Part shown: piece after piece, positions 1 to 64,000 of the stretch
How positions within the stretch are numbered: position 1 is the first letter of the stretch
Layout of the letters: every line of letters starts with the position of its first letter
Source of the DNA: Clostridiales bacterium
GTDB lineage: Bacteria; Bacillota; Clostridia; Saccharofermentanales; Saccharofermentanaceae
Direction of reading: 5' to 3'
DNA length: 64,000 nt
Assembly (NCBI GenBank): GCA_017529925.1
Contig: JAFXMZ010000028.1
Coordinates: 1 to 64,000 of the forward strand
The notes under the pieces: model-generated
The model's input: the letters and a program-made list of their open reading frames with translations, nothing else
Told to the model about the DNA's origin: nothing
Databases searched by the model: none
Program-made: the position numbers and the translations under genes

Positions 1-851
1 CTAAGAGACTCCTCATCGGTGATGACGAGCACGGCTGGGATGACAACGGCGTATTCAATTTCGAGGGCGGCTGCTATGCTAAGGTTATCAACCTTTCCAA
101 GGAGAACGAGCCTGATATCTACAATGCGATCAAGAGAAATGCTCTTCTTGAGAACGTTACTGTAGATGCTGAGGGAAAGATCGACTTCGCAGACAAGTCA
201 GTTACAGAGAATACACGTGTTTCCTATCCTATCGATCATATCGAGAAGATCGCTAAGAACGTTAATAAGATTTCTTCCGGCCCTGCTGCCGAGAATGTAA
301 TCTTCCTATCTGCTGATGCATTCGGAGTACTTCCTCCCGTATCCATCCTCACACCTGAGCAGACGAAGTATTACTTCCTCTCCGGCTTCACAGCTAAGCT
401 TGCAGGTACAGAGCGTGGAATCACAGAGCCTACACCTACATTCTCCGCTTGCTTCGGACAGGCTTTCCTTGAGCTCCATCCTACAAAGTACGCTGAGGAA
501 CTCGTAAAGAAGATGGAGAAGAGCGGAGCTAAGGCTTACCTCGTTAACACAGGCTGGAACGGAACAGGCAAGAGAATCTCTATCCCTGATACACGTGGAA
601 TCATCGATGCTATCCTTGACGGTTCCATCAAGGATGCTCCTACAAAGAAGATCCCTTACTTCGATTTCGAAGTACCTACAGAGCTTCCCGGCGTTTCCAC
701 AGAGATCCTCGATCCCCGTGACACATACGCTGATGCTTCCGAGTGGGAGACAAAGGCTAAGGATCTTGCTGCAAGATTCCAGAAGAACTTCAAGAAGTAT
801 GAGACAAATGAGGCAGGTAAGGCACTTGTTGCTGCAGGTCCTCAGCTCTGA
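1..851 (+). CDS. pckA: Phosphoenolpyruvate carboxykinase (ATP), C-terminal part
   Basis: Open from the window edge in the frame starting at base 3; the N-terminal half lies outside. The product interconverts oxaloacetate plus ATP with PEP, CO2 and ADP in the cytosol; in fermentative anaerobes it often runs in the CO2-fixing direction. The visible part begins with the ATP-PEPCK block [16 protein letters not shown], followed by FEGGCYAK and the conserved [12 protein letters not shown] and [13 protein letters not shown] stretches. It ends with the family C-terminal region (DPRDTY about 40 residues before the end). These motifs are those of the ATP-dependent, not GTP-dependent, family. A strong terminator follows directly, so it is transcriptionally separate from the pyr genes. 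No defects are visible. Confidence 0.96.
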
Positions 852-882
852 TAAGAGTTCAGATCAACTTCAGATGATCATG

Positions 883-914
883 GCGGTCCCTTTTCGAAGG
901 GGCCGCTTTTTTAT
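883..914 (+). terminator. Rho-independent terminator of pckA
   Basis: A GC-rich hairpin, gcggtccctt against aaggggccgc with one G-T pair, is followed by a run of six T. It lies 31 bases after the pckA stop. Confidence 0.88.
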
Positions 915-941
915 TGGATATTGTAATAATTCTTGTATTGT
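914..941 (+). promoter_or_regulatory. Possible promoter of the pyr operon
   Basis: TTGGAT at 914-919 and TATTGT at 936-941 are separated by 16 bp. They lie between the pckA terminator and the PyrR leader, where a promoter is required. The match to the sigma-A consensus is moderate. Confidence 0.4.
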
Positions 942-976
942 CTTTTCTCTTTCAAAAGACTAAACTTTAAACAGTT

Positions 977-1087
977 GATCTTTAAGCGATCCGGCGAGGT
1001 TGCAAGGTCCGTAAGAATAAGTCCTTTCAGGGGCTTTCTATATGGTCATATATACATGCCGGGATCGTTTATCTCCCGGCATTTTTT
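977..1087 (+). promoter_or_regulatory. PyrR-dependent transcription attenuator in the pyr leader
   Basis: The leader holds GATCCGGCGAGGTT (988-1001), which fits the PyrR binding-loop consensus ARUCCNGNGAGGYU at all but the first position. It is flanked by a stem GATCTT (977-982) / AAGGTC (1004-1009). Downstream is a terminator: ATGCCGGGA (1056-1064) pairs with TCCCGGCAT (1074-1082), followed by six T. CGATCC (987-992) can instead pair with GGATCG (1062-1067), with GGC/GCC extending the helix, giving an antiterminator. Known PyrR logic is that PyrR-UMP holds the binding loop, so the terminator forms when pyrimidines are plentiful. Confidence 0.88.
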
Positions 1088-1118
1088 ATGTGCCGGTCTT
1101 TAAAAGAAGGAGGCATTT

Positions 1119-1664
1119 ATGGCTAAGAAGACGGTTCAGATCCTTACCGAAGAAGATGTTCACCGCGCCATAGTCCGTATCTCCCATGAGATCGTCGAGA
1201 AGAACAGAGGCCTTGATAAGGTCGCTCTGATCGGCATCCAGAGAAGGGGAGTACCCATGGCAAAGGCGATCAGGAAGTATTTAGAAGAGATCGAAGGTAT
1301 AAAGGTCCCTCTCGGTATCCTTGATATTACATTCTACAGAGACGATCTTTCCATGCTGTCGGCTCATCCTGTCGTCAACGGAACGGATATCCCTTTCGAT
1401 GTTAACGGAACAAAGATAATCCTTGTAGATGATGTTCTGTATACAGGAAGGACGATAAGGTCTGCGATCGATAATATCTTCGACATGGGAAGACCTGATT
1501 CCGTACAGCTCGCTATCCTTATAGACAGAGGACACAGGCAGCTTCCTTTCCGTGCGGATTATGTCGGAAAGAATGTGCCTACGTCAGTTCATGAACATAT
1601 TGAAGTGGAACTTGAGGAAGTTGACGGACAGACTCAGGTCCTGCTCGTAAAGGAGGAAGAATAA
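1119..1664 (+). CDS. pyrR: Bifunctional pyr operon regulator / uracil phosphoribosyltransferase PyrR
   Basis: 181 aa, the usual PyrR length. It belongs to the type I phosphoribosyltransferase fold, with the PRPP-binding motif IILVDDVLYTGRT around residues 100-112 and the early IGIQRRGVP segment near residues 38-46. PyrR binds pyr mRNA in response to UMP and often has weak UPRTase activity. The start is an ATG with AAGGAGG 6-7 bases upstream. It is the first gene of the operon, just after its own RNA target, and its stop codon overlaps the pyrB start by one base. It is likely autoregulated by the leader attenuator. Confidence 0.96.
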   Translation: MAKKTVQILTEEDVHRAIVRISHEIVEKNRGLDKVALIGIQRRGVPMAKAIRKYLEEIEGIKVPLGILDITFYRDDLSMLSAHPVVNGTDIPFDVNGTKIILVDDVLYTGRTIRSAIDNIFDMGRPDSVQLAILIDRGHRQLPFRADYVGKNVPTSVHEHIEVELEEVDGQTQVLLVKEEE

Positions 1665-2593
1665 TGGGACTTAAGAGCAAAGACCTGCTCGGGATGAAAC
1701 AGCTCACTCCCGAGGAGATAATGGAGATACTCGATACGGCCAAGACGATGAAGCTCGTTATCTCATCAGCTAATAAGAAGACGAGCCACCTTCAGGGCAA
1801 ATCCGTAGTAACCCTTTTCTATGAGAACAGTACGAGGACAAGGCTTTCTTTCGAGCTCGCATCCAAATACATGGGTTCTGCTTCTGCCAATATATCGGCT
1901 ACAGGATCTTCCGTTGCAAAGGGAGAATCACTTCTCGATACTGCCAGGACTATCGATTCAATGGGTACTGACATCATAATAATGCGTCATCCCCAGTCCG
2001 GCGCACCGCATTCGATAGCTGATAAGCTCAAGGCTTCCATTGTTAATGCAGGTGACGGAATGAATGAGCATCCAACACAGGCTCTGCTCGACATGCTCAC
2101 TATGTATGAAAGGTTCGATAAGTTTGAGGGCAAGAATATAGCGATCTGCGGCGATATCTATCACAGCCGTGTCGTAAGATCCAATGCGATCGGTCTTGCC
2201 AAGCTCGGTGCTAAGGTCAGTGTTTACGGTCCCCGTACCATGATGCCCATCGGCATTGAGAAGATGGGTGTGAGAGTAGCTTCGTCAGTTGAAGATTGTG
2301 TAAAGGATGCCGATGCTGTCATGGGACTGAGGGTTCAGCTGGAGAGAATGAAGAGCAGCCTTTTCCCGTCGGTCGCAGAATATGCAAAGTTCTATGCGAT
2401 AACTCCGGAAGCATTAAAGCTCGCAAAGCCTGACGCTTTCCTGATGCATCCGGGTCCCTGCAATCACGGTGTCGAGCTTCCTACTGCCGTATATGACTGT
2501 GAACAGTCTGTAATAAATGAGCAGGTTACAAACGGTGTAGCTGTAAGAATGGCCGTACTCTATCTCTTGATGGCAAGGAGGAATAATCTCTGA
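1664..2593 (+). CDS. pyrB: Aspartate carbamoyltransferase, catalytic subunit
   Basis: 309 aa. It catalyses carbamoyl phosphate plus L-aspartate to N-carbamoyl-L-aspartate, the first committed pyrimidine step, in the cytosol. The carbamoyl-phosphate motif FYENSTRTRLSFE lies near residues 53-65, and the MRHPQSGAPH and MHPGPCNHGVELP segments match Firmicute ATCases. No pyrI regulatory subunit is present nearby, consistent with an unregulated trimeric enzyme controlled at the RNA level. It is translationally coupled at both ends, overlapping pyrR and pyrC by one base each. Confidence 0.96.
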   Translation: MGLKSKDLLGMKQLTPEEIMEILDTAKTMKLVISSANKKTSHLQGKSVVTLFYENSTRTRLSFELASKYMGSASANISATGSSVAKGESLLDTARTIDSMGTDIIIMRHPQSGAPHSIADKLKASIVNAGDGMNEHPTQALLDMLTMYERFDKFEGKNIAICGDIYHSRVVRSNAIGLAKLGAKVSVYGPRTMMPIGIEKMGVRVASSVEDCVKDADAVMGLRVQLERMKSSLFPSVAEYAKFYAITPEALKLAKPDAFLMHPGPCNHGVELPTAVYDCEQSVINEQVTNGVAVRMAVLYLLMARRNNL

Positions 2594-3849
2594 TGAAGAC
2601 GATAATAAAGAACTGCAGGGTATTTAATTCTGATAAGTCCGTGATCTATATCGATGACGGCAGATTTGCTGATGAATTCAGTGAGAATGAGGCAGACGAA
2701 GTGATCGATGCCAAAGGCGCGACTGTCCTTCCGGGACTTGTAGATATGCACGTTCATTTCAGAGAGCCCGGTTATGAATATAAGGAAACGATCGCAACAG
2801 GAAGTGCAGCGGCTGCAAAAGGCGGTTTTACAAGTGTTTGCACTATGCCTAATACTTTCCCTGTTTGCGACAACGCAGCTGTTGTTTCCGGAATACTGAA
2901 GAAGGCTGAGCAGGCCGGATTAGTCAGAGTATATCCGATCGGTGCTGCAGGGAAGGGCCTTGAGAGCGAGGAACTTGCCGAGATAGGTCTTATGAAGGAA
3001 GCAGGTATCGTAGCCGTCAGTAATGACGGCAAGCCGATAGCAACATCCGGTTTTATGCGCAAGGTCCTTGAGTATTCTGCCGATTTTGATATTCCTGTAT
3101 TAAATCATGAAGAGGATCCTACGATATCCGGCGGTGCGATGAATGAGGGTGAAGTATCAACATCGATCGGTATAAGAGGCTGTCCTACAGCAGCTGAAGA
3201 CATAATGATCGCAAGAGATATCATCCTGTCCGAATATCTGAACATCCCCGTTCACATCTGTCATGTAAGTACAAAGGGCGGACTGAGGATGATCAGGGAA
3301 GCCAAGGCAAGAGGCGTTAAAGTTACATGTGAGACATGTCCTCACTATTTTACACTGACTGATTCCTCCTGCGAGAATTACGATACAAACTTTAAGATGC
3401 ATCCTCCGCTCAGAAGTGAAGAGGACAGGCTCGCAGTTATCGAAGCTATCAAGGACGGAACTGTTGACTGTATCGTTACAGATCATGCTCCTCATCACCA
3501 GGATGACAAGGAAGTCGAGTTCTCTCATGCATTAAACGGTATAGTAGGTCTTGAGAGCTCATTTGCGCTCTGCTATACATATCTTGTAAAGCCCGGCATC
3601 ATCACTATGGAAAGACTCATGGATCTGATGTGTTACAATCCTTCTTCGATCCTGAAGCTCGGCAGAGGCGGTATGGATAAGGGCGACGATGCGGACCTTA
3701 CCTTGATGGATCTTGAGAATGAGTTCGTTTTCGAGAAGGATAAGATGCTCACGAAGGGCAGAAATACACCATTTGACGGCTGGAAGCTCTACGGAGAGAC
3801 CATGCTTACGATGATGAAAGGAAAGAAGACATATGAAAAACTTTGCTGA
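2593..3849 (+). CDS. pyrC: Dihydroorotase
   Basis: 418 aa, a metal-dependent amidohydrolase that cyclises N-carbamoyl-aspartate to dihydroorotate. The metal-binding DMHVHFREPG is at residues 51-60. The catalytic barrel is further marked by VLNHEED, HICHVSTKGG, CETCPHYF and the active-site VTDHAPHH. Length and motifs indicate the type I dihydroorotase seen in Firmicutes. It starts within the pyrB stop codon, and pyrF begins 17 bases before its end, a typical operon overlap. Confidence 0.96.
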   Translation: MKTIIKNCRVFNSDKSVIYIDDGRFADEFSENEADEVIDAKGATVLPGLVDMHVHFREPGYEYKETIATGSAAAAKGGFTSVCTMPNTFPVCDNAAVVSGILKKAEQAGLVRVYPIGAAGKGLESEELAEIGLMKEAGIVAVSNDGKPIATSGFMRKVLEYSADFDIPVLNHEEDPTISGGAMNEGEVSTSIGIRGCPTAAEDIMIARDIILSEYLNIPVHICHVSTKGGLRMIREAKARGVKVTCETCPHYFTLTDSSCENYDTNFKMHPPLRSEEDRLAVIEAIKDGTVDCIVTDHAPHHQDDKEVEFSHALNGIVGLESSFALCYTYLVKPGIITMERLMDLMCYNPSSILKLGRGGMDKGDDADLTLMDLENEFVFEKDKMLTKGRNTPFDGWKLYGETMLTMMKGKKTYEKLC

Positions 3850-4783
3850 TGCGCTTGTTACAAGGATCAAGGAACTTGATAATCCTACAGTAATGGGGCT
3901 TGATCCCAAGCTTGAGTATATTCCTATCGATATCATCTCGAAGTGGATACAGGAATACCCGAATGATAATGATACATCTGCAGCAGAAGCCATCTATGAG
4001 TTCAACTGCTCTCTTATCGACGCCGTATGCGATATCATTCCTGCCGTAAAGCCCCAGATAGCTTATTATGAGATGTATGGCATCAAAGGTATCGAGGTCT
4101 TTAAGAGGACTATAGATTATGCACGTTCCAAGGGTATGATCGTTATCGCAGATGCCAAGAGAAATGACATCGGAAGCACTGCGACAGCATATGCAGAGGC
4201 TCTTATCGGCAGGACTGTACTTACAGACGGTATCGAGGAAGTCAAGTTCGGTGCAGATGCAGTTACCGTCAACGGATATCTCGGTATTGACGGTATACAG
4301 CCTTTCATCGATGTATGTAAGAGAGACGGAAGAGGTATCTTTACGCTTGTCCGCACATCAAATCCTTCTGCCGGAGATCTTCAGGACTTAAAGCTCGAAG
4401 ACGGCAGGACTGTTTATCAGGCTATGGCGGATAATGTTGATAAATGGGGCAAGGTTCTTATCGGAGAGACCGGATTCTCCTCTGTCGGTGCCGTAGTGGG
4501 AGCAACTGTTCCCGAGCAGGCTGTTGAAGCCAGAAAGAGAATGCCTAATGCAATGATCCTTGTACCGGGATACGGTGCTCAGGGCGCAGGACCCGATGCT
4601 GCAGTCGCTTCTTTTACAAAGGAAGGCACAGGTTCGATAGTAAATGCATCAAGAAGCCTCATGTGTGCATGGAAAAAGAGGGAAGACCTGAAACCTTCCG
4701 ATTTCATGAAGGCTACGAGAGATGAAGCTCTCGATATGAGGATGAAGCTTACATATGCTCTGAAGGATAGAAAATACGTATGA
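3833..4783 (+). CDS. pyrF: Orotidine 5'-phosphate decarboxylase
   Basis: 316 aa, the longer subfamily of OMP decarboxylase rather than the roughly 230-aa type. It converts OMP to UMP, the last step of the pathway. The catalytic Lys/Asp motif is DAKRNDIGSTA near residues 107-117, preceded by the FNCSLIDAV segment; VPGYGAQGA near the C-terminus would bind phosphate. It overlaps the pyrC end by 17 bases and the pyrK start by four (ATGA), so it is almost certainly cotranscribed and coupled. Confidence 0.95.
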   Translation: MKNFADALVTRIKELDNPTVMGLDPKLEYIPIDIISKWIQEYPNDNDTSAAEAIYEFNCSLIDAVCDIIPAVKPQIAYYEMYGIKGIEVFKRTIDYARSKGMIVIADAKRNDIGSTATAYAEALIGRTVLTDGIEEVKFGADAVTVNGYLGIDGIQPFIDVCKRDGRGIFTLVRTSNPSAGDLQDLKLEDGRTVYQAMADNVDKWGKVLIGETGFSSVGAVVGATVPEQAVEARKRMPNAMILVPGYGAQGAGPDAAVASFTKEGTGSIVNASRSLMCAWKKREDLKPSDFMKATRDEALDMRMKLTYALKDRKYV

Positions 4784-5544
4784 GAAAAGAATATTCCTGC
4801 ATTGTCGAAGACAAGATAATGCTCAATGCCGAAACGGCATTTATTACAATAAGCTGCCCTGAGATCGCATCCTCTGCGGTACCAGGACAGTTTGTCAACA
4901 TCTCATGTTCCAGGTTTCTTAAAAGACCGTTCGGCATAGCTTCAGCCGACATCGAAAAGGGTACTTTTAAGATAGGTGTTAAAGTCGTCGGAAAGGGCAC
5001 AGCTGAGATAGCTTCCTTCGAAAAGGGACAGAAAGTGGATGTCTTAGGACCTCTCGGGAACGGCTTTTCAATCAGGGATGACTGTGAATATATCATCGTA
5101 GCAGGAGGAACGGGAGTATTTCCGGTCAATTTTGCACATGAATATATGGCATCAAAAGGGATTCCCCATAAAGTGGTCGAAGGCTTCAGAAACAAAGAAC
5201 AGATTGTCCTTTCATCTGATGATTTCATACTTACTACAGATGCCGGAGATGCCGGCATCAAGGGAAACTGCTGTGACGGCCTTGAGACGATCAGGGACAG
5301 TATTTCCTCAGGAACAGAAGTTCTCTGTGTCGGTCCGCTCCCTATGATGAAGGCTGTCGGGAAGTGGGCGACTGATAATGGTCTTAAATGCTATGTTTCG
5401 ATGGAACAGAGGATGGCTTGCGGTATCGGGATCTGTCTTGTATGCATCTGCAAGATAAAGGCTGAAGCCGAGGGTGAGGAGTTTACCCATAAGAGATGCT
5501 GTAAGGACGGTCCTGTCTTTCCATATGAGGAGGTGATCTGGTAA
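4780..5544 (+). CDS. pyrK: Dihydroorotate dehydrogenase electron-transfer subunit
   Basis: 254 aa. This iron-sulfur flavoprotein subunit lets a type 1B DHODH reduce NAD+. An FAD-binding beta barrel comes first, with LKRPFGIAS near residues 46-54; then a nucleotide-binding domain with VAGGTGVFPV. A C-terminal Cys cluster, MACGIGICLVCICK plus a later HKRCC, matches the 2Fe-2S ligands of PyrK. pyrD starts in its stop codon, as expected for partners of a PyrD2K2 complex. Confidence 0.95.
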   Translation: MRKEYSCIVEDKIMLNAETAFITISCPEIASSAVPGQFVNISCSRFLKRPFGIASADIEKGTFKIGVKVVGKGTAEIASFEKGQKVDVLGPLGNGFSIRDDCEYIIVAGGTGVFPVNFAHEYMASKGIPHKVVEGFRNKEQIVLSSDDFILTTDAGDAGIKGNCCDGLETIRDSISSGTEVLCVGPLPMMKAVGKWATDNGLKCYVSMEQRMACGIGICLVCICKIKAEAEGEEFTHKRCCKDGPVFPYEEVIW

Positions 5545-6461
5545 TGGATGATCACATCAGAGTAAATGTCGGATCTGTTGAACTGAAGAGCCCTTTGATC
5601 CTCGCATCGGGAACATGCAACTTCGGGCACGAACTGTCTGAGTATTATGATCTTTCGATACTCGGCGGACTGTCTTCAAAAGGACTTACCATTAAGCCCC
5701 GTGTCGGAAATGAAGGTGTCCGCGTTGCAGAGACTGCCTGCGGTATGCTCAACTCTGTAGGTCTTCAGAATCCCGGTGTCGAATATTTTATCGAACACGA
5801 CCTGGATTATATGGATTCACTCGGATGTTCGCGGATAATCAATGTTGCCGGTCATTCATATGATGACTATATGGCCATGATCGAGAAACTGGATCCTCAT
5901 AAGGATAAGATCGATGTTCTTGAGATCAACCTTTCGTGTCCCAATGTTAAGGCAGGCTGTATGAGCATAGGATCAGATCCGGAGCAGATCGGCATGATCG
6001 TAAAGGCTATGAGAGGTCTGACATCTCTTCCTTTATGGATAAAGCTGACGCCCAACGTTACTGACATAAAGGCACCTGCTCTGGCTGCACAGGAAGCCGG
6101 TGCTGACGCAGTAGTACTGATAAATACACTTCTGGGAATGGCAGTTGATATTAAGACCAGAAGACCTGTTCTCCGCAATAATACGGGAGGCTATTCCGGT
6201 CCTGCAGTAAAACCGGTTGCTATAAGGATGGTCTCTGAGTGTTATCAGGTGCTCGATATCCCGATAGTCGGATGCGGCGGAATATCCAATGCAGAAGATG
6301 TACTGGAATTCATGATCGCCGGCGCTTCAGCCGTTGAGATCGGTACGGCTTCGCTTGTACATCCTACTGCTCCCGTTAAGATCACTGAGGATCTTATCAG
6401 ATGGTGTTCTGATAACGGGCAGAGACTTTCGGAACTTACTGGGACATTGAAGCTGTGGTAA
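5544..6461 (+). CDS. pyrD: Dihydroorotate dehydrogenase, class 1B catalytic subunit
   Basis: 305 aa, an FMN TIM barrel oxidising dihydroorotate to orotate. NLSCPNVK carries the catalytic Cys typical of class 1 enzymes, and the phosphate/FMN site VGCGGISNAEDV lies near residues 237-248. The adjacent pyrK identifies it as class 1B, coupled to NAD+. It is the last gene before a strong terminator. The operon has every de novo step from carbamoyl phosphate to UMP except a conventional pyrE. Confidence 0.96.
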   Translation: MDDHIRVNVGSVELKSPLILASGTCNFGHELSEYYDLSILGGLSSKGLTIKPRVGNEGVRVAETACGMLNSVGLQNPGVEYFIEHDLDYMDSLGCSRIINVAGHSYDDYMAMIEKLDPHKDKIDVLEINLSCPNVKAGCMSIGSDPEQIGMIVKAMRGLTSLPLWIKLTPNVTDIKAPALAAQEAGADAVVLINTLLGMAVDIKTRRPVLRNNTGGYSGPAVKPVAIRMVSECYQVLDIPIVGCGGISNAEDVLEFMIAGASAVEIGTASLVHPTAPVKITEDLIRWCSDNGQRLSELTGTLKLW

Positions 6462-6491
6462 ATCTTTTGTAAACGTACAGATGTATATACA

Positions 6492-6517
6492 AAACCGTGC
6501 TTGTTTGCACGGTTTTT
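6492..6517 (+). terminator. Rho-independent terminator of the pyr operon
   Basis: AAACCGTGC (6492-6500) pairs perfectly with GCACGGTTT (6507-6515), and the arm runs into a T tract. It lies 30 bases after pyrD. Confidence 0.9.
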
Positions 6518-6561
6518 ATATTATAATAAATGGAGTTAAACATAAGGAGTGATCGTCTGAC

Positions 6562-7401
6562 ATGAATGATCTTTTTTTGACAAATGCTGTAAGAGTAGCC
6601 CCTGCAGATACGCCTTTCTGGTATACATCAGGAAAGCTCGGTCCTTTTTATATCAATACTCATTTCCTCGTAAAGGATGAGGAAGAAGCCGTCAGGATGC
6701 TCAAGGTAATAGAAGATGCTGCATCCGAGGATAAGCTTACTGCTCCCGGAAGGATCTTTTCCGAATTCATGAAACTCTATAATTCATCTGTTACATTTAG
6801 GCGAGTTACTGACGCACTTGTTGACGCTGCCGCCAAATATGATTTCGATATCATATCAGGAGGGGAGAGAAGGGATTTCTTCTTCTCGATGCTTCCCGCT
6901 CATATACTAGGCAAGCCGCATATTACGATCTATAAGGATCTTACGGCTGTCTGGACGGATCCTGAGTTCAATAATGCCAAGATCCTGAATGATAACAGCC
7001 TTTCCGGCAAGAAGGTCCTTCATATTGCTGATCTTATCACTGAAGCCTCGAGCTATGAGAGAGCATGGATACCTGTTATCAGAAGACTTGGTGCAGAGAT
7101 ATCAGATACTATAGCCGTTGTTGACCGTCATCAGAACGGCAGAGCTGTGCTCAAGTCCCTCGGTGTTGAGATGGAGACTCTTACAGGGATCGACAGGGCG
7201 CTTTTTGATGAGGCCCTCGCTAACGGATATATCAACGATGACCAGCATGATCTCGTAATGAAATTTCTGGATTCGCCTGATGATTATATGAAGTCATTCC
7301 TTGAATCTCATCCTGATTTTATCAAGGAACAGATCGCTCTCGGCGGGAAGGCAAAAGAAAGAGCCGAACTCGCGATAGAGAAGGGTTTTGCTTCTATCTG
7401 A
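6562..7401 (+). CDS. Atypical orotate phosphoribosyltransferase-like protein
   Basis: 279 aa. The N-terminus reads FWYTSGKLGPFYINTHF, close to the orotate/substrate loop of OPRT, and IISGGERRDFFFSMLPAHILG resembles the PRTase hood and first helix. The PRPP loop, normally VDDVxTTGGS, is here IADLITEASSYERAW: one Asp remains and the TTG turn is lost. It is also longer than PyrE (about 210 aa). Because the pyr operon directly upstream lacks pyrE, the likely role is OMP synthesis from orotate and PRPP, but this is inference; a regulatory or salvage PRTase relative is possible. The ATG has AAGGAGTG upstream. It follows the pyr terminator, so it may have its own promoter, and is 30 bases before the CAP protein gene. 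Confidence 0.62.
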   Translation: MNDLFLTNAVRVAPADTPFWYTSGKLGPFYINTHFLVKDEEEAVRMLKVIEDAASEDKLTAPGRIFSEFMKLYNSSVTFRRVTDALVDAAAKYDFDIISGGERRDFFFSMLPAHILGKPHITIYKDLTAVWTDPEFNNAKILNDNSLSGKKVLHIADLITEASSYERAWIPVIRRLGAEISDTIAVVDRHQNGRAVLKSLGVEMETLTGIDRALFDEALANGYINDDQHDLVMKFLDSPDDYMKSFLESHPDFIKEQIALGGKAKERAELAIEKGFASI

Positions 7402-7431
7402 CGGATCATTCATCAGTTGGAGGGAAATAAT

Positions 7432-9120
7432 ATGATCAGAAAGATCTCCGCAGTCCTGATATCTATCCTCATATGCCTGTCGTTAATACCGGCAAGCCTG
7501 TTTTCTGTTTCCGTAAATGCGGACGTTTCAGCCTCGGATACAGTCGAGATCCTTTCTCATGTTAAATATGACCAGACTTCTGCACGCAAGGTGCTTGATG
7601 ATATCAATGCATTCAGGACCGGCAGCGAAGCTTATTACAATCTTTCTGACGGTACTGTCTACACCTGTAAGGATCTTAAACCGTTAAGATATGATTATTC
7701 ACTCGAGAAGATCGCTATGCAGAGAGCTGCTGAACTCATCGTATGCGAAGGTCATACAAGGCCTAACGGGCAGGGATGCTTTACAGTAACATATGACGGA
7801 GTCCATTCAAGCGGTGAGAATATCGCATATGCTTCATGGTCCAGCTTTAATCCCGTAGGCATGTGGAAAGAGGACGGTCTTCCTTATGAAATGCAGGGAC
7901 ACAGGAGGAATCTCCTTTCGACATGCAACTCATGTGCATTAAGCTGTGTTATTGTCGACGGCGGGAGCTACTGGGTAATGGTACTTGGCAATATTGACCC
8001 TTCCAAAGCGATCGCGGCAACACCTGTATGCGATTCGGAAAAGGATGTTAAAGTCGAGATCTCTTCTGCAAATATAAGCGCTATCAGCTTAAGCCGTTCA
8101 GGTTCAGGGATCCTGACGATCAATAACAATCCTGTGGATCTGTCATCCGGGACTGTATATATCAGATCAGGAGAAAGATATTTCCCCGTGTCGAAAGGCA
8201 GCATCTCCTTTACTTCAGATGATCCTTCGGTAGCCATAAACGGATCAAAGATCTCCGCTTCCTCATCCGGAAGCCACAAGATAAGGATCAATATAGGAAA
8301 TGCTTCCGGGGATACTGTCTTAAGGACAGTCCGGGAATCTACATATGCAGGCCCTACTCGCAATCACAATGTACTTCAGTTCGTAAACAGACTATATACG
8401 GTCGTTCTTGAACGTGAAGGTGATGACGCCGGTCTTACCGACTGGACCGATAAGCTCCTTTCAGGTCAGATGTCCGGCAGGGAAGTGGCATGGGGATTCT
8501 TCAATAGCCCCGAATTCGCCTATAAGCTCATGACTGACAGGGAATTCCTGAAGATCCTCTATAATACTTTCTTTGACAGAGAGCCAGATGCTGCCGGAGT
8601 CAATAACTGGATGAATGCCATATATGGTGGCGGAAGCAGCTGGCAGGATGTATTCAATGCTTTTGCTCATTCCCGGGAATGGGAGAATCTCTGCAAGAAG
8701 TTCGGTATCATCCCTTATGACGGATATCAGGGAACGATCGATGTTGTCGATCCTCCCGCAGCATCTATGGAGCAGATACAGGCCTTTTCGACAAGATTAT
8801 ATACAACATGTCTTAAGAGAGATCCTGATGAGACAGGGATCCAGTACTGGACTGATATGATCGCAACAGGTCAGCGTTCAGGCTCTGAAGTTGCATACGG
8901 TTTCTTCTTCAGTGATGAACTTACATCAAAGGGGCTCGACGACGGCGAGTTCGTCAACAGGCTCTACAGGACATTTTTCGACAGGGAAGCTGATCCGGTA
9001 GGATATGAACACTGGACAGGACTTCTTAGGAACGGCTCATCAAGGCTCGAAGTCTTTAATGGCTTTAAAGGGTCTCAGGAATGGGCAGGTATATGCAGCA
9101 GATACGGAATAAGAATATAA
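7432..9120 (+). CDS. Secreted CAP-domain protein with two DUF4214 domains
   Basis: 562 aa from the ATG at 7432. An in-frame TTG at 7417 lies on the GGAGGG ribosome binding site and is rejected. A signal peptide is clear (basic start, hydrophobic core to about residue 25, Ala sites after). A CAP/SCP domain covers about residues 45-190: VCEGHTRPNG, GENIAYASW and the GHRRNLLS segment are its signature blocks. After a linker of about 100 residues come two DUF4214 units, each a pair of half repeats of type RLYxxxLxRxxDxxGxxxW and FFDREPDxxGxxxW. CAP proteins are secreted and often bind cell walls or lipids; DUF4214 has no settled function. A second protein with the same domains in reverse order is at 23174. 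Confidence 0.9.
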   Translation: MIRKISAVLISILICLSLIPASLFSVSVNADVSASDTVEILSHVKYDQTSARKVLDDINAFRTGSEAYYNLSDGTVYTCKDLKPLRYDYSLEKIAMQRAAELIVCEGHTRPNGQGCFTVTYDGVHSSGENIAYASWSSFNPVGMWKEDGLPYEMQGHRRNLLSTCNSCALSCVIVDGGSYWVMVLGNIDPSKAIAATPVCDSEKDVKVEISSANISAISLSRSGSGILTINNNPVDLSSGTVYIRSGERYFPVSKGSISFTSDDPSVAINGSKISASSSGSHKIRINIGNASGDTVLRTVRESTYAGPTRNHNVLQFVNRLYTVVLEREGDDAGLTDWTDKLLSGQMSGREVAWGFFNSPEFAYKLMTDREFLKILYNTFFDREPDAAGVNNWMNAIYGGGSSWQDVFNAFAHSREWENLCKKFGIIPYDGYQGTIDVVDPPAASMEQIQAFSTRLYTTCLKRDPDETGIQYWTDMIATGQRSGSEVAYGFFFSDELTSKGLDDGEFVNRLYRTFFDREADPVGYEHWTGLLRNGSSRLEVFNGFKGSQEWAGICSRYGIRI

Positions 9121-9142
9121 AAATCGGAGAGGAATCATAAAA

Positions 9143-10843
9143 ATGAAGAACAAGCCGCTTTATGAAGTAACACATCCGAAGGATCTCAGGGACGTAATCA
9201 AGACACGCGTAAGGGAATTCCCTCAGAATCCGGTATTCCTTCACAAGACGAAGAAGGGCGGACCGTATGAACCTGTATCTACCGAGAAGTATGATCATGA
9301 TATAGATTCTCTCGGTACTGCCGTGAGGACTCTTGTTGATCACGGGTCCAGAGTGGCCATACTGTCTGAGACAAGATATGAGTGGTACGTTTCTTATCTT
9401 GCCGCAACAAACGGTATCGGATGTGTTGTTCCTATCGATAAGGAGCTCCATGCCGAAGAGATCGAGAACTGCCTTGTCAGAGCTGAAGCAGATGTACTCA
9501 TATTCTCATCAACTAAACTCGATGCTGTTGAGTCCTTTTACGGCAAGATCCCCAGTCTCAAATACTATGTCTGTATGGACGACCTGAAGGATGACAGGTT
9601 CCTCTTTTTCCATGATCTTCTTTCAAAAGGCTCAAAGCTTATGGAGGAAGGTGACAGGACATTCCTTGATGCACCTATCGATGTAAATGAGATGACTATA
9701 CTCCTGTTTACTTCAGGAACGACATCCAAGTCCAAAGCTGTTATGCTGAACCAGAAGAATATCTGTACTAACCTTATAGCTATGTTCTCGATGCTCTATA
9801 TCGATATTGATGATGTTTTCTTCTCGGTTCTTCCTCTTCATCATACATATGAGTGTACATGCGGATTCCTGGGACAGGTCTACAGAGGTACTACAATTGC
9901 TATCTGCGAAGGTCTCCGATATATCACCACTAATATCAAGGAAGCGAGACCTTCATGCGTGCTCATGGTTCCCGTTATGCTCGAGATGTTCTATAAAGGC
10001 ATCATGAAGAAGGTCAATTCCGATCCGAAGACTGCAAAGAAGCTCCAAAAGGGCATCAAGATAAGCAGATTCCTGATGAAACTCCATATTGATGTAAGGA
10101 AGAAGCTTTTCGCTCAGATACATGAGACATTCGGCGGAAGGATGAGGCTCATAATCCTCGGCGGCGCTCCGGTCAATCCTGATATGCTCCAGTTTTTCCA
10201 GGATATCGGATTCCTTTGCGTACAGGGATACGGCCTGACAGAGTGTGCTCCTATCCTTGCACTTAACAGGGATGTTGATTTCAAGAATAATGCTGCAGGA
10301 CTTCCTCTTCCGGGATCTGAAGTTAAGATCCTCGATCCTGATGATGACGGTATAGGCGAGTTTATCGCTAAGGGCGACAACGTATTTATGGGATATTATA
10401 AGGACCCCGAAGCTACAGCTGCAGCTCTTGATAAAGACGGATGGTATCACACGGGAGATCTCGGTTATATCGACGAAGACGGTTTTTGCATCATTACAGG
10501 AAGAAAGAAGAATGTTATAATTGCAAAGAACGGAAAGAACGTATTCCCTGAGGAGATCGAGTACCTCCTTTCGCTGTCGCCATATGTTGCTGAGAGCGTT
10601 GTTTCCGGTCAGCATGACGAGGTTAAGGATGATATTCTCATCACTGCTACGATTTTCCCTGATCAGGAGAAGATCGAAGAGACATTGGGACAGGAACCTT
10701 CTGATGAGAAGATCCTTGAACTGCTCAAGGCAGAAGTTGACAAGGTCAATCTTAAACTCTCTAACTACAAAAAGATCAAGAATGTGGTCCTTCGTAAGAC
10801 CGAATTCGAGAAGAATACATCAAAGAAGATCAAGAGATACTGA
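9143..10843 (+). CDS. AMP-binding long-chain acyl-CoA synthetase (AMP-forming ligase)
   Basis: 566 aa, ANL superfamily. The nucleotide loop is LLFTSGTTSKSKAVML, the A5 motif is GYGLTECAPI, the A7 motif HTGDLGYIDEDG and the A8 hinge GRKKNVIIAKNGKNVFPEEIE begins the C-terminal lid domain. It activates a carboxylate with ATP, probably a fatty acid, to acyl-AMP and then acyl-CoA; the substrate cannot be read from sequence. It follows the CAP gene by 22 bases, suggesting one transcript, and ends before a hairpin that overlaps the tldD ribosome binding site. Confidence 0.88.
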   Translation: MKNKPLYEVTHPKDLRDVIKTRVREFPQNPVFLHKTKKGGPYEPVSTEKYDHDIDSLGTAVRTLVDHGSRVAILSETRYEWYVSYLAATNGIGCVVPIDKELHAEEIENCLVRAEADVLIFSSTKLDAVESFYGKIPSLKYYVCMDDLKDDRFLFFHDLLSKGSKLMEEGDRTFLDAPIDVNEMTILLFTSGTTSKSKAVMLNQKNICTNLIAMFSMLYIDIDDVFFSVLPLHHTYECTCGFLGQVYRGTTIAICEGLRYITTNIKEARPSCVLMVPVMLEMFYKGIMKKVNSDPKTAKKLQKGIKISRFLMKLHIDVRKKLFAQIHETFGGRMRLIILGGAPVNPDMLQFFQDIGFLCVQGYGLTECAPILALNRDVDFKNNAAGLPLPGSEVKILDPDDDGIGEFIAKGDNVFMGYYKDPEATAAALDKDGWYHTGDLGYIDEDGFCIITGRKKNVIIAKNGKNVFPEEIEYLLSLSPYVAESVVSGQHDEVKDDILITATIFPDQEKIEETLGQEPSDEKILELLKAEVDKVNLKLSNYKKIKNVVLRKTEFEKNTSKKIKRY

Positions 10844-10868
10844 TCAATTATCTATTTACAGATCCCGG

Positions 10869-10903
10869 CACCTCTTGTTTTCTTTAAAGCAAGAGGTGTT
10901 TTT
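10869..10903 (+). terminator. Terminator-like hairpin overlapping the tldD ribosome binding site
   Basis: CACCTCTTG (10869-10877) pairs perfectly with CAAGAGGTG (10890-10898), followed by five T and then directly by the tldD ATG. The 3' arm contains the only Shine-Dalgarno sequence for tldD (AGAGGTG). It can work as an intrinsic terminator and, in read-through RNA, as a structure hiding that site. Confidence 0.72.
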
Positions 10904-12298
10904 ATGTTAAATGATGCAAATATCATGAGGATAATGGAAGCCGCTATGAGCAGGAATGCCGACTTCGCGGATATCTTCATTGAGAAAAGATCGACTTCAT
11001 CTGTCGGCCTGCTTAACGGTAAGGTCATAAAAGCCGGAGCAGGATGTGATTCAGGTGTAGGAATTAGGCTTATGGCAGGTACGAACGTTGTCTATGTCTA
11101 TTCAAATGATAATGATGCCGAATCCCTTATCAAGCTTGCAAAAGAGGCAGCTGATGCACTTAAGGGAGGCGATAAGGGTATGATAAAGGAACTTCAGGAG
11201 AAGAGCTTTTCAACGCCCTGTGACATTAAGATCGATCCTATGTCTGTCAAAAAGAGCGATAATGTTGATTTCTTGAGGCGTTCTTCGGATCTTGCACTTT
11301 CATATGATCCAATGATAACCCAGGTTGCTGCTTCATATACGGCATCGAAAAGGATGTTCAGAGTGGTCAATTCCGAAGGGCTCAATAAAGAGGAAGAACA
11401 GACAAGGATGCGTTTCTCTATAGAGACTATTGCTACTAAGGGAAATGAGAAACAGACCGGAAGGATAGCTCCCGGGTCAATGAGAGGATACGAGTTCATA
11501 AATGAATATCCTATTGATGATAAGACCCGTGAATGCTGTGATACTGCTCTGCGTATGGTAAATGCCGGATATGCGCCTTCGGGGAAGATGCCTGTCGTCC
11601 TTGGAAACGGATTCGGCGGCGTTATCTTCCATGAAGCCTGCGGTCATTCACTTGAATCAACAGCAGTCGGTATAAAGAGCTCATGTTTTACGGATATGCT
11701 CGGCAAACAGATAGCTTCCCCAATAGTCAGCGCATATGATAATGCCAGGATAAAGGGCGAGTGGGGTTCATATTATACAGATGATGAAGGAAACGAATCC
11801 TCTGATCTTCTGCTCATAGAAAACGGCATTCTTAAGAACTACCTTGTTGACAAACTCGGTGGAAGAAGGATGAACTGCAATCCTACAGGTTGTGCAAGGA
11901 GGCAGGATTATACTTATGCACCAACATCGAGGATGAGCAATACATACATTGCAAAAGGAAATGATGATCCGAAGGATATAATCGCGGATACAGAATATGG
12001 CATCTATTGCTCCCAGATGGGCGGAGGTTCGGTAGATACAACTACCGGAGAGTTCAATTTTGCTGTCAATGAAGGATATATGATCAGAAACGGGAAGATC
12101 GAAGAGCCTGTCCGCGGCGCTACCCTGATAGGTAAGGGAGCCGAGATACTGATGAATATCGACAGAGTAGGAAATGATCTTGAACTCGCGGCAGGAATGT
12201 GCGGTTCTATATCAGGCGGCGTTCCCGTTACAGTCGGTCAGCCCACGATAAGGGTATCATCGATACTTGTCGGCGGAAGAGAGGATGAAGAAGCATGA
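10904..12298 (+). CDS. tldD: TldD-like metalloprotease subunit
   Basis: 464 aa, PmbA/TldD family. The zinc-binding HEACGH motif is present (HEACGHSLEST near residue 247), and the later GCARRQDYTYAP and CSQMGGGSVDTTTGEF blocks match TldD. The TldD/TldE heterodimer is a Zn protease that degrades unfolded short peptides and, where a substrate peptide exists, matures RiPPs such as microcin B17. No such peptide gene is seen here. It overlaps pmbA by four bases (ATGA). The start ATG sits just after the hairpin described above. Confidence 0.92.
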   Translation: MLNDANIMRIMEAAMSRNADFADIFIEKRSTSSVGLLNGKVIKAGAGCDSGVGIRLMAGTNVVYVYSNDNDAESLIKLAKEAADALKGGDKGMIKELQEKSFSTPCDIKIDPMSVKKSDNVDFLRRSSDLALSYDPMITQVAASYTASKRMFRVVNSEGLNKEEEQTRMRFSIETIATKGNEKQTGRIAPGSMRGYEFINEYPIDDKTRECCDTALRMVNAGYAPSGKMPVVLGNGFGGVIFHEACGHSLESTAVGIKSSCFTDMLGKQIASPIVSAYDNARIKGEWGSYYTDDEGNESSDLLLIENGILKNYLVDKLGGRRMNCNPTGCARRQDYTYAPTSRMSNTYIAKGNDDPKDIIADTEYGIYCSQMGGGSVDTTTGEFNFAVNEGYMIRNGKIEEPVRGATLIGKGAEILMNIDRVGNDLELAAGMCGSISGGVPVTVGQPTIRVSSILVGGREDEEA

Positions 12299-13647
12299 TA
12301 GATATTAGAACAGCGGAAGAACTCCTTAAGAAAGCACTTTCGATGGCTCCCGAATACGGATTTGATGAATATGAGATATCTTATTCATCTGGTACTTCGA
12401 TGGAGATAAGCGTATTTGAAGGTGAGATCCAGTCATATGAAAGATCTGATGAACAGGGACTTGTCTTCAAAGGGAAAAAGAATGGTCAGATGGCTTCTTC
12501 AGCCACAAACGAACTTGATGAAGATGCGATCAGATATCTTCTTCAGAGTGCATCAGAAAGCTGCAACGTTCTGGATGACGAGGATGAGGACTTCATCTAC
12601 TGTGATCCCGATAACCCCAGGCTTATTTATTCTCAGATAACTGATGCCTTTTCAAAGAACACATATTCTTCATTTGCAAAGCTCGGACTTGAACTTGAGA
12701 AAGATATCTTTGCTCTTGATCCGTCAATCAAGGCAGTTGATTATCTGTCGATATCATGTGACAGAGGTCTTGAGATGAAGATGAATTCAAAAGGACTCTA
12801 TGCATATAAGGACAGTGATTTTGTATCTCTTTTCGCCGAGGCAAGAGCCGAGAAGGACGGACAGGTGAAGACAGGCGGTCACTACTGGTACGGAAATGAT
12901 ATCGATAAGTTCGATAAAGAAGCATTTCTCAAGGTCTTCAAGCATAAAGTCACTGACAAGTTCGGCGGAAGCTCTGTTCCTTCAGGTAAATACAGGATCA
13001 TCCTCGGAAATGAAGCTGTTATATCCTTCTTTTCCACATTTATGGGTAATTTCTCTTCCTATGCAATGCAGAAAGGAATATCGCTCTTGCAAGGCAGGGA
13101 AGGGGAAATGATCGCTTCCGAGTGTTTCTCTCTTAAGGAGACGCCTATGCTCGACAAAGCATTGATAAAGGTACCCTTTGATTCTGAAGGTGTCATGACT
13201 ACAGAAAAATATCTAATAGAAAACGGTAAGTTCATTAAGGCTCTGTACAACCTTAAGACAGCAAATAAGGAAGGGATCAAGTCCACCGGCAACGGTATGA
13301 AAGGCGGCATAGGCATAACCAATACTGAGATAATCCCGGGGGATCTTGATCTTAACGGTCTGGCAGAAGAGATCGGATCCGGCCTTTATATTACTGAACT
13401 TAACGGCCTTCATGCCGGGGTTAATACTATAAGCGGAGACTTTTCGCTCTTCTGTGAAGGTTATAAGATCGAAGACGGGAAGATCACGGGACCTGTTGAA
13501 CAGATAACTGTTTCAGATAACTATTACAGTGTCCTGAAAAAGATAAGCAAAGTCGGAAACGATATTATATCTGAGTACATGGGCAGCGGTGAATTCTTTG
13601 CTCCGTCGATCATAATCGATGATATTTCTGTTGCAGGAGATAAATGA
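12295..13647 (+). CDS. pmbA: PmbA/TldE-like partner of TldD
   Basis: 450 aa, same family as TldD but without the HExxxH zinc motif, as expected for the non-catalytic partner. Family blocks visible include MEISVFEGEIQSYERSDEQG near the N-terminus and GDFSLFCEGYKIEDGKITGPV near the C-terminus. It is coupled to tldD by an ATGA overlap, supporting a heterodimer. No terminator is obvious; the metY promoter region follows within 64 bases. Confidence 0.9.
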   Translation: MIDIRTAEELLKKALSMAPEYGFDEYEISYSSGTSMEISVFEGEIQSYERSDEQGLVFKGKKNGQMASSATNELDEDAIRYLLQSASESCNVLDDEDEDFIYCDPDNPRLIYSQITDAFSKNTYSSFAKLGLELEKDIFALDPSIKAVDYLSISCDRGLEMKMNSKGLYAYKDSDFVSLFAEARAEKDGQVKTGGHYWYGNDIDKFDKEAFLKVFKHKVTDKFGGSSVPSGKYRIILGNEAVISFFSTFMGNFSSYAMQKGISLLQGREGEMIASECFSLKETPMLDKALIKVPFDSEGVMTTEKYLIENGKFIKALYNLKTANKEGIKSTGNGMKGGIGITNTEIIPGDLDLNGLAEEIGSGLYITELNGLHAGVNTISGDFSLFCEGYKIEDGKITGPVEQITVSDNYYSVLKKISKVGNDIISEYMGSGEFFAPSIIIDDISVAGDK

Positions 13648-13671
13648 TATTTAAACATACGATAATTAGTA

Positions 13672-13677
13672 TATAAT
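13672..13677 (+). promoter_or_regulatory. Probable -10 element of the metY promoter
   Basis: TATAAT at 13672-13677 lies in AGTATATAATACT, an imperfect palindrome. The -35 region about 17 bases upstream is weak. It is about 35 bases ahead of metY with no other gene between. Confidence 0.5.
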
Positions 13678-13711
13678 ACTTTTTGTATCTTATTTAAGGG
13701 AGAATACTAAT

Positions 13712-14989
13712 ATGGAAAACAGGATCGAGACAAAATGTCTTCATGCAGGCTGGACGCCTAAGAATGGTGAGCCCAGACAGGTACCTATCTATCAGAGCAC
13801 AACATTTAAATATGATTCGAGCGATGATATGGGTAAGCTATTTGACCTTGAGGCTTCCGGTTATTTCTATTCCAGGCTTCAGAATCCGACTAATGACTAT
13901 GTAGCTGCTAAGCTTACGGCTCTTGAGGGCGGATATGCAGGTATGCTTACATCATCCGGTCAGGCAGCTAATTTCTTTGCTGTATTCAATATCTGTGAAT
14001 CAGGCGATCACTTTATCGCATCTTCATCGATCTATGGCGGAACATATAATCTTTTCGGTGTAACTATGAAAAAGATGGGCATCGAGTGCACATTCGTCGA
14101 TCAGGATGCTTCATATGAAGAACTGAAGGCTCAGTTCCGTCCCAATACAAAGTGTATCTTCGGTGAGACTATCACAAATCCTACATGTTCCATCATCGAT
14201 TTTGAGAAGTTCTCAAAGCTCGCTCATGAGATGGGTGTTCCTTTTATCGTTGATAATACATTCGCTACACCTGTGAACTGCCGACCTATCGAGCACGGTG
14301 CAGATATCGTTACTCATTCAACGACTAAGTATATTGACGGACATGCTTCAGGTATCGGCGGAGCTATCATTGATTCCGGTAATTTCGACTGGATGAAGTA
14401 TGCGGATAAGTTCCCCGGACTTACTACACCCGACGAATCCTACCACGGACTTACTTATGCTACAAAGTTCGGAAAAGCAGCCTATATCACAAAGGCAACT
14501 GCACAGCTCATGAGAGATTTCGGTGCTATCCAGGCCCCTCAGAACGCTTATTATCTGCAGCTCGGACTTGAATCTCTCCATGTTCGTATGCAGAGACATT
14601 GTTCCAATGCCCAGAAGCTCGCTGAGTTCCTTGAGAACGATGACCGTATCGCATGGGTTAATTATCCCGGTCTCAAGTCCAGCAAGTATTATGATCTTGC
14701 CCAGAAGTATCTTCCTAACGGAACATGCGGCGTTATGTGTTTCGGACTGAAGGGAGGACGTAATGTTTCTGTTAAGTTCATGGACAACTTAAAGCTCATT
14801 TCTATCGTAACTCATGTTGCTGATGCAAAGAGCTGCGTTCTCCATCCCGCAAGCCATACTCACAGACAGCTAACTGACGAACAGCTCCTCGAAGCAGGTG
14901 TTGCTCCTGATCTTATAAGATTCTCTGTAGGTCTGGAGAATGTTGATGATCTGATCGATGATATCAAGCAGGCTCTGGATAACATCTGA
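13712..14989 (+). CDS. metY: O-acetylhomoserine aminocarboxypropyltransferase (sulfhydrylase)
   Basis: 425 aa, Cys/Met metabolism PLP enzyme. It forms homocysteine from O-acetylhomoserine and sulfide. The PLP lysine motif THSTTKYIDGHA lies near residues 206-217, the N-terminal QVPIYQSTTFKY and SRLQNPTND blocks and the C-terminal CVLHPASHTHRQLTDEQL are characteristic of MetY rather than MetB/MetC. Length fits MetY (about 425-430). The ATG is preceded by AAGGGAG. It stands alone between pmbA and a terminator-like hairpin, facing vanZ convergently. Confidence 0.93.
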   Translation: MENRIETKCLHAGWTPKNGEPRQVPIYQSTTFKYDSSDDMGKLFDLEASGYFYSRLQNPTNDYVAAKLTALEGGYAGMLTSSGQAANFFAVFNICESGDHFIASSSIYGGTYNLFGVTMKKMGIECTFVDQDASYEELKAQFRPNTKCIFGETITNPTCSIIDFEKFSKLAHEMGVPFIVDNTFATPVNCRPIEHGADIVTHSTTKYIDGHASGIGGAIIDSGNFDWMKYADKFPGLTTPDESYHGLTYATKFGKAAYITKATAQLMRDFGAIQAPQNAYYLQLGLESLHVRMQRHCSNAQKLAEFLENDDRIAWVNYPGLKSSKYYDLAQKYLPNGTCGVMCFGLKGGRNVSVKFMDNLKLISIVTHVADAKSCVLHPASHTHRQLTDEQLLEAGVAPDLIRFSVGLENVDDLIDDIKQALDNI

Positions 14990-15011
14990 TACTTCAGACT
15001 GATACTAAATG

Positions 15012-15042
15012 ATGCCCGGCTGGTACAGATACAGTCGGGCAT
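15012..15042 (+). terminator. Terminator-like hairpin after metY
   Basis: ATGCCCGGCTG (15012-15022) pairs with CAGTCGGGCAT (15032-15042) with one G-T pair. There is only an AT-rich tail, no T run, so termination may be incomplete and the array downstream may be transcribed. Confidence 0.55.
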
Positions 15043-15188
15043 ATATTATGGATCAATATTATTTTGATAATCAAAGTATTATACAAAAGATGATATTGAT
15101 GTTATTGATTATCCGGTAAGTATCATTAGGGATCTGTCAGGGCAGATCGTGCGATGAGCATAAACGATAAGATAGTATTCGTGTAATA

Positions 15189-15382
15189 GGTATACTAAAA
15201 ATGAATAATCATGTGATTAGTATACCTGAAAGAGCGAATCAGTATACTAAATAAAAAAAATTGAAAGATCAGTATACCAAATCTTCAGATCCGATATACT
15301 TATTATTAGATAATAAAGATTTAGTATACTGGAAAAGATAATCAGGTATACCAAATTCAAGAAGATTAACTTTTAGTATACC
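15189..15382. repeat. Periodic array of eight GTATAC palindromes (22/14-bp alternating spacing)
   Basis: Eight 8-bp sites of consensus RGTATACY sit at 15189-15196, 15219-15226, 15241-15248, 15271-15278, 15293-15300, 15323-15330, 15345-15352 and 15375-15382. Seven keep the core GTATAC; the fifth is GATATACT. Gaps are exactly 22, 14, 22, 14, 22, 14 and 22 bp, a strict 52-bp period, close to five helical turns, so all sites face nearly the same side of the DNA. The spacers do not resemble each other, so this is not a recent tandem duplication; spacing and site are what is kept. It lies between the 3' ends of convergent metY and vanZ, so it is not an obvious promoter operator. Within the 574-base gap nothing else gene-like is seen; 15043-15188 is AT-rich with a small GATCTG/CAGATC hairpin at 15131-15148. 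Confidence 0.95.
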
Positions 15383-15455
15383 CGGTTAATTAACACAACA
15401 GAAGTTGAGCAAATAGGATCCGTAGATAGTCCAAATCGTATAGGTATATTCCGGA

Positions 15456-15492
15456 ATCAAAAGAGGCATCGATTCACGACGCCTCTTTTGAT
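15456..15492. terminator. Bidirectional terminator-like hairpin between the array and vanZ
   Basis: ATCAAAAGAGGC (15456-15467) pairs perfectly with GCCTCTTTTGAT (15481-15492). The A/T-rich arms give T runs on either strand. It would end vanZ-side transcripts and shield the array. Confidence 0.7.
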
Positions 15493-15562
15493 CCACTTAT
15501 ATGTTTTAATATAAATCTCTTCTTCTCAATTCACCAAAATTGTAATTATACCGAATTAGGTG

Positions 15563-16105
15563 TCAGAGATTTCCTTCGTAACGATACTCTTCTTTTCCGA
15601 TCTCCTTGAGATAGATAAGGAATCCGATCCTGATGATCAGCAGTACTACGACTATGCCGATCATATCGATACATGTGTCAATGATCGATCCGTCCCTTCC
15701 GTCAACGAATAGCTGATAGTATTCATCAAATATCGAACATAATACCGTAAACCATAATGTCATACCGATATACATCTCATTATCGGATTTCATCATCTTA
15801 ACGTGACTCTCTGCATATGATGTCTCAGGGCTTATCTTATTTGTGAATCTGATTGATATGAATGTAAATATAGTCAGGATAGCGTATTCCGTTACATGTG
15901 CTATTTTCCGGACAAGTGTTATATTAGTCAGTTTCACTCCTGTAAGCGAGTTTATGATATTGATAATATCATTACTTCTTTCAGATGATTCGGTTCCATT
16001 TTCGCCCGATAGTTTGAATATCAAAATAATCCATACGGCAGTAATGATCCATGAAATTATGGACGATGCCAGATAGAATTTTGAGATATTACGTTTTTTG
16101 CTCAT
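15563..16105 (-). CDS. VanZ-like family membrane protein
   Basis: 180 aa with four hydrophobic segments. VanZ-family marks are RKIAHVTEYAIL (near residue 65) and DEYYQLFVDGRDGSIIDTCID, matching the RKxAHxxEYxxL and DExxQxFxxGRxGSxxD signatures. VanZ of Tn1546 gives low-level teicoplanin resistance, but chromosomal relatives are widespread with no proven role, so resistance should not be inferred. It is the last gene of the - strand run, nine bases after smpB. Confidence 0.85.
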   Translation of the reverse strand: MSKKRNISKFYLASSIISWIITAVWIILIFKLSGENGTESSERSNDIINIINSLTGVKLTNITLVRKIAHVTEYAILTIFTFISIRFTNKISPETSYAESHVKMMKSDNEMYIGMTLWFTVLCSIFDEYYQLFVDGRDGSIIDTCIDMIGIVVVLLIIRIGFLIYLKEIGKEEYRYEGNL

Positions 16106-16114
16106 TTCCTGTAG

Positions 16115-16582
16115 TTACCTGTTATTGAATTTCATGGCACGTTCTATATCACGCTTAGCCTGCTTCTCTGCTATTGTATCACGTTTATCATAGTCTTTCT
16201 TGCCCCGTGCAAGTCCTATCTCAAACTTTACCTTCCCGTCCTTGAAATAACACTTTGTCGGGACGAGCGTCAGGCCGTCCTGTTTAACTGTTGAATACAG
16301 TCTGATTATCTCCTTCTTATGCATAAGGAGCTTTCGAGACCTCATAGGATCGAGATTAAACCTGTTTCCCATCTCATACGGGCTGATATTTACTCCTATC
16401 AGCCACATCTCCCCTTCTTTGACCGAAACATAACTGTCCTTGAGATTGACCTTGCCGTTACGAAGGCTCTTGACCTCCGTTCCGGACAGGACGATCCCCG
16501 CTTCAAACTTCTCATCTATGAAATAATCGTGGAATGCTTTTCTGTTTTCCGCGATCACTTTTATCCCTTTAGTAATTGCCAT
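16115..16582 (-). CDS. smpB: SsrA-binding protein SmpB
   Basis: 155 aa. SmpB binds tmRNA and delivers it to stalled ribosomes for trans-translation. The N-terminal [21 protein letters not shown], then [20 protein letters not shown], and the C-terminal [20 protein letters not shown] tail are diagnostic. It lies 13 bases after tsaD and nine before vanZ. The ssrA tmRNA gene is not in this window. Confidence 0.97.
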
Positions 16583-16595
16583 ATTTCCTCTTTAG

Positions 16596-17612
16596 TTATC
16601 GATTATCCAGGCGAAGTGACGGAACAGCATTAAGCTCAAGTCCGGACCTCGCCCCTTTAATATATTCAAAATAGCCTGCAGATGCAATCATAGCACCATT
16701 ATCCGTACAAAGAGAAAGCTTTGGATAGTAAAGCTTAAGTCCTCTTTTTGCTGCCTCCTCATCGAAAAGCGCCCTCAGGAAACTGTTAGCTGATACTCCC
16801 CCTGCCAGACATACTGTCCTGATGCCTGTTTTTTCAACTGCTTTTATCGTATTCTTCAGCAGTACTGATGCAATATGATGCTGATATGATGCGGCAAAAT
16901 CCTTAAGATCTATGTCATTACCGCTCATCTTTGTCTGATTGATAAGATTCAATGCTGATGTCTTAATTCCGGAAAATGAGAAATCCAGAGTATCAGCCAT
17001 ATGCGTATATGAAAAACTATATGCATTGATATCTCCGCCCTGGCCGGCCTTATCCATCTTGGGACCTCCGGGGTAACCGAGACCTACAACTCTTGCGATC
17101 TTATCGATAGCTTCTCCTGCAGCATCATCTCTCGTCTTCCCTATTATCTCAAGGTCAGTATAATCCTTAACATGGATTATCTGTGTATTGCCGCCGCTTA
17201 CGCAAAGACAAAGAAATGGCGGTTCAAGCTCAGGAAAACAAAGATAATTGGCACAGATATGGCCAAGCAGATGGTTGACTCCGACAAGAGGCTTTCCTGA
17301 TGTAAGGCACAATCCTTTTGCCGCTGAAAGACCGACAAGAAGGGCTCCTACAAGTCCAGGGCCGTATGTTACAGCTACGGCATCTATATCAGATAGCGTA
17401 ACATCTGCTTTCTCGAGGGCTTCCTTTACAGTCGGATATACTGCATCAAGATGCATCCTAGAGGCAAGTTCCGGAACTACACCTCCGTACTGCTCATGAA
17501 AATCGGCCTGGGAGGCGATTATATTGCTAAGTATCTCCCTTCCGTTTCTGACGACAGAACATGCAGTCTCGTCGCATGATGATTCGATCCCGAGTATAAG
17601 AGTGTCTTTCAT
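16596..17612 (-). CDS. tsaD: tRNA N6-threonylcarbamoyladenosine transferase TsaD
   Basis: 338 aa, the usual length. It transfers threonylcarbamoyl to A37 of ANN-decoding tRNAs, working with TsaB, TsaE and TsaC. GIESSCDETACSV at the N-terminus, the metal-binding NHLLGH, and CVSGGNTQI and CLAGGVSANSFLR (ASKHA nucleotide site) are all present. tsaB, tsaE and tsaC are not nearby. It is six bases downstream of the hydrolase-like gene, in the same run. Confidence 0.96.
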   Translation of the reverse strand: MKDTLILGIESSCDETACSVVRNGREILSNIIASQADFHEQYGGVVPELASRMHLDAVYPTVKEALEKADVTLSDIDAVAVTYGPGLVGALLVGLSAAKGLCLTSGKPLVGVNHLLGHICANYLCFPELEPPFLCLCVSGGNTQIIHVKDYTDLEIIGKTRDDAAGEAIDKIARVVGLGYPGGPKMDKAGQGGDINAYSFSYTHMADTLDFSFSGIKTSALNLINQTKMSGNDIDLKDFAASYQHHIASVLLKNTIKAVEKTGIRTVCLAGGVSANSFLRALFDEEAAKRGLKLYYPKLSLCTDNGAMIASAGYFEYIKGARSGLELNAVPSLRLDNR

Positions 17613-17618
17613 AGTCTT

Positions 17619-18668
17619 TTATGTCCTGATAAAGAATGATTCAAGATATTTCATTACTACTTTGATATAAGCTTCCCTGTTTATCTTATATGATTCAAGA
17701 TAACCTGCTCCGGGGATCATCGAAGAAACAGTGATCCTCTTGTTAAGCCTGTTTCTCTCGTCAGCAACCTGAGCGATCTTATCAGCTCCGAGATATGTAT
17801 CATGTCCGCCGTAAATGATACATACAGGGATCGGAAGCCTGGAGATCTCGGCAGCAAGGTTTACTGATGAAGACTCACCTGCAGAAACCCTTATTGCATA
17901 AGGAACAAAGTTCTGTGTAAGGAATCCCATGAATTCATTCTGTCTTACGATCGGTTTGATGTAGTCATCGGAATTCTTCGCAGGTGAATCAAATATCATG
18001 CCAACGATATAAGATCTGTCAAACTTAAGATCAAGTACTGAATCGGAATAATCGGAAAGCTCATTCTCTGTAGCGTCCGGAGGCGGAAGCTTGTCATATG
18101 CGATCATGCAGGATGTACATCCTGTTCCGATACCATAAAGGACAACATCAGTTGTAACAGAGATCTGCCTTACCTGAGCGATCGCGCCCAATACATCTTT
18201 CCATTCAAGATACCCGTAACCGCAAATATCGCCTTCAGATTCACCTGAATTCCTAAGATCGAAAAGAAAAACATTGTACCCGGATTCAAGCCACTGCTCG
18301 ATCATATCTATCATGTCGACACCGAACGGAAGTCTGTTCGAACCCGAATCGTGGACAACGATGATCGTTGTTATAGGATCTTCACATTTAAAGAACCAGC
18401 CTGACAGGGTAGTCTGTTTGTCAAAAGACTCAAACGAACATGTTGAATATGAAGGAAGGATATTTGAAGGAACGTTTGAAACCTTATTTCTCTCGATATT
18501 CATCAGGCGGTTGGAACTTAAGACCGTCAAAACGATAAAGGATATCAGGATAGCAGCGATGATCGAAAGGACAAGTGCAGTCCTTACGATAAAACTGTTA
18601 CTCCTCCTCCTTCTTTTTCTCTTCTTTCCCGCGTATTCGGTCTCTATCTCAAAAAAGCCTTTACTCAT
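17619..18668 (-). CDS. Membrane-anchored alpha/beta-hydrolase-fold protein, catalytic residues apparently lost
   Basis: 349 aa. One N-terminal transmembrane segment (about residues 28-48) follows a run of Lys/Arg, so the body is probably outside the cell. It resembles the BAAT/FrsA-like hydrolase fold: IIVVHDSGSNR, NVFLFDLRNSGESEG and a late IYGGHDTYLG with the expected acid region. The nucleophile elbow, normally GxSxG, reads YGIGTGCTS, with Gly at the Ser position. The catalytic His region, normally PGAGH, reads PGAGYLES. Both changes suggest a non-catalytic or altered protein. It overlaps corA by one base. Confidence 0.75.
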   Translation of the reverse strand: MSKGFFEIETEYAGKKRKRRRRSNSFIVRTALVLSIIAAILISFIVLTVLSSNRLMNIERNKVSNVPSNILPSYSTCSFESFDKQTTLSGWFFKCEDPITTIIVVHDSGSNRLPFGVDMIDMIEQWLESGYNVFLFDLRNSGESEGDICGYGYLEWKDVLGAIAQVRQISVTTDVVLYGIGTGCTSCMIAYDKLPPPDATENELSDYSDSVLDLKFDRSYIVGMIFDSPAKNSDDYIKPIVRQNEFMGFLTQNFVPYAIRVSAGESSSVNLAAEISRLPIPVCIIYGGHDTYLGADKIAQVADERNRLNKRITVSSMIPGAGYLESYKINREAYIKVVMKYLESFFIRT

Positions 18669-19645
18669 CAGATTATCTTCTTCTTGCGCATTACTATAAA
18701 GCTAACGATAAGGCTGAAGAGTGCAAATCCCAGCAGGAACAGGAATGGTACGGGATTCTCGGCAAAGTTCTCATCCCACGGCATGGGACAGTTCTGACCG
18801 AAGAAACTTCCTATCAGATCCGGAAGTGTAAGACAGATCGTTGCAGCCGCAAGTACCTTCATTACTACGTTCATATTATTATTGATGATCGATGCATAAG
18901 CATCAGATGTAGTACTTACGATATTCGAATAGATCTCAGCCATCTCATGAGCCTGTTTAAACTCGATAACTACATCTTCGAGAAGGTCCTCATCATCATC
19001 ATAGAGCTTAACTGTTCTTCCTCTCATCAGTTTCTCGAGCACGGCCTCATCAGATTTAAGAGATGAAGAAAAGTAAACGAGGGATTTAGATAATTCGAGG
19101 AGATTATAGAGGTCCTTGTTGCTGATGGTCTCGGAAATACTGACCTCATTGATATCTATCGTCTTATCGATAAAACGCAACAGACGCAGGTATTCCTTGG
19201 CAACAGCATAGAGGATCTGAATAGTAAACCTTGTCCTGAAAAGGATAAACAGATCCTTGACCCTGTTATCGATAAACTGATCGAGTATCGGGGTCTGACG
19301 CAAAGAGACAGTAACGATCTGCTTATCGGTAATTATTATGCCGAGAGGCGCCGTCTCATATCTGATCATATTATTGTCTCTCTTGGAATAAGGAACATCG
19401 ATGATGACCAGTACATCTCCTGTATCGTCATCAAAGTCGATACGCGGCCTCTCTTCTTCATCCAAAGGATACCTCAGAAACTCCTGGGGTATATTAAGCT
19501 CATTCTCTATCCTTGATATCTCAGGCTCTGTCGGAGAATAGAGATTGATCCAGCAATCATCTCCGATCCTGTCTATCTTCTCTGTCCTGTATATGGAACG
19601 GTTGGCTTTCTGCTTTGTCTCAACAGATGAATATATCTCAAGCAT
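18668..19645 (-). CDS. CorA-family divalent cation transporter
   Basis: 325 aa. A large cytosolic N-terminal domain of alpha/beta type with a long helical stretch precedes two C-terminal transmembrane helices and a basic tail (RKKKII), the CorA layout. The selectivity signature GMN, normally at the end of the first membrane helix, appears as GQN in SFFGQNCPMPW. The cation could be Mg2+, Co2+ or another; with the changed motif, selectivity is open. It has its own promoter in the gap after dut and a GGAGGTG ribosome site. Confidence 0.85.
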   Translation of the reverse strand: MLEIYSSVETKQKANRSIYRTEKIDRIGDDCWINLYSPTEPEISRIENELNIPQEFLRYPLDEEERPRIDFDDDTGDVLVIIDVPYSKRDNNMIRYETAPLGIIITDKQIVTVSLRQTPILDQFIDNRVKDLFILFRTRFTIQILYAVAKEYLRLLRFIDKTIDINEVSISETISNKDLYNLLELSKSLVYFSSSLKSDEAVLEKLMRGRTVKLYDDDEDLLEDVVIEFKQAHEMAEIYSNIVSTTSDAYASIINNNMNVVMKVLAAATICLTLPDLIGSFFGQNCPMPWDENFAENPVPFLFLLGFALFSLIVSFIVMRKKKII

Positions 19646-19679
19646 CAGCCGTCACCTCCAACATCGAAAAATCCTATCT

Positions 19680-19708
19680 ATTGTAACATTTTAGAGGTAT
19701 TGTTTCAA
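19680..19708 (-). promoter_or_regulatory. Sigma-A-type promoter of corA
   Basis: Read on the - strand: TTGAAA (19708-19703), 17-bp spacer, TACAAT (19685-19680). It lies 35 bases before the corA start, in the only wide gap (69 bp) of this run. Confidence 0.75.
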
Positions 19709-19714
19709 ACCTGA

Positions 19715-20209
19715 TCAAACCCCGGAAGAACCGAATCCGCCTCCCCTGTCCTGACCGATACCGGAAACTGATGAAACTTCCTCGATAGATGCATATTCGA
19801 CCTTTGCATAGACCATCTGTGCGATGCGGTCACCCTTTTTGATGAGATAAGTTCCATGCTTGCATCCTTTATCGGCAAGCGTAAATGGTTCGGAATCAGA
19901 AGCGTCCTCTCTCATCGAACAATTATATACGATCACATTTACCTCATCCCTGTAACCGCAGTCGATAGTTCCCGGAGAATTGGGGACCCTGAGAGGTGTC
20001 TTGAGCGAAATACCGCTCCTGGGCCTGATCTGGACTTCATACCCGTAAGGGATCGCCATCTTAAGTCCTGTCGGAACAAGAACACTTTCGCCGGGATGTA
20101 TAAGGATATCAGCGCAGGAGAATATATCCATTCCCGCATCACCGTCATTCATATAACGGGGCATAACAGCCTCATGTCTGCATTTCTCGATCTTAAGTGA
20201 TTCGCTCAT
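19715..20209 (-). CDS. dut: Deoxyuridine 5'-triphosphate nucleotidohydrolase (dUTPase)
   Basis: 164 aa, trimeric dUTPase hydrolysing dUTP to dUMP and PPi. All five motifs are visible: DAGMDIFS, RPRSGIS, GTIDCGYRDEV, KGDRIAQMV and the C-terminal GGGFGSSG. It protects DNA from uracil and feeds thymidylate synthesis. It lies 18 bases after the U32 gene. Confidence 0.96.
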   Translation of the reverse strand: MSESLKIEKCRHEAVMPRYMNDGDAGMDIFSCADILIHPGESVLVPTGLKMAIPYGYEVQIRPRSGISLKTPLRVPNSPGTIDCGYRDEVNVIVYNCSMREDASDSEPFTLADKGCKHGTYLIKKGDRIAQMVYAKVEYASIEEVSSVSGIGQDRGGGFGSSGV

Positions 20210-20227
20210 ATCTTTCTCCCCCTTATA

Positions 20228-22570
20228 TCAGATCTCTGTATAGAGCATTGTAATGTTATATCCTTTTTGCGCCAGCAGCGAAGAAACCGAATAAGACACA
20301 GTGTATTTTGAAGGACCGTATATCACACTGCTGCAGTCTTTCGGATGACATACGAGTTTGCATTCCGCTTCTTTATTAAGATCCTCAAGGATAAAATGAG
20401 GCTTGTCAAAACATGTCCTGCATTTCTCCTTATGTGCACCTGCGGGGCAGAAATCCGACTGCATCCACGGTATATCTCCGCCGGCATGTACTATTATCTC
20501 AAAGTCTTTCTTTGGATCAGTCTCTCTGACGACTTCGGAAAGCTCATCTTCAGACAGCTCATAAGATATCGCGGAGCCGTCAGAAACACTCTGGGCAAAC
20601 CTTAATGCATTGCTGTTGAAGATGTTTGCTCCGGCAGACAGATAATGCTTGAGGCCAAGTTCCTTAAGATAAGAACTGTCAGACATGATATCAGAATCCA
20701 TTACTCCATAGATCAGATCATCATGCTCCTCTTTCAGTTCCGCTATCATGTTGCGGGCATCATTTCTGGTCTTGTCGTGGCAGCTGTCAGGCATAACGAT
20801 AACAAATCTCTTCCCTGCTCTTGAAACAAAGTCGATTATCCTTTCGCGGAAACTCTTTATCATCAGGTCATATATCGAAAAAGCATAGATATCGGCATCC
20901 CTGTTAAGGTCTCCCCTAACCGACTTGAGCGAAGGGAAATAATGCATAACAGTGACGGATCCTTCATCTGAGAGATCAACCGCATTATCTGTTCCGAACA
21001 TGTCATATTCTTCAGAAGCATAATGAGAAGTCTTATCTTCGACTTCACTTATAAGGTCTTCCACCAGTCTTCGTCTCATATCATTGATGAAGCTGACCGG
21101 ACATTTGATGGATATATCTTCAGGAACATAGACATTTACCGCCTCGAAAGGGGTGTTTCCCATCTTGGAAAGCTGGGCAATGATCCTCTCTGGATTGAGC
21201 GCATTACCTTCAAAGCCGGGATCCAAAGGCTCCTTAATCTCTGAGAAGACTCCTTTAAGATTACCCTCATTGATCAATGCATTTATAACGAGCTGTCCTT
21301 CATCGTCAGTAAAGACTGATATATCGACAGGAGTCTTTCTGACTTTAAAGTCAGAACCCTTAAAATCATGGCTCATGAGAAATACGGGGTACCCGTCCTC
21401 GAGCTTAGATATCATGTCCGGATGAAGTCCCTTCAGTACACAAGCCCTGTTCATCTCATGTACTTTTCCCACCGGGAATGAGCAGATCTCACGGTTACGG
21501 TCTCTGACAGATATATAATCACCTTTTGAAGGCATAACAGACGATGCTGTCATAGATACAGTAAATGTGCCTTTTTTAGGGTCTCTTGAAGTGATCCTTC
21601 CGATCTTAAGACCATATTTACCGACATATTCGCCGGAAAGGAAGTCAGAAGACTTAACACTCGTAAGATACTGGGATGTAAATGAGCCGCCTCTGTTAAA
21701 AGATACAAGAAGGCTGTTCTCGACAGAAGACTGAAGTTCATCATTAAGTCCGCCGTCATAATATGCATCTATGAGTCTTCTGTACGCACGTACGGCTGAT
21801 TCAACATAAGATATATCCCTCATCCTGCCCTCTATCTTCAAAGATGAGACTCCCAGAGAGATAAGATCAGCTATAAAAGGTACGGTGCTTCTGTCTTTTG
21901 GTGATAAGAGATGACCTTTTTTCAGTGCTTCCTTACTGTCAGGAACAAATAAAGAATACTCTCTTCTGCACGGCTGGGCACAAAGGCCTCTGTTGCCTGA
22001 CCTTGTACCGCTCTTGTTCATTGCGGAATAAAGACAGAGTCCGGAATAACAGACACATACAGCTCCATGAGCAAATACCTCAACCTCTATTCCGGCTCTT
22101 CGGGCTATCCTTACTCTTCTCCCTATCTCTTCCAGAGACAGCTCTCTGGGAAGAACTACCCTCTTTATACCTAATCCCGAGAGCATCTTAAAATCATCAG
22201 GCGAAGAGATATTCATCTGTGTGCTTGCATGAAGGGGGATCGATGGATATTTTTTATGAAGATCAGACGCAAGGCCGATGTCCTGAACAAGAATGCCGTC
22301 TATTCCCCTGTTATATGCTTCGACCGCAACTTCCAAAGCCTGATCCTTTTCGCTGTTATAGATAAGCGTATTCAGGGTCAGATAGACAAGAGAATTCCTT
22401 CTGTGAGCATAACTGCAGCCTTCTTCCAGTTCATCCATGGTGAAGTTCATGGCATTGATCCTGGCATTAAAAAGATCAGTGCCGATATAAACAGCATCGG
22501 CACCGTTATCAACCGCGGCTTTCAGGATTTCAAGTGAACCTGCGGGAGCAAGAAGCTCGATCTTCTTCAT
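20228..22570 (-). CDS. U32 family peptidase-like protein (RlhA/TrhP-type, with DUF3656 region)
   Basis: 780 aa. The N-terminal U32 domain has LLAPAGSLEILKAAVDNGADAVY, the central AHGAVCVCYSGLC and SGNRGLCAQPCR Cys-rich segment, and KIEGRMRD. The C-terminal half corresponds to the long form seen in RlhA-type proteins and carries another Cys group (CRTCF near the end). Known members (RlhA, TrhP) act in RNA hydroxylation using prephenate-derived cofactors and Fe-S; others were called collagenases. An RNA-modification role is more likely than proteolysis, but this is inference. Its start overlaps the zapA stop by one base. Confidence 0.85.
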   Translation of the reverse strand: MKKIELLAPAGSLEILKAAVDNGADAVYIGTDLFNARINAMNFTMDELEEGCSYAHRRNSLVYLTLNTLIYNSEKDQALEVAVEAYNRGIDGILVQDIGLASDLHKKYPSIPLHASTQMNISSPDDFKMLSGLGIKRVVLPRELSLEEIGRRVRIARRAGIEVEVFAHGAVCVCYSGLCLYSAMNKSGTRSGNRGLCAQPCRREYSLFVPDSKEALKKGHLLSPKDRSTVPFIADLISLGVSSLKIEGRMRDISYVESAVRAYRRLIDAYYDGGLNDELQSSVENSLLVSFNRGGSFTSQYLTSVKSSDFLSGEYVGKYGLKIGRITSRDPKKGTFTVSMTASSVMPSKGDYISVRDRNREICSFPVGKVHEMNRACVLKGLHPDMISKLEDGYPVFLMSHDFKGSDFKVRKTPVDISVFTDDEGQLVINALINEGNLKGVFSEIKEPLDPGFEGNALNPERIIAQLSKMGNTPFEAVNVYVPEDISIKCPVSFINDMRRRLVEDLISEVEDKTSHYASEEYDMFGTDNAVDLSDEGSVTVMHYFPSLKSVRGDLNRDADIYAFSIYDLMIKSFRERIIDFVSRAGKRFVIVMPDSCHDKTRNDARNMIAELKEEHDDLIYGVMDSDIMSDSSYLKELGLKHYLSAGANIFNSNALRFAQSVSDGSAISYELSEDELSEVVRETDPKKDFEIIVHAGGDIPWMQSDFCPAGAHKEKCRTCFDKPHFILEDLNKEAECKLVCHPKDCSSVIYGPSKYTVSYSVSSLLAQKGYNITMLYTEI

Positions 22571-23160
22571 CAGTCTTTATCCTTTTCCTTGTTATCTTCC
22601 TTATCCTGTCCGGCTCCTGTTGCCAACAGTTCCATCGGAGTCGGATCTACCTTTATCTCCTGCTTCTTAAGATCGTCTTTCTGTCTGTAATACATAAGAT
22701 CAGTCTTCATGTTATTAAGGTTGTCCTGACTGGTAACGAGCCTGTCGCAGGCATCGATAAGTGCCAGCGTGGTGATCTTTGAATTTGTAAGACCGGGATT
22801 ATTCTCCTTGGTCTCGCTGAGGATTGTATTTGCGAGAGAAGCGATCCTCTTTATCCTTGTTTCAGAGATATCGTCAGTACATCCGAGAAGATATCTGTTC
22901 CCTGCGATCTCTACGGACACCCTTCCTTGCATAGGATCGGGAAGAGGTTTTGATTTAGCTTCTCTTTTCGCGATCTTCTCATCTAAAGTCTCAACAGTCT
23001 TGGGGGCAGTGAGCTCTCTTGTCATGCCACTGCCCTTATAACGCTGTTCATAATGTGTCATCAAAGGGGTCGAATCGCCCGAATTGCCTGAAATCCTTCT
23101 TTTGGGCTTAGTATCGGAATACTTGCCGAGTATGCTCTCAGAAGAGCTTCTTTTCTTCAT
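22570..23160 (-). CDS. zapA: ZapA-like cell division protein with long N-terminal extension
   Basis: 196 aa. A ZapA domain covers about residues 78-160: RVSVEIAGNRYLLGC followed by an amphipathic coiled coil with ALIDACDRL. ZapA bundles FtsZ filaments at mid-cell. The first about 75 residues are basic, Ser/Lys/Arg-rich and probably disordered, which is unusual since many ZapAs are near 100 aa. The C-terminus is a charged Asp/Lys tail. Coupling with the U32 gene is a neighbourhood common in Firmicutes. Confidence 0.8.
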   Translation of the reverse strand: MKKRSSSESILGKYSDTKPKRRISGNSGDSTPLMTHYEQRYKGSGMTRELTAPKTVETLDEKIAKREAKSKPLPDPMQGRVSVEIAGNRYLLGCTDDISETRIKRIASLANTILSETKENNPGLTNSKITTLALIDACDRLVTSQDNLNNMKTDLMYYRQKDDLKKQEIKVDPTPMELLATGAGQDKEDNKEKDKD

Positions 23161-23173
23161 AATGCCTTATTTC

Positions 23174-24541
23174 CTATCCCACCAGTATCATTACGGCATA
23201 TCCCTCGGATGATCCGTCAGGCGTAAATACACCGACACCGATCCTGCCGTAACTAGATTTTATCATATTACCGTAATGAGTGGCAGAATTCCTCCAAGCA
23301 TTAAAGAAAGTATCACCGGAGTATTCGGAAGAAGATGCTATATTCTCACCTGCGACCCTGTAGGAGATTCCCTTAAGAAGATCCTTGAGACCTGATCCGT
23401 CGGGTCTGTCATGAGAGAAGTTGATGGCGATCTCCATAGCCCTTTTCCTGGCTACTGCCCTGAGATCTTCATCGATGGTGAGAGACGGCGAACCGACTCC
23501 TGCACGGAGGTTATTGATAAGGCCGCAAGTCTGCTGTTCGACTGAATAGTCAAATGTACCCTGTACGAGTTTTCTCGATCCGTCACTGTAGCTGATGATA
23601 AATGTCATCTTGGAAGGCTTGATCGGATCTGCCGATACAGATGCCGGGATTATACCGTACGTCAGACATTTATTCCTGAATTCCGTTGAATCTGCAAATC
23701 CGTAAAAAAGAGTATCTATGCTTCTGTTCTCTTTTAACCTTCCGGCCCAGTAGTCGACCTCTGAAGCGGCAGGAACACGGTTAAGAAATACTTTATAGAA
23801 CAACCTGATGATATCAGCATCAGATTTCGACGCGAATAGCTTCGCGAACTCGGGACTGTAGAAAAATCCTCTGGCGGCGTCCTTTCCGGTTATCTTCAGC
23901 GATGAAAGATTATTGCACCAGTTATCAAATCCGTTCTGATCAGGATTTCTGCCCAATACATCAAGATAAAGCGAAGTAACAAAAGTCTTTATCCCGGTCG
24001 AAACAGGAACGTTTATAGTAGGCTTGGCTGTTCCTCCGGATACTATACCGAATCTCAGACAAGTATTTGCCCACTCCGTGGAATTAATGAATCCTTCGAG
24101 GATCTCTTCATAAGATATTCCCTTATTAACGATCTGATCCTTCCAGATATTAAAACCTCCCTGATCAGGCTCTCTGTCAAAGAACACCCTGTAAAGGATC
24201 GTCAGATATGTATCAACGTCATATTTTTTCTTAAGGAACTCTTCAGAGAAGAAAAAACCTCTGGCGCAGTTAGCTCCATCAATACTTCCGGAAGCAAGCT
24301 TGTCACACCAGTCGATAAAGCCTTTCTGATCATAATTCCTGCCGAGAGCGATCTTATATAGTCTCGCTACAAACCCGCCTACTCCTGAAGATGCATCATA
24401 TGAAGCATCTGTCAAAACAGTATTCTCATAGGATCTGACAGGAATATCCTCTTTTTCAACAGAAGCCGCATTCAGAGATACTCCGAAAGAGCTGACAATA
24501 CAAAACGCTATAAGCGAAGAAACGGCCTTGATCATCTTCAT
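23174..24541 (-). CDS. Secreted protein with two DUF4214 domains and C-terminal CAP domain
   Basis: 455 aa from the ATG at 24541, with GGGG seven bases upstream; an upstream TTG at 24556 is less likely. The signal peptide ends near the NAAS site. Two DUF4214 units follow (FVARLYKIALGRNYDQKG with FFDREPDQGG, then TSLYLDVLGRNPDQNG with FLNRVPAASE). A C-terminal CAP domain carries SHDRPDGSG, AGENIAS and NMIKSSYGRIGVG. The domain order is the reverse of the protein at 7432. An AT-rich promoter-like stretch precedes it (24573-24600), and zapA follows 13 bases after its stop. Confidence 0.88.
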   Translation of the reverse strand: MKMIKAVSSLIAFCIVSSFGVSLNAASVEKEDIPVRSYENTVLTDASYDASSGVGGFVARLYKIALGRNYDQKGFIDWCDKLASGSIDGANCARGFFFSEEFLKKKYDVDTYLTILYRVFFDREPDQGGFNIWKDQIVNKGISYEEILEGFINSTEWANTCLRFGIVSGGTAKPTINVPVSTGIKTFVTSLYLDVLGRNPDQNGFDNWCNNLSSLKITGKDAARGFFYSPEFAKLFASKSDADIIRLFYKVFLNRVPAASEVDYWAGRLKENRSIDTLFYGFADSTEFRNKCLTYGIIPASVSADPIKPSKMTFIISYSDGSRKLVQGTFDYSVEQQTCGLINNLRAGVGSPSLTIDEDLRAVARKRAMEIAINFSHDRPDGSGLKDLLKGISYRVAGENIASSSEYSGDTFFNAWRNSATHYGNMIKSSYGRIGVGVFTPDGSSEGYAVMILVG

Positions 24542-24635
24542 TCGACTACCCCGCAAAATGAATTCGTGTGTATATAATGATTATATTATATATAAAGAGA
24601 TAATTCGCTTAAAGATATTTGCTGTTTTCGAACCG

Positions 24636-25436
24636 TTATCGTATCAGATCAAAGATCTTCCTGAATATTTCAGGACTGATATCTTCGGCACGTACATTCT
24701 CATCCAATCCCACTGCCGAAATAACTGAAGAAGCCTTTTCTCTGCCGCATACAGTTCCCAGCGAATTAAGATACTTCTTTCTTCTCTGCGAAAATGAAGT
24801 CTCAAGAAATGTCAGAAACTCAGGACACAGGACATCAGAATACTCATCAGTCTTCTTGAGCGTGATTACGGAAGAGAGCGTATTAGGTCTGGGTATAAAT
24901 GCAGAATCAGGTACATTGATTACCTTGTTGAATTCTCCGTAGAGCGATACCAGTACAGATAAAGGACCGTACTGTTTTGTGCCGTAAGATGCCTTTATCC
25001 TTGCCAGTGCACTCTCCTCGACCATAAAGGTCATAGAAAGAGCATCTGAAAACCCGGAAAGGAGCTTGTTCATGATAGGAGTCATGACATAATACGGGAT
25101 ATTACTGATTATCCTGTCGAAAGGGCCTATATCCTCTCTTTTGATCTTCAAAAAATCAGATGCGATGACTTTTACTGAAGGAAGATCTTCCTTCAGATAT
25201 GATGCAAGACGAAGATCGATCTCAACGGCTGTGATATCAGCTTTAATGCCGGCGATCTTACGCGTCAGGGCACCGATACCGGGACCTATCTCCAAAACTC
25301 TGGATGAAGGCTCTATACCGGATTCACTGATGATAAGATCAGTGATATCGTCATTACACAAGAAATTCTGCCCGAATCTCTTTTCGGGCAGAATCTTGTA
25401 TCTTTGCATTATCTCTAAAGTTTCTTCTCTGTTCAT
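24636..25436 (-). CDS. rsmA: 16S rRNA dimethyladenosine transferase RsmA (KsgA)
   Basis: 266 aa. It dimethylates two adjacent adenines (A1518, A1519 in E. coli) in the 16S rRNA 3' hairpin. The start KRFGQNFLCND, the SAM site VLEIGPGIGALT and the catalytic ISNIPYYVMTPI match the family. It begins three bases after purL ends and probably shares its transcript. Confidence 0.96.
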   Translation of the reverse strand: MNREETLEIMQRYKILPEKRFGQNFLCNDDITDLIISESGIEPSSRVLEIGPGIGALTRKIAGIKADITAVEIDLRLASYLKEDLPSVKVIASDFLKIKREDIGPFDRIISNIPYYVMTPIMNKLLSGFSDALSMTFMVEESALARIKASYGTKQYGPLSVLVSLYGEFNKVINVPDSAFIPRPNTLSSVITLKKTDEYSDVLCPEFLTFLETSFSQRRKKYLNSLGTVCGREKASSVISAVGLDENVRAEDISPEIFRKIFDLIR

Positions 25437-25439
25437 TTA

Positions 25440-28400
25440 TCACATGAAATATGCGATACCGGATTCAAAGATCTTCTGATCCTTTTCGCCCGGGATATTC
25501 TTCGTAAGATCCGGATCATATCTCTCGGAGTGACCCATCTTACCGAAGATCCTTCCGTCAGGAGAAAGGATACCTTCGATCGCAAGGTGAGATCCATTGG
25601 GGTTAAAGTCGGTTCCTGCTGCAAGATTACCCATATCATCAACATAACATGTCGCGATCTGGCCGTTTTTGATGAGCTCATCAAGCTGGGCTCTCGATGC
25701 AACAAATCTTCCCTCACCGTGAGAGATCGGGATCTTATAGATCTCACCCGGCTTGACCTGAGTCAGCCAGGGAGAGTTATTGCTCATGATCTTTGTAGAA
25801 ACATAGGAATTCTGATGGCGTCCAATGTTATTGAAAGTAAGTGTAGGATCTTCACTTGTAAGTTCCTTGATGTCGCCATAAGGAACAAGTCCGAGCTTTA
25901 TCAGAGACTGGAATCCGTTGCAGATACCGAGCATAAGTCCGTCGCGCTTGAAGAGAAGGTCTCTTACAGCCTCTGTAATATACTGATTACGGAATGCTGC
26001 AGCAAAGAACTTACCGGATCCCTCAGGCTCATCACCTGCAGAGAAGCCGCCGGGAAGCATTACAATATTACTCTCGGATATCTTATCTGCCAGAGTCTTA
26101 AGTGATTCAGTGATATCTTCCTGATTCCTGTTCCTGATAACAAAGATATCAGCCTGTCCTCCTGCCCTTTCAAATGCTCTCGCGGAATCGATCTCACAGT
26201 TTGTTCCGGGCATAACGGGGATTATGACCTTAGGCTTAGCTCCCTTAAGCACGCCGGGAGCTGCCTTGAACGTCTTATCAGTAGTAAAGAGATCAACAGG
26301 GCAAGGCATATAAGCGCTTGCAGCAAATGTCGGGAATATAGGCTCGAGCTTACCCTCATAGGAAAGAACCATAGGGCCGCAGTCTGCAGTATTATCTCCG
26401 TGAGAGAAATGACCGTAATTATTCGTATGACCTAAGTACTTGCCGCCTGCCATCTCGATCTTATCGATCGCATTTCTGTCATTAGGAACAGAAACGATGA
26501 TGGTTCCGAGACTCCTTTTGAAAAGCTCTTCTTCAGGGAATTCAGGATCAAAGTTGAATCCGAGGCTGTTACCGAAGCACATCTGAGCTACTCTTGCAGC
26601 GATACCTGCGCTTCTGACGACAGCGGCATTCAGGATCTGTCCTCTATCCTTGAGCTCTCTGAAAGCCTTTACTACTCTGAGGAAGTGCTCCTTCTTGTAA
26701 TATCCCTTGCCGTTTCTTGCTACCTTGATAACATAAGCCTTCTGATTAGGCGAATTAAATGTAGCTGAGATAAGATCATCTGTTGTTGACATACCGACGG
26801 CGAAGCTGACAAGCGTCGGAGGTACGTGGATATCATTAAATGTTCCGCTCATCGAATCCTTACCGCCTATCGAAGCAGTACCGAAATCAAGCTGTGCCTT
26901 ATAAGCACCGAGCAGAGCAGATAAAGGCTTGCCCCATGCCTCTTTGGAACTCATCCTCTCAAAATACTCCTGGAACGTAAGTCTTGCCTTTAACGGATCG
27001 ACACCCATACACATGATCTTAAGAAGTGACTCGACGACTGCATGATAAGAACCTGCAAAAGGATTCCATTCAGTAAAGTAAGGATCAAAACCGTATGTCA
27101 TTACGGAAACATCCTTTGTCGTACCCTTATCGAGCGGTATCTTGGAAGCCATACCTTCCTCAGGAGATGTCTGATAAGCACCACCGAAAGGCATCATAGC
27201 CGTACCTGCACCGATAGTGGTATCAAATCTCTGTGTAAGTCCCTTACGTGAACATCCCTCAAGCGAATTAAGTGCTCCTGCAAGGGATTTCTTAAAGTCA
27301 TGAGGAACATAAGAAGGGAGCTTTGAATCAAGATACATATTCTCATTGTCGGCAGGAAGAACTTCGGCTTCAGCATACTGCTTAGCACCATTTGTATCTA
27401 TGAAGGACCTGGGAAGATCGACGATCGTCTTTCCGTTCCATACCATCTTCATTACCGGTTCTTCAGTAACTTCTGCAACTACAGTAGCTTCGAGGTTCTC
27501 AACTGCAGCAAATCCCATAAACTTATCAAGATCAGCAGGATGTATTACAACAGCCATCCTCTCCTGCGACTCTGATATAGCGATCTCTGTACCGTCCAGA
27601 CCTTCGTACTTCTTGGGAACTAAATCGAGATTGATCTTAAGACCGTCTGCAAGCTCACCGATAGCAACAGATACACCGCCGGCACCGAAGTCATTACATC
27701 TGATGATGAGCTTTGTAACTTCGGGATTGCGGAACAGTCTCTGGAGTTTCCTCTCTGTGGGAGGATTACCCTTCTGGACCTCTGCGCCGCAGGTAAGAAC
27801 AGACTTCTCATCATGAGCCTTGGATGAACCGGTTGCACCGCCTATTCCGTCACGGCCCGTCCTTCCGCCGAGAAGGATGACTATATCTCCTGCAGAAGGT
27901 CTCTCACGAACAATATTCTCAGCAGGAGCAGCTCCGACAACAGCACCGATCTCCATTCTCTTGGCAACATATCCGGGATGATAGAGCTCATCGACCTGAC
28001 CTGTCGCGATTCCGATCTGGTTACCGTATGAAGAATAGCCTGCCTGTGCAGTCCTTACGATCTTCTTCTGTGAAAGCTTACCCTTAAGCGTCATAGATAC
28101 GGGAACAGTCGGATCACCGGCTCCTGTAACTCGCATAGCCTGGTATACATAGGACCTTCCTGAAAGCGGATCTCTGATCGCACCGCCGAGACATGTGGCA
28201 GCACCACCGAAAGGCTCGATCTCAGTAGGATGATTATGTGTCTCGTTCTTGAACATGAAGATATAATCCTTATCTTCACCATCGACTTTTATCTTTACCT
28301 TGATAGAGCAGGCATTGATCTCCTCGGATTCATCTAGATCAGCAAGTTTGCCGTCTTTCTTGAGCTTCCTCATTGCCATCGTGGCAATATCCATAAGGCA

Positions 28401-29219
28401 GATATGCTTCTGAGCTATACGGTCGCCGTATACATCCTCTCTGGTCTTCAGATAATCGGCATAGGCTTCCCTGATATCATTTGTAAGTTCATCATCTCCG
28501 TCAAACTTGATATCTGTAAGTTCCGTAAGGAATGTCGTATGACGGCAGTGATCAGACCAGTATGTATCAAGGACCCTGATCTCGGTTATGGTAGGGCATC
28601 TCCCCTGCTCTTTAAAGAAATCCTGTGTAAACTTGATATCGGCGTTACTCATTGCAAGACCGAGATTACCGCGGAGTTCATAGAGCTTATCCTCGGAAAG
28701 GTCATTAAAACCATCAAGTATCTCGACTTCTGTAGGGATATCATACTTATCCTCGAGAGTCTCGGGCTTCTCAGGAGAAGCTTCACGGCACTCAACGGGA
28801 TTTATAAGATAATCGGCGATCTTTTTCTTCTCTTCATCAGTCAGGGATCCGTAGAATGCAACGATCTTTGCAGTCTTGACAAGAGGTCTCTCCTTCTGTG
28901 TCAGGAACTGAACGCACTGTGCTGCGGAGTCTGCACGCTGATCATACTGACCGGGCAAGGCTTCGATTATAAGGACATAGCAGCTGTCCTTGAGATCTAC
29001 ATCTTCATCATATACATCATCTACAGGGGGTTCTGAGAAAACGACCTTCTTGGCCTCCTCATATTCCTCGTCAGTTATCCCTGAAACATCATATCTGTTG
29101 ATGACACGGACACCTGTAAGCGTCTTGATACCGAGATCCGCCGTAATATCATTCAAAACACCTTTTGATTCAACGGCAAAATCCGCCTTCTTCTCAGACA
29201 AAACTCTACGAACCTGCAT
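25440..29219 (-). CDS. purL: Phosphoribosylformylglycinamidine synthase, single-chain form
   Basis: 1259 aa, the large PurL fusing synthetase and glutaminase. It converts FGAR, Gln and ATP to FGAM in purine synthesis. The order is a small N-terminal PurS-like region, two AIR-synthase-like halves (TETHNHPT-type KNETHNHPTEIEPFGGAATCLGG; later SIGGKDSMSG), and a C-terminal class I glutaminase with PGGFSAGDEPEGSG, the Cys elbow MLGICNGFQ and SHGEGRFVA. Clostridia often use this form rather than separate PurQ/S. No other purine genes are beside it. A -10 element and AAGGAG lie upstream. Confidence 0.97.
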   Translation of the reverse strand: MQVRRVLSEKKADFAVESKGVLNDITADLGIKTLTGVRVINRYDVSGITDEEYEEAKKVVFSEPPVDDVYDEDVDLKDSCYVLIIEALPGQYDQRADSAAQCVQFLTQKERPLVKTAKIVAFYGSLTDEEKKKIADYLINPVECREASPEKPETLEDKYDIPTEVEILDGFNDLSEDKLYELRGNLGLAMSNADIKFTQDFFKEQGRCPTITEIRVLDTYWSDHCRHTTFLTELTDIKFDGDDELTNDIREAYADYLKTREDVYGDRIAQKHICLMDIATMAMRKLKKDGKLADLDESEEINACSIKVKIKVDGEDKDYIFMFKNETHNHPTEIEPFGGAATCLGGAIRDPLSGRSYVYQAMRVTGAGDPTVPVSMTLKGKLSQKKIVRTAQAGYSSYGNQIGIATGQVDELYHPGYVAKRMEIGAVVGAAPAENIVRERPSAGDIVILLGGRTGRDGIGGATGSSKAHDEKSVLTCGAEVQKGNPPTERKLQRLFRNPEVTKLIIRCNDFGAGGVSVAIGELADGLKINLDLVPKKYEGLDGTEIAISESQERMAVVIHPADLDKFMGFAAVENLEATVVAEVTEEPVMKMVWNGKTIVDLPRSFIDTNGAKQYAEAEVLPADNENMYLDSKLPSYVPHDFKKSLAGALNSLEGCSRKGLTQRFDTTIGAGTAMMPFGGAYQTSPEEGMASKIPLDKGTTKDVSVMTYGFDPYFTEWNPFAGSYHAVVESLLKIMCMGVDPLKARLTFQEYFERMSSKEAWGKPLSALLGAYKAQLDFGTASIGGKDSMSGTFNDIHVPPTLVSFAVGMSTTDDLISATFNSPNQKAYVIKVARNGKGYYKKEHFLRVVKAFRELKDRGQILNAAVVRSAGIAARVAQMCFGNSLGFNFDPEFPEEELFKRSLGTIIVSVPNDRNAIDKIEMAGGKYLGHTNNYGHFSHGDNTADCGPMVLSYEGKLEPIFPTFAASAYMPCPVDLFTTDKTFKAAPGVLKGAKPKVIIPVMPGTNCEIDSARAFERAGGQADIFVIRNRNQEDITESLKTLADKISESNIVMLPGGFSAGDEPEGSGKFFAAAFRNQYITEAVRDLLFKRDGLMLGICNGFQSLIKLGLVPYGDIKELTSEDPTLTFNNIGRHQNSYVSTKIMSNNSPWLTQVKPGEIYKIPISHGEGRFVASRAQLDELIKNGQIATCYVDDMGNLAAGTDFNPNGSHLAIEGILSPDGRIFGKMGHSERYDPDLTKNIPGEKDQKIFESGIAYFM

Positions 29220-29254
29220 GGAGTATCTCCTTAATAAATAAGATTTACATAAGG

Positions 29255-29260
29255 ATTATA
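29255..29260 (-). promoter_or_regulatory. Probable -10 element for purL
   Basis: TATAAT on the - strand, 36 bases before the purL start. No good -35 is seen at 16-18 bp. No purine riboswitch or PurR box was recognised in this 115-base gap. Confidence 0.45.
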
Positions 29261-29326
29261 CACTAAATGAGGTCCTTATTATTCACAAAATAAAACCGCA
29301 GAAGAATATTTTTATGTGCACATCGA

Positions 29327-29348
29327 AAAGCCTTTTATCCGAGGCTTT
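29327..29348 (-). terminator. Weak terminator-like hairpin at the end of bcp
   Basis: AAAGCCT and AGGCTTT form a 7-bp stem with an 8-base loop that includes the bcp stop codon; on the - strand it is followed by a short T run. It would end the fibre-operon transcript before purL. Confidence 0.45.
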
Positions 29349-29790
29349 CAAGCATATCAGAAGCATTATCGGCGGCCTTTACATTTCCGAAAGCCTTCTC
29401 TATGACACCGTTTTCATCGATCAGGTATGTAGACCTTACGACACCCATAGTTACCTTGCCGTAATTCTTCTTCTCTTTCCAGACATCATAAGCCTTTATG
29501 ACAGACAGTTCCGTATCAGAAAGAAGTGTAAAAGGCAGCCCGAACTTCTCCTCAAACTTTTTGTGAGATGAGACCGAATCCTTCGAGACTCCGAGGATTA
29601 CAGCTCCCTTTTCCCTGAACTGAGGCATCAGTTCTCCGAACGAACATGCCTGCTTTGTACATCCCGGAGTATTATCTTTCGGATAAAAATACAGAATGAC
29701 CTTCTGACCTCTGTAATCCTTAAGATTCCTTATCTCACCATTCTGATCCGAAAGCGAGAATTCCGGCGCTTTCTGACCGATTTCGAGCAT
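29335..29790 (-). CDS. bcp: Thioredoxin-dependent thiol peroxidase (Bcp/PrxQ)
   Basis: 151 aa, atypical 2-Cys peroxiredoxin reducing H2O2 and organic peroxides. The motif PGCTKQACSF contains the peroxidatic Cys and, five residues later, the resolving Cys of the PrxQ type. YPKDNTPGCT precedes it. It lies 13 bases after the GH17-like gene and so probably ends the giant-protein operon; its role there may simply be stress protection. Confidence 0.93.
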   Translation of the reverse strand: MLEIGQKAPEFSLSDQNGEIRNLKDYRGQKVILYFYPKDNTPGCTKQACSFGELMPQFREKGAVILGVSKDSVSSHKKFEEKFGLPFTLLSDTELSVIKAYDVWKEKKNYGKVTMGVVRSTYLIDENGVIEKAFGNVKAADNASDMLESLG

Positions 29791-29803
29791 ATATATCCCC
29801 CTG

Positions 29804-30709
29804 CTAAAACTTCTTTTCGCGTTTCAGGTCATAAAGACCGAAATTACACTCGGACGAATTCCTTGAAGGCCCTTTCCACGGCTCATCAAATGCCTCGAAA
29901 AGGAATGCTATGATCTTTTCATCCTCTATCCACTTAGTGACTTCTTCGATATAACGCTTCTGGCAATACGAAGACTGACGGAGGATGCTCTTTCCCTCTA
30001 TCATATCGAAAACCGGATTCTCCGAATCTGAGCTCCACCCTATCTCTGTAAAAATTACCTGTTTATCGGGGAACAGGCATCTTATCTTATCAAGATGACG
30101 CTTATTGGTGTCAACCGCTTTATCTACAGGTATGGATTCATGATAAGGATAGCTGTGAACACTGACGATATCCATATACTCCGGAAGGCTCTTAAGCAAA
30201 GGCCACTCATTATGACCTTCACAGAATGTAACCGGCTTCCCCAGTTCCTTAAATGCTTTTGCATGTTTTATAAGTCTTGCCTCGAGAACATTATGCTGTC
30301 CCCATGAAGGAGTATTCTCATTTCCGACAGATACGGCACATATCTGTTCATCGAACTCTCGTACAAGCTCGATAAGCTTCTGCTCTTCCCCGTCATTGCG
30401 CTGCCTGTGCGCAAGAAGTTCATCCGCTGAATATTCCTGATTTTCGAAGGGACATCCCGGATTATTGACTTCATTTAATGAATCGATACCGACCATGACC
30501 TTCATGTCATAGCCTTTATCCCTTATCGTTTCCAATACATATCTGGCATGGATATTGGGATCATAAAGACGGATATACTTATAACCGTCATTATGAAGGA
30601 TGGAGAGATCCTCCTCGACATTTTCACGGGAAGGAGGAACAGTCGAGGGCGACTGTCCCTCCCTGTAACCCGAATAACAAATTGCTCTTCCGTACTCAAG
30701 ATGATCCAT
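29804..30709 (-). CDS. GH17-like beta-1,3-glucan-active enzyme, no signal peptide
   Basis: 301 aa TIM-barrel glycoside hydrolase. The acid/base region is AVSVGNENTPSWG and the nucleophile region FTEIGWSSDSE, as in family GH17; EAFDEPWKG near the C-terminus also fits. GH17 members hydrolyse or transglycosylate beta-1,3-glucans. There is no signal peptide, so it appears cytosolic. It starts 27 bases after the giant surface-protein gene with no terminator between, with AGGAG upstream, suggesting joint transcription. The actual substrate cannot be told. Confidence 0.72.
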   Translation of the reverse strand: MDHLEYGRAICYSGYREGQSPSTVPPSRENVEEDLSILHNDGYKYIRLYDPNIHARYVLETIRDKGYDMKVMVGIDSLNEVNNPGCPFENQEYSADELLAHRQRNDGEEQKLIELVREFDEQICAVSVGNENTPSWGQHNVLEARLIKHAKAFKELGKPVTFCEGHNEWPLLKSLPEYMDIVSVHSYPYHESIPVDKAVDTNKRHLDKIRCLFPDKQVIFTEIGWSSDSENPVFDMIEGKSILRQSSYCQKRYIEEVTKWIEDEKIIAFLFEAFDEPWKGPSRNSSECNFGLYDLKREKKF

Positions 30710-30736
30710 ATGATCTCCTATATCAGAATGACCGGA

Positions 30737-33700
30737 TTATGTCCCTGATTCAATAACTTCGGGATTGACCTTTGCATTCGTATAGATCAGGTAATCGTTG
30801 CAGAGCGAAGGAACATAATAGGAATTAGCTGCACTGTCAGCTTCCGCAAACATCTTCGCCTCAACAGATACTCTGTAGTTCGAATACATAAGTCCGTTGT
30901 TATTAAACAGATCATCTCCAGTCTTGACCTCAAAGTCGATCGGGAACAGGAACCTTCCGTCAGAGATATCTCCGAGTGTCTTGACCTGATCTGCTCTTAC
31001 CCTGATCGTGTATACATCAGACGACTTCGTAACCTTATAGAGCATATTTCCGTAAGCATCATTTGTTGTCTTCTCGTTGCCCTGCATAGACTGATCGAAA
31101 ATGACAACATCATTAAGTCCGTATATCTTCATATTCTCGATATAGGTATCGATCGGCAGATACTGATTGTAGTTGAGCTTTCTGGAAAGCCTTACCGTGA
31201 TCTCAATATAATCACCTTTCTCCTTAAGCTTACTTACATCATACTGAGCCTGGGTATGAATGAGGCTCTTGTTATCCTCGATCTCCTCGAGAGGATTGAT
31301 ACCGAGCTCGCTGTAAGGTCCGGCAAGTTCTCCTGTCGTCCTGACTGCATTGTATGTAAGAGTAGCCTTCTTGAGGTCAGCCGTATAATACCTGTTAATC
31401 TCATTATCGTATTTCCAGGAAGAAGCACTGTATGTAGCAGACTCTGCGGTCGATCCGATATTGGAATAACCGACGACTCTGGAACCTACTCCGGAGTTCT
31501 CGTCTTCATTCGCAGGGAACTGGTAGACAAGATCATCAGGATCTTCATAAGTAAGATAATAACCGACATCGATAGTTACAGAATATCCGTTTGCCGCATT
31601 GGAAATCTCACTGATGAGATTCTTATTATTACGGAGTTCAACGTGATTCTCTGTAACGATATCCTGATATCCTGTGATCGGATATGCTGTACCGGTCTTG
31701 CCTGCACCCTTGTAGTAATCATATGTAAGGATGTTGACAGTCGGAGGCGCTATCGTATTTACACCATATTCAGACTGTCCGCCTACAGTAGACTTCTTGT
31801 CATAAGTCGCAAGGAACGTCTGATAGATGGTTGCATAATTTGAACTTGCGCTCATGTTATTAGCAACGCTCTGCTTCTGTTCAGCCGTGCCGTTGAGTCC
31901 GATCGTAGATGTCATCGTAACCTGCAGTCTCTTATTGCTGCTGTTCATCTCGAGGTCTCCTGTTGCAGAGGTAACGCTCATCGTAAGACTATTGGTGAAC
32001 AGGTTACCTGTAAACAGACCTACTGTTTTATTGGCATTCTTTACAACCTGGTTAGGACGCCATCCTTCATCATTATCATCGATCTTCGTGAGCTTATCCA
32101 GTGAACGGATCTCATAATGATAGATGTTGGAATCAGATGTATTCTTCGGTGTAAAGATCGTAAGATAATAGACTTCAGGCTCGACTGCTGAAACAGATGT
32201 TACGGCATACTTCTGATCATTTGTCAGAGCATTGTCCTCTTCTGTATCTTCTATGAACCTGTAGTAATCATTTCCTGATCTGACAATAGCCCTCGGATCA
32301 TCCGAAGTTGTAGGTATCAGGTTCCTCGGAGTATTGTCACCCGGCTGCCCTACTGTAACGGTCATCAGGTTATTGAGCGGAGCTGCAGTAAAGTAATCAG
32401 ATCCGTTAACGAATGTATGCAGATCGATAACATCTCCGTTTGGAGCATCATCGAGATAATAATACTTATCCTTATTATTGGCATCGACGAGTACCATCCT
32501 GGTGCCTGAAGGCCAGTCACCGGAATGCTTATTAACAGACAGCGCCTTATTGATATTGCACAGGACACTGTCACCACTGTTTATAGCATCCTTCCACTCT
32601 GCCGGCGTTCTGTTGTAGATATACTCAAACCTGATAGTTACAGGGTTTCCGAGATTCTCGAAAACAACGTTGCCGTTATATCCGCTGTACGCATCGTCAT
32701 AATACTCAGTTCCGTTAAGGATAGCTGCATTAAATCTGAACTGCAGGAGTTTCTTGACATATACCGGAACATACAGATGATATGCAACTTTTGTATTATC
32801 GCTCGGATCAAGGAACTGAACATCGATAAGTGAGAACTGAGCAACATTCTGATCAGCATTATCAACACTGGCAGGTGTCATCCTGAAGTAATTCTGGTTA
32901 CCTATTACTACCCGCTTCAGGTTCGCACTGTTCGATGCGGGATCAATGACAAACTGAGTACCGTCATATGTGCACTTATTAAGCGATACCCTGTGCATAT
33001 CATTATTGACAGCATAGTTCTCGCCCTTGGTATTAGCAAGGACATTGATATAAGTATTTATCATATCAGTTACTGCAGTATAGTCATTATCATCGATAAC
33101 GAGCAGCGGGAAGTTGTAGGTCGACGGAACCGTATCCTTCGGGAATTCAGCATAAGCCGTCGAGAACTTATTCCTGATATTAGTCTGCGTAGCGGCAGAA
33201 ACAACATTGAAGTTCGTATAAGCACCTACTGCATTGGAATTTCGTTCTCTTATGATCTTTGTAAATATAGATGCATCATAAGTAAGCTTACTGACCGCAT
33301 CGCCGGTCAGATACTGATTAGACGGATCAATGAGCCTCTTGGGACTCGTATTGACATAAGGATAATTATTGATCGTCGAAGACCCTGATTCGATCATATA
33401 CTCATTCGGATCAACATTGTCATCATCATTTACACCTGAAGCGATGATATTCTTATTAGCCGTTAAGCAGACGCCTTCATAATCGGCAAAGATTACATAA
33501 CCTCCGGATCCGTATCTGGAAGTATTAGTATCAGCATAATTACCGACCATCTGAGACTGCTTATGGTAATTCATATTTACAAGATCATTATCCGACAGTC
33601 CCTGCTTTGAAAGGCCTGCGATCTTTATGACCTTGCTTCCGTTATTACCAACGATATTACCGTAAGCAGTCATATTTCCGTCAGGAGAAGTAAACTGGAT

Positions 33701-36700
33701 ATTATTAGTCAGGATATTATAACCGCTAAGGGATTTATTCAATCCACCAATGAGGCCTCCTGCCCTGTTATTGATCTTGATCCTGATACCGTTAACGGAA
33801 GTATCGCAGATCTTTGCAGTATATGTATCCGAACCGGAGATATAACCGGCAATACCGCCTGCATTTTTGTAGCTGTAGAGCATATATCCGGATACGTTAC
33901 AGTTCTTAACATCAAACTTGTTATTCAGATTCGAAGCATAACCCAATATGCCGCCGGCACCTCCATAATTATCAGACGAGGTATTTGCCAGTTTCTCTCC
34001 CTGAATAGTATGAGGAACAGAAGTTGTACTCTTTACAATAGAATCCGTAACCCCGATATAACATGTACTACTCTCGCTCGAACCGATGATACCGCCGGAC
34101 TTATGACCGATGATATCAACATTAAAGATATTGCACTTATCGATAATAGTATTGTAATCAATGTGATCATCACCCGAACTGCCGATCATAGTAGACGAAT
34201 TAGTATTGACCTGCCCGATAAGTCCGCCGACACGAACAGTCTCATAGGCCTTATTTGTCGGATAAGATGAAGGCTCGGTATAACCTATATAAGAGTAATA
34301 ATCATTACCCGGAGTCAAAGAACCTATTGTAATATCATGCAGATAGACAGGACCGTTGTTTGAACTCGTCGCAGCATAACCTACAATACCACCTGTAGCA
34401 TTATCGGTAATAGATCCGCTTGCAAAAGCAAGATCAGTCTTGATATCAGGCTCTGAAATGGTAACATCACTGATTTCAAGAGATGTCTGTTCAGACCTTC
34501 CTATAAGGCCGCCTGTATAAATACCTGATGAAACTTCAAGATCTGAAGTGGTAATATTATTTATATATGTGATCGCACCTTTATCATTCTCCGACTTATT
34601 GAAACCTAATAATCCTCCGGTATTCCTTACACCGTAAACTTTGAGGTCTGAAAGGTTCATATCAGCGATAGAGACAACAAATATGTCACTTCCATGTGAA
34701 TTACCTGACCTGTATACAACGTTACCGGCCAGTCCGCCAACTGAAACATATTTATTGCTGTTGATACTTGAATTGTGCGAACAATAATTACCGGTGGAAG
34801 CATCGATAACTTCGGATCTGACCTTACCCGTCAAAGTAAAATTCCTGATCTGATGTTCAGTATCAGTCGGGTCGATATTATCGTATCTTCCACCGCTTGC
34901 AGTTCCAACCGCACATGTCTTGTTCATCATCATTGCATCGATAAAACCAAATCCCGGAGTATCATTTGCAACGGCATATTTATCATAACTCCCGTTGTAA
35001 CTGTAAAGGCTCATATTAAGATTGATGGTATTACCGTTTCCTTCGATACCGAAGAGGTGAACTAACATATCCTGATAAGTTTCTGTCCAGCTGTTGCCAC
35101 CACCGCTTATAAAATTATCATAACCAAGACATCCCAGACCCCTGAATCCGTCAGGCATATAATAGACTGTATTATCGCCTGTAAATTCAAGGTAAAGATA
35201 GGAATACTGCTGTGTCAGCGAGAATGCAACATAACCGAGTTCCTTGCCGGTAATATTATTATAATAATTTGCATCATACTGATTTGCAGCATGACCTGCC
35301 GTTACAGTCGGTAGCTTCGGAGTATACTTCCCGATGATATATGGAATAGCTTCCAGACCGTGCTGATATGAATGATTGGTATCACCACCGCTTCGGTTAA
35401 ACTGAGCATTATCAGTCTTTGCATTTGAATAATCAGCATAGGAAGCCTGACCGGAAACAGGCTCAGGTATATTACCACCGCCGCAGTTTCCTACATAAGA
35501 ATAATCGGCAACATGCGTAGCCCTATACTTAAAATACGGAGATATACCATAATCACCGGTATTCAGAAAACCTCCTACAGGCTTATTATAGTTACTTGGA
35601 TAATAAATTGGATTATTGTTAATTGAACCCTTGTTTCTGTCTTGTCTTTGCAGGAAGTTTGAACCGCCAAGACCGCTCTGCGTAACAAGTGACATTACGT
35701 AAAGAGACTGGGCATTAGGTATATCAAGATCAATACGTATAAACCTTCTGAAATCCTGAGATTCAGTAAAGCCGGACGTTCTCTCAGGGACACTGTGCTC
35801 ACTGTCAGTCGTAAACATTTCAAGATGATCACTGATGTCAGCGATAGAATAGTTCTTCGTCCCGTTTCTCATGGTAACAGGCTGACTGTATTTCTCATAC
35901 TGAGTATCGACTGCTATAGAAGAATAATCATCAGCATTTGAAGGATCAGGATCGGATGAACTTGTCTTGATATAGACACCATCACGGGTTCCGTTTTCAA
36001 AAGGACGGTAAGCATCACCTTCTGTAAAGACAGCACCGTTTATAACCCTTCCTACTATAGGATTAACATAAAGCCACTTCATATTCGGGACTTTATTAGC
36101 CGCATCCGTATAGAGAAGATTGGTATTATTACTGTTGTCCTTAACTGTCGTAGGACTAAGGCCGGAGATAGAATTCCAGAGAGCATCACTTGCCCTGTAT
36201 TTCTCCATTCCCCTGAAGATAAGAGACCCTTTAATAACAACTCCAACATATCCGCCGACAGGAATAGCTACAGCATAATTACCCTTAACCTTAATGTGAC
36301 TGTTGCCGAAAGAGACAGTAACATTATCTATAATGTTATCACCGCCCTGTATCTTTCCGATAACAGCACCATAAGCTTTTCCACCACTGTTATAACCATA
36401 AGTAAACAATGAAGCAGAGCTCTGGTCGATAGTTATATCACTTTGTGCATCGACTACGATATTAAGATCCTTTACAACGCTTCCGTTACTCTGATAAATA
36501 AGAGGGTCGCTGCCCTGCAGGACTATAGTGGAATTATTACCTACGATAACGCCTCTGAATACATTCGCTTCAGTATTAGTACTTCCAAAGCCCTTGAAAT
36601 TACTCGGCAGTGTTATAGTGCTGCCTGATTCGAGCTTATAGAAAGCACCTGCAAGATAATTACTGACAACTGCCTTGTCATAACCATTAGTTCCGTCACA

Positions 36701-39700
36701 GACATATTTGCCTGAAGAAGAATTAAAAGTATAGACACTGTCTCCGTAATCATCCCACTTCTTCTGCTTGAGCGAAGTTGCATTCCAGGTAGTATTAGCA
36801 GCGTTGAGATTAGGAAGAGTAATAGTTACCTCAGACGAATAAGAACCGTTCATGATATTTACTATATTCGTAAAATCTGCAGGACTCGTAAGTATATACG
36901 GATCATTATATGTTCCGCATCCGGACATCGTAAGATCTGCATGATTAACTTTGATCTGATACTTTTTCTCAGAATCGACATTGTCTGCAGTGCTTACATC
37001 ATATACATAAGGAAGGAATCCCGAGAAATCCGTAGGATTAGTCCCAACTGGCTGCGCATAGTTCGTATAGACATCACCGGGCTGATCCTTATACCAGAAT
37101 TCAAGATTATAATACTGATTTCTTGTGGTGCTGTCGCTTATCTCAGAACCATATGTAACACCCTGGGATGCAGTTCTCGAATAAGATCCGCCGTTATCTG
37201 TCCAGTCCTCGGAAAGATTAAAGTTATAAACACCGGAGCCTGAAGAATACATCAGGCTGTTCAGGAAAGTAGCTCTTGTAAACAGCGAGCTCTTAGTACC
37301 GTATACACTGTCGAGACCATAGGCATCGTTATCATTCGCTATCCTGCCGTCGAGTCTGATATTACTGAATGAAACATTAATATTAGTCGCATTCTGTGAA
37401 CCGGCATTACCGATAAGGCTGCTTCCGATCTTCTCATTGTCCTGATATACATTTGTATTCTTTATGTTCTTAACATTGATCGTCGTAAATCCGCCGATCT
37501 TATTGATAAGGAGCGGTGCATACTCGGTAGAACTTATACCGCTGACTTTGATCCCCGCGAGATTTAGATATCCGCTGACATTGAAAGTTGACATCTCGGC
37601 TGCAGAATCACCATAGATCGATCCGAAAATCAGCGCACCGGATTCCTTACTGCCTGTCCTTCCTGCAAGACCGACATTTCCCATAAGGTTCACGGTACCG
37701 ACAATATTACATGTTCCGAAGACGTTCCTCAGGAGTCCGCAATGCATCAGATGATGCTGTGTCATTGAATCCAAAGTATTGTCATAAAGAGACGTCCTCT
37801 TGTATCCGTAAGTCTCTGAATTACTCTTGACTTGTTCACTGGCTTCGAACTCAGAATTATAGAACTTGAATGTACCATTGATATTGATCGTTCCGCTGTA
37901 ATCAACAGGATACCAGCTGTAGCCTGTCATATCATAATTACCGGAAGGAATGCTCGTAGTAGAACCGTTGATCCAACCGGTCGTAAAATACGTCTTTATA
38001 CTGCTGTGAGCATAAAGATGCAATGCCCATCTCATAAGAAGTTCGGGATCACTGCTGCCATCCCTGATAACATCGAGATCATAATAATAACGTGTATTGG
38101 GATTAGGTACATTACCCCTGTTAGTCTGGGCGATATAGGAATTACTGCTGTTTGTCCCGTCAGTAACAAAGCCCGTATTAACAGAAACGACACCCTGACC
38201 GTTAGAAAGGACCTTTCCGTCAAATGCGCTGTATGCAACAAGCTCATCGAAAACACACCCTGATGCGAGACCGGACAGTTTATCGGCCGTGCTGATATTT
38301 GCATCGATATTGTATGCCTTCTTACCGTTGGAATCGGCAAGTATCTCAAGATAAACGGCAGAGTTAGAAGCGACACCTCTGTTGATGATCATACCGAAAG
38401 ATCTGGCGTTAGCAGAAGTGACAGTAATATCGTTTATGCTGATACCTTCTTTGTGGACATAGATCGTAGTATCGTTAGCTGCGTCATATTGTTCTATCTC
38501 ATATGGCTCCACTTTCCAGTATCCTGTTCCGTTATATACAAGACCTGCAAGGTCACCCTTATTGGCTGAAGTACCGGTTAAAGTAACAGAAGAACCGTTG
38601 TTGACCTGGACATTATGGAATACGGGATTAACATTAAGCCATGAATAACCCAGCATACCGCCTATGGAAACATCAGAACCCGAACTTCCGGCCGAAGATA
38701 TCGTAAGTCCGTTGATATTGATGCTCTCAAGGTCCATTTCCCTCTGGCTCGTACCCGAATACTCGGCAATAGCAGCAATAAGTCCGCCGATCTTATTTGT
38801 GGTATTGGCAGAAGTCTTTGTTATATTCCCCGATACATCGATATTATGGAATACCCATGAAGCAGACTGAGAATTGTGAGCTATCCATCCGATGATACCG
38901 CCATAGCAGCTGTCAGCATTTGTATTGCTGACAGAAGTATTGCAGGCAGCACTTGAATTCTCGATATCTATCTCACTGACGGAAGATGCGATCTGACCGA
39001 TCAGTCCGCCGTAATAGATATGCTTGTCACCTTCAAGCACATAATTAGTCGAATGTGCTCCGTCAGTTACTGTATCAGCAAGATGAACACCATCAAGAAT
39101 GACATAGCCTGTAGAACGTCCTGCCAGAGAACCGACATATGCATTATCCCTTAATGCCTTAGTATAGACATTGCCGGTAAGAGTTACATTGGAAGCCGTC
39201 TGTGATGAACTGTCAGTAATACCGAAGAGACCAAGATATATATGACGGTATATCTTTCCGAATCCCTCTGCAGAATGCGAGGTGATCGCAGTATCACCGA
39301 TATAACCATAAGGTTCACCGATCGAAAGATTAATTGTATGGCCATTACCGTTGAAATAACCGGTAAATGAACACTTATAGGAATCTTCAATACTGATAGT
39401 CTCAAAATTGTCCCTTGTGAATGTACTGATACCAACACCGGACAGATCTATATCAGAGGTCAGCCCGATAGTTGCATCAAGAAGATCGGAGCTGCCGTCA
39501 AATCTCAGTACTCCATCATACTGACTGTCAAACATCTGCATATAAAGGGCGATATCTACAAAATCAGCAACAGAGCCTACAGCGTAGAATTCTTCCCATG
39601 TCTCAGGATCAGTAGACGTCGAGATATCAGGAACAGTAACACAATGACCGATCTCATCAACAGTAAAGACGACATTACCGCCGATCGTCTCTTCTGTTTC

Positions 39701-41587
39701 GGAAAGGACATCGCCATCCATAACATCATTCTTGGCGTTAAAGCGCAGCACCTCACCCCAGGAACCGATATCATCTACAGCAACGCCTGACGAATTTCTC
39801 TTGAGCTTCCATCCGCTCTCCGAGAATATGAGCGCATTATTACGGTAACCGACGATCTGGCCTAATCTGTAAGTATCTGCATCAGTAATATCAGGTGCTA
39901 TTCCGGAGATATCTGTATCACCCTTAAGCCTGAGAACACCTGATGCGAGCGATCCTATGAGTCCGCCTCCCTTAAAGCTGCCTCCGCTGATCCCGATCGT
40001 TACATCCTCGGCATCAACAAATGCATTATCAGCTTTTGCGATAAGTCCGCCGAAAGTCATCTGATTAGCACCGCCGGCATTTGAAAGGACAAAACCGTCA
40101 AGATCGATATAGACTGATCCGCCACCGGTATTGCCGACTTCGTCCATACTCTCACCTGCAAATGCAACAGCACCGCCGTAGAGAGTCGCACCTGAAGTTC
40201 TGGTAGGATTGGCAGTAACATCTGTGATCAGAAGTGTGTTCTCAAGAGAAGTATTATCATATCTTCCGATGAGACCGCCATAACCGACAGCTGATCCAAC
40301 CGCATGGGAAGAAACAACTGTTGTAGAGCCTGATATCTCTATATCAACCGCATCAGCATCAAGGACGCCGATAAGTCCGCCGACATAACCGCCACCGTTC
40401 ACCTGACAGTCGATATCATATACGGAAGTATCGATGATCTCATCAGAAGCCGGCTTGTAGTAACCATATAATGCGCCTGAACCGGAGGTTCCTTCGATAA
40501 GCTGACTGACAGGATACTCCGTTACACCTGAAGGAAGTGTGATCGTAACGGTACCTTCATCATTATGACCGACAAGACCGCCGGCATATTTACCCGCTTT
40601 TGTCGTTTTTATAGGAGTGGCGTCCGTCTGGACATTTGTTCCGGTATAAGAGAATGTACTTCCGGAAGCCATGCTGCCGACGAGACCGCCTGCATGACCG
40701 TAGTCTGTGGCGATCTCTGTAATAGCTCGGTCAGTCGTTAATGAAGCTGTAAGGGATGTCCCCTCCTGCATCGTACAGCAGATAAGTCCGATATCAAGAT
40801 CATTCTCAGTCATACCGTGAATATAAAGAGACCCGGTATCATCTTGAGTCTGATTCATTACGATATCCAGCGTAAGGGATGCAGAACCGTTACCGTCATT
40901 ACACATCGTACCGATGAAACCGCCGAAACTTCCGAGATAAGGGTCAGCCTCATCTCTTTCGGAAGGCTGGGTGACATTAAAGCTCCAGCTTGCGGGTGTA
41001 CCCTCGGGATCATGTACGACATACTGTGCGAGCAAAGGATAAGTATCCTTATGATTCTCGTTGAACTGCATCGCCTGCTCAGGATCATACTGTCTGGCGA
41101 TCGGGAACGGCTGTCCGTTATTGTCGATCGTAACACTGTCATAAACATAATTGAACAGAGGTGCATCAAGGTTAAGCGTGATATTATTATCAGTCTCAAT
41201 CCTTATCGATCCCTTGAAAGGCCTGGAAAAAGTACCGAGACCTGCAAAATCCTTCTCGAAATAGATAGTACTCGTTCCGCCCGTAGCAGCTATCGTGATC
41301 TGATCATTCTGGTGATATTTGTGATACTTAACGCAGTTTCTGGAATACTCGACAAAATCAGCAGGAGCGATGGTGATCTTATTATCAACATCATGCTGGA
41401 ATCTTGCATCAGGATCATCGTCATCTACCGACTCGATATCGGCAGCTATTACGACATTATTATCGCCGAAGCCTATATCGTTTCCGATAATAGAAAAATC
41501 GCCAAGCAGGAAAGCTGCCACCAGTGATATACTGATGAACTTCTTGAACGTTCTTCTGTTAATTATTTTCTTCAAACCCGATTTCAT
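30737..41587 (-). CDS. Giant secreted GLUG-repeat surface protein
   Basis: About 3,616 aa from the ATG at 41587, which has AAGGAG seven bases upstream. An in-frame start 48 bases earlier would overlap the upstream gene and lacks a ribosome site. A basic stretch and hydrophobic core with a VIAAD site form a signal peptide. Much of the protein is made of GLUG-type motifs (GGLVGSMAS, GGLIGRYDN, GGIIGWIAH, GGMLGYS, GGLLGFN, GGIVGYAAT, GGLIGQVN, GGILGYASN, GGIAGYISG, GGLIGGLNK and others), in at least two blocks, predicting a long beta-solenoid. The C-terminal about 900 residues lack GLUG and look like stacked beta domains. There is no LPxTG, sorting tail, SLH or C-terminal membrane helix, so retention must use another route. 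No protease motif was recognised. It is the fourth gene of a fibre operon. Confidence 0.88.
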   Translation of the reverse strand: MKSGLKKIINRRTFKKFISISLVAAFLLGDFSIIGNDIGFGDNNVVIAADIESVDDDDPDARFQHDVDNKITIAPADFVEYSRNCVKYHKYHQNDQITIAATGGTSTIYFEKDFAGLGTFSRPFKGSIRIETDNNITLNLDAPLFNYVYDSVTIDNNGQPFPIARQYDPEQAMQFNENHKDTYPLLAQYVVHDPEGTPASWSFNVTQPSERDEADPYLGSFGGFIGTMCNDGNGSASLTLDIVMNQTQDDTGSLYIHGMTENDLDIGLICCTMQEGTSLTASLTTDRAITEIATDYGHAGGLVGSMASGSTFSYTGTNVQTDATPIKTTKAGKYAGGLVGHNDEGTVTITLPSGVTEYPVSQLIEGTSGSGALYGYYKPASDEIIDTSVYDIDCQVNGGGYVGGLIGVLDADAVDIEISGSTTVVSSHAVGSAVGYGGLIGRYDNTSLENTLLITDVTANPTRTSGATLYGGAVAFAGESMDEVGNTGGGSVYIDLDGFVLSNAGGANQMTFGGLIAKADNAFVDAEDVTIGISGGSFKGGGLIGSLASGVLRLKGDTDISGIAPDITDADTYRLGQIVGYRNNALIFSESGWKLKRNSSGVAVDDIGSWGEVLRFNAKNDVMDGDVLSETEETIGGNVVFTVDEIGHCVTVPDISTSTDPETWEEFYAVGSVADFVDIALYMQMFDSQYDGVLRFDGSSDLLDATIGLTSDIDLSGVGISTFTRDNFETISIEDSYKCSFTGYFNGNGHTINLSIGEPYGYIGDTAITSHSAEGFGKIYRHIYLGLFGITDSSSQTASNVTLTGNVYTKALRDNAYVGSLAGRSTGYVILDGVHLADTVTDGAHSTNYVLEGDKHIYYGGLIGQIASSVSEIDIENSSAACNTSVSNTNADSCYGGIIGWIAHNSQSASWVFHNIDVSGNITKTSANTTNKIGGLIAAIAEYSGTSQREMDLESININGLTISSAGSSGSDVSIGGMLGYSWLNVNPVFHNVQVNNGSSVTLTGTSANKGDLAGLVYNGTGYWKVEPYEIEQYDAANDTTIYVHKEGISINDITVTSANARSFGMIINRGVASNSAVYLEILADSNGKKAYNIDANISTADKLSGLASGCVFDELVAYSAFDGKVLSNGQGVVSVNTGFVTDGTNSSNSYIAQTNRGNVPNPNTRYYYDLDVIRDGSSDPELLMRWALHLYAHSSIKTYFTTGWINGSTTSIPSGNYDMTGYSWYPVDYSGTININGTFKFYNSEFEASEQVKSNSETYGYKRTSLYDNTLDSMTQHHLMHCGLLRNVFGTCNIVGTVNLMGNVGLAGRTGSKESGALIFGSIYGDSAAEMSTFNVSGYLNLAGIKVSGISSTEYAPLLINKIGGFTTINVKNIKNTNVYQDNEKIGSSLIGNAGSQNATNINVSFSNIRLDGRIANDNDAYGLDSVYGTKSSLFTRATFLNSLMYSSGSGVYNFNLSEDWTDNGGSYSRTASQGVTYGSEISDSTTRNQYYNLEFWYKDQPGDVYTNYAQPVGTNPTDFSGFLPYVYDVSTADNVDSEKKYQIKVNHADLTMSGCGTYNDPYILTSPADFTNIVNIMNGSYSSEVTITLPNLNAANTTWNATSLKQKKWDDYGDSVYTFNSSSGKYVCDGTNGYDKAVVSNYLAGAFYKLESGSTITLPSNFKGFGSTNTEANVFRGVIVGNNSTIVLQGSDPLIYQSNGSVVKDLNIVVDAQSDITIDQSSASLFTYGYNSGGKAYGAVIGKIQGGDNIIDNVTVSFGNSHIKVKGNYAVAIPVGGYVGVVIKGSLIFRGMEKYRASDALWNSISGLSPTTVKDNSNNTNLLYTDAANKVPNMKWLYVNPIVGRVINGAVFTEGDAYRPFENGTRDGVYIKTSSSDPDPSNADDYSSIAVDTQYEKYSQPVTMRNGTKNYSIADISDHLEMFTTDSEHSVPERTSGFTESQDFRRFIRIDLDIPNAQSLYVMSLVTQSGLGGSNFLQRQDRNKGSINNNPIYYPSNYNKPVGGFLNTGDYGISPYFKYRATHVADYSYVGNCGGGNIPEPVSGQASYADYSNAKTDNAQFNRSGGDTNHSYQHGLEAIPYIIGKYTPKLPTVTAGHAANQYDANYYNNITGKELGYVAFSLTQQYSYLYLEFTGDNTVYYMPDGFRGLGCLGYDNFISGGGNSWTETYQDMLVHLFGIEGNGNTINLNMSLYSYNGSYDKYAVANDTPGFGFIDAMMMNKTCAVGTASGGRYDNIDPTDTEHQIRNFTLTGKVRSEVIDASTGNYCSHNSSINSNKYVSVGGLAGNVVYRSGNSHGSDIFVVSIADMNLSDLKVYGVRNTGGLLGFNKSENDKGAITYINNITTSDLEVSSGIYTGGLIGRSEQTSLEISDVTISEPDIKTDLAFASGSITDNATGGIVGYAATSSNNGPVYLHDITIGSLTPGNDYYSYIGYTEPSSYPTNKAYETVRVGGLIGQVNTNSSTMIGSSGDDHIDYNTIIDKCNIFNVDIIGHKSGGIIGSSESSTCYIGVTDSIVKSTTSVPHTIQGEKLANTSSDNYGGAGGILGYASNLNNKFDVKNCNVSGYMLYSYKNAGGIAGYISGSDTYTAKICDTSVNGIRIKINNRAGGLIGGLNKSLSGYNILTNNIQFTSPDGNMTAYGNIVGNNGSKVIKIAGLSKQGLSDNDLVNMNYHKQSQMVGNYADTNTSRYGSGGYVIFADYEGVCLTANKNIIASGVNDDDNVDPNEYMIESGSSTINNYPYVNTSPKRLIDPSNQYLTGDAVSKLTYDASIFTKIIRERNSNAVGAYTNFNVVSAATQTNIRNKFSTAYAEFPKDTVPSTYNFPLLVIDDNDYTAVTDMINTYINVLANTKGENYAVNNDMHRVSLNKCTYDGTQFVIDPASNSANLKRVVIGNQNYFRMTPASVDNADQNVAQFSLIDVQFLDPSDNTKVAYHLYVPVYVKKLLQFRFNAAILNGTEYYDDAYSGYNGNVVFENLGNPVTIRFEYIYNRTPAEWKDAINSGDSVLCNINKALSVNKHSGDWPSGTRMVLVDANNKDKYYYLDDAPNGDVIDLHTFVNGSDYFTAAPLNNLMTVTVGQPGDNTPRNLIPTTSDDPRAIVRSGNDYYRFIEDTEEDNALTNDQKYAVTSVSAVEPEVYYLTIFTPKNTSDSNIYHYEIRSLDKLTKIDDNDEGWRPNQVVKNANKTVGLFTGNLFTNSLTMSVTSATGDLEMNSSNKRLQVTMTSTIGLNGTAEQKQSVANNMSASSNYATIYQTFLATYDKKSTVGGQSEYGVNTIAPPTVNILTYDYYKGAGKTGTAYPITGYQDIVTENHVELRNNKNLISEISNAANGYSVTIDVGYYLTYEDPDDLVYQFPANEDENSGVGSRVVGYSNIGSTAESATYSASSWKYDNEINRYYTADLKKATLTYNAVRTTGELAGPYSELGINPLEEIEDNKSLIHTQAQYDVSKLKEKGDYIEITVRLSRKLNYNQYLPIDTYIENMKIYGLNDVVIFDQSMQGNEKTTNDAYGNMLYKVTKSSDVYTIRVRADQVKTLGDISDGRFLFPIDFEVKTGDDLFNNNGLMYSNYRVSVEAKMFAEADSAANSYYVPSLCNDYLIYTNAKVNPEVIESGT

Positions 41588-41607
41588 CCTTATTCTCCTT
41601 GTGATCA

Positions 41608-42681
41608 CTACTGCGAGATATTGACTCTTATCCATGCCCCTGTCTGCTCATCTGAAGCTTTGTTATAAGCAAACAGCGTATCCCATGTCGCAGGATCAGT
41701 CGTATCATCCAGTATGCCCTTCTTGTAAAGCTGGATCGAATATCTGTTCCTGTTTTCCTTTGCCGTATCACCCGTATCTGCATTGATCACCAATGTATGC
41801 CATCCGCTCAGGTCAACGCCCTGATCGATGACTTCATTGGCAGCAAATGAATATACCTTCTTGAGGTTATCGTAGAAGTACTTGTTGAGTTCTACTTTCG
41901 ATGTATCCCACTTGATCGTTATCGTAGCAGCACCGGAACCGCTGACTATGAGGTTATAGCCGTCAAAATCAACAGGAGAATTGGTATCTGTCTTCTCACT
42001 GATACTAGCCTTCCATCCGTTCGAGGCAGATGAAGAAGTAGTCTTGAGACCTATAACACCGGATATCGTCCTGAGATCCTGATAGACATTTCCATTATTA
42101 TCAAGAGTAGGTACGGCTCTTACACGGATACAGTAATCATCATCATTCTCAACACTCCATCCGGAAGAGAATCTTATGATGAAATGATCCGTATCCGATA
42201 CACTTCCATATGCAAGCTTCTGATTCGTAAAGCTTCCGGAAGTATTGCTGTCATTAAGGACTACAGACGTATTATCAGGTGCTATTACCGTGATGGACCT
42301 GTTACCCATGGATACTGCAAGATCATTACCTGACTTATCTGTCAGTTTGAACTCGAGGTCATAATTGATATCGAGAGGATAAAGACTGTTAAGATCATCA
42401 AGGCTGTAGTTCCAAAGATAAAGGTCGCAGTCATAGGTACCGCTTGCCTTGGTCTTTGTATATTTAGGCCTGTAGACATTATCTCCGGATTCGACAAGGA
42501 TATTTGAAGAGAACCTCATTCCGGGACCTGCCTTTGAGACAACGACTCTATGCATGCTGCTTACCGTAGCGGTATATTCAGCAAATACGATAAATGACAT
42601 CGAAAACAGGGTTACGGAAACAGCAACGATCCAGATAAGGAGCCACTGCTTCTTTACGAATCTATATATCCTGTTTGCCAT
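41608..42681 (-). CDS. Membrane-anchored extracellular beta-rich protein (minor fibre component candidate)
   Basis: 357 aa. A basic N-terminus and one hydrophobic segment (about residues 13-34) are followed by an Asn/Asp/Ser/Thr-rich extracellular region that looks like beta-sandwich domains. No known family is recognised from sequence. It has no AWF motif, unlike its two upstream neighbours. Its stop is 20 bases before the giant protein start, so the two are likely cotranslated and may interact, for example by anchoring the giant protein. Confidence 0.7.
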   Translation of the reverse strand: MANRIYRFVKKQWLLIWIVAVSVTLFSMSFIVFAEYTATVSSMHRVVVSKAGPGMRFSSNILVESGDNVYRPKYTKTKASGTYDCDLYLWNYSLDDLNSLYPLDINYDLEFKLTDKSGNDLAVSMGNRSITVIAPDNTSVVLNDSNTSGSFTNQKLAYGSVSDTDHFIIRFSSGWSVENDDDYCIRVRAVPTLDNNGNVYQDLRTISGVIGLKTTSSSASNGWKASISEKTDTNSPVDFDGYNLIVSGSGAATITIKWDTSKVELNKYFYDNLKKVYSFAANEVIDQGVDLSGWHTLVINADTGDTAKENRNRYSIQLYKKGILDDTTDPATWDTLFAYNKASDEQTGAWIRVNISQ

Positions 42682-42706
42682 ATACAGTGCCTCCTTTCCT
42701 CAAGAA

Positions 42707-43507
42707 TCAGCTCTTTCTCTCAACAGAGAGATAGATAAGATCGGTCTCTTTATTGTTAAGGTGTCCTACTTCCCAGGAAACCTCAAGGATAAAGTAGTTA
42801 CAGAACTTTTTCGTGTTAGGATCGATATTCGAATCGATTGTTGCCTGCCAGTATGAGGGAACGCTGTCAAAATGAACATTGGTATTGCTTCCGTATGTAT
42901 TCTGATAGAAGACCTCTGAAGCATCCCTCTTTGCAACAGTCGGATCACTGTCATTAACGAGATTAAAATATCTGCCGTTCACTTCATTGCCCTTGCTGTA
43001 ATGTACATCGCCGGATGCAACATCATCGAAAACAAGCGTATTCTCGGGCTTATTCTCATCGGGGCCTACATTTTCCTGATCAGAGGCCTTGGGATGAAGT
43101 GATGCTGAAACGTCTGCTCCAGTCCCGTTAGGCAGCTCGGTCGCTTCATAGATCTTGTATGTAAAACCGTTATTGTTCGTATGAGCAAGCTGAAGAGTAT
43201 ACTCGTTCGTGCTCTCACCGGAAACAGTAAAGACATAGAGCTTGCTCAAAACAGGAACCCCGTTAACATCCTCAGTTACATCGATCTCGTCGAGATTAAA
43301 GAATTTACGGTCTTCCCTGTGAGCTGCATTGATGAAGAGAGAATTAGGATACTTGACCTTAAACATCTCTGCCGCTTTCTGCTGACCGTTAAACCATGCA
43401 AATACAGGAATAAGGACAACAAGGCACACCGTAAGGACAGATGCAACTATCAGCTGTATCTTCCTCTTTGTGTAAGCACTGTTCTTCTGTTTAACCTGCC
43501 TTCTCAT
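42707..43507 (-). CDS. TasA/camelysin-like anchored protein with SipW-type signal
   Basis: 266 aa. The N-terminus is very basic, then hydrophobic to residue 36, ending PVFAWF at residues 34-39. This resembles the SipW-dependent signal peptide of TasA/camelysin-type proteins. The remainder is an acidic, probably beta-rich extracellular domain (FTVSGESTNEYTLQLAHTNN segment) with a WEVGH stretch near the end. It is the second gene of the giant-protein operon. Assignment to the family rests on the signal and context, not on a clear domain match. Confidence 0.68.
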   Translation of the reverse strand: MRRQVKQKNSAYTKRKIQLIVASVLTVCLVVLIPVFAWFNGQQKAAEMFKVKYPNSLFINAAHREDRKFFNLDEIDVTEDVNGVPVLSKLYVFTVSGESTNEYTLQLAHTNNNGFTYKIYEATELPNGTGADVSASLHPKASDQENVGPDENKPENTLVFDDVASGDVHYSKGNEVNGRYFNLVNDSDPTVAKRDASEVFYQNTYGSNTNVHFDSVPSYWQATIDSNIDPNTKKFCNYFILEVSWEVGHLNNKETDLIYLSVERKS

Positions 43508-43528
43508 CTGTCTGCTCCCTTATCTTTA

Positions 43529-44734
43529 TCAGACTTCTTCAACCGTAACTTCTATCATGAAGTATGCTATGCCCGTACCGATCATAAAATCCGCATTGTT
43601 GTAACCCGAGCTCAGCAAATTGTAATTGAGCGGGACATCGGCATTATCGATCATATCGTCTATCGTAGATTCGATAAGAGCCTCTATCTCGGAATCGGTC
43701 TTTCCTTCCTTCTGCTCTTCCGTAAGTGATGCAATCTTCTCAAGATCGTGGAATACGGAAGCTTTGTTCTCCTTCAGATACTCGATAACTGCTGCCTTAT
43801 CCGTACCGGATGCTGCATTGCTGTCCTCAACAAGCGGTATATTCCTTCCTCGCAGCCCGGATGTATTATCCTTCAGTGCTATCTGACCGAAAGTATTGGC
43901 CCAGACCCAGTTGATAGAGATCGGATATGCCGTTCCCGAAGTAAGATTATTCTCACTGAAGGACAGGACTCTTGTATCGATCGGATCTGAGTAACTGTAC
44001 TGTGAAGGTACGGAAGACTCATTCTCGAAGAACATGATATGACCCTTGAGGTATTCTTCGGCACTTGTGAGCCTCTCGAGATCACCTTCTGATATCCTGC
44101 ATGTCTCTGTAGAAACATCAGATACTGCCATAAGTACCCTCTCGGTCTCATAAACAGGATTACCGTTCTTATCGACTACAGGCTCTCCATTCTTGACTTC
44201 CTGGATCTTATCGCCGTTCCCGTCGAGAGTATAAAGATCGACATATGCATAACCGACAACATTGAGAGTAAACTCAAGGCTGAGGCTTCCGTCATGCTTA
44301 GGGATAACATAAAGGCTGAGCTTGCCGCTGCTGTCGGGACCGACATCGGCCGGAATGCTCTCATCGATATCCTCAGTTGAAGGATCATCCGCAGTCGGGA
44401 CAAACATAAGCTTCAGATTGTCGGTATTGAGAGACGCATAATACATATCGTTGTGTGCTGATGCATCAGGATAGATCCCTACAACACCGATGGAATACTC
44501 AGGATTGAGGAGCGAGAATACATCATTATTCCTGACAGCAGTACCCTTGGTGGCAATATCGTAATTCCTTGTGCTGACAGTAATGCTCATACCGCTCGTA
44601 TCGGATTCCTTGGACATAACAAACCATGCTATCGTAGCCAGTATGAATACGATAAGCGAGAACAGCAGAAGTATCACAGTCTTATTGAGATACTTTCTGA
44701 CTTTTTTGTCTTCTGTCCTTACTGCCTTTGTCAC
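43529..44734 (-). CDS. TasA/camelysin-like anchored protein with SipW-type signal, first gene of the giant-protein operon
   Basis: 401 aa from a GTG at 44734, with AAGGAG five bases upstream; a further in-frame GTG at 44770 has no ribosome site. The basic N-terminus and hydrophobic segment end with ATIAWF at residues 33-38, then SGMSITVSTRNYDIA, close to the start of the major subunit at 53112. A long extracellular region follows, with STRNYDIATKG and, near the C-terminus, NYNLLSSGYNNADFMIGTG. A strong promoter lies upstream. Its role is probably a fibre subunit or adaptor. Confidence 0.75.
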   Translation of the reverse strand: MTKAVRTEDKKVRKYLNKTVILLLFSLIVFILATIAWFVMSKESDTSGMSITVSTRNYDIATKGTAVRNNDVFSLLNPEYSIGVVGIYPDASAHNDMYYASLNTDNLKLMFVPTADDPSTEDIDESIPADVGPDSSGKLSLYVIPKHDGSLSLEFTLNVVGYAYVDLYTLDGNGDKIQEVKNGEPVVDKNGNPVYETERVLMAVSDVSTETCRISEGDLERLTSAEEYLKGHIMFFENESSVPSQYSYSDPIDTRVLSFSENNLTSGTAYPISINWVWANTFGQIALKDNTSGLRGRNIPLVEDSNAASGTDKAAVIEYLKENKASVFHDLEKIASLTEEQKEGKTDSEIEALIESTIDDMIDNADVPLNYNLLSSGYNNADFMIGTGIAYFMIEVTVEEV

Positions 44735-44790
44735 AATTGCTCCTTTTTGATCTTGGGCATAATACCCCACGATCAGTTTTTGTCACATTT

Positions 44791-44819
44791 ATTATAATAT
44801 TGAAAAAGTCAAATAGCAA
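44791..44819 (-). promoter_or_regulatory. Sigma-A-type promoter of the giant-protein operon
   Basis: On the - strand TTGCTA (44819-44814), 17-bp spacer, TATAAT (44796-44791), 57 bases before the GTG start at 44734. A second TTGACT lies inside the spacer region but gives a wrong distance. Confidence 0.8.
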
Positions 44820-44846
44820 TAAAACAAGCGGTCTTTCGGCCGCTTG
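44820..44846 (-). terminator. Rho-independent terminator of the head (EAL-SipW-AAA) operon
   Basis: CAAGCGG (44825-44831) and CCGCTTG (44840-44846) form the stem; on the - strand it is followed by TTTTATT. It separates the operon starting near 52.8 kb from the one starting at 44.7 kb, and abuts the next promoter. Confidence 0.85.
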
Positions 44847-44988
44847 AACACCCTTTAAAAGGGGTTTAGATACAGAATTCTGTCATAATTTCGCCTTTAT
44901 TTACATCGTGTTAACACTTTGTTATTTTTGACACAGGAAAAAGACCATCACACAACAGATAAAGGCGATTATCCGTCAGTATAAGATA
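44847..44988. other. Palindrome-rich 3' untranslated stretch
   Basis: No ORF. It has a 10-bp inverted repeat TCGCCTTTAT (44891-44900) / ATAAAGGCGA (44959-44968), a perfect palindrome ACAGAATTCTGT (44872-44883), another GTGTTAACAC (44908-44917) and the near-palindrome CCCTTTAAAAGGG (44851-44863). They could be operators for the promoter at 44791 or a structured 3' UTR or small RNA. Confidence 0.6.
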
Positions 44989-45213
44989 TCAGAGTGAATC
45001 AAATCTCTTCTGCAGTTCGATCATATGATTTCTGCAGGCAGTGATCTCTCCCGTATATTTATTGAACCATTCAACGTCAGCGTCATTTGGTTCCTCCTGC
45101 AAAAGGATAGCCTGAACAAGCGCCGACTGTGATCTGGAGCGTTTGCGCTCGATCTCGACGATAGTCTTTCTGCAGGTGTTGATCTCTCTTTTCAATCTGC
45201 TCTTCTCACTCAT
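44989..45213 (-). CDS. Small coiled-coil protein
   Basis: 74 aa, highly charged, predicted all-helical: RLKREINTCRKTIVEIERKR then a second helix ending ELQKRFDSL. Two Cys are present. No signal or membrane segment, so cytosolic. The start is an ATG 22 bases after the one-TM gene with AAGG nearby. No family recognised; as the last gene of the AAA+/SipW operon it may be a small adaptor. It has no competing ORF and codon use looks like its neighbours. Confidence 0.65.
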   Translation of the reverse strand: MSEKSRLKREINTCRKTIVEIERKRSRSQSALVQAILLQEEPNDADVEWFNKYTGEITACRNHMIELQKRFDSL

Positions 45214-45235
45214 ATTCTTACCTAACCTTTCTGTG

Positions 45236-45757
45236 TCAATATCCTTTCAGGTCAATAGAATCGACCAGTTCTCTGGCTTCGTCATAACCTTTATCAAGGT
45301 CAACATCAATATCCTTCAGGGCCTGTAAAGCCGCTTCGAGATTCTCATCCTCCTGCATCTGGTCCGGATACTTAAGGAATACGGTATACAGCTCATTTAT
45401 GGCCTTCTGCTCTTCCTCAAAATCATCGATAAGGAATGCAAAGGAACTGACAGAGTTCATATCAGCAACGATCCTCCTGTACCTGAACTCGAAGTCTCCC
45501 TCAGCATTGTTATATGACTCTATATCGTCTATGACCTTTTCGATACAGGCTTTATACTCCTTTCTGAAGGTCTGTTGAACAGTCTTTTTCTCATCAAGAT
45601 AGAGTGCAATGAAGACAGCCAGCGCTATGAGCGTGATTATCGCGATAAACACTGCCCTCAGCATCTTTTTCTTCATGATATACTCCTGCCCGTTATCGCG
45701 CGCAGTATATCTGAACATCTCCTGAATCCGGTCTTTATTGTCCTTCTTCTTTGCCAT
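45236..45757 (-). CDS. Single-pass membrane protein with helical C-terminal domain
   Basis: 173 aa: a charged cytosolic N-terminus of about 32 residues, one transmembrane helix (33-54), then an acidic helical domain (EYKACIEKVIDDIESYNNAE and so on). No family recognised. Its start lies 23 bases inside the upstream SipW gene, implying translational coupling. It may be a scaffold for the peptidase/AAA+ complex; this is inference. Confidence 0.7.
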   Translation of the reverse strand: MAKKKDNKDRIQEMFRYTARDNGQEYIMKKKMLRAVFIAIITLIALAVFIALYLDEKKTVQQTFRKEYKACIEKVIDDIESYNNAEGDFEFRYRRIVADMNSVSSFAFLIDDFEEEQKAINELYTVFLKYPDQMQEDENLEAALQALKDIDVDLDKGYDEARELVDSIDLKGY

Positions 45758-46397
45758 CTTTATCCTCTTCCCGTTTCTTCAGATACTCCTCAACAGCTTT
45801 ACGTTTGATCTTCTCGATCTCATCCTGCTCCTCTTCAAGTTCTTCCTCTTCTATTATCTTCTTCCTCAGTGACGCTATCGTCTTCACCTCAAAGAAGGAT
45901 ATGAACAGCACCGGTATGATAACAAGAACAAACAGAAGCTTCTTCTTATCCGCAAAAGAGCCTATCCACCTGAAGAACCGTGCTTTTCCGGTGTACCGGC
46001 CGACTACTTTCGAGGGGTTTACGGGATAATCATCTGATAATGTGTTAGCATCACCCTTGGTCCTGTACGAACCGTCGTCGTTTATGCCGATTATCCTGTG
46101 TGTTACTACACTTCCCCTGACATCGGGATCATCAGAGTAGAATGCGATGATATCGCCCTCTTTAAGGGCCTGATCTCCGGGATCGGAGACTATTATGAAA
46201 TCCCCTGTATGGATTGTCGGCTCCATACTTCCCGTAACTACTCTCATGACACTCTTTCCGAAGATCTTTATGACCTTTCCCCTGCCCGTATTTATCATGA
46301 CATATGCCGTAAATATCATTACGGCTGCCATCACGATAAACGCGATAACGTCAAGTGCCGTGCTCCTGCTGTCCGCCGTTTTGTTGATCAGCTTCAT
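45735..46397 (-). CDS. SipW-type (ER/archaeal-type) signal peptidase I, copy 1
   Basis: 220 aa. A transmembrane helix (about 15-36) precedes the catalytic VVTGSMEPTIHTGDFIIV with Ser57. The general base is His100 in VVTHRIIG, not Lys, which defines the SipW/ER class. GDANTLSDDYPVNPSKVVGRY is the next conserved block. A second hydrophobic helix (153-169) and a very acidic/basic cytosolic tail follow. In Bacillus, SipW processes TasA and TapA. It begins right after the DUF2357-like gene and overlaps the next gene by 23 bases. Probable role: cleaving the AWF-type signals encoded here. Confidence 0.9.
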   Translation of the reverse strand: MKLINKTADSRSTALDVIAFIVMAAVMIFTAYVMINTGRGKVIKIFGKSVMRVVTGSMEPTIHTGDFIIVSDPGDQALKEGDIIAFYSDDPDVRGSVVTHRIIGINDDGSYRTKGDANTLSDDYPVNPSKVVGRYTGKARFFRWIGSFADKKKLLFVLVIIPVLFISFFEVKTIASLRKKIIEEEELEEEQDEIEKIKRKAVEEYLKKREEDKDGKEEGQ

Positions 46398-48836
46398 TTA
46401 CTTCTCACCGAGTGCCTGCTTAAATTCTCTTTCCTTTTCCTCCTTTGACATTGCTTTAATGCTCCTTCTTATCTGTTCGATAAGACCGACTCTGTACTCC
46501 TTATAGAGAGCCTTCATCTGCTTATCGATAGCAGCCTGCTCCTCAGGGGTGCGCTTAGGCGGCACATACTGAGGCTTCGGCTTGTTTCTGGCTTCCTTCT
46601 TCTTCTTTCTCTTGAACTTGATGTCGGCAATATCCCTTCTGATCTGATACTTCGTATCTGTGGAATACTTCCTGTAGTAGACCTCCATCTTGTTTCTTTC
46701 TTCGTCTTCTCTCTTCCTGATCTCTGCTTCTTCGGCACGCTTTGCAAGGATCCTCTTGTAATCCGGATTGTCGGTATCCTTCGGAATATAACCGAAAAAC
46801 TTGTAAAGAAGCCTCATCATGCCTCTCTCGAACATATTGACCGGATTCTTTGAATATTCTCTTCTTATCTCCTCGAAAGGCTTGCTCTCGTAGTACTTCC
46901 TGTCCGCCTTGAGGCGCTGGGCTCTCTCCTCTTCCTTTCGCTCCTTTTCCCTTCTCTGCTGCTCGATCTTCATCTTGGCGGCTATCTTACGAGGATCATT
47001 ATTCCTCTCATATTCACTCATGACGGCAGCAGCAGCAGCGACTTTCTCTTCAGATACCTTCGCCTCGGGTATCTCATCACTCTCAAGGATAGCAAGACCA
47101 TCTTCAACTTCATCGATGGCATCTTCGCTGTGTTCAAACTTATCAGCAATAGCAGCTGCCTTCTCCTGATCGACCTTGACAGCCTCAGCCTCCCTGGCGG
47201 CACGGACTTCCTCCATAGCCGCAACGGCATCATCGATCTCATCGCCGGTAACATTGCTGTAAGCCCTTTGTATATCGGTGATATCCTTCTGCTTGTCATA
47301 TTTGACAGTATCGATGCCTTCTGCTCCGCCGAGTTCTGCACGCATCTGGAGTTTCTGTTCTGCGATACGGGCTTTCTCGGCAGCGATTCGTTCTTCTTCC
47401 TCTTTCTTGCGCCTTGCTTCTTCCTCAAGACGTTTCTGCTCTTCGATCCTGGCAAGTCTTTCAGCCTCAAGACGCGCGCGCTCGCGCTCTTCGGCTTCCA
47501 TCTCGGCCTTTCTCTTCTCGAGCATCTCGGCAATACGCTGTTTCTCCGCTTCCTTTTCGATACGGATCCTCTCGCGCTCTTCTCTCTTGGCTTCCTCTAT
47601 GCGGCGCTTTTCCTCGAGCCTTGCCTCTCTCTCGGCACGGAGCCTTTCCTTCTCTTCCTTTTCTTCCTGTTTAGCCCTGATCTCGGCATCGATACCTGCA
47701 TAATAGTTGCGTTCGATCTCGATCGCCTTATCGATCTGCTCAAAGATATCATCTGAATTCTCAGGTACAGTCTTTACAAACAGCGCCTCACCGTCATCTG
47801 CGATATAACCGACTGCCTGATCCGCATGAAGATCGTAGTTACCGGTAAGAAGCTCGCGGCCGTATTTCTTAACGATCTTAGGCGCGATCGGCTTGAGCTT
47901 CTTTTTGCCGATCTCGAGCATGGAATCCTCATCAGCGGTATAAGAACGGAAAAGGAGCAGATTACAAGCAATGATCTTATAAAGATCATCAACATAATCA
48001 GTCTCAGGCTTTAATGCCGTATCTTCAACATTGATCTCATAGCCGGCACTCTCATAACTGAGGATATACTGCCAGAGTGCAAGACATGCTTTCAGATCGA
48101 CATTCTTCAGGATAGCATTAGTCCTCATGATAGGAGGTCTTACAAAGTTATTTCCGAGAGTCTGACAGAGTTCGGAGCCTTTGTATCCCTCTATCATCTT
48201 CTTGAGCTTCTCAACTCTCTGCCAGATCGTAAAACCCTGATCATTAGTAGATTCCAGGCTCTTACTTGTATCGATCGAAAGCTTGAGGGATATAGTATTA
48301 CCGGATCCGTCTTCGATATTCGTATCAAAATCCATCGAAAAGACTTCTTCATCCTTGGATATCTGTGAAAGCTTCTCATATCTTGTGACGATAAAGATAT
48401 AAAGCCTGTCTATAAGTGTGTTTACAAACCTGTTCTCATACGTCTCAAGGCTCTCTTCCTTATGGACATTCAATATCTTGGAAGGCGTTATCTTACCTGT
48501 TCTGTGGTCGATACTCTGGATCAGGTCTGTATGCTGTGCAAGATGCTTTACCGACTCGACAGTGATCTTTTTCGAGAGCGCTATAGGGACAAGTTCCTCA
48601 ACATCAACGATGGTCCTGCTCGGATTTCTTACGATATTATCAACATGGATGATCGCATTCTCAATGGCTTCGACCCACGAGACATCGATGACTTTCTCCA
48701 TGAGCTTCCGGTTAAGTGAAAGATTGCTTTTACTGCTGCCGACAAGCTGATCCATGACATCAAAGAGATCATTATCTCCCAGGATGTCCATGGAGTCCCG
48801 AAATTCACTGTACCACTTGTCGTAGCGCTCGTTCAA
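46398..48836 (-). CDS. DUF2357-like protein with long coiled coil, partner of the McrB-like ATPase
   Basis: 812 aa, TTG start with a weak AAGG site, so the exact start is uncertain. Residues 1-380 are a folded region; KITPSKILNVHKEESLETYENRFVNTL at 115-141 resembles the DUF2357 core found in proteins next to McrB-type ATPases (McrC-like). Residues about 385-510 are an extreme Glu/Arg/Lys coiled coil (EEKERLRAEREARLEEKRRIEEAK type), followed by more helical charged repeats to the C-terminus. I see no PD-(D/E)XK nuclease motif, which DUF2357/McrC proteins usually carry. No signal or membrane segment. It lies 33 bases after the ATPase gene, suggesting they work together. Confidence 0.72.
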   Translation of the reverse strand: MNERYDKWYSEFRDSMDILGDNDLFDVMDQLVGSSKSNLSLNRKLMEKVIDVSWVEAIENAIIHVDNIVRNPSRTIVDVEELVPIALSKKITVESVKHLAQHTDLIQSIDHRTGKITPSKILNVHKEESLETYENRFVNTLIDRLYIFIVTRYEKLSQISKDEEVFSMDFDTNIEDGSGNTISLKLSIDTSKSLESTNDQGFTIWQRVEKLKKMIEGYKGSELCQTLGNNFVRPPIMRTNAILKNVDLKACLALWQYILSYESAGYEINVEDTALKPETDYVDDLYKIIACNLLLFRSYTADEDSMLEIGKKKLKPIAPKIVKKYGRELLTGNYDLHADQAVGYIADDGEALFVKTVPENSDDIFEQIDKAIEIERNYYAGIDAEIRAKQEEKEEKERLRAEREARLEEKRRIEEAKREERERIRIEKEAEKQRIAEMLEKRKAEMEAEERERARLEAERLARIEEQKRLEEEARRKKEEEERIAAEKARIAEQKLQMRAELGGAEGIDTVKYDKQKDITDIQRAYSNVTGDEIDDAVAAMEEVRAAREAEAVKVDQEKAAAIADKFEHSEDAIDEVEDGLAILESDEIPEAKVSEEKVAAAAAVMSEYERNNDPRKIAAKMKIEQQRREKERKEEERAQRLKADRKYYESKPFEEIRREYSKNPVNMFERGMMRLLYKFFGYIPKDTDNPDYKRILAKRAEEAEIRKREDEERNKMEVYYRKYSTDTKYQIRRDIADIKFKRKKKKEARNKPKPQYVPPKRTPEEQAAIDKQMKALYKEYRVGLIEQIRRSIKAMSKEEKEREFKQALGEK

Positions 48837-48869
48837 AACAAATACCTTAAGTAAACGTAAATACCGTTA

Positions 48870-50450
48870 TCAGAACAACTTCTGGAGTCTTTCGAGATAA
48901 GCGATAGATTCGTTCATCTTTCCTCTTCCGAATGATTTATTGATATATGTGCAGAGTTCCTTGAGCTCATCGCGGAGCATTGCAAGGTTCAAAGATTCAA
49001 ACTTTCTGAAGATCTTTGTAGCAAGCACATAATCTATACCGTCGAGTTCCTCACCGCCGCAGGCAACATATACCGGTACAAAAAGTCCCATCTGCTTGAT
49101 GATACGGTTACCGAAAGCAACTCTGAGCTTCTCAATAACCCACAGATCGAGCTGATGAATCTTCTTAAGGTTCTCCTGCGATATAGGATATTTCTCATAC
49201 GCCTCATTGAACAGCTCGTTCAGATGAGTATATGATACCGAGATAGGAGGCGTATCAGGCGCCTCGAAAGCGACACCCTTCGCATCAAGATTGATCGGCT
49301 GGGCACGGTCATAGACCTTATCGGAGATGGCATATGTGGAATCGTCGTTATTAGCAGTTCCGACATACCATATATTCTGCGGGATCCTGAGTTTGCCCTT
49401 CTCGAGCTTCTCAGGGTCTGTACTCCAGACACTTGGCACAAGGTCGAGCGCCCACTCATCAGAGTTAGGCATCTCGAGTATGGAGAGCATCTCGGCGAAA
49501 TAATACTCGATACGGGCGATATTCATCTCGTCGAGGAGGATGATATTGATATCATCGTTATAGTTGGATGCGTAGATCCTTCTTAATACTTCCGTTTCAT
49601 TGAAGTTCTTCGTAAATTCATTGAAGAATCCGAAGAGCTCGGTACGGTCTCTCCAGGAAGGCTGAACGGATGCTATCGTCGTATCGACTCCAAGGAACTT
49701 ACCGAATGAATATGGGAGCGACGTTTTACCTGTACCGGATATACCCTGAAGGATGATAAGTTTCGTAGAAGCCATACCTGCTACAAACAGCCTTACTATC
49801 TTCGGCTCATAGAACAGATGCATCTTCGAGCAGGCAAAATTCCTGAACTTGTCACAGAAAGTGACAAGGTCGATCTCATTATCATATTCAGGCGGTGTAT
49901 ATGTCTTATAGAAATTATCGACCTCAAACAGTTTCGAGAACCTGTGGTCTGTAGTAACAAATACACCGTCCTCGGTCGGGGCCTGACTGTCTCCTTCGAG
50001 TCCGTCACCGGTACCGGCAAAAGAAGAAATACCTTCTCCTGCGGCTGCAAAACCTCTGTTGCCGCCGGGAAGACCGATCTGGGCGACCTTCATGGCCATG
50101 ATCTCGTCCTTCTCCCTGGCCATCTTCATAACTCTCTGCTGTAATACGGATATCTCTTCAAGAAGATCCTCATTACTAACTATGGAATGACGGAATCTGA
50201 TATACTTTCTTACCGCAAATATGATCAGGAGTGCGATCAGAACATAGATGGCGGCAACAACAAGTATGGAAAGGATCGCAAGGACCCATCCCAAAGCCCC
50301 GAACTCAACAGAATATGTCTTGAATATATCGACATAATTCTTGATATTAAAGATCTGTACAATGCCTTTCCCTATACCCGTGAATATAAGGCTGAAGCCT
50401 TTCAGCATCTCGGATATAAAAGCAAAAAACCATCTAAAAAACGCACTCAT
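48870..50450 (-). CDS. Membrane-anchored McrB-like AAA+ ATPase
   Basis: 526 aa. A hydrophobic N-terminal stretch and transmembrane helix (about 52-81) anchor it; a short coiled coil (95-120) and a Gly-rich linker follow. The AAA+ core has Walker A GISGTGKTS (236-244), QPSWRDRTELFGFF (263-276), Walker B IILLDEMN (303-310) and the sensor-like GTANNDDSTYAISDKVYDRA (364-383), the arrangement of McrB/AAA_5 proteins. McrB proteins are usually soluble restriction GTPases or ATPases; membrane anchoring and neighbours suggest a different job, such as powering assembly or secretion. It is between the two SipW genes. Confidence 0.85.
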   Translation of the reverse strand: MSAFFRWFFAFISEMLKGFSLIFTGIGKGIVQIFNIKNYVDIFKTYSVEFGALGWVLAILSILVVAAIYVLIALLIIFAVRKYIRFRHSIVSNEDLLEEISVLQQRVMKMAREKDEIMAMKVAQIGLPGGNRGFAAAGEGISSFAGTGDGLEGDSQAPTEDGVFVTTDHRFSKLFEVDNFYKTYTPPEYDNEIDLVTFCDKFRNFACSKMHLFYEPKIVRLFVAGMASTKLIILQGISGTGKTSLPYSFGKFLGVDTTIASVQPSWRDRTELFGFFNEFTKNFNETEVLRRIYASNYNDDINIILLDEMNIARIEYYFAEMLSILEMPNSDEWALDLVPSVWSTDPEKLEKGKLRIPQNIWYVGTANNDDSTYAISDKVYDRAQPINLDAKGVAFEAPDTPPISVSYTHLNELFNEAYEKYPISQENLKKIHQLDLWVIEKLRVAFGNRIIKQMGLFVPVYVACGGEELDGIDYVLATKIFRKFESLNLAMLRDELKELCTYINKSFGRGKMNESIAYLERLQKLF

Positions 50451-50475
50451 AATCCTGATTCCTTACTTTATATTA

Positions 50476-51201
50476 TTATTCTTCATTATTTTCATTTATA
50501 ACTTCCACTGTTTCCTTAATCTCATCTGAGGCTTCTTTAACCGCATCAGCGGCATTGTCAGCAGTCTCACCTGCTCCGGCTGAGGCCTTCTCCTTTGCCA
50601 GGAATTCCTCGATAGCCTTCCTCTTTATCTCCTCCTCATCTTCCTTGGAGATCTTAGGCTTCTTGACCTCTATAAGAGTAACGATAAACTTATAGAGCTC
50701 AAAAAGGAAAAAGAGGGCCATCGGAATCAATATACAGATAAAGAAGCCTGTCTTTGTACGGAGGAAGTTCAGGACCTTTCCGAATCCCGGTATCTTTGCT
50801 CCTGTCCAGCGGCCGATGATATCAGATGAATATGTGGGAGACTCATCGGCAACGGGATTATTATCACCCTTCGTAGTAAAGTTCCTGGCGCTGTTATCAA
50901 GGTCCTCTATCGCAACGATACGGTGCGTATTCTTAACGCGGTTGCCGTCGATAACAGTATAGAATGTGATAACATCATCCACCTTAAGGTCATACAGATC
51001 AGTTTCCTTGACAAAAATCATGTCACCTTTCTTGAACGTCGGTGCCATTGAATCTGATTCAACAGTCATCGGCATCACGCCGAAAAGACTCGGTATCCCG
51101 TTATTTCTCTCGGACGTAAAGACAAGGATCGTAACAAGGAATGCCAGAATCAGCAGTATCCAGGCTAATGCATTAACGATGATCTTCAGTGCTTTTTTCA
51201 T
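50476..51201 (-). CDS. SipW-type (ER/archaeal-type) signal peptidase I, copy 2
   Basis: 241 aa. N-terminal transmembrane helix (8-28), catalytic VESDSMAPTFKKGDMIFV with Ser51, general base His93 in KNTHRIVAI, then KGDNNPVADESPTYSSDIIGRW; a second helix near 152-172 and a long charged tail ending in Glu/Asn. The Ser-His dyad marks the SipW class. It differs from copy 1 in the spacer between Ser and His blocks and in the tail, so the two may have different substrates. It lies between the anchored TasA-like gene and the AAA+ gene. Confidence 0.9.
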   Translation of the reverse strand: MKKALKIIVNALAWILLILAFLVTILVFTSERNNGIPSLFGVMPMTVESDSMAPTFKKGDMIFVKETDLYDLKVDDVITFYTVIDGNRVKNTHRIVAIEDLDNSARNFTTKGDNNPVADESPTYSSDIIGRWTGAKIPGFGKVLNFLRTKTGFFICILIPMALFFLFELYKFIVTLIEVKKPKISKEDEEEIKRKAIEEFLAKEKASAGAGETADNAADAVKEASDEIKETVEVINENNEE

Positions 51202-51222
51202 AATCTTTCCCTTTTCTGTTCC

Positions 51223-51945
51223 TTATGTGGTTTCAGTTATCTTAAAATCCATCCCGAACTTGATTGTTCCGCCGACGATATCATCAACACAATCAGGATC
51301 GTTCCCCTCGAGCCATATTACTATGGTGTATTTATCTTTTGAGCGCGGCTCAAAATCGGTGACGACTTCCTTACGGACGAGAGATGAGGACAGAAACTCC
51401 TCGTCACAATCACTCTCTATCCCCTTGCCGTTGGACTTTGTCTTGCCGTAGACAGTCTTCTCGCCATTCTTGAAAACAGCGACCCTGACAGCTTCATCTA
51501 CGCCCTTGGATACATTATCTACATAAAGCTCGCTCTGATATGAGAGCGTGTCATCACCTGAATTGATAAGATAGAAAGTATAAGCGATATAATTGGTGCC
51601 GTTATGGCTTCCGTTCACACTGTCGATATTCTCCGGAAGGTCCTCACCGCTTATATTGGTCATATCATAGACTACTTCTGCATTGAGTACAGATATAGCT
51701 CTTCCGTATTCAGGAGTCTCTGAGAGTGACAGACCCTGATTGACCATATCATATTTATCGATCCTGACAGTAAAGCTGCCGAACTTATCATAGAAATAAG
51801 AAACAGCATAAGCGATCGCAACAAGAGCAATAAGGATGATAATGAGAAGTGCCATCATCCTCATCACAAATGCATGCTTCTTGACTTCTTTTGCAGTCCT
51901 ACGAAGCCTGACTACGTCTTTAATCTTTCCGCCGTTATCTGCCAA
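51223..51945 (-). CDS. Membrane-anchored TasA/camelysin-like protein
   Basis: 240 aa if started at the TTG at 51945, eight bases from AGGAAGG; another TTG at 51951 is too close to that site. A cytosolic basic stretch, one transmembrane helix (residues about 28-53) and an extracellular beta domain follow. The segments YIAYTFYLINSGDD and IWLEGNDPDCVDDIVGG resemble the C-terminal block of the major subunit (IYFEGEDANCKSSN), indicating a shared fold. Without AWF it probably keeps its anchor, suggesting an assembly base. It is the second gene of the head operon. Confidence 0.75.
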   Translation of the reverse strand: MADNGGKIKDVVRLRRTAKEVKKHAFVMRMMALLIIILIALVAIAYAVSYFYDKFGSFTVRIDKYDMVNQGLSLSETPEYGRAISVLNAEVVYDMTNISGEDLPENIDSVNGSHNGTNYIAYTFYLINSGDDTLSYQSELYVDNVSKGVDEAVRVAVFKNGEKTVYGKTKSNGKGIESDCDEEFLSSSLVRKEVVTDFEPRSKDKYTIVIWLEGNDPDCVDDIVGGTIKFGMDFKITETT

Positions 51946-51973
51946 GATCAAAACCTTCCTTTAAATAATAATA

Positions 51974-52768
51974 TCATTCATTTCTCTTTCGTACATATCT
52001 TTCGAGCGTATACTTGCCCGCCAGATTACCTGCTACAAATCTGCAGTCCGCTTCGAAAAGCGCTTCAGCCTGGTTCGCTGTCGATATACCGTCAGCTATC
52101 GGTTCAGCTCCGAGGCCCTCAACGAAATGGACTACAGACTTAACTGCATCATTCGATCTCTCGTTCTTCCCGATATATGAGGTAACCTCCTGACTGAGCA
52201 TCACATAATCAACAGGATAATCTGAAAGCTTCATGAGAGGCGAGTTATTGCCGCCGAATCCGCTGATCATGAAATGAAAGCCTCTGTTCCTCATATTCTC
52301 GATGATGCGGGAATGCTTAACATTACCCTCGACCAGGATCTTAAGTGGAAGCTCAAAGCAGATCTTATTCAGGTCAACCTGCCAGTCTTCCATATAAGCT
52401 ACCAGTTTCTGTTCGATACTCCTCTCAAGAAGCACCCTCGGAGGCATATATACGGAAAGCCACTTAAAGAAGAAATCCCTCTCGATAAACTTCTTCACCG
52501 CTTCGAGTGCCTGACGAAGCTCCAGGTCGAAAAGCGATACGCACTGATTCGAAAGCTCGGCAACATCCCTGTAGTTCTCCGGCATGAGTATGCCGATGCC
52601 CGGAGTATTGAGGCGGGTCTTCGACTGGAAGAAATTAACACTGCCGCTCTCGATCTCCCTTATACCGCGGAAGAACATCTCAACAGCACGAAGTCCGCCA
52701 ACGTTGTCATTGGGCATTTCATTAGCGATCGTGATATCGATATCGTTTACAGTGTTATCTGCAGCCAC
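51974..52768 (-). CDS. Degenerate EAL-domain protein
   Basis: 264 aa, GTG start with AGGAGG upstream. The fold is recognisable (SGFGGNNSPLMKLSDYPVDYVMLSQE corresponds to DDFGTGYSSL...LKIDRSF of EAL domains; GAEPIADGIST to VVAEGVET). Catalytic residues are lost: the EAL Glu region reads FFQSK, DDFG reads SGFG, the Lys of KID reads MLS, and EGVE reads DGIS. It is unlikely to hydrolyse c-di-GMP; it may bind it or a protein. As first gene of the operon it may be the control subunit of the fibre system. No signal or membrane segment. Confidence 0.8.
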   Translation of the reverse strand: MAADNTVNDIDITIANEMPNDNVGGLRAVEMFFRGIREIESGSVNFFQSKTRLNTPGIGILMPENYRDVAELSNQCVSLFDLELRQALEAVKKFIERDFFFKWLSVYMPPRVLLERSIEQKLVAYMEDWQVDLNKICFELPLKILVEGNVKHSRIIENMRNRGFHFMISGFGGNNSPLMKLSDYPVDYVMLSQEVTSYIGKNERSNDAVKSVVHFVEGLGAEPIADGISTANQAEALFEADCRFVAGNLAGKYTLERYVRKRNE

Positions 52769-52815
52769 TTCAGCCTCCTAATCAAAAAAGATTAAAAAGA
52801 TTAAACAACAAATTA

Positions 52816-52844
52816 ATTATATAATAAGTCTTTTTCTTTAACAA
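52816..52844 (-). promoter_or_regulatory. Promoter of the head operon
   Basis: On the - strand TTGTTA (52844-52839), 17-bp spacer, TATAAT (52821-52816); 48 bases before the EAL gene start. Confidence 0.8.
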
Positions 52845-52933
52845 ATGACACGAAAACTCCCGAAAACGTACTGTTTATGCGGTTTTATGGCATTTTGTTA
52901 TCTTCTGTTTTGTAATTATTAAAATATAATTTA

Positions 52934-52961
52934 AAAAACGAGCGACTGTTTCGCCGTTTTT
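52934..52961. terminator. Terminator-like hairpin between divergent promoters
   Basis: AAAAACG and GCG pair with CGC and CGTTTTT with one bulged A, giving T runs on both strands. It lies between the head-operon promoter and the major-subunit promoter, where no gene end is close; it could insulate the two units or be a regulatory element. Confidence 0.6.
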
Positions 52962-53000
52962 GCCTGATTGTGAAAGAAATGTGAATTCATCCGAAATCTT

Positions 53001-53029
53001 TTGACACAATCGTCCGCATATGATAAATT
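53001..53029 (+). promoter_or_regulatory. Promoter of the major fibre subunit gene
   Basis: TTGACA at 53001-53006 is a perfect -35; TAAATT at 53024-53029 follows a 17-bp spacer. The 5' UTR of about 75 bases contains a CTGTTC/GAACAG hairpin (about 53052-53082) and then AAGGAG before the ATG. No c-di-GMP riboswitch was recognised. Confidence 0.7.
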
Positions 53030-53111
53030 TGGGCTGTAAGTAAAGAAACATGCTGTTCTGCGAATAAGGCTTGGAGGAACAGTAACGATAAAAAGAAAAG
53101 GAGAAACGACT

Positions 53112-53966
53112 ATGAAAACGACAAAATTCTCAGCAAGGAGAAAGATCTTGGCATCCGTTGCCATGCTCGCAGTCTCCGCAGTCATGCTGTCCAGTGCGAC
53201 ATATGCATGGTTTACCATTAACAAGACCGTTTCGGTCACAGGAATGAAGCTCAAGGCTACAGCTGAGCAGGGTCTCGTAATTTCCGGCGACAATAAGCAA
53301 ACCTGGCTTACAGCATGGGACGTTAACATGTCAGCAGGAGTTGCTCTTGCTCCTGCAAGTACGGACGGTGCAGCTACACCCGCCTGGGCAACAGCAGGAA
53401 GTAGAGCATTTGATAGTGCAGATAAAGATAATCCTATAACAGGCTATACGGATCTTAGTCTGACATATGCCGCTCCCGCTTCGATCACAGGAAATGCATT
53501 CGGTAACGGTGAAGGTGTTGGAAGTGCTAATGATCATGATTACGTACTGAAGAAGATCTTCTATATCAAGTCTGCAAGTAACGAAGCTTGGGCAAATCAG
53601 AATCTTGTAATTGATTCCGTTACGGCTGAACTCCCTTCAACGGCAGCAACTGCAAATCTTGACAAGTCCCTCAGAGTACTCGTAGTTGTAGGATCCGACT
53701 CATTCATCTATGCACCTGTTGCAGGATATGATACATCTTGTAACTTCAGGGGAACCACGGCTCTTACACTTATTGCTGCTGATACTGACAGCACATGTAC
53801 GAGCGTAACTTCGATCCCTGCTAACTCGACGACATCTCCTATCGAGGTCGATATGTATATCTACTTCGAGGGTGAGGATGCAAACTGCAAGTCCTCTAAC
53901 CTTACAGCTGCAAGCGTTGATGAGCTTACAGTAAGCGCAAGCTTCAAGACAGCAGCTACTGCTTAA
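53112..53966 (+). CDS. Probable major TasA/camelysin-like fibre subunit
   Basis: 284 aa. The SipW-type signal is textbook: basic start, hydrophobic core, SSATYAWF (AWF at 32-34) then NKTVSVTGMKLKA. The mature part is Ala/Ser/Thr-rich and low in charge, with one Cys pair region (TSCNF, TDSTC) and IYFEGEDANC near the C-terminus. TasA and camelysin-type proteins assemble into extracellular fibres by donor-strand exchange. It stands alone with a strong promoter and terminator, divergent from its processing genes, as expected for a highly expressed major subunit. TasA itself versus another CalY-like family cannot be decided. Confidence 0.85.
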   Translation: MKTTKFSARRKILASVAMLAVSAVMLSSATYAWFTINKTVSVTGMKLKATAEQGLVISGDNKQTWLTAWDVNMSAGVALAPASTDGAATPAWATAGSRAFDSADKDNPITGYTDLSLTYAAPASITGNAFGNGEGVGSANDHDYVLKKIFYIKSASNEAWANQNLVIDSVTAELPSTAATANLDKSLRVLVVVGSDSFIYAPVAGYDTSCNFRGTTALTLIAADTDSTCTSVTSIPANSTTSPIEVDMYIYFEGEDANCKSSNLTAASVDELTVSASFKTAATA

Positions 53967-53982
53967 GTTACTGATCAATACG

Positions 53983-54012
53983 AAAGGAGCCTCATTTGAG
54001 GCTCCTTTTTTT
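53983..54012. terminator. Strong bidirectional terminator
   Basis: AAAGGAGCCTC (53983-53993) pairs perfectly with GAGGCTCCTTT (53998-54008), with a run of T on the + side and A/T tails on both. It ends the fibre gene and the facing small-protein gene. Confidence 0.92.
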
Positions 54013-54038
54013 ATGCTTTAAAACCGGAATAAGAAAGA

Positions 54039-54212
54039 TCACATCTGATGTCTTACAGTACCGTATTCATCATTGAGACGGTAGTAAGGACAGTCCTTAT
54101 TCCCTTTCATCTCCATCCTGGCAAACTCATCCTCATCAAAGTTGACATCGCAGAAGTAGCCTTCAGCCTCATCATCCCAGCAATAGAAGCAGCATGATTC
54201 ACAATTAGCCAT
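54039..54212 (-). CDS. Small Cys-rich protein, DUF6472-like
   Basis: 57 aa from the ATG at 54212; a TTG 15 bases earlier lies on the GGAGGT site that serves the ATG. CESCCFYCWDDEAEGYFCDVNF at the start and CPYYRLNDEYGTVRHQM at the end match the pattern of the small DUF6472 family common in Clostridia, with Cys spaced to bind a metal or Fe-S centre. Function unknown. It begins one base after the mntP stop. Confidence 0.75.
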   Translation of the reverse strand: MANCESCCFYCWDDEAEGYFCDVNFDEDEFARMEMKGNKDCPYYRLNDEYGTVRHQM

Positions 54213-54213
54213 A

Positions 54214-54801
54214 TCACATACCTCCAAAGAATATCTCTATACCGATAAAGATCAGTATCAGACCGCCGAGGATAGGAGCAGCCCATGACAATTTATTGCC
54301 CAGCTTCTTCCCTGCCTTAATCCCTATGAGACAAAGAATAAAAGTAATAAAGGCGATGATCATTGAAGCCGAAAATGCTTTTATCAGAGAATACTCCGAC
54401 AATGTAAAACCGACAGACAGAGCATCTATAGAAGTTGCAACAGCCTGTACCAGCAACAGCTTTAAAGAAAGCGAAGGACAGTTCTTCAGATGATCTTCTG
54501 TGCCTTCTTTTCTTTCCCGAAGACCGTCAAAGATCATTTTCGAGCCGATAAGACAAAGAAGGATCAGTGAGATCCACGGAGTAATCTTATTGAGCGACTC
54601 GAAGAGGGCTTCTGCCAGAGCCAGTACTGACCATCCTGCCATCGGCATGATCCCCTGAAACAATCCGAATGTACCTGAGATCGTCAGTGCATCGCGGTTG
54701 GGCATCTTTGGCCTGTGAAGACCTTCGGCAACAGAAACAGAGAAAGCATCCATTGCCAGGCCGACACCTAAGAGACAGCTGTTAACTAAAAAGAGTATCA
54801 C
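54214..54801 (-). CDS. mntP: Putative manganese efflux pump MntP
   Basis: 195 aa, six hydrophobic helices, DUF204 family. LGVGLAMDAFSVSVAEG and the repeated ALSVGFTLSEYS with conserved Asp residues in the membrane mark the two halves of this fold, which exports Mn2+ in E. coli. It overlaps htpG by four bases. No yybP-ykoY riboswitch is seen, as it is inside an operon. Confidence 0.9.
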   Translation of the reverse strand: MILFLVNSCLLGVGLAMDAFSVSVAEGLHRPKMPNRDALTISGTFGLFQGIMPMAGWSVLALAEALFESLNKITPWISLILLCLIGSKMIFDGLRERKEGTEDHLKNCPSLSLKLLLVQAVATSIDALSVGFTLSEYSLIKAFSASMIIAFITFILCLIGIKAGKKLGNKLSWAAPILGGLILIFIGIEIFFGGM

Positions 54802-56717
54802 TGGATCTCACCGAGTATCCTGCTGTTGTATTCAAGGAATCTCTTGAGGCCGTCGCTGTCAAGTGATCCGTGAGCAAGCTTGGCCTGATCAAAGATATGC
54901 TGTGCAAGCCTCTTTGTCTCTTCTTCTTTATTGCCCAGTCCGTTCATCCCGGCAATCTTTGTGATGACAGGGCTGTCAGTATTTATGACCAGTTCTGTCT
55001 TGATCGGGAACATCTCATCGAGCTTAGCCATAGGGTCTTCGCCGTCCTTGGCTGACATACGGGCGAATTGCTCATATTGCTTTCTCATCTCCTGCATCCT
55101 TCTGTTCTCTTCGGATTCGAGGATAAACGCAGGCATGGAATCCTGTCCCATAGCCTTAGATGTAACTTCGAGCTTGTCATCTCCGAGCAGTGACCTGAAC
55201 ATCTCAAGATACTTCGTCTTTGTCTCATCATCGGCATCATCGCCCGACAGTTCGGCATCGACTCTCTTGAACCTGATCTCGGTATTCTTATACTCAAGGA
55301 ATGATATAAAGTTATTATCGATCTCCTCATTCAGGATTACGACTTCATAGCCATCCTTTTTCGAAAGCTCGACATAAGCTGCCTGTCCAACAGGATCAGT
55401 TGTATATCTTACCTGCTTCTTATCGCCCGTAAGTTCGGAAAGCGTCTTATATGCACCGTCTACGGTCTTAAACAGACAGATATCCTTTACCTTGTCATTG
55501 AACTTCTCTTCTTTCATCATGCCGTATTTAACGAATACGGAGATATCGGACCAGTAACCCTCATAGGACTCTCTCTGCTTTTTGAAGAGTTCATTGAGCT
55601 TATCGGAAACCTTCTTGATTATGTGTCCGGACAGTTTCTTAACATATTCATCCTGCTGGAGTGCCGATCTTGATACATTAAGGGGAAGATCAGAGCAGTC
55701 AAGGCATCCCTGAAGAAGGAACAGGAAGTCCGGGATTATCTCTTCGATATTATCTGCGACAAATACCTGATGGTTATAGATCTTGATCCTTCCCTCAAGT
55801 GACTGATACACATTGTCAGTCTTAGGAAAATAAAGGATTCCCTGGAGTGTGAACGGATAATCCATATTGAGATGTATCCAGAAAAGAGGATCCTTACCGT
55901 CATTGAATACGGAATGATAGAAAGACTTATACTCCTCATCAGTGCATTCAGAAGGCTTCTTTATCCAGAGCGGCTCCTTATTGTTGATGGGAACATACTT
56001 TATATCGTTGGGCTTGAACTCCTCACCCTTCTCTTCGGCTTCCTTCTTTCTCTTAGCTTCCGCCTCCTCATGGAGTCTGTCAGCCTTAACATCGATAAAG
56101 TAGATGTCTGAAGTTACGAAGGAACAGTATTTTCGAAGTGTCATACGAAGTGTTGCCGCATCAAACATCTTGGCAGCATCTTCAGAGAGCTTGAGCGTGA
56201 TCTTCGTTCCTCTTTCTGTCCTGTCGGAATCGGAGATATCATATTCCATTCCGTCCTCGGACTCCCACCTTACGGCGTCGGAACCGTCAAAGCTCTTCGT
56301 GTCGATAGTTACCTTATCGGAAACCATAAATGCGGAATAAAAACCGAGTCCGAAATGGCCGATGATGCCGGACTTATCCGTAGACTGCTCCTGGTATTTG
56401 GTAACAAAATCTAGCGCGCCTGAAAAAGCGATCTGATTGATATACTTGTCGACCTCTTCGGCGGACATACCGATACCGTTATCTTCAAAGCTGATGGTCT
56501 TGTTCTCATCATCAAAGACTACATTGATCCTGTAATCCTCATCTGCGGCAGCCTCGGCCTTCCCGAGCTCTGCCAGTCTTTTAAACTTTGAGATAGCGTC
56601 GGCACAGTTGGAAACGAGCTCACGGACAAATATGTCCCTGTCGGAATAGAGCCACTGCCTTATGACCGGGAATATATTCTCGGTAGTTACCGATACCTTA
56701 CCTGTTTTCTTTTCCAT
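54798..56717 (-). CDS. htpG: Chaperone HtpG (Hsp90)
   Basis: 639 aa. GHKL ATPase motifs: ELVSNCADAISK, FEDNGIGMS, GHFGLGFYSAFMV and GTKITLKL. Middle and dimerisation domains are complete, giving the normal length. It directly follows the aminotransferase gene with no gap and has an AGGTGAG-type ribosome site inside it. No CIRCE element is nearby. Confidence 0.96.
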   Translation of the reverse strand: MEKKTGKVSVTTENIFPVIRQWLYSDRDIFVRELVSNCADAISKFKRLAELGKAEAAADEDYRINVVFDDENKTISFEDNGIGMSAEEVDKYINQIAFSGALDFVTKYQEQSTDKSGIIGHFGLGFYSAFMVSDKVTIDTKSFDGSDAVRWESEDGMEYDISDSDRTERGTKITLKLSEDAAKMFDAATLRMTLRKYCSFVTSDIYFIDVKADRLHEEAEAKRKKEAEEKGEEFKPNDIKYVPINNKEPLWIKKPSECTDEEYKSFYHSVFNDGKDPLFWIHLNMDYPFTLQGILYFPKTDNVYQSLEGRIKIYNHQVFVADNIEEIIPDFLFLLQGCLDCSDLPLNVSRSALQQDEYVKKLSGHIIKKVSDKLNELFKKQRESYEGYWSDISVFVKYGMMKEEKFNDKVKDICLFKTVDGAYKTLSELTGDKKQVRYTTDPVGQAAYVELSKKDGYEVVILNEEIDNNFISFLEYKNTEIRFKRVDAELSGDDADDETKTKYLEMFRSLLGDDKLEVTSKAMGQDSMPAFILESEENRRMQEMRKQYEQFARMSAKDGEDPMAKLDEMFPIKTELVINTDSPVITKIAGMNGLGNKEEETKRLAQHIFDQAKLAHGSLDSDGLKRFLEYNSRILGEIQ

Positions 56718-57587
56718 TTATCTCACCTCTTTTAATTTATTATCGATATAATCATCGCTCATCTTCCTGTAGCACGAGGCTATTCTCTGAAGGAGCTCAT
56801 TATCTGCGGAATCTATAACAGTTCCGTCGATCGATCTTATCGGAAGTATATCGAAAGGAGTGCTCGACACGAATACTGCGCATTCTTTAGATGAAAGGAT
56901 CTCTTCCTTTGTAAGCATACCTGTCTCGAGCTTCCCACCTGCCATATCCAGAGAACTCAGGACCCTCTTTCTCGTAATACCGAGAAGGATCTTGTCATCA
57001 GGTGCGGAATATACCTTGTCGCCCTTTATCACGAACAGATTGGACTTGCTCCCTTCATAGAGCCTGCCTTCATTGTCGGTAAGAAGTATCTCATAGGGAT
57101 GACCGAATTCATTCTCTTCTGCAAATGTATCGGCTACAGCCTTCTTATAGTCTCCCCTGTAGACTTTTATGTTGGGATCGACTCTCTCCCATTTGAGCGT
57201 CATCGTATCAACACCCCTGCTGAATGCTTCTTCAGACGGGATATTTCCTTCACATACATAGATAAGCAGATGATTCTTTGTAAGTACGATCCTCAGGTTG
57301 CCGTCAAGATCTTCAAATCCGTTATCATTCAGATAAGAATAGGCTTTTCTCTCGATCATCTCCATATCGACATCAAATGCCTCGATGCCGGCAACAGATC
57401 TTTGAAGTCTCGCTAGATGTTCCTCAAGAAAAAGGAGTATTCCCTTCTTTACACGTACTGTCTCATAATACGTAACATCGTCTGTCGGAAGACGAAGTTC
57501 CGAAGCCAATTCGGAACTGCTCGAAATATAATCCCCGTCAAGCGAATATACATCGGCCAAAGGGCTTTCCAGCAAAGGATATGCCAT
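56718..57587 (-). CDS. Class IV PLP aminotransferase (branched-chain / D-amino acid / aminodeoxychorismate lyase type)
   Basis: 289 aa from the ATG at 57587, six bases from GAGGTG; two earlier ATGs overlap that site. YETVRVKKGILLFLEEHLARL at the start and LTDNEGRLYEGSKSNLFVIKGDKVYSAP with the ILLGITRKRVL block are the fold-type IV marks; the PLP Lys is probably in YRGDYKKAVAD. No pab or ilv genes are near, so the exact substrate cannot be assigned. It heads a run with htpG, mntP and the small Cys protein. Confidence 0.85.
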   Translation of the reverse strand: MAYPLLESPLADVYSLDGDYISSSSELASELRLPTDDVTYYETVRVKKGILLFLEEHLARLQRSVAGIEAFDVDMEMIERKAYSYLNDNGFEDLDGNLRIVLTKNHLLIYVCEGNIPSEEAFSRGVDTMTLKWERVDPNIKVYRGDYKKAVADTFAEENEFGHPYEILLTDNEGRLYEGSKSNLFVIKGDKVYSAPDDKILLGITRKRVLSSLDMAGGKLETGMLTKEEILSSKECAVFVSSTPFDILPIRSIDGTVIDSADNELLQRIASCYRKMSDDYIDNKLKEVR

Positions 57588-57621
57588 GTGCATCACCTCT
57601 TATATTTAATATGACCAAAGG

Positions 57622-57650
57622 ATTATAGCACAATAAATGAAAAGTGTTAA
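57622..57650 (-). promoter_or_regulatory. Sigma-A-type promoter of the aminotransferase-htpG-mntP operon
   Basis: On the - strand TTAACA (57650-57645), 17-bp spacer, TATAAT (57627-57622), with an extended -10 TGC just before it. It lies 34 bases before the start at 57587. Confidence 0.85.
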
Positions 57651-57663
57651 AAGGCGCCGGACA

Positions 57664-59718
57664 TTACCTCAGGGCAAAGATACCATACTTGATATCATAG
57701 TAGATCTGAGGGCTGTTGATGATCATCGGATTATATCTTCCGTCGCACATGAGTGAACCCCAGTTGATGATAACAAGGATAAAAGTCAGGGCTATCACAG
57801 ATGCTTCGATCAACCTGCCGATGTCGGTGGAATCATACTTTTCGAGGAGAGCAAGTATGACTGTGATCGAAACGATCATGAGGAGGAACGAGAAATCACA
57901 AAGATAACGCTGGTTCATTCCGACCATCTGTGTATCGAGGAATATAAGAACAAGCGAAAGGCCTGTCAAAAGCAGGCAAAGTCCGAAAAGACCTTTTTCC
58001 TTAAGCTCTTTCCTTACCTTCGGGAGCAGGAATATAAACAATGCAAGAAGGTTGAAAGCAAAGAAACCTCCCATGAACGGTTCGCTGATTATAACGCCCT
58101 GATAAGCGGATGCAAGCGGCGTTTCCTCGGGGTTGAAAACAAAGAAGAACGGGAAAGTACCTTTTATCAGCAGGGGCTGGAACAGATAAGCAAACAAGCC
58201 GGTTGTCATCCTGTCCCAAACGATACCACGATGTGTCATATCAAAACTCGTGAGGTTATAAGTGGCACCGAAGTCGAATACACTGCCGAACCTGATATAG
58301 TTATAGAACATGAGCCCTGCGCCAACTGCGATAAACGGAATGAATACGATCGCAGTATTGATCGCACCCCTGACCGAGAAGAATCGTCTCTCCTTTATGT
58401 CATTCCAGAACAGAGGGAAAGCGGCAAATACGATAAGTGTCATCTGGGGCCTGCATCCCATGACCAGTGCGATCAGGACGGCTCCTGCGGCAAGATAGCC
58501 TTTCGAGATATGCCCCTTCCCGTCCGATGCTTTCATCCAGCATGTAAGACCCGCAAGAGAAAACAGCATTCCGGTCATTATCGGAACAACATATAATGTC
58601 GGGATCCTGGCACAATAGAGCATCTCAGAACCGTAGAGCAGAGCATGTGAAAGAGTAAGATACATGCCCGATGAGATGTTCGGGAAGTATTTCCTCGTAA
58701 AGACATACATAAACCTGAAGACCATAGGGACAAACAGCGCAAGACATAGCATTATGACATTGCCCGTAGCCAGTGCCTTACCTGTAATCAGAAGATAAGG
58801 GATAAAGAACAGGATTATCGGGACTACTCCGAAATAACTGTAATATCTGCCCTGATAGTATGCATAATCACCGATATAGGACTTACCGTTAACAGCTATA
58901 TCCCTTTCCTCCGGATCATACGGATTGTCTGTTTGAGAAAGCTCCACGGGCGGCTCCTCAACATCTATATACGTCTTTCCGTGAACGATCGAATCAGCCA
59001 TATATTCATACTGCCTCAAAGTATGTACATTCTTTATCTGCTCCGTATCATATTTGGAGATGAACCACAGAGCACCGGAAAGGATGATATTCAGCAGAAC
59101 GATAAATATAGTAATACTCCTTTGGAGACTCTCCTTAAGGTCTGTCTTCCTCCTGTATAAAGGTGACCTGATACCGAGAAGAATGATGATCAGCCCCGCA
59201 GCAAAAATGAGCATCGGCCTTACCGGATTGAGCATAAAAGGCCTTATCTCGTTGATCTTAAGGTCATTAAGAACCCATGTTCCCTCTTTCGATAAGATAT
59301 GGAAACGTATGCTCGGAGATTCCCCGTAAGTGTGGACCCTTATGTAGCTGCTCTGATCGATGCCGTAAACAACTTCAGTATCCTGAAGAGGATAATAGAC
59401 GGCATTGCCCTCATCCTTTATCTCAAGATTAAATCTTACGACATCTCCCGAAACAGCATTATCCGCATCGAAAAGATCGACATATACATTATCGATATGA
59501 GCATCGATCCCGGTTACTTCTATATATTCATCATATTGATGGATCTGATACGAATCGCTTGAGATCTTACTGAATGTCAGGGATTCCCAGAATCTGAAAT
59601 TAAAGACAAACACCTCGCATATAAATGCAAGTGCCAGTGTGATGATCAGTACTCTCTTCGTATGACAGTCATTAAAGAGCTGTTCTTCCGAAGCAATTGT
59701 CTTCTTCTCTTTAGTCAT
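57664..59718 (-). CDS. Polytopic membrane protein, GT-C glycosyltransferase-like
   Basis: 684 aa. One N-terminal helix, then an extracytoplasmic region of about 130 residues with beta character, then about ten hydrophobic helices from residue 165 on. Charged and aromatic loops such as NPYDPEERDIAVNGKSYIGDYAYYQGRYYSYFG follow the second group of helices, as in GT-C enzymes that use lipid-linked sugars. A DxD-like catalytic residue cannot be named with confidence. It stands alone, divergent from argG. It may decorate cell-surface glycans; this is inference. Confidence 0.65.
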   Translation of the reverse strand: MTKEKKTIASEEQLFNDCHTKRVLIITLALAFICEVFVFNFRFWESLTFSKISSDSYQIHQYDEYIEVTGIDAHIDNVYVDLFDADNAVSGDVVRFNLEIKDEGNAVYYPLQDTEVVYGIDQSSYIRVHTYGESPSIRFHILSKEGTWVLNDLKINEIRPFMLNPVRPMLIFAAGLIIILLGIRSPLYRRKTDLKESLQRSITIFIVLLNIILSGALWFISKYDTEQIKNVHTLRQYEYMADSIVHGKTYIDVEEPPVELSQTDNPYDPEERDIAVNGKSYIGDYAYYQGRYYSYFGVVPIILFFIPYLLITGKALATGNVIMLCLALFVPMVFRFMYVFTRKYFPNISSGMYLTLSHALLYGSEMLYCARIPTLYVVPIMTGMLFSLAGLTCWMKASDGKGHISKGYLAAGAVLIALVMGCRPQMTLIVFAAFPLFWNDIKERRFFSVRGAINTAIVFIPFIAVGAGLMFYNYIRFGSVFDFGATYNLTSFDMTHRGIVWDRMTTGLFAYLFQPLLIKGTFPFFFVFNPEETPLASAYQGVIISEPFMGGFFAFNLLALFIFLLPKVRKELKEKGLFGLCLLLTGLSLVLIFLDTQMVGMNQRYLCDFSFLLMIVSITVILALLEKYDSTDIGRLIEASVIALTFILVIINWGSLMCDGRYNPMIINSPQIYYDIKYGIFALR

Positions 59719-59796
59719 GAGATAATTTTATCATTAATATTTATTATTTAAATATCGACTTGTAAATGCACTTTCGTGAAATTAGAATATTCATGG

Positions 59797-59825
59797 TTGA
59801 CTCATTCGGGTCGTAAGAGTATGAT
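59797..59825 (+). promoter_or_regulatory. Sigma-A-type promoter of argG
   Basis: TTGACT (59797-59802), 17-bp spacer, TATGAT (59820-59825). An AGAATATTCAT sequence at 59784-59794 just upstream resembles half of an ARG box. Confidence 0.78.
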
Positions 59826-59847
59826 GTGTATGATTTATACAGAATCT

Positions 59848-59861
59848 TGCATAAATATTCA
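59848..59861 (+). promoter_or_regulatory. Probable ArgR operator (ARG box)
   Basis: TGCATAAATATTCA differs by one base from TGAATAAATATTCA, which fits the ARG-box core TGAATNNNNATTCA. It lies just downstream of the -10, where bound ArgR-arginine would block transcription. ArgR itself is not in the window. Confidence 0.65.
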
Positions 59862-59886
59862 TTTTATTCAATAACGGAGGTGCCCT

Positions 59887-61101
59887 ATGGCAAAAGAAAA
59901 ATTCTTACTCGCTTATTCAGGCGGACTTGATACATCGATCATCATCCCCTGGCTTCTTGAGAACTACGACTGCGAAGTCATCGCAATGGCCGGTGAAGTC
60001 GGTATCGGAGTTGACGAAGAGTTCCTTAAGGAGAAGGCTCTCAAGTGCGGAGCTTCAAAGTGCTATGTAGAGGATATCTCTGAGGAATTCATCACTGATT
60101 ATATCTACCCTACACTTAAGGCTAATGCTGTTTATGAGGGCAAGTACCTCCTTGGAACTTCCTTTGCAAGACCTGTCATCGCCAAGAAGATGGTCGAGAT
60201 CGCACGCAAGGAAGGCTGCACAACGATCGTTCACGGTGCTACCGGAAAGGGTAACGATCAGGTAAGGTTCGAGCTTACTATCAAGGCTCTCGCTCCTGAG
60301 ATGAAGATCCTTGCCCCCTGGCGTGTATGGGATATCAAGTCCAGGTCCGAAGAGGTCGATTATGCTGAGGCAAGGGGTATTCCGGTACCTGTTACAAAGG
60401 AAAACAACTATTCTAAAGACGAGAACCTCTGGCACCTCTCTCACGAGGGTATGGATCTCGAGGATCCTGCTAACGAGCCCGATCTTGATAAGATCCTTGA
60501 GCTCATGGTATCACCTGAGAAGGCACCTGATACTCCTACATATGTAACATTCAAGTTCGAGAACGGTATTCCCGTTGAAGTTGACGGACAGAAGCTCTCC
60601 CCCGTTGATATGCTCAAGTACTGCAATAAGGTCGCAGGTGCAAACGGTGTAGGTATCGCTGATCTGGTCGAGAACAGACTTGTCGGCATGAAGAGCCGCG
60701 GCGTATATGAGACACCCGGCGGAACACTCATGTATGCAGCACACAGAGAGCTCGAGCTTCTGACACTCGACCGTGAGACACTTCACTACAAGGATCTCGT
60801 AGCCCAGAGGTTCGCTGAACTCGTTTACTACGGACAGTGGTTCCACCCTCTCCGTGAGGCTCTCTCCGCTTTCGTTGACGAGACACAGAAGGTTGTTTCA
60901 GGCGAAGTCAAGATGAAGCTCTATAAGGGCAACTGCACACCTGCAGGCTCTAAGTCACCTTTCTCTCTCTACGACGAAGAGATCGCTACTTTCGAGGCTG
61001 AGGATGTTTACGATCAGGCCGATGCAGGCGGATTCATCAACTGCTTCGGTCTGCCTATGAAGGTCGTAGCTCAGATGAAGAAGAGAAACGGACTTCTCTG
61101 A
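59887..61101 (+). CDS. argG: Argininosuccinate synthase
   Basis: 404 aa. It joins citrulline and aspartate using ATP. The PP-loop is [16 protein letters not shown] at residues 8-23; [13 protein letters not shown], and the later [15 protein letters not shown] match the family. AACGGAGG precedes the ATG. A strong terminator follows, with GNAT and argH downstream, so argH probably has another promoter or depends on read-through. Confidence 0.97.
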
Positions 61102-61122
61102 TAGTTGAAGTAATTACGATTC

Positions 61123-61159
61123 AAAACGGGGTCGTGTGATCGCGGCCCCGTTTTCTTTT
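61123..61159 (+). terminator. Rho-independent terminator after argG
   Basis: AAAACGGGGTCG (61123-61134) pairs with CGGCCCCGTTTT (61143-61154) with one G-T pair, followed by more T. Confidence 0.88.
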
Positions 61160-61171
61160 AGGGAGACTCAT

Positions 61172-61636
61172 ATGGATAAGAAAGTCGAATACAGGATAAT
61201 GACCATAGACGATTATGATCAGGCTTATGATATGTGGATCAGGTGCGGCAACGGACTTAACGATAAGGACGATTCACGCGAAGGCATCGAAAAGTACCTG
61301 AAGAGAAATCCATCGACTTCTTTTGTTGCCGTCTGTGACGAAAAGCTCGCAGGTGTGATATTATGTGGACATGACGGCAGGCGCGGCATTATCCAGCACG
61401 CATGCGTTTCGCCCGATCACAGGCGCCTTGGTATAGGTTCTAAGCTTGTTGAGCTTGCTCTTAAGGCACTTAAGGATGAGGGCATCAATAAGGTCTTGCT
61501 CGTCGCATTCAAAAAGAATGAAGGCGGGAATGCATTCTGGGAGTCTCAGGGCTTTACATTACGCGAAGATCTTAATTACAGGAACAGGTCTCTTACAGAA
61601 CTTGTAAGGATCGATCCTGATTATGTTAAGGAGTAA
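61172..61636 (+). CDS. GNAT-family N-acetyltransferase
   Basis: 154 aa from the ATG at 61172, preceded by AGGGAG; an upstream in-frame start would run through the argG terminator. The acetyl-CoA site is VSPDHRRLGIGSKLVELAL (motif A, R/QxxGxG/A); NAFWESQGFTLRE is motif B. Position between argG and argH suggests a role in arginine metabolism, possibly N-acetylglutamate formation as with short ArgA-type GNATs, but motif evidence is generic. argH starts seven bases after its stop. Confidence 0.85.
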   Translation: MDKKVEYRIMTIDDYDQAYDMWIRCGNGLNDKDDSREGIEKYLKRNPSTSFVAVCDEKLAGVILCGHDGRRGIIQHACVSPDHRRLGIGSKLVELALKALKDEGINKVLLVAFKKNEGGNAFWESQGFTLREDLNYRNRSLTELVRIDPDYVKE

Positions 61637-61642
61637 TTGATT

Positions 61643-63004
61643 ATGGCAAAGAAGATGTGGGCAGGACGCTTTGAGAAAGCGACAGACAAGACGGTAAATG
61701 ATTATAATTCTTCCCTTCCTTTCGACTGCAGGATGTATGCACAGGATATCGAAGGTTCGGTCGCTCATTCCGCTATGCTCGCAAGACAGGGCATAATATC
61801 CCGGGAGGATGCTGACAGCATCCGCGAAGGCCTCCTGTCTATAAAGGCAGATATCGAGTCAGGAAAGCTCTCTTTCGATTCGGATGCAGAAGACATCCAC
61901 ATGTTTATCGAGGAAGAACTTACAGCAAGGATCGGAGATGCAGGCAAGCGCCTTCATACCGGACGTTCCCGTAACGATCAGGTCGCTTTGGACCAGAGAC
62001 TTTATCTAGTTGATGAAGCTCTTGATGTTATCGGGCTTCTCGATGAGCTTACAGAGACTATAACCGATATGGCCAAAGAGCATCTGACTACATATATGCC
62101 CGGATATACACATCTCCAGAGGGCTCAGCCTATCACATATGCCCATTATCTGACAGCTTATATCGAGATGTTCAAGCGTGATAAGGAACGTATCGAGCAG
62201 GCTGCGTCCCGCGCTAACGTCTCACCGCTCGGATCGGGCGCACTTGCCGGAACTACATACCCTCTTGACCGTGAATCTGTTTCCGAAGAACTCGGAATGA
62301 ACGGAGTAACGCTCTGCTCACTTGACGGCGTTGCAGACCGCGATTTCGCTATAGAATTCGCATCGGCAATATCCATACTGATGATGCATCTTTCCAGGAT
62401 GTCAGAAGAGATAATCCTCTATTCATCCCAGGAGTTCAGATTCTATGAGCTTGATGATGCCTATTCTACAGGATCCTCGATGATGCCCCAGAAGAAGAAT
62501 CCTGATGTAGCGGAGCTTACAAGGGGTAAGACAGGACGCGTATACGGGGATCTTATCTCGCTTCTCGTCATCATGAAGGGACTTCCGCTGACATACAATA
62601 AGGATATGCAGGAAGTTCAGGAGTCGCTTTTCGATGTGATCGATACGATTAAAGGCGTCCTCCCTCCTTTTACCGGCATGATGAAGACCATGACGATCCG
62701 TAAGGACAATATGGAAGCTGCAGCTTTGGGAGGTTTTACGAACGCGACTGATCTTGCTGACTACCTCGTCCGTAAGGGCATTCCTTTCCGCTCCACACAC
62801 GAGATCTCAGGAAAGCTCGTCCACTACTGTATCGAGAATAATACGACCCTCGAGAAGCTTTCACTTGATGAGTTCAGGAAGTTCTCGGATCTGATCGACG
62901 AAGACGTATATGATGCTATCTCTCTTGAGACATGCGTAAATAAGCGTACACTTACCGGCGGTCCCGCCCCTGATACGGTCAAGAAGTATTTGGATAATAA
63001 TTAA
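61643..63004 (+). CDS. argH: Argininosuccinate lyase
   Basis: 453 aa from the ATG at 61643, with AAGGAG upstream; a TTG two codons earlier is less likely. It cleaves argininosuccinate to arginine and fumarate. MWAGRFEKATD at the start, HTGRSRNDQVALD, and the superfamily signature SSMMPQKKNPD near residue 280 are present. It forms a unit with the GNAT gene and ends before a hairpin. Confidence 0.97.
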   Translation: MAKKMWAGRFEKATDKTVNDYNSSLPFDCRMYAQDIEGSVAHSAMLARQGIISREDADSIREGLLSIKADIESGKLSFDSDAEDIHMFIEEELTARIGDAGKRLHTGRSRNDQVALDQRLYLVDEALDVIGLLDELTETITDMAKEHLTTYMPGYTHLQRAQPITYAHYLTAYIEMFKRDKERIEQAASRANVSPLGSGALAGTTYPLDRESVSEELGMNGVTLCSLDGVADRDFAIEFASAISILMMHLSRMSEEIILYSSQEFRFYELDDAYSTGSSMMPQKKNPDVAELTRGKTGRVYGDLISLLVIMKGLPLTYNKDMQEVQESLFDVIDTIKGVLPPFTGMMKTMTIRKDNMEAAALGGFTNATDLADYLVRKGIPFRSTHEISGKLVHYCIENNTTLEKLSLDEFRKFSDLIDEDVYDAISLETCVNKRTLTGGPAPDTVKKYLDNN

Positions 63005-63008
63005 TTAC

Positions 63009-63030
63009 AGCCCTCATACGAGGGCTTTAT
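63009..63030 (+). terminator. Short terminator after argH
   Basis: AGCCCTC (63009-63015) pairs with GAGGGCT (63020-63026), followed by TTTATTAT. It faces the convergent GH13 gene. The next 76 bases hold nothing recognisable. Confidence 0.7.
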
Positions 63031-63106
63031 TATGATGTTAACAGACGTGTGTACGAGCGGACTTAAGCAGTTGCCATCTCCGGGGACGCAGCAGGCATGC
63101 CGGATG

Positions 63107-64000
63107 TTAACGTTCCATCAGCCATATCTGTGAAGACTTGGGAGGAAGCGTTGAGCCGCCGCCGAAGTCATGGATCGTTCCGGATATCAATTCCTGTGCC
63201 TGCCCGCATCCTGCATCAAAATGCGCAGTATATGGATTAGAATCCATATTGATGGCAACAAGTACACGCTGATCACCGCAGTTCCTTTCAAAGATACACT
63301 GCTTATTAGTAAGAACGATAGACTTCATACCGCCGTAATTAAGAGCTCTTGATGAGGTCTTGGCAGCGGCCAGGCGGCTTATATGATCAGTAAGCTCATT
63401 CCATTCAGGTGCATCAAAGCATGCGCGCAGAGCGGGATCTCCCTCTTCCTTCCTTGCCCTGGCTCCCCATTCTGAACCATAGTAGACACATGGGATACCG
63501 GGCATGCCGAATACCATAGTATAGACACATGGCAGGAGCTCCGGATCATTGATGATGGATGCGATACGCGTAACATCATGGTTGTCAGCAAAAGACAGAA
63601 GATGCGATCCTCTTGCAACTGTCCAGTCCTCAGGTCCGAAGAGCCTTAAAAGAGAATGGACTATCTCAAACATATTGCCGGAATTAAATGATGAATGAAT
63701 TCCCTTGTAGCACTGATAATTCGTTAATGAATGCAGATGCATCTCATTAAGCATACGGCCGTATTCACCGTGAAGGACTTCACCCAGAAGGAAGAATTCA
63801 GCCTTCTTCCCGTCTGTGAACTCTCTAAGACGGCGAAGGAACTCATGATCGAGACAGTAAGCAACATCAAGCCGCAGGCCGTCGATATCAAAGTAATCGA
63901 TCCAGTAATTGACTTTATCAAGGATGTGGTCAACAACAGCGGGATTACGCAGATTGAGCTTTACGAGATCATAGTTGCCCTCCCAGCCTTCATACCAGAA
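63107..64000 (-). CDS. GH13 alpha-amylase-family enzyme, C-terminal part
   Basis: The frame stays open from the stop at 63107 to the window edge, so the gene is 5'-truncated here; 297 residues are visible. Catalytic motifs of GH13 are present: DGLRLDVAY carries the nucleophile Asp, FLLGEVLHGEYG the acid/base Glu, and SFADNHDVTRIAS the third Asp. GMPGIPCVYYGSEWG is also typical. A short C-terminal beta domain ends with DFGGGSTLPPKSSQIWL. Substrate class (amylase, neopullulanase, maltogenic) is undetermined. There is no visible terminator on this side besides the argH hairpin. Confidence 0.92.
   Translation of the reverse strand, partial: FWYEGWEGNYDLVKLNLRNPAVVDHILDKVNYWIDYFDIDGLRLDVAYCLDHEFLRRLREFTDGKKAEFFLLGEVLHGEYGRMLNEMHLHSLTNYQCYKGIHSSFNSGNMFEIVHSLLRLFGPEDWTVARGSHLLSFADNHDVTRIASIINDPELLPCVYTMVFGMPGIPCVYYGSEWGARARKEEGDPALRACFDAPEWNELTDHISRLAAAKTSSRALNYGGMKSIVLTNKQCIFERNCGDQRVLVAINMDSNPYTAHFDAGCGQAQELISGTIHDFGGGSTLPPKSSQIWLMER

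What the first reader, a model, noticed from the sequence alone, without database searches (positions are those of the whole stretch)
15189..15382. Rigid 52-bp-period array of GTATAC palindromes in a convergent gap
Eight RGTATACY sites have gaps of exactly 22, 14, 22, 14, 22, 14 and 22 bp, while spacer sequences are unrelated. Conserved phase (52 bp is about five helical turns) with non-conserved filler is the mark of selection for cooperative protein binding along one DNA face. It lies between two gene ends, so ordinary promoter control is unlikely. Possibilities are a chromosome-organising or partition site, a plasmid- or integrative-element-derived centromere, a recombination array, or a nucleoid-protein loading site. 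It matches neither parS nor DnaA boxes.
Basis: seen in the sequence. Interest (0 to 1): 0.88.

Follow-up and report, generated by a model that had tools for sequence, protein, structure and literature searches.

The report
Dispersed repeat arrays with private nucleases
The regular row of short palindromes is one of at least 13 copies in this genome of a repeat array that matches, word for word, an array beside the gene of an unnamed predicted DNA-cutting protein; related bacteria carry many such protein-array pairs, each with its own word but the same 52-base spacing, a pairing not described in the sources I could search.

Summary
The array is real: eight sites at exact 30/22-bp steps, seven GTATAC and one GATATAC. 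It is not a single site. This genome holds 13 GTATAC arrays built of 38-bp dyads plus 14-bp linkers. The spacers are not random filler: they carry A/T tracts in helical phase. Relatives keep the 52-bp architecture with different words. Neighbour-gene clustering exposed the partner: an unnamed ~265-aa protein with a C-terminal PD-(D/E)XK-like nuclease domain. Of 72 such genes, 58 have a dyad array at the gene, against 2 of 150 control genes; all five full-length copies in this genome have one, each with its own word. The window's word is that of the array beside the copy at C8:16694-17485. Orphan-array words match gene-linked words of the same genome (P<0.0002), and the protein's beta-hairpin (residues 31-62) tracks the word. 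The window array is most likely an orphan copy of a nuclease's private binding array, in lifestyle like REPIN-RAYT repeats but with unrelated parts. Binding, cutting and copying are inferred, not shown.

The parts
15189..15382 (.). Orphan dyad array, four units of 38 bp with three 14-bp linkers, period 52 bp
   Evidence: R1 covariance-model matches at 15190-15277 and 15294-15381
15189..15226 (.). Unit 1, GGTATACT-22-AGTATACC
15241..15278 (.). Unit 2, AGTATACT-22-AGTATACC
15293..15330 (.). Unit 3, GATATACT-22-AGTATACT (the one imperfect core)
15345..15382 (.). Unit 4, GGTATACC-22-AGTATACC
13712..14989 (+). Upstream neighbour: Cys/Met metabolism PLP-dependent enzyme; its 3' end faces the array
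   Evidence: PF01053, E 8e-127
15563..16105 (-). Downstream neighbour: VanZ-like protein; its 3' end faces the array
   Evidence: PF04892, E 6e-14
15005..15060 (+). Strong hairpin behind the PLP-enzyme gene, between that gene and the array
   Evidence: -21.7 kcal/mol, z -4.1; the consensus scan found no terminator here
15450..15500 (-). Strong hairpin with flanking A/T runs behind the VanZ gene, between that gene and the array
   Evidence: -28.8 kcal/mol, z -7.2; the consensus scan found no terminator here

Best explanation
The array is an orphan (gene-less) copy of the private DNA-binding array of an unnamed PD-(D/E)XK-like nuclease. In this genome the matching gene is most likely C8:16694-17485, which has a five-unit GTATAC array about 265 bp upstream. 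Proposed mechanism: the N-terminal coiled coil with its beta-hairpin (residues about 31-62) reads the word; protein dimers sit on successive dyads along one face of phased-A-tract, intrinsically bent DNA, so a short array builds one wrapped complex. Beside the gene, just upstream of a likely promoter, this would regulate the nuclease. Elsewhere, copies of the array (12 outside the gene locus here, more than 20 in one relative) persist behind gene 3' ends as non-autonomous repeats that the nuclease, or repair at its cuts, has copied, in the way REPINs depend on RAYTs. Shown: architecture, copy number, gene linkage, word matching within genomes, hairpin-word association, presence/absence at the same gap in relatives. 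Inferred: binding, bending, autoregulation, cleavage, and nuclease-driven copying.
For: Thirteen GTATAC arrays in the genome; two pairs 98-99% identical over 231 and 320 bp at different places; more than 20 near-identical copies with mosaic flanks in G116. Partner found without prior assumption: a protein cluster in 7 loci, all 7 genes within 141 bp of an array. 58 of 72 family genes have a linked dyad array against 2 of 150 control genes, and one of those two turned out to be an orphan array carrying the word of this genome's C22 nuclease. All five full-length family genes of this genome have private arrays. Orphan words match gene-linked words of the same genome: 7.70 against 4.17 +/- 0.41, 0 of 5000 permutations. 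Partial Mantel: residues 31-62 track the word after controlling for the nuclease domain (0 of 2000 permutations; residues 1-30 weakly, P 0.03; the rest not); orthologues with 98% identical nuclease domains but different words are 43% identical there. A/T-tract phasing. AlphaFold pLDDT 94-96; Foldseek top hits of the domain are nearly all PD-(D/E)XK nucleases; PADLOC PDC-S68 nuclease domain E about 1e-24. The same gap in five relatives lacks this array.
Against: No binding, cutting or transposition experiment. Orphan words of G012, G029, G105, G058 and some of G102 and G038 found no partner gene. Foldseek E-values are only about 1e-3 and the canonical (D/E)xK lysine is not obvious. No target-site duplication or terminal repeat was recognised at array edges, so how copies arise is unknown. 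In this genome the cognate array lies about 265 bp from its gene, farther than most. The word-protein correlation is modest (r 0.15) because most pairs are distant.
Confidence: 0.72

Rival explanations
1. The arrays are regulatory operators only. The protein binds its own array to control its gene; orphan arrays are relics of lost gene copies or passive duplications and have no role in copying.
For: Of the 58 linked arrays 49 are 5' of the gene, and TATAAT-like hexamers are enriched upstream of the start (43 of 52 against 25 expected). Copies arising by recombination would need no special mechanism, and no transposition signature was seen.
Against: Orphans far outnumber genes for some words (12 to 1 here, more than 20 to 1 in G116). 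Many arrays per word keep exact spacing while spacers diverge, which relics would not.
Confidence: 0.2
2. Defence or addiction system: the nuclease attacks DNA, and chromosomal arrays sequester, mark self or tune it; private words keep paralogues orthogonal.
For: The nuclease domain is shared with PADLOC candidate PDC-S68 and with a PD-DEXK defence model; many paralogues per genome with mutually distinct words.
Against: No known defence neighbourhood was seen in the flanks examined; some orthologues stay at the same locus in several species, unlike mobile defence genes.
Confidence: 0.2
3. Chromosome-organising or partition array bound by a host nucleoid or ParB-like protein.
For: Phased A-tracts, helical lattice, dispersed copies.
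Against: The word changes between species and between arrays of one genome while the lattice stays; linkage to a nuclease family, not to parAB; presence/absence at the same gap among relatives.
Confidence: 0.06
4. The array acts as RNA: a repeat-RNA antitoxin as in type III toxin-antitoxin systems, or a row of hairpin terminators.
For: Arrays are mostly 5' of a nuclease gene; some units fold well (unit 1 here -12.4 kcal/mol).
Against: Within species the arms do not covary and loop complementarity is at or below expectation; 10.4-bp A-tract phase is a double-strand feature; no Rfam match; promoter-like hexamers lie close upstream of the genes; two of four window units barely fold.
Confidence: 0.05

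Closest known systems
REPIN-RAYT (REP elements and the TnpA_REP tyrosine transposase; PMC3116915, PMC8049555)
   Same: Dispersed extragenic palindromic repeats without genes, each family tied to a gene for a DNA-cutting enzyme beside which copies also lie; several families per genome; words differ between lineages.
   Different: The partner is not an HUH/Y1 transposase but a PD-(D/E)XK-like protein; the repeats are arrays of double-stranded dyads on a 52-bp lattice with phased A-tracts, not single-strand hairpins; up to 13 paralogues per genome.
BIME-2 elements of enterobacteria
   Same: Arrays of palindromes with alternating fixed spacings in extragenic DNA.
   Different: No REP consensus; species- and array-specific words; linked to a nuclease gene.
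Type III toxin-antitoxin systems (ToxIN, AbiQ)
   Same: Short tandem repeats just upstream of a nuclease gene.
   Different: Only dyad arms are conserved, not whole repeats; no RNA structure signal; no ToxN-type protein match; many gene-less copies.
PDC-S68 and other proteins ending in the same nuclease domain (AAA-type ATPases)
   Same: Shared C-terminal nuclease domain.
   Different: Those are about 1,200 aa; here the domain is joined to a small coiled-coil beta-hairpin module and to arrays.
Plasmid centromeres with iterated sites (SopC-like, ParR-parC-like; recalled, not tested by sequence)
   Same: Iterated sites in helical register beside the gene of the binder.
   Different: No ParA/ParM-type partner seen; many chromosomal copies; nuclease domain.

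Membership tests
REPIN-RAYT | Partner is a Y1/HUH tyrosine transposase | tested here: not met
   Partner has no Pfam or NCBIfam match and a predicted PD-(D/E)XK-like fold
REPIN-RAYT | Repeats fold as conserved hairpins whose arms covary | tested here: not met
   No arm covariation within species; loop pairing at or below expectation
REPIN-RAYT | Dispersed extragenic copies whose word matches copies beside the partner gene | tested here: met
Type III toxin-antitoxin | Repeat RNA structure, toxin of the ToxN fold | tested here: not met
CRISPR-Cas | Identical repeats with unique spacers, cas genes | tested here: not met
   Only 8-12 bp arms repeat; spacers carry phased A-tracts; no cas-like cluster recurs among the neighbours
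ParABS / chromosomal parS | ParA and ParB genes with the site | tested here: not met
   The only cluster found solely beside arrays is the nuclease family
ParABS / chromosomal parS | One centromere region near the origin | tested here: inconclusive
   13 arrays on 10 contigs speak against one region; position relative to the origin could not be mapped on the draft assembly
Restriction-modification | Cognate methyltransferase beside the nuclease | tested here: not met
   No recurrent methyltransferase cluster among neighbours in 7 linked loci
PD-(D/E)XK nucleases | Fold | tested here: met
   Top Foldseek hits of the domain are DrdV, Bax1, R2 endonuclease, OkrAI; PADLOC PD-DEXK model; E-values near 1e-3, so moderate
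PD-(D/E)XK nucleases | Complete active site, catalysis | tested here: inconclusive
   E163 and D193 invariant, E208 at least 90%; the lysine is not assigned; activity not testable here
Rfam RNA families | Match to a curated RNA family | tested here: not met

The most novel reading that the evidence does not exclude
A previously unrecognised class of intragenomic replicator: a PD-(D/E)XK-like nuclease whose variable beta-hairpin reads a private DNA word, and which maintains and spreads bent, helically phased dyad arrays of that word through its own chromosome. It would be a REPIN-RAYT lifestyle built from unrelated parts, with a large natural series of protein-word pairs.
Probability: 0.45. Interest if true: 0.92.

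Novelty: categorically new. Interest (0 to 1): 0.85.

Why it matters
An unnamed protein family present in 81 of 85 genomes of the genus, in other genera of its family, and in a second family of the class is tied to DNA arrays that keep one geometry while the word changes freely. If the protein reads the array, this is a compact, naturally diversified DNA-recognition module with dozens of ready word-protein pairs, and a second independent case of a nuclease living with its own population of chromosomal repeats. It also explains a class of otherwise puzzling intergenic sequence in these bacteria.

Tried and rejected
Hairpin/RNA reading: arm covariation and loop complementarity tested, not supported; no Rfam match. 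Search for the exact GTATAC lattice in GTDB r220 and IMG/VR: only one other genome (RGIG8162) and no virus, which first suggested a unique element until a degenerate pattern and a covariance model showed other words. Terminal inverted repeats and target duplications at array edges: none recognised. Mosaic flanks in G116 first looked like an insertion sequence; the common core is the array alone. Overall protein identity against word similarity: no trend below 60% identity, so region-wise tests were used. Plasmid, phage and IMG/VR searches returned only the shared nuclease domain or partial, distant matches. PDB by sequence: nothing. Literature: searches on nuclease-linked repeats returned only REP/RAYT work or nothing relevant; the library is open-access only, so a prior description elsewhere cannot be excluded.

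Full report
Observation. The eight sites and the 22/14 alternation are exactly as described; one core is GATATAC. The lattice does not occur in 100 shuffles of the window. The gap lies between the 3' ends of a Cys/Met PLP enzyme gene and a VanZ gene, each followed by a strong hairpin on the array side (the simple consensus scan did not call them terminators), so the array is probably outside both transcripts (inference).

Not one site but a family. The same genome holds 13 GTATAC arrays of four to six units. Arrays on intact contigs start and end with the 30-bp step, so the unit is a 38-bp dyad with a 14-bp linker and a 52-bp period. Spacers are homologous between arrays; two pairs of arrays are 98-99% identical at different places. 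In relatives the same lattice carries other words: GTGCACCAAA, GTGTATCAAA, ATGCACTAAA, GTATGTCAAA, TTTTACACCA and more. A covariance model of two units found arrays in 37 of 85 genomes of the genus. One genome can hold several words.

The filler is not filler. Across units of this genome and of seven others, five A/T tracts per 52 bp fall at about 10.4-bp phase; the power at 10.4 bp is 5.9 and 7.8 against 0.6 and 0.8 when bases are shuffled within spacers. This is the classic signature of intrinsically curved DNA (general knowledge; see also PMC3940949). Within species the two arms of a dyad vary independently and loops are not complementary beyond expectation, which favours a double-stranded protein site over a hairpin.

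Where arrays sit. Of 86 arrays with genes on both sides, 33 lie between convergent genes and 7 between divergent genes, against 23 and 66 of 178 other gaps (P 5e-6 and 3e-7). The corresponding gap has no such array in G010, G015, G017 and G001 and, by eye, an array of a different word in G033.

The partner. Clustering all proteins around arrays gave one cluster found only beside arrays: 7 loci, all 7 genes within 141 bp. The proteins (about 265 aa) match no Pfam or NCBIfam family. AlphaFold gives a confident model (pLDDT 94): an N-terminal pair of long helices joined by a beta-hairpin, and a C-terminal domain whose best structural matches are PD-(D/E)XK nucleases such as DrdV, Bax1 and the R2 endonuclease, and which also matches the nuclease end of PADLOC PDC-S68. 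The family occurs in 81 of 85 genomes of the genus, in other genera of its family and in another family of the class; gene-linked dyad arrays are visible there too by eye, in some cases with longer periods.

Linkage. An automatic dyad-lattice detector finds an array at 58 of 72 family genes and 2 of 150 control genes; 49 of the 58 are 5' of the gene. This genome has five full-length family genes, each with its own word: GGTATACTA (C8), CCTGTACTAAA (C35), TTCATCCCAAA (C21), TCTTCTACTAAA (C25), TGTTATCCG (C22). Orphan arrays exist for at least three of these: 12 for GTATAC including the window's, one for CCTGTACTAAA (L149), and one for TTATCCG, which surfaced among the controls. Over 24 distinct orphan words in 17 genomes, similarity to the best gene-linked word of the same genome is 7.70 against 4.17 +/- 0.41 when genomes are permuted, 0 of 5000. 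Some words (GTGCACCAAA, GTGCACATA, GTGGACTAA) found no partner.

The reading part. After controlling for nuclease-domain identity, word similarity follows residues 31-62, the beta-hairpin region (partial r 0.15, 0 of 2000 permutations; residues 1-30 weakly, P 0.03; other regions not). Orthologues G121 and G026 have nuclease domains 98% identical, different words, and 43% identity in 31-62; same-word pair G032/G005 is 77% identical overall but 93% there. This supports, but does not prove, that the protein reads the array.

Mechanism. Most likely the protein binds dyads cooperatively on bent DNA, regulates its own gene from the linked array, and orphan arrays are its non-autonomous dependants. 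The first step is supported by anatomy and covariation, the second by position upstream of promoter-like hexamers, the third by copy number and recent duplicates. Cleavage and copying are inference.

Comparison. The lifestyle is that of REPIN-RAYT (PMC3116915, PMC8049555), but enzyme fold, repeat structure and reading mode differ, and two defining features of that family fail. I therefore rate it categorically new in its parts, with the caution that the literature library is open-access only and that the way of life, if confirmed, would be a known one.

Noticed in passing
L165, L161, L162, L168, L183 and others: 60-130 bp upstream of family genes: A second, word-independent motif, TGAGACYAGTCTCA followed about 20 bp on by AGTCTCA, lies between array and gene in 15 of 52 family genes. 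It suggests a common regulator of nucleases that have different arrays.
   Followed up: partly
L044:6773-6911 and L048:1-141: The same insertion-sequence end (product starting MAQINLTLSEK) abuts GTATAC arrays at two places and truncates one; arrays may be insertion targets, as REPs are for some IS.
   Followed up: no
G116 loci L094-L113: More than 20 near-identical arrays embedded in mosaic repeats with inverted modules (GCGAAGCGACGAGGACTGAAGCGAGCAAGCGGTCGCGAGCC).
   Followed up: partly
L089:888-1285: One array switches word midway (GTGTATCAAA to TCTATCAAA) while keeping the lattice; L080 likewise. Possible intermediates of word change.
   Followed up: no
L161, L162, L165, L173: The family gene sits beside the same neighbouring gene in several species, yet its array word differs: vertical inheritance with word turnover.
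   Followed up: partly
G012, G029, G105, G058 orphan arrays: Words GTGCACCAAA and GTGCACATA have no matching family gene found in the same genome.
   Followed up: partly
window 7417-9120 and 23174-24556: Two large secreted-type proteins that look like CAP-domain proteins with DUF4214-like repeats (from their sequence, not scanned) on opposite strands.
   Followed up: no
G000:C23:18783-19073, C27:166737-167078 and C8:820-1152: Three weaker relatives sharing only the nuclease domain.
   Followed up: no

What the first reader, a model, noticed from the sequence alone, without database searches (positions are those of the whole stretch)
41608..53966. Fibre locus combining SipW, TasA-like proteins, an McrB-like ATPase and a DUF2357-like partner
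Known SipW-TasA clusters contain a signal peptidase, fibre subunit and anchor. Here the same compact operon adds a membrane-anchored McrB-like AAA+ protein, a DUF2357-like coiled-coil protein without a visible nuclease, a degenerate EAL protein, a one-TM protein and a small coiled coil. The spacing (gaps of 0-33 bp and overlaps) indicates cotranscription. An ATPase pair derived from a restriction family may here act in fibre assembly, export gating or cell-surface defence. I know of no described system with this set.
Basis: partly seen in the sequence, partly recalled or inferred. Interest (0 to 1): 0.85.

Follow-up and report, generated by a model that had tools for sequence, protein, structure and literature searches.

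The report
McrB-like motor for surface fibres
A gut bacterium carries a conserved gene machine that joins an energy-using protein from an anti-virus family to enzymes that release surface-fibre subunits, suggesting that a former restriction motor now helps build fibres on the cell surface.

Summary
The locus has two SipW-type signal peptidases, not one. A 218-bp gap with a terminator and promoter splits the row into a machine operon (EAL, TasA-like T242, SipA, AAA+, DUF2357, SipB, one-TM, coiled coil) and a cargo operon. The linkage is not accidental. In 80 related loci every core gene is present wherever the contig reaches, and all 57 complete loci keep one order. In 30 loci DUF2357 and SipB are one fused protein. 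In 148 Ruminococcaceae genomes the AAA+ gene occurs in 8, always with SipW; SipW occurs in 43. Both cluster SipWs carry conserved cytoplasmic tails (SipA motif 80/81) that 21 stand-alone SipWs lack. Machine genes are conserved and inherited together; fibre and cargo genes vary fast. The kernel already has a name: 'CoCoPALM' (eLife 2024, one paragraph, no mechanism). Best reading: a membrane-anchored NTPase ring with a nuclease-less McrC-like partner recruits and gates two dedicated SipW peptidases to assemble TasA-like fibres. Function is inferred, not shown. Defence is unsupported: no nuclease, methyltransferase or defence neighbours were found.

The parts
51974..52768 (-). EAL-fold pseudo-enzyme (264 aa), first gene of the machine operon
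   Evidence: Pfam EAL 103 bits; catalytic motif residues replaced in the aligned relatives; distant loci carry an HD-GYP-like + EAL protein here
51223..51951 (-). T242: membrane-anchored TasA-like subunit with conserved cytoplasmic tail LRRTAKEVK; proposed fibre base
   Evidence: alignment A3; AlphaFold model pLDDT 81, best solved match TasA fibre 8aur, Z 6.7; profile match to the calY-like subunit, 95.9%
50476..51201 (-). SipA: SipW-type signal peptidase with conserved C-terminal tail motif EEEIKRKAIEE(Y/F)LA
   Evidence: tail motif in 80 of 81 relatives, 0 of 21 stand-alone SipWs
48870..50450 (-). McrB-type AAA+ NTPase with N-terminal transmembrane helices and coiled coil
   Evidence: motifs, hydropathy, PADLOC PDC-M26A 128.8 bits, alignment A1
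46398..48836 (-). DUF2357 (McrC N-terminal type) protein with long charged coiled coil and no nuclease; fused to SipB in 30 of 80 related loci
   Evidence: Pfam 40.5 bits, in 16 of 17 aligned relatives; fusion
45735..46397 (-). SipB: second SipW-type signal peptidase, catalytic Ser and His present, conserved tail helix
45236..45757 (-). tm173: one-TM, mostly cytoplasmic helical protein
   Evidence: present in 55 of 55 assessable loci
44989..45213 (-). cc74: small coiled-coil protein, the most conserved member (median 80% identity)
   Evidence: 54 of 54 assessable loci; in Ruminococcaceae strong hits only in genomes with the AAA+ gene
44825..44846 (-). terminator-like hairpin after cc74
   Evidence: consensus scan, not proof
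44791..44819 (-). promoter-like site for the cargo block
   Evidence: consensus scan, not proof
43529..44770 (-). T413: TasA/CalY-like subunit with SipW-type signal
   Evidence: iterative profile joins it with T242 and calY284; hit by the subunit profile in the own genome
42707..43507 (-). T266: secreted subunit, ...VFAWF signal
   Evidence: 12 of the fetched loci, always between T413 and T357
41608..42681 (-). T357: secreted subunit, ...FAEY signal
   Evidence: 12 of the fetched loci
30737..41635 (-). giant 3632-aa secreted protein, probable fibre tip or adhesin, overlaps T357 by 28 bp
   Evidence: relatives next to T357 in other loci
53112..53966 (+). calY284: TasA/CalY-like subunit with SipW-type signal ATYAWF, divergently transcribed; proposed shaft subunit
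   Evidence: alignment A6; fast-evolving
52816..53029 (.). divergent promoter region (minus-strand site 52844-52816, plus-strand site 53001-53029)
53982..54009 (+). terminator-like 12-bp stem after calY284

Best explanation
This is a dedicated, NTP-driven machine for making SipW-processed TasA-like surface fibres. The McrB-type AAA+ protein forms a ring under the membrane, held by its N-terminal helices. The DUF2357 protein, a McrC-like activator that has lost the nuclease, engages the ring and couples it to SipB, to which it is covalently joined in many Ruminococcus. The ring complex also docks SipA through the conserved cytoplasmic tail motif and the base subunit T242 through its conserved cytoplasmic tail. 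Cycles of NTP hydrolysis control when and where the two peptidases release subunits, so that base (T242), shaft (calY284, T413) and accessory or tip proteins (T266, T357, giant) are assembled in order. The EAL pseudo-enzyme is a scaffold or signal input. Shown here: gene content, order, fusion, conserved tails, co-occurrence, and the fast cargo versus slow machine split. Inferred: ring formation, docking, gating, fibre formation.
For: Every core gene is present in all assessable related loci and 57 of 57 complete loci keep the same order. DUF2357-SipB is one ORF in 30 loci with catalytic Ser/His kept, including isolates such as R. albus and R. flavefaciens strains. SipA tail motif 80/81 and SipB tail helix 64/66; stand-alone SipWs 0/21 and 1/21. 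AAA+ implies SipW: 8 of 8 against 43 of 148 genomes overall. In the window's genus the only SipWs above cut-off (4 of 59 genomes) belong to this cluster: AAA+ found in three, and the fourth has a contig fragment with DUF2357, SipB and tm173. Seven of ten other genomes tested have exactly two SipWs, placed around the AAA+ gene. In the own genome the two SipWs and all three subunit-profile hits lie only here. Core genes co-vary with the AAA+ gene (Mantel r 0.65-0.88), the fibre subunit does not (0.29, permutation maximum 0.28). Identity gradient core 44-80%, cargo 24-32%. T242's best solved match is the TasA fibre. Two distant versions (AAA+ 43% and 49%) keep SipW, DUF2357, a T242-like and several TasA-like genes. 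Precedents: SipW-dependent BsaA polymer in C. perfringens (PMC7395162), TasA donor-strand fibres (PMC9674648), an McrB-family protein reused in cell division (PMC10602043).
Against: Known SipW fibres (TasA, BsaA) form without any such NTPase, so a motor is not strictly needed. No fibre, NTPase activity or interaction has been shown. The TasA fold match is weak (Z 6.7) and Pfam's TasA/camelysin family does not match. The DUF2357 model is poor and found no McrC match. Tail conservation could serve something other than docking on the ring.
Confidence: 0.62

Rival explanations
1. Membrane quality-control or extraction machine: the AAA+ ring unfolds or removes stalled SipW substrates or SipW itself, like a chaperone, rather than powering ordered assembly.
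For: The AAA+ protein is membrane-anchored with conserved NTPase motifs; tails on both peptidases could be recognition signals for extraction.
Against: No protease partner in the conserved set; a covalent DUF2357-SipB fusion suggests a stable working partner, not a substrate to be removed.
Confidence: 0.17
2. Cell-surface anti-phage defence: the McrB/DUF2357 pair keeps an immune role, gated by the surface fibre.
For: AAA+ domain resembles a candidate defence model; McrBC and CoCoNuT relatives are defence systems (PMC11090510).
Against: No nuclease or methyltransferase in the conserved set; the CoCoNuT paper states that nuclease-less CoCoNuTs always have a separate nuclease, none seen here; neighbours are housekeeping genes; core kept by many species with the same gene order.
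Confidence: 0.1
3. Positioning factor: the FtsB-like TM and coiled-coil McrB places SipW and fibres at poles or septum, as PcdA does for division, with NTP used for localisation only.
For: McrB-family PcdA acts in division-site selection (PMC10602043); CoCoPALM GTPases are described as fused to an FtsB-like domain (PMC11090510).
Against: No conserved division gene in the cluster; the fusion partner is a signal peptidase.
Confidence: 0.08
4. Accidental linkage of unrelated genes in this genome.
For: The system is patchy within the window's family: 5 of 115 genomes matched the AAA+ query, one of them only a different McrB.
Against: 57 of 57 complete loci in the same order across Ruminococcus, Lachnospiraceae and the window's order.
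Confidence: 0.01

Closest known systems
[quoted passage not shown] eLife 2024, PMC11090510)
   Same: McrB-type GTPase domain with N-terminal transmembrane and coiled-coil part, McrC-like DUF2357 partner with coiled coil, signal peptidase next door, NxD-type motif
   Different: The paper's main text gives one paragraph, no gene anatomy or mechanism; two SipWs, DUF2357-SipW fusion, SipW tail motif, TasA-like subunits, EAL pseudo-enzyme, cc74 and tm173 are not described there; supplements could not be read
tapA-sipW-tasA of Bacillus subtilis
   Same: SipW-type peptidase with jelly-roll subunits carrying SipW-type signals; T242 could play the part of TapA as base
   Different: No NTPase, DUF2357, EAL or second SipW there; here the SipWs have a longer conserved tail; no Pfam match to TasA/CalY (PF12389)
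sipW-bsaABCRSD of Clostridium perfringens (PMC7395162)
   Same: SipW-dependent extracellular protein polymer in a clostridium
   Different: Operon has two-component regulators and no NTPase or DUF2357
McrBC type IV restriction and CoCoNuT systems
   Same: McrB-type AAA+ and DUF2357 domains
   Different: No specificity domain, no nuclease, no methyltransferase; membrane-anchored; linked to SipW and secreted subunits
PcdA of Staphylococcus aureus (PMC10602043)
   Same: McrB-family protein moved from restriction to another cell function
   Different: Acts with FtsZ and DivIVA; no signal peptidase link

Membership tests
CoCoPALM | McrB-type AAA+ NTPase domain | tested here: met
   Walker A GISGTGKT, Walker B ILLDEMN, sensor NND in essentially all relatives; PDC-M26A 128.8 bits; profile hits NxD McrBs
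CoCoPALM | NxD signature motif, usually followed by D or E | tested here: met
   NNDD invariant in A1, alongside NMDE/NLDE of other NxD McrBs; the string NNDD would also satisfy NxxD
CoCoPALM | N-terminal transmembrane and coiled-coil (FtsB-like) part on the GTPase | tested here: met
   hydropathy peaks at residues 46 and 65, charged heptad-like stretch after residue 90 (sequence); homology to FtsB itself not tested
CoCoPALM | McrC-like DUF2357 partner with coiled coil | tested here: met
   Pfam DUF2357 in 16 of 17 relatives; long E/R/K-rich segment
CoCoPALM | associated signal peptidase | tested here: met
CoCoPALM | placement in the CoCoPALM clade of the published GTPase tree | not testable with these tools
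SipW-TasA fibre system | SipW-type S26 peptidase with Ser/His | tested here: met
SipW-TasA fibre system | subunit in TasA/camelysin family PF12389 | tested here: not met
   no hit in own genome or proteins
SipW-TasA fibre system | TasA-like jelly-roll fold | tested here: inconclusive
   best solved match 8aur TasA fibre, Z 6.7, 126 residues, rmsd 3.2; other filament proteins in the same list, but Z is below 8
SipW-TasA fibre system | fibres on the cell | not testable with these tools
   needs microscopy
McrBC/CoCoNuT restriction | nuclease (PD-(D/E)xK, HEPN or other) in the system | tested here: not met
   no nuclease family in any locus protein
McrBC/CoCoNuT restriction | DNA- or RNA-binding specificity domain | tested here: not met
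   no such Pfam domain on the AAA+ or DUF2357 protein
EAL phosphodiesterase | catalytic EAL, DDFG, K and Q residues | tested here: not met
   replaced in the aligned relatives

The most novel reading that the evidence does not exclude
An McrBC-derived NTPase ring physically coupled to two signal peptidases by a nuclease-less McrC homologue (covalently in many Ruminococcus) powers or gates assembly of TasA-type fibres: the first NTP-driven SipW pathway and a new use for the restriction motor.
Probability: 0.45. Interest if true: 0.85.

Novelty: new member of a known kind. Interest (0 to 1): 0.66.

Why it matters
CoCoPALM systems have been named but not explained in the papers found. This locus gives them a concrete, testable job: control of SipW processing and fibre assembly. 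It also gives handles: a natural fusion, tail motifs, and culturable R. albus, R. flavefaciens and Eubacterium ruminantium strains that carry the locus. If right, a restriction motor has been reused to build surface fibres in fibre-digesting gut bacteria, where such surface structures could matter for attachment to plant material (an inference).

Tried and rejected
Accidental linkage was rejected. A phylum-wide profile search of 398 genomes returned only the own genome plus other, weaker NxD McrBs; those checked had no comparable N-terminal membrane anchor, so this clade is patchy and is not every NxD McrB. The DUF2357 structure model (pTM 0.48) gave no meaningful fold match, and McrC was not listed. 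Sequence searches of solved structures with the AAA+, T242 and DUF2357 profiles found nothing significant. Rfam found no riboswitch in the window. NCBIfam has no model matching the subunits. A first regular expression for the SipB catalytic site missed variants with IHR or SHR; reading the sequences showed that Ser and His are kept. The promoter scan as a whole is at the chance level (22 against 25.8), so single sites are only suggestive. Literature searches found CoCoPALM only in the eLife paper and its preprint.

Full report
WHAT IS THERE. The minus strand from 52768 downwards encodes, in order, an EAL-fold protein, a TasA-like protein (T242), a SipW-type signal peptidase (SipA), a membrane-anchored McrB-type AAA+ protein, a DUF2357 protein, a second SipW (SipB), a one-TM protein (tm173) and a 74-residue coiled coil (cc74). 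After a 218-bp gap come three secreted proteins (T413, T266, T357) and a 3632-residue secreted protein that overlaps T357. A further TasA/CalY-like gene (calY284) is divergent on the plus strand. Family searches support EAL, SipW type and DUF2357; the AAA+ protein is recognised by its motifs and by a candidate-defence McrB-like model rather than by Pfam. Terminator- and promoter-like sites suggest three transcription units: calY284; EAL to cc74; T413 to the giant gene (the scan alone is weak evidence).

IS THE SET REAL? A scan of one genome per species for relatives of the AAA+ protein gave 222, of which the best 80 were kept. In these, wherever the contig was long enough, SipA was present in 76/76, T242 73/73, EAL 67/67, DUF2357 70/70, SipB 56/56, tm173 55/55 and cc74 54/54, and all 57 complete loci had the same order. 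These 80 are close relatives (72-85% identity), so the count is not of independent events, but they span Ruminococcus, Lachnospiraceae, Eubacterium ruminantium and the window's own order. Two distant versions (AAA+ 43% and 49% identical) also have SipW, DUF2357, a T242-like protein and several TasA-like proteins; there the EAL gene is replaced by a degenerate HD-GYP-like protein joined to an EAL or EAL-like part.

GENOME-LEVEL TEST. This test does not depend on neighbourhood. In 148 Ruminococcaceae genomes the AAA+ family (over 700 bits) is in 8 and SipW in 43; all 8 have SipW (about 2.3 expected; hypergeometric about 3e-5, ignoring kinship). In 59 genomes of the window's genus only 4 have a SipW above cut-off. 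Three carry the AAA+ gene, and the fourth has a contig fragment with DUF2357, SipB and tm173. Seven of ten further carrier genomes have exactly two SipWs, spaced as in this cluster. In the window's genome both SipWs and all three subunit-profile hits are in this locus. SipW therefore occurs without the AAA+ gene, but not the reverse in these samples.

PHYSICAL COUPLING. In 30 of the 80 loci DUF2357 and SipB are a single open frame of about 970-1050 residues with the catalytic Ser/His intact, including isolate genomes. SipA ends in a cytoplasmic tail with the motif ExIK[KR][KR]A[IV]EEYLA in 80 of 81 relatives. SipB has a related helix in 64 of 66, and the two exceptions are near matches. Of 21 stand-alone SipW frames from genomes of the same family without the AAA+ gene, none has the SipA motif and one matches the looser SipB pattern. 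T242 has a conserved cytoplasmic tail (LRRTAKEVK) before its membrane helix. These features are what docking of peptidases and base subunit onto a cytosolic complex would look like; the binding itself is inferred.

MACHINE VERSUS CARGO. Median identity to the window protein is cc74 80, AAA+ 76, T242 70, SipA 61, DUF2357 54, EAL 53, tm173 49 and SipB 44%, but only 24-32% for calY284, T413, T266, T357 and the giant protein. Distances of the core genes follow those of the AAA+ gene (Mantel r 0.65-0.88), while the calY-like subunit does not (0.29 against a permutation maximum of 0.28). This is the usual split between a conserved secretion or assembly machine and fast-changing exposed parts.

FOLDS. 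T242 modelled well (pLDDT 81). Its best solved match is the TasA fibre (8aur, Z 6.7, 126 residues, rmsd 3.2), with donor-strand filament proteins (FimA, archaeal bundling pilus and thread, cannulae) in the same list. Z under 8 is not proof of kinship. T242 and calY284 are related by profile comparison (95.9%). The DUF2357 model was poor and uninformative.

HOW IT PROBABLY WORKS. In McrBC, the DUF2357 domain of McrC stimulates the McrB ring (summarised in PMC11090510). Here the nuclease is gone and the DUF2357 protein leads to, or is fused with, a signal peptidase. The simplest reading is that NTP hydrolysis by the membrane-anchored ring controls the two SipW peptidases and the handover of TasA-like subunits, with T242 as base, calY284/T413 as shaft, and T266, T357 and the giant protein as accessory or tip parts. 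SipW is required for release of BsaA in C. perfringens (PMC7395162), and TasA assembles by donor-strand exchange (PMC9674648). Neither work describes an NTPase, so the motor would be an addition. The EAL protein has lost the catalytic residues and is taken as a scaffold or sensor; no ligand is known.

WHAT IS KNOWN. [quoted passage not shown] No later paper was found in the library. All features testable here are met, so the locus is filed as a member of that kind; its position in their tree could not be checked. What this work adds is the full gene set, two SipWs, the fusion, the tail motifs, the TasA-like cargo and the genome-level co-occurrence. As a SipW-TasA fibre system it is an unusual one: the Pfam TasA family test is not met and fibres are untested. 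As a restriction system it fails (no nuclease or specificity domain found).

LIMITS. All function is inferred. The related loci were chosen by similarity to the AAA+ protein. Many are metagenome assemblies, though several isolates agree. Expression, processing and fibres have not been observed.

Noticed in passing
L135:471-1898 and L134:16166-17632: In distant versions of the locus the EAL gene is replaced by a longer protein with an HD-GYP-like domain (HD pair lost, GYP kept) joined to an EAL or EAL-like part, hinting at an ancestral link with cyclic-di-nucleotide signalling.
   Followed up: partly
L160:7247-9015 and L161 region: Weak relatives of cc74 (39-54% identity) occur in two Ruminococcaceae genomes that have neither the AAA+ gene nor a SipW hit; in L160 two copies flank a glycosyltransferase-like gene.
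   Followed up: partly
window 29804-30709: A 301-aa protein right after the giant gene looks like a beta-glucanase by eye but matches no Pfam family; it could be transcribed with the cargo block.
   Followed up: no
window 23174-24556: Protein with four DUF4214 stretches and a CAP domain, an unusual pairing.
   Followed up: no
window 24636-25436: The rRNA adenine dimethylase gene hits a PADLOC defence model (mad2, 77.8 bits) through its methyltransferase fold; a likely false positive.
   Followed up: no
L134:5243-6010: The distant locus also has a second SipW after DUF2357, with a helical tail, so two SipWs may be an old feature.
   Followed up: partly
L019, L029, L049, L057, L070, L072 (calY-like gene after cc74): The calY-like gene lies downstream of cc74 in these Lachnospiraceae and Eubacterium loci, upstream of EAL in same or opposite orientation in others, and the T413-T266-T357 block is downstream or inverted upstream: cargo modules move around a fixed core.
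   Followed up: partly
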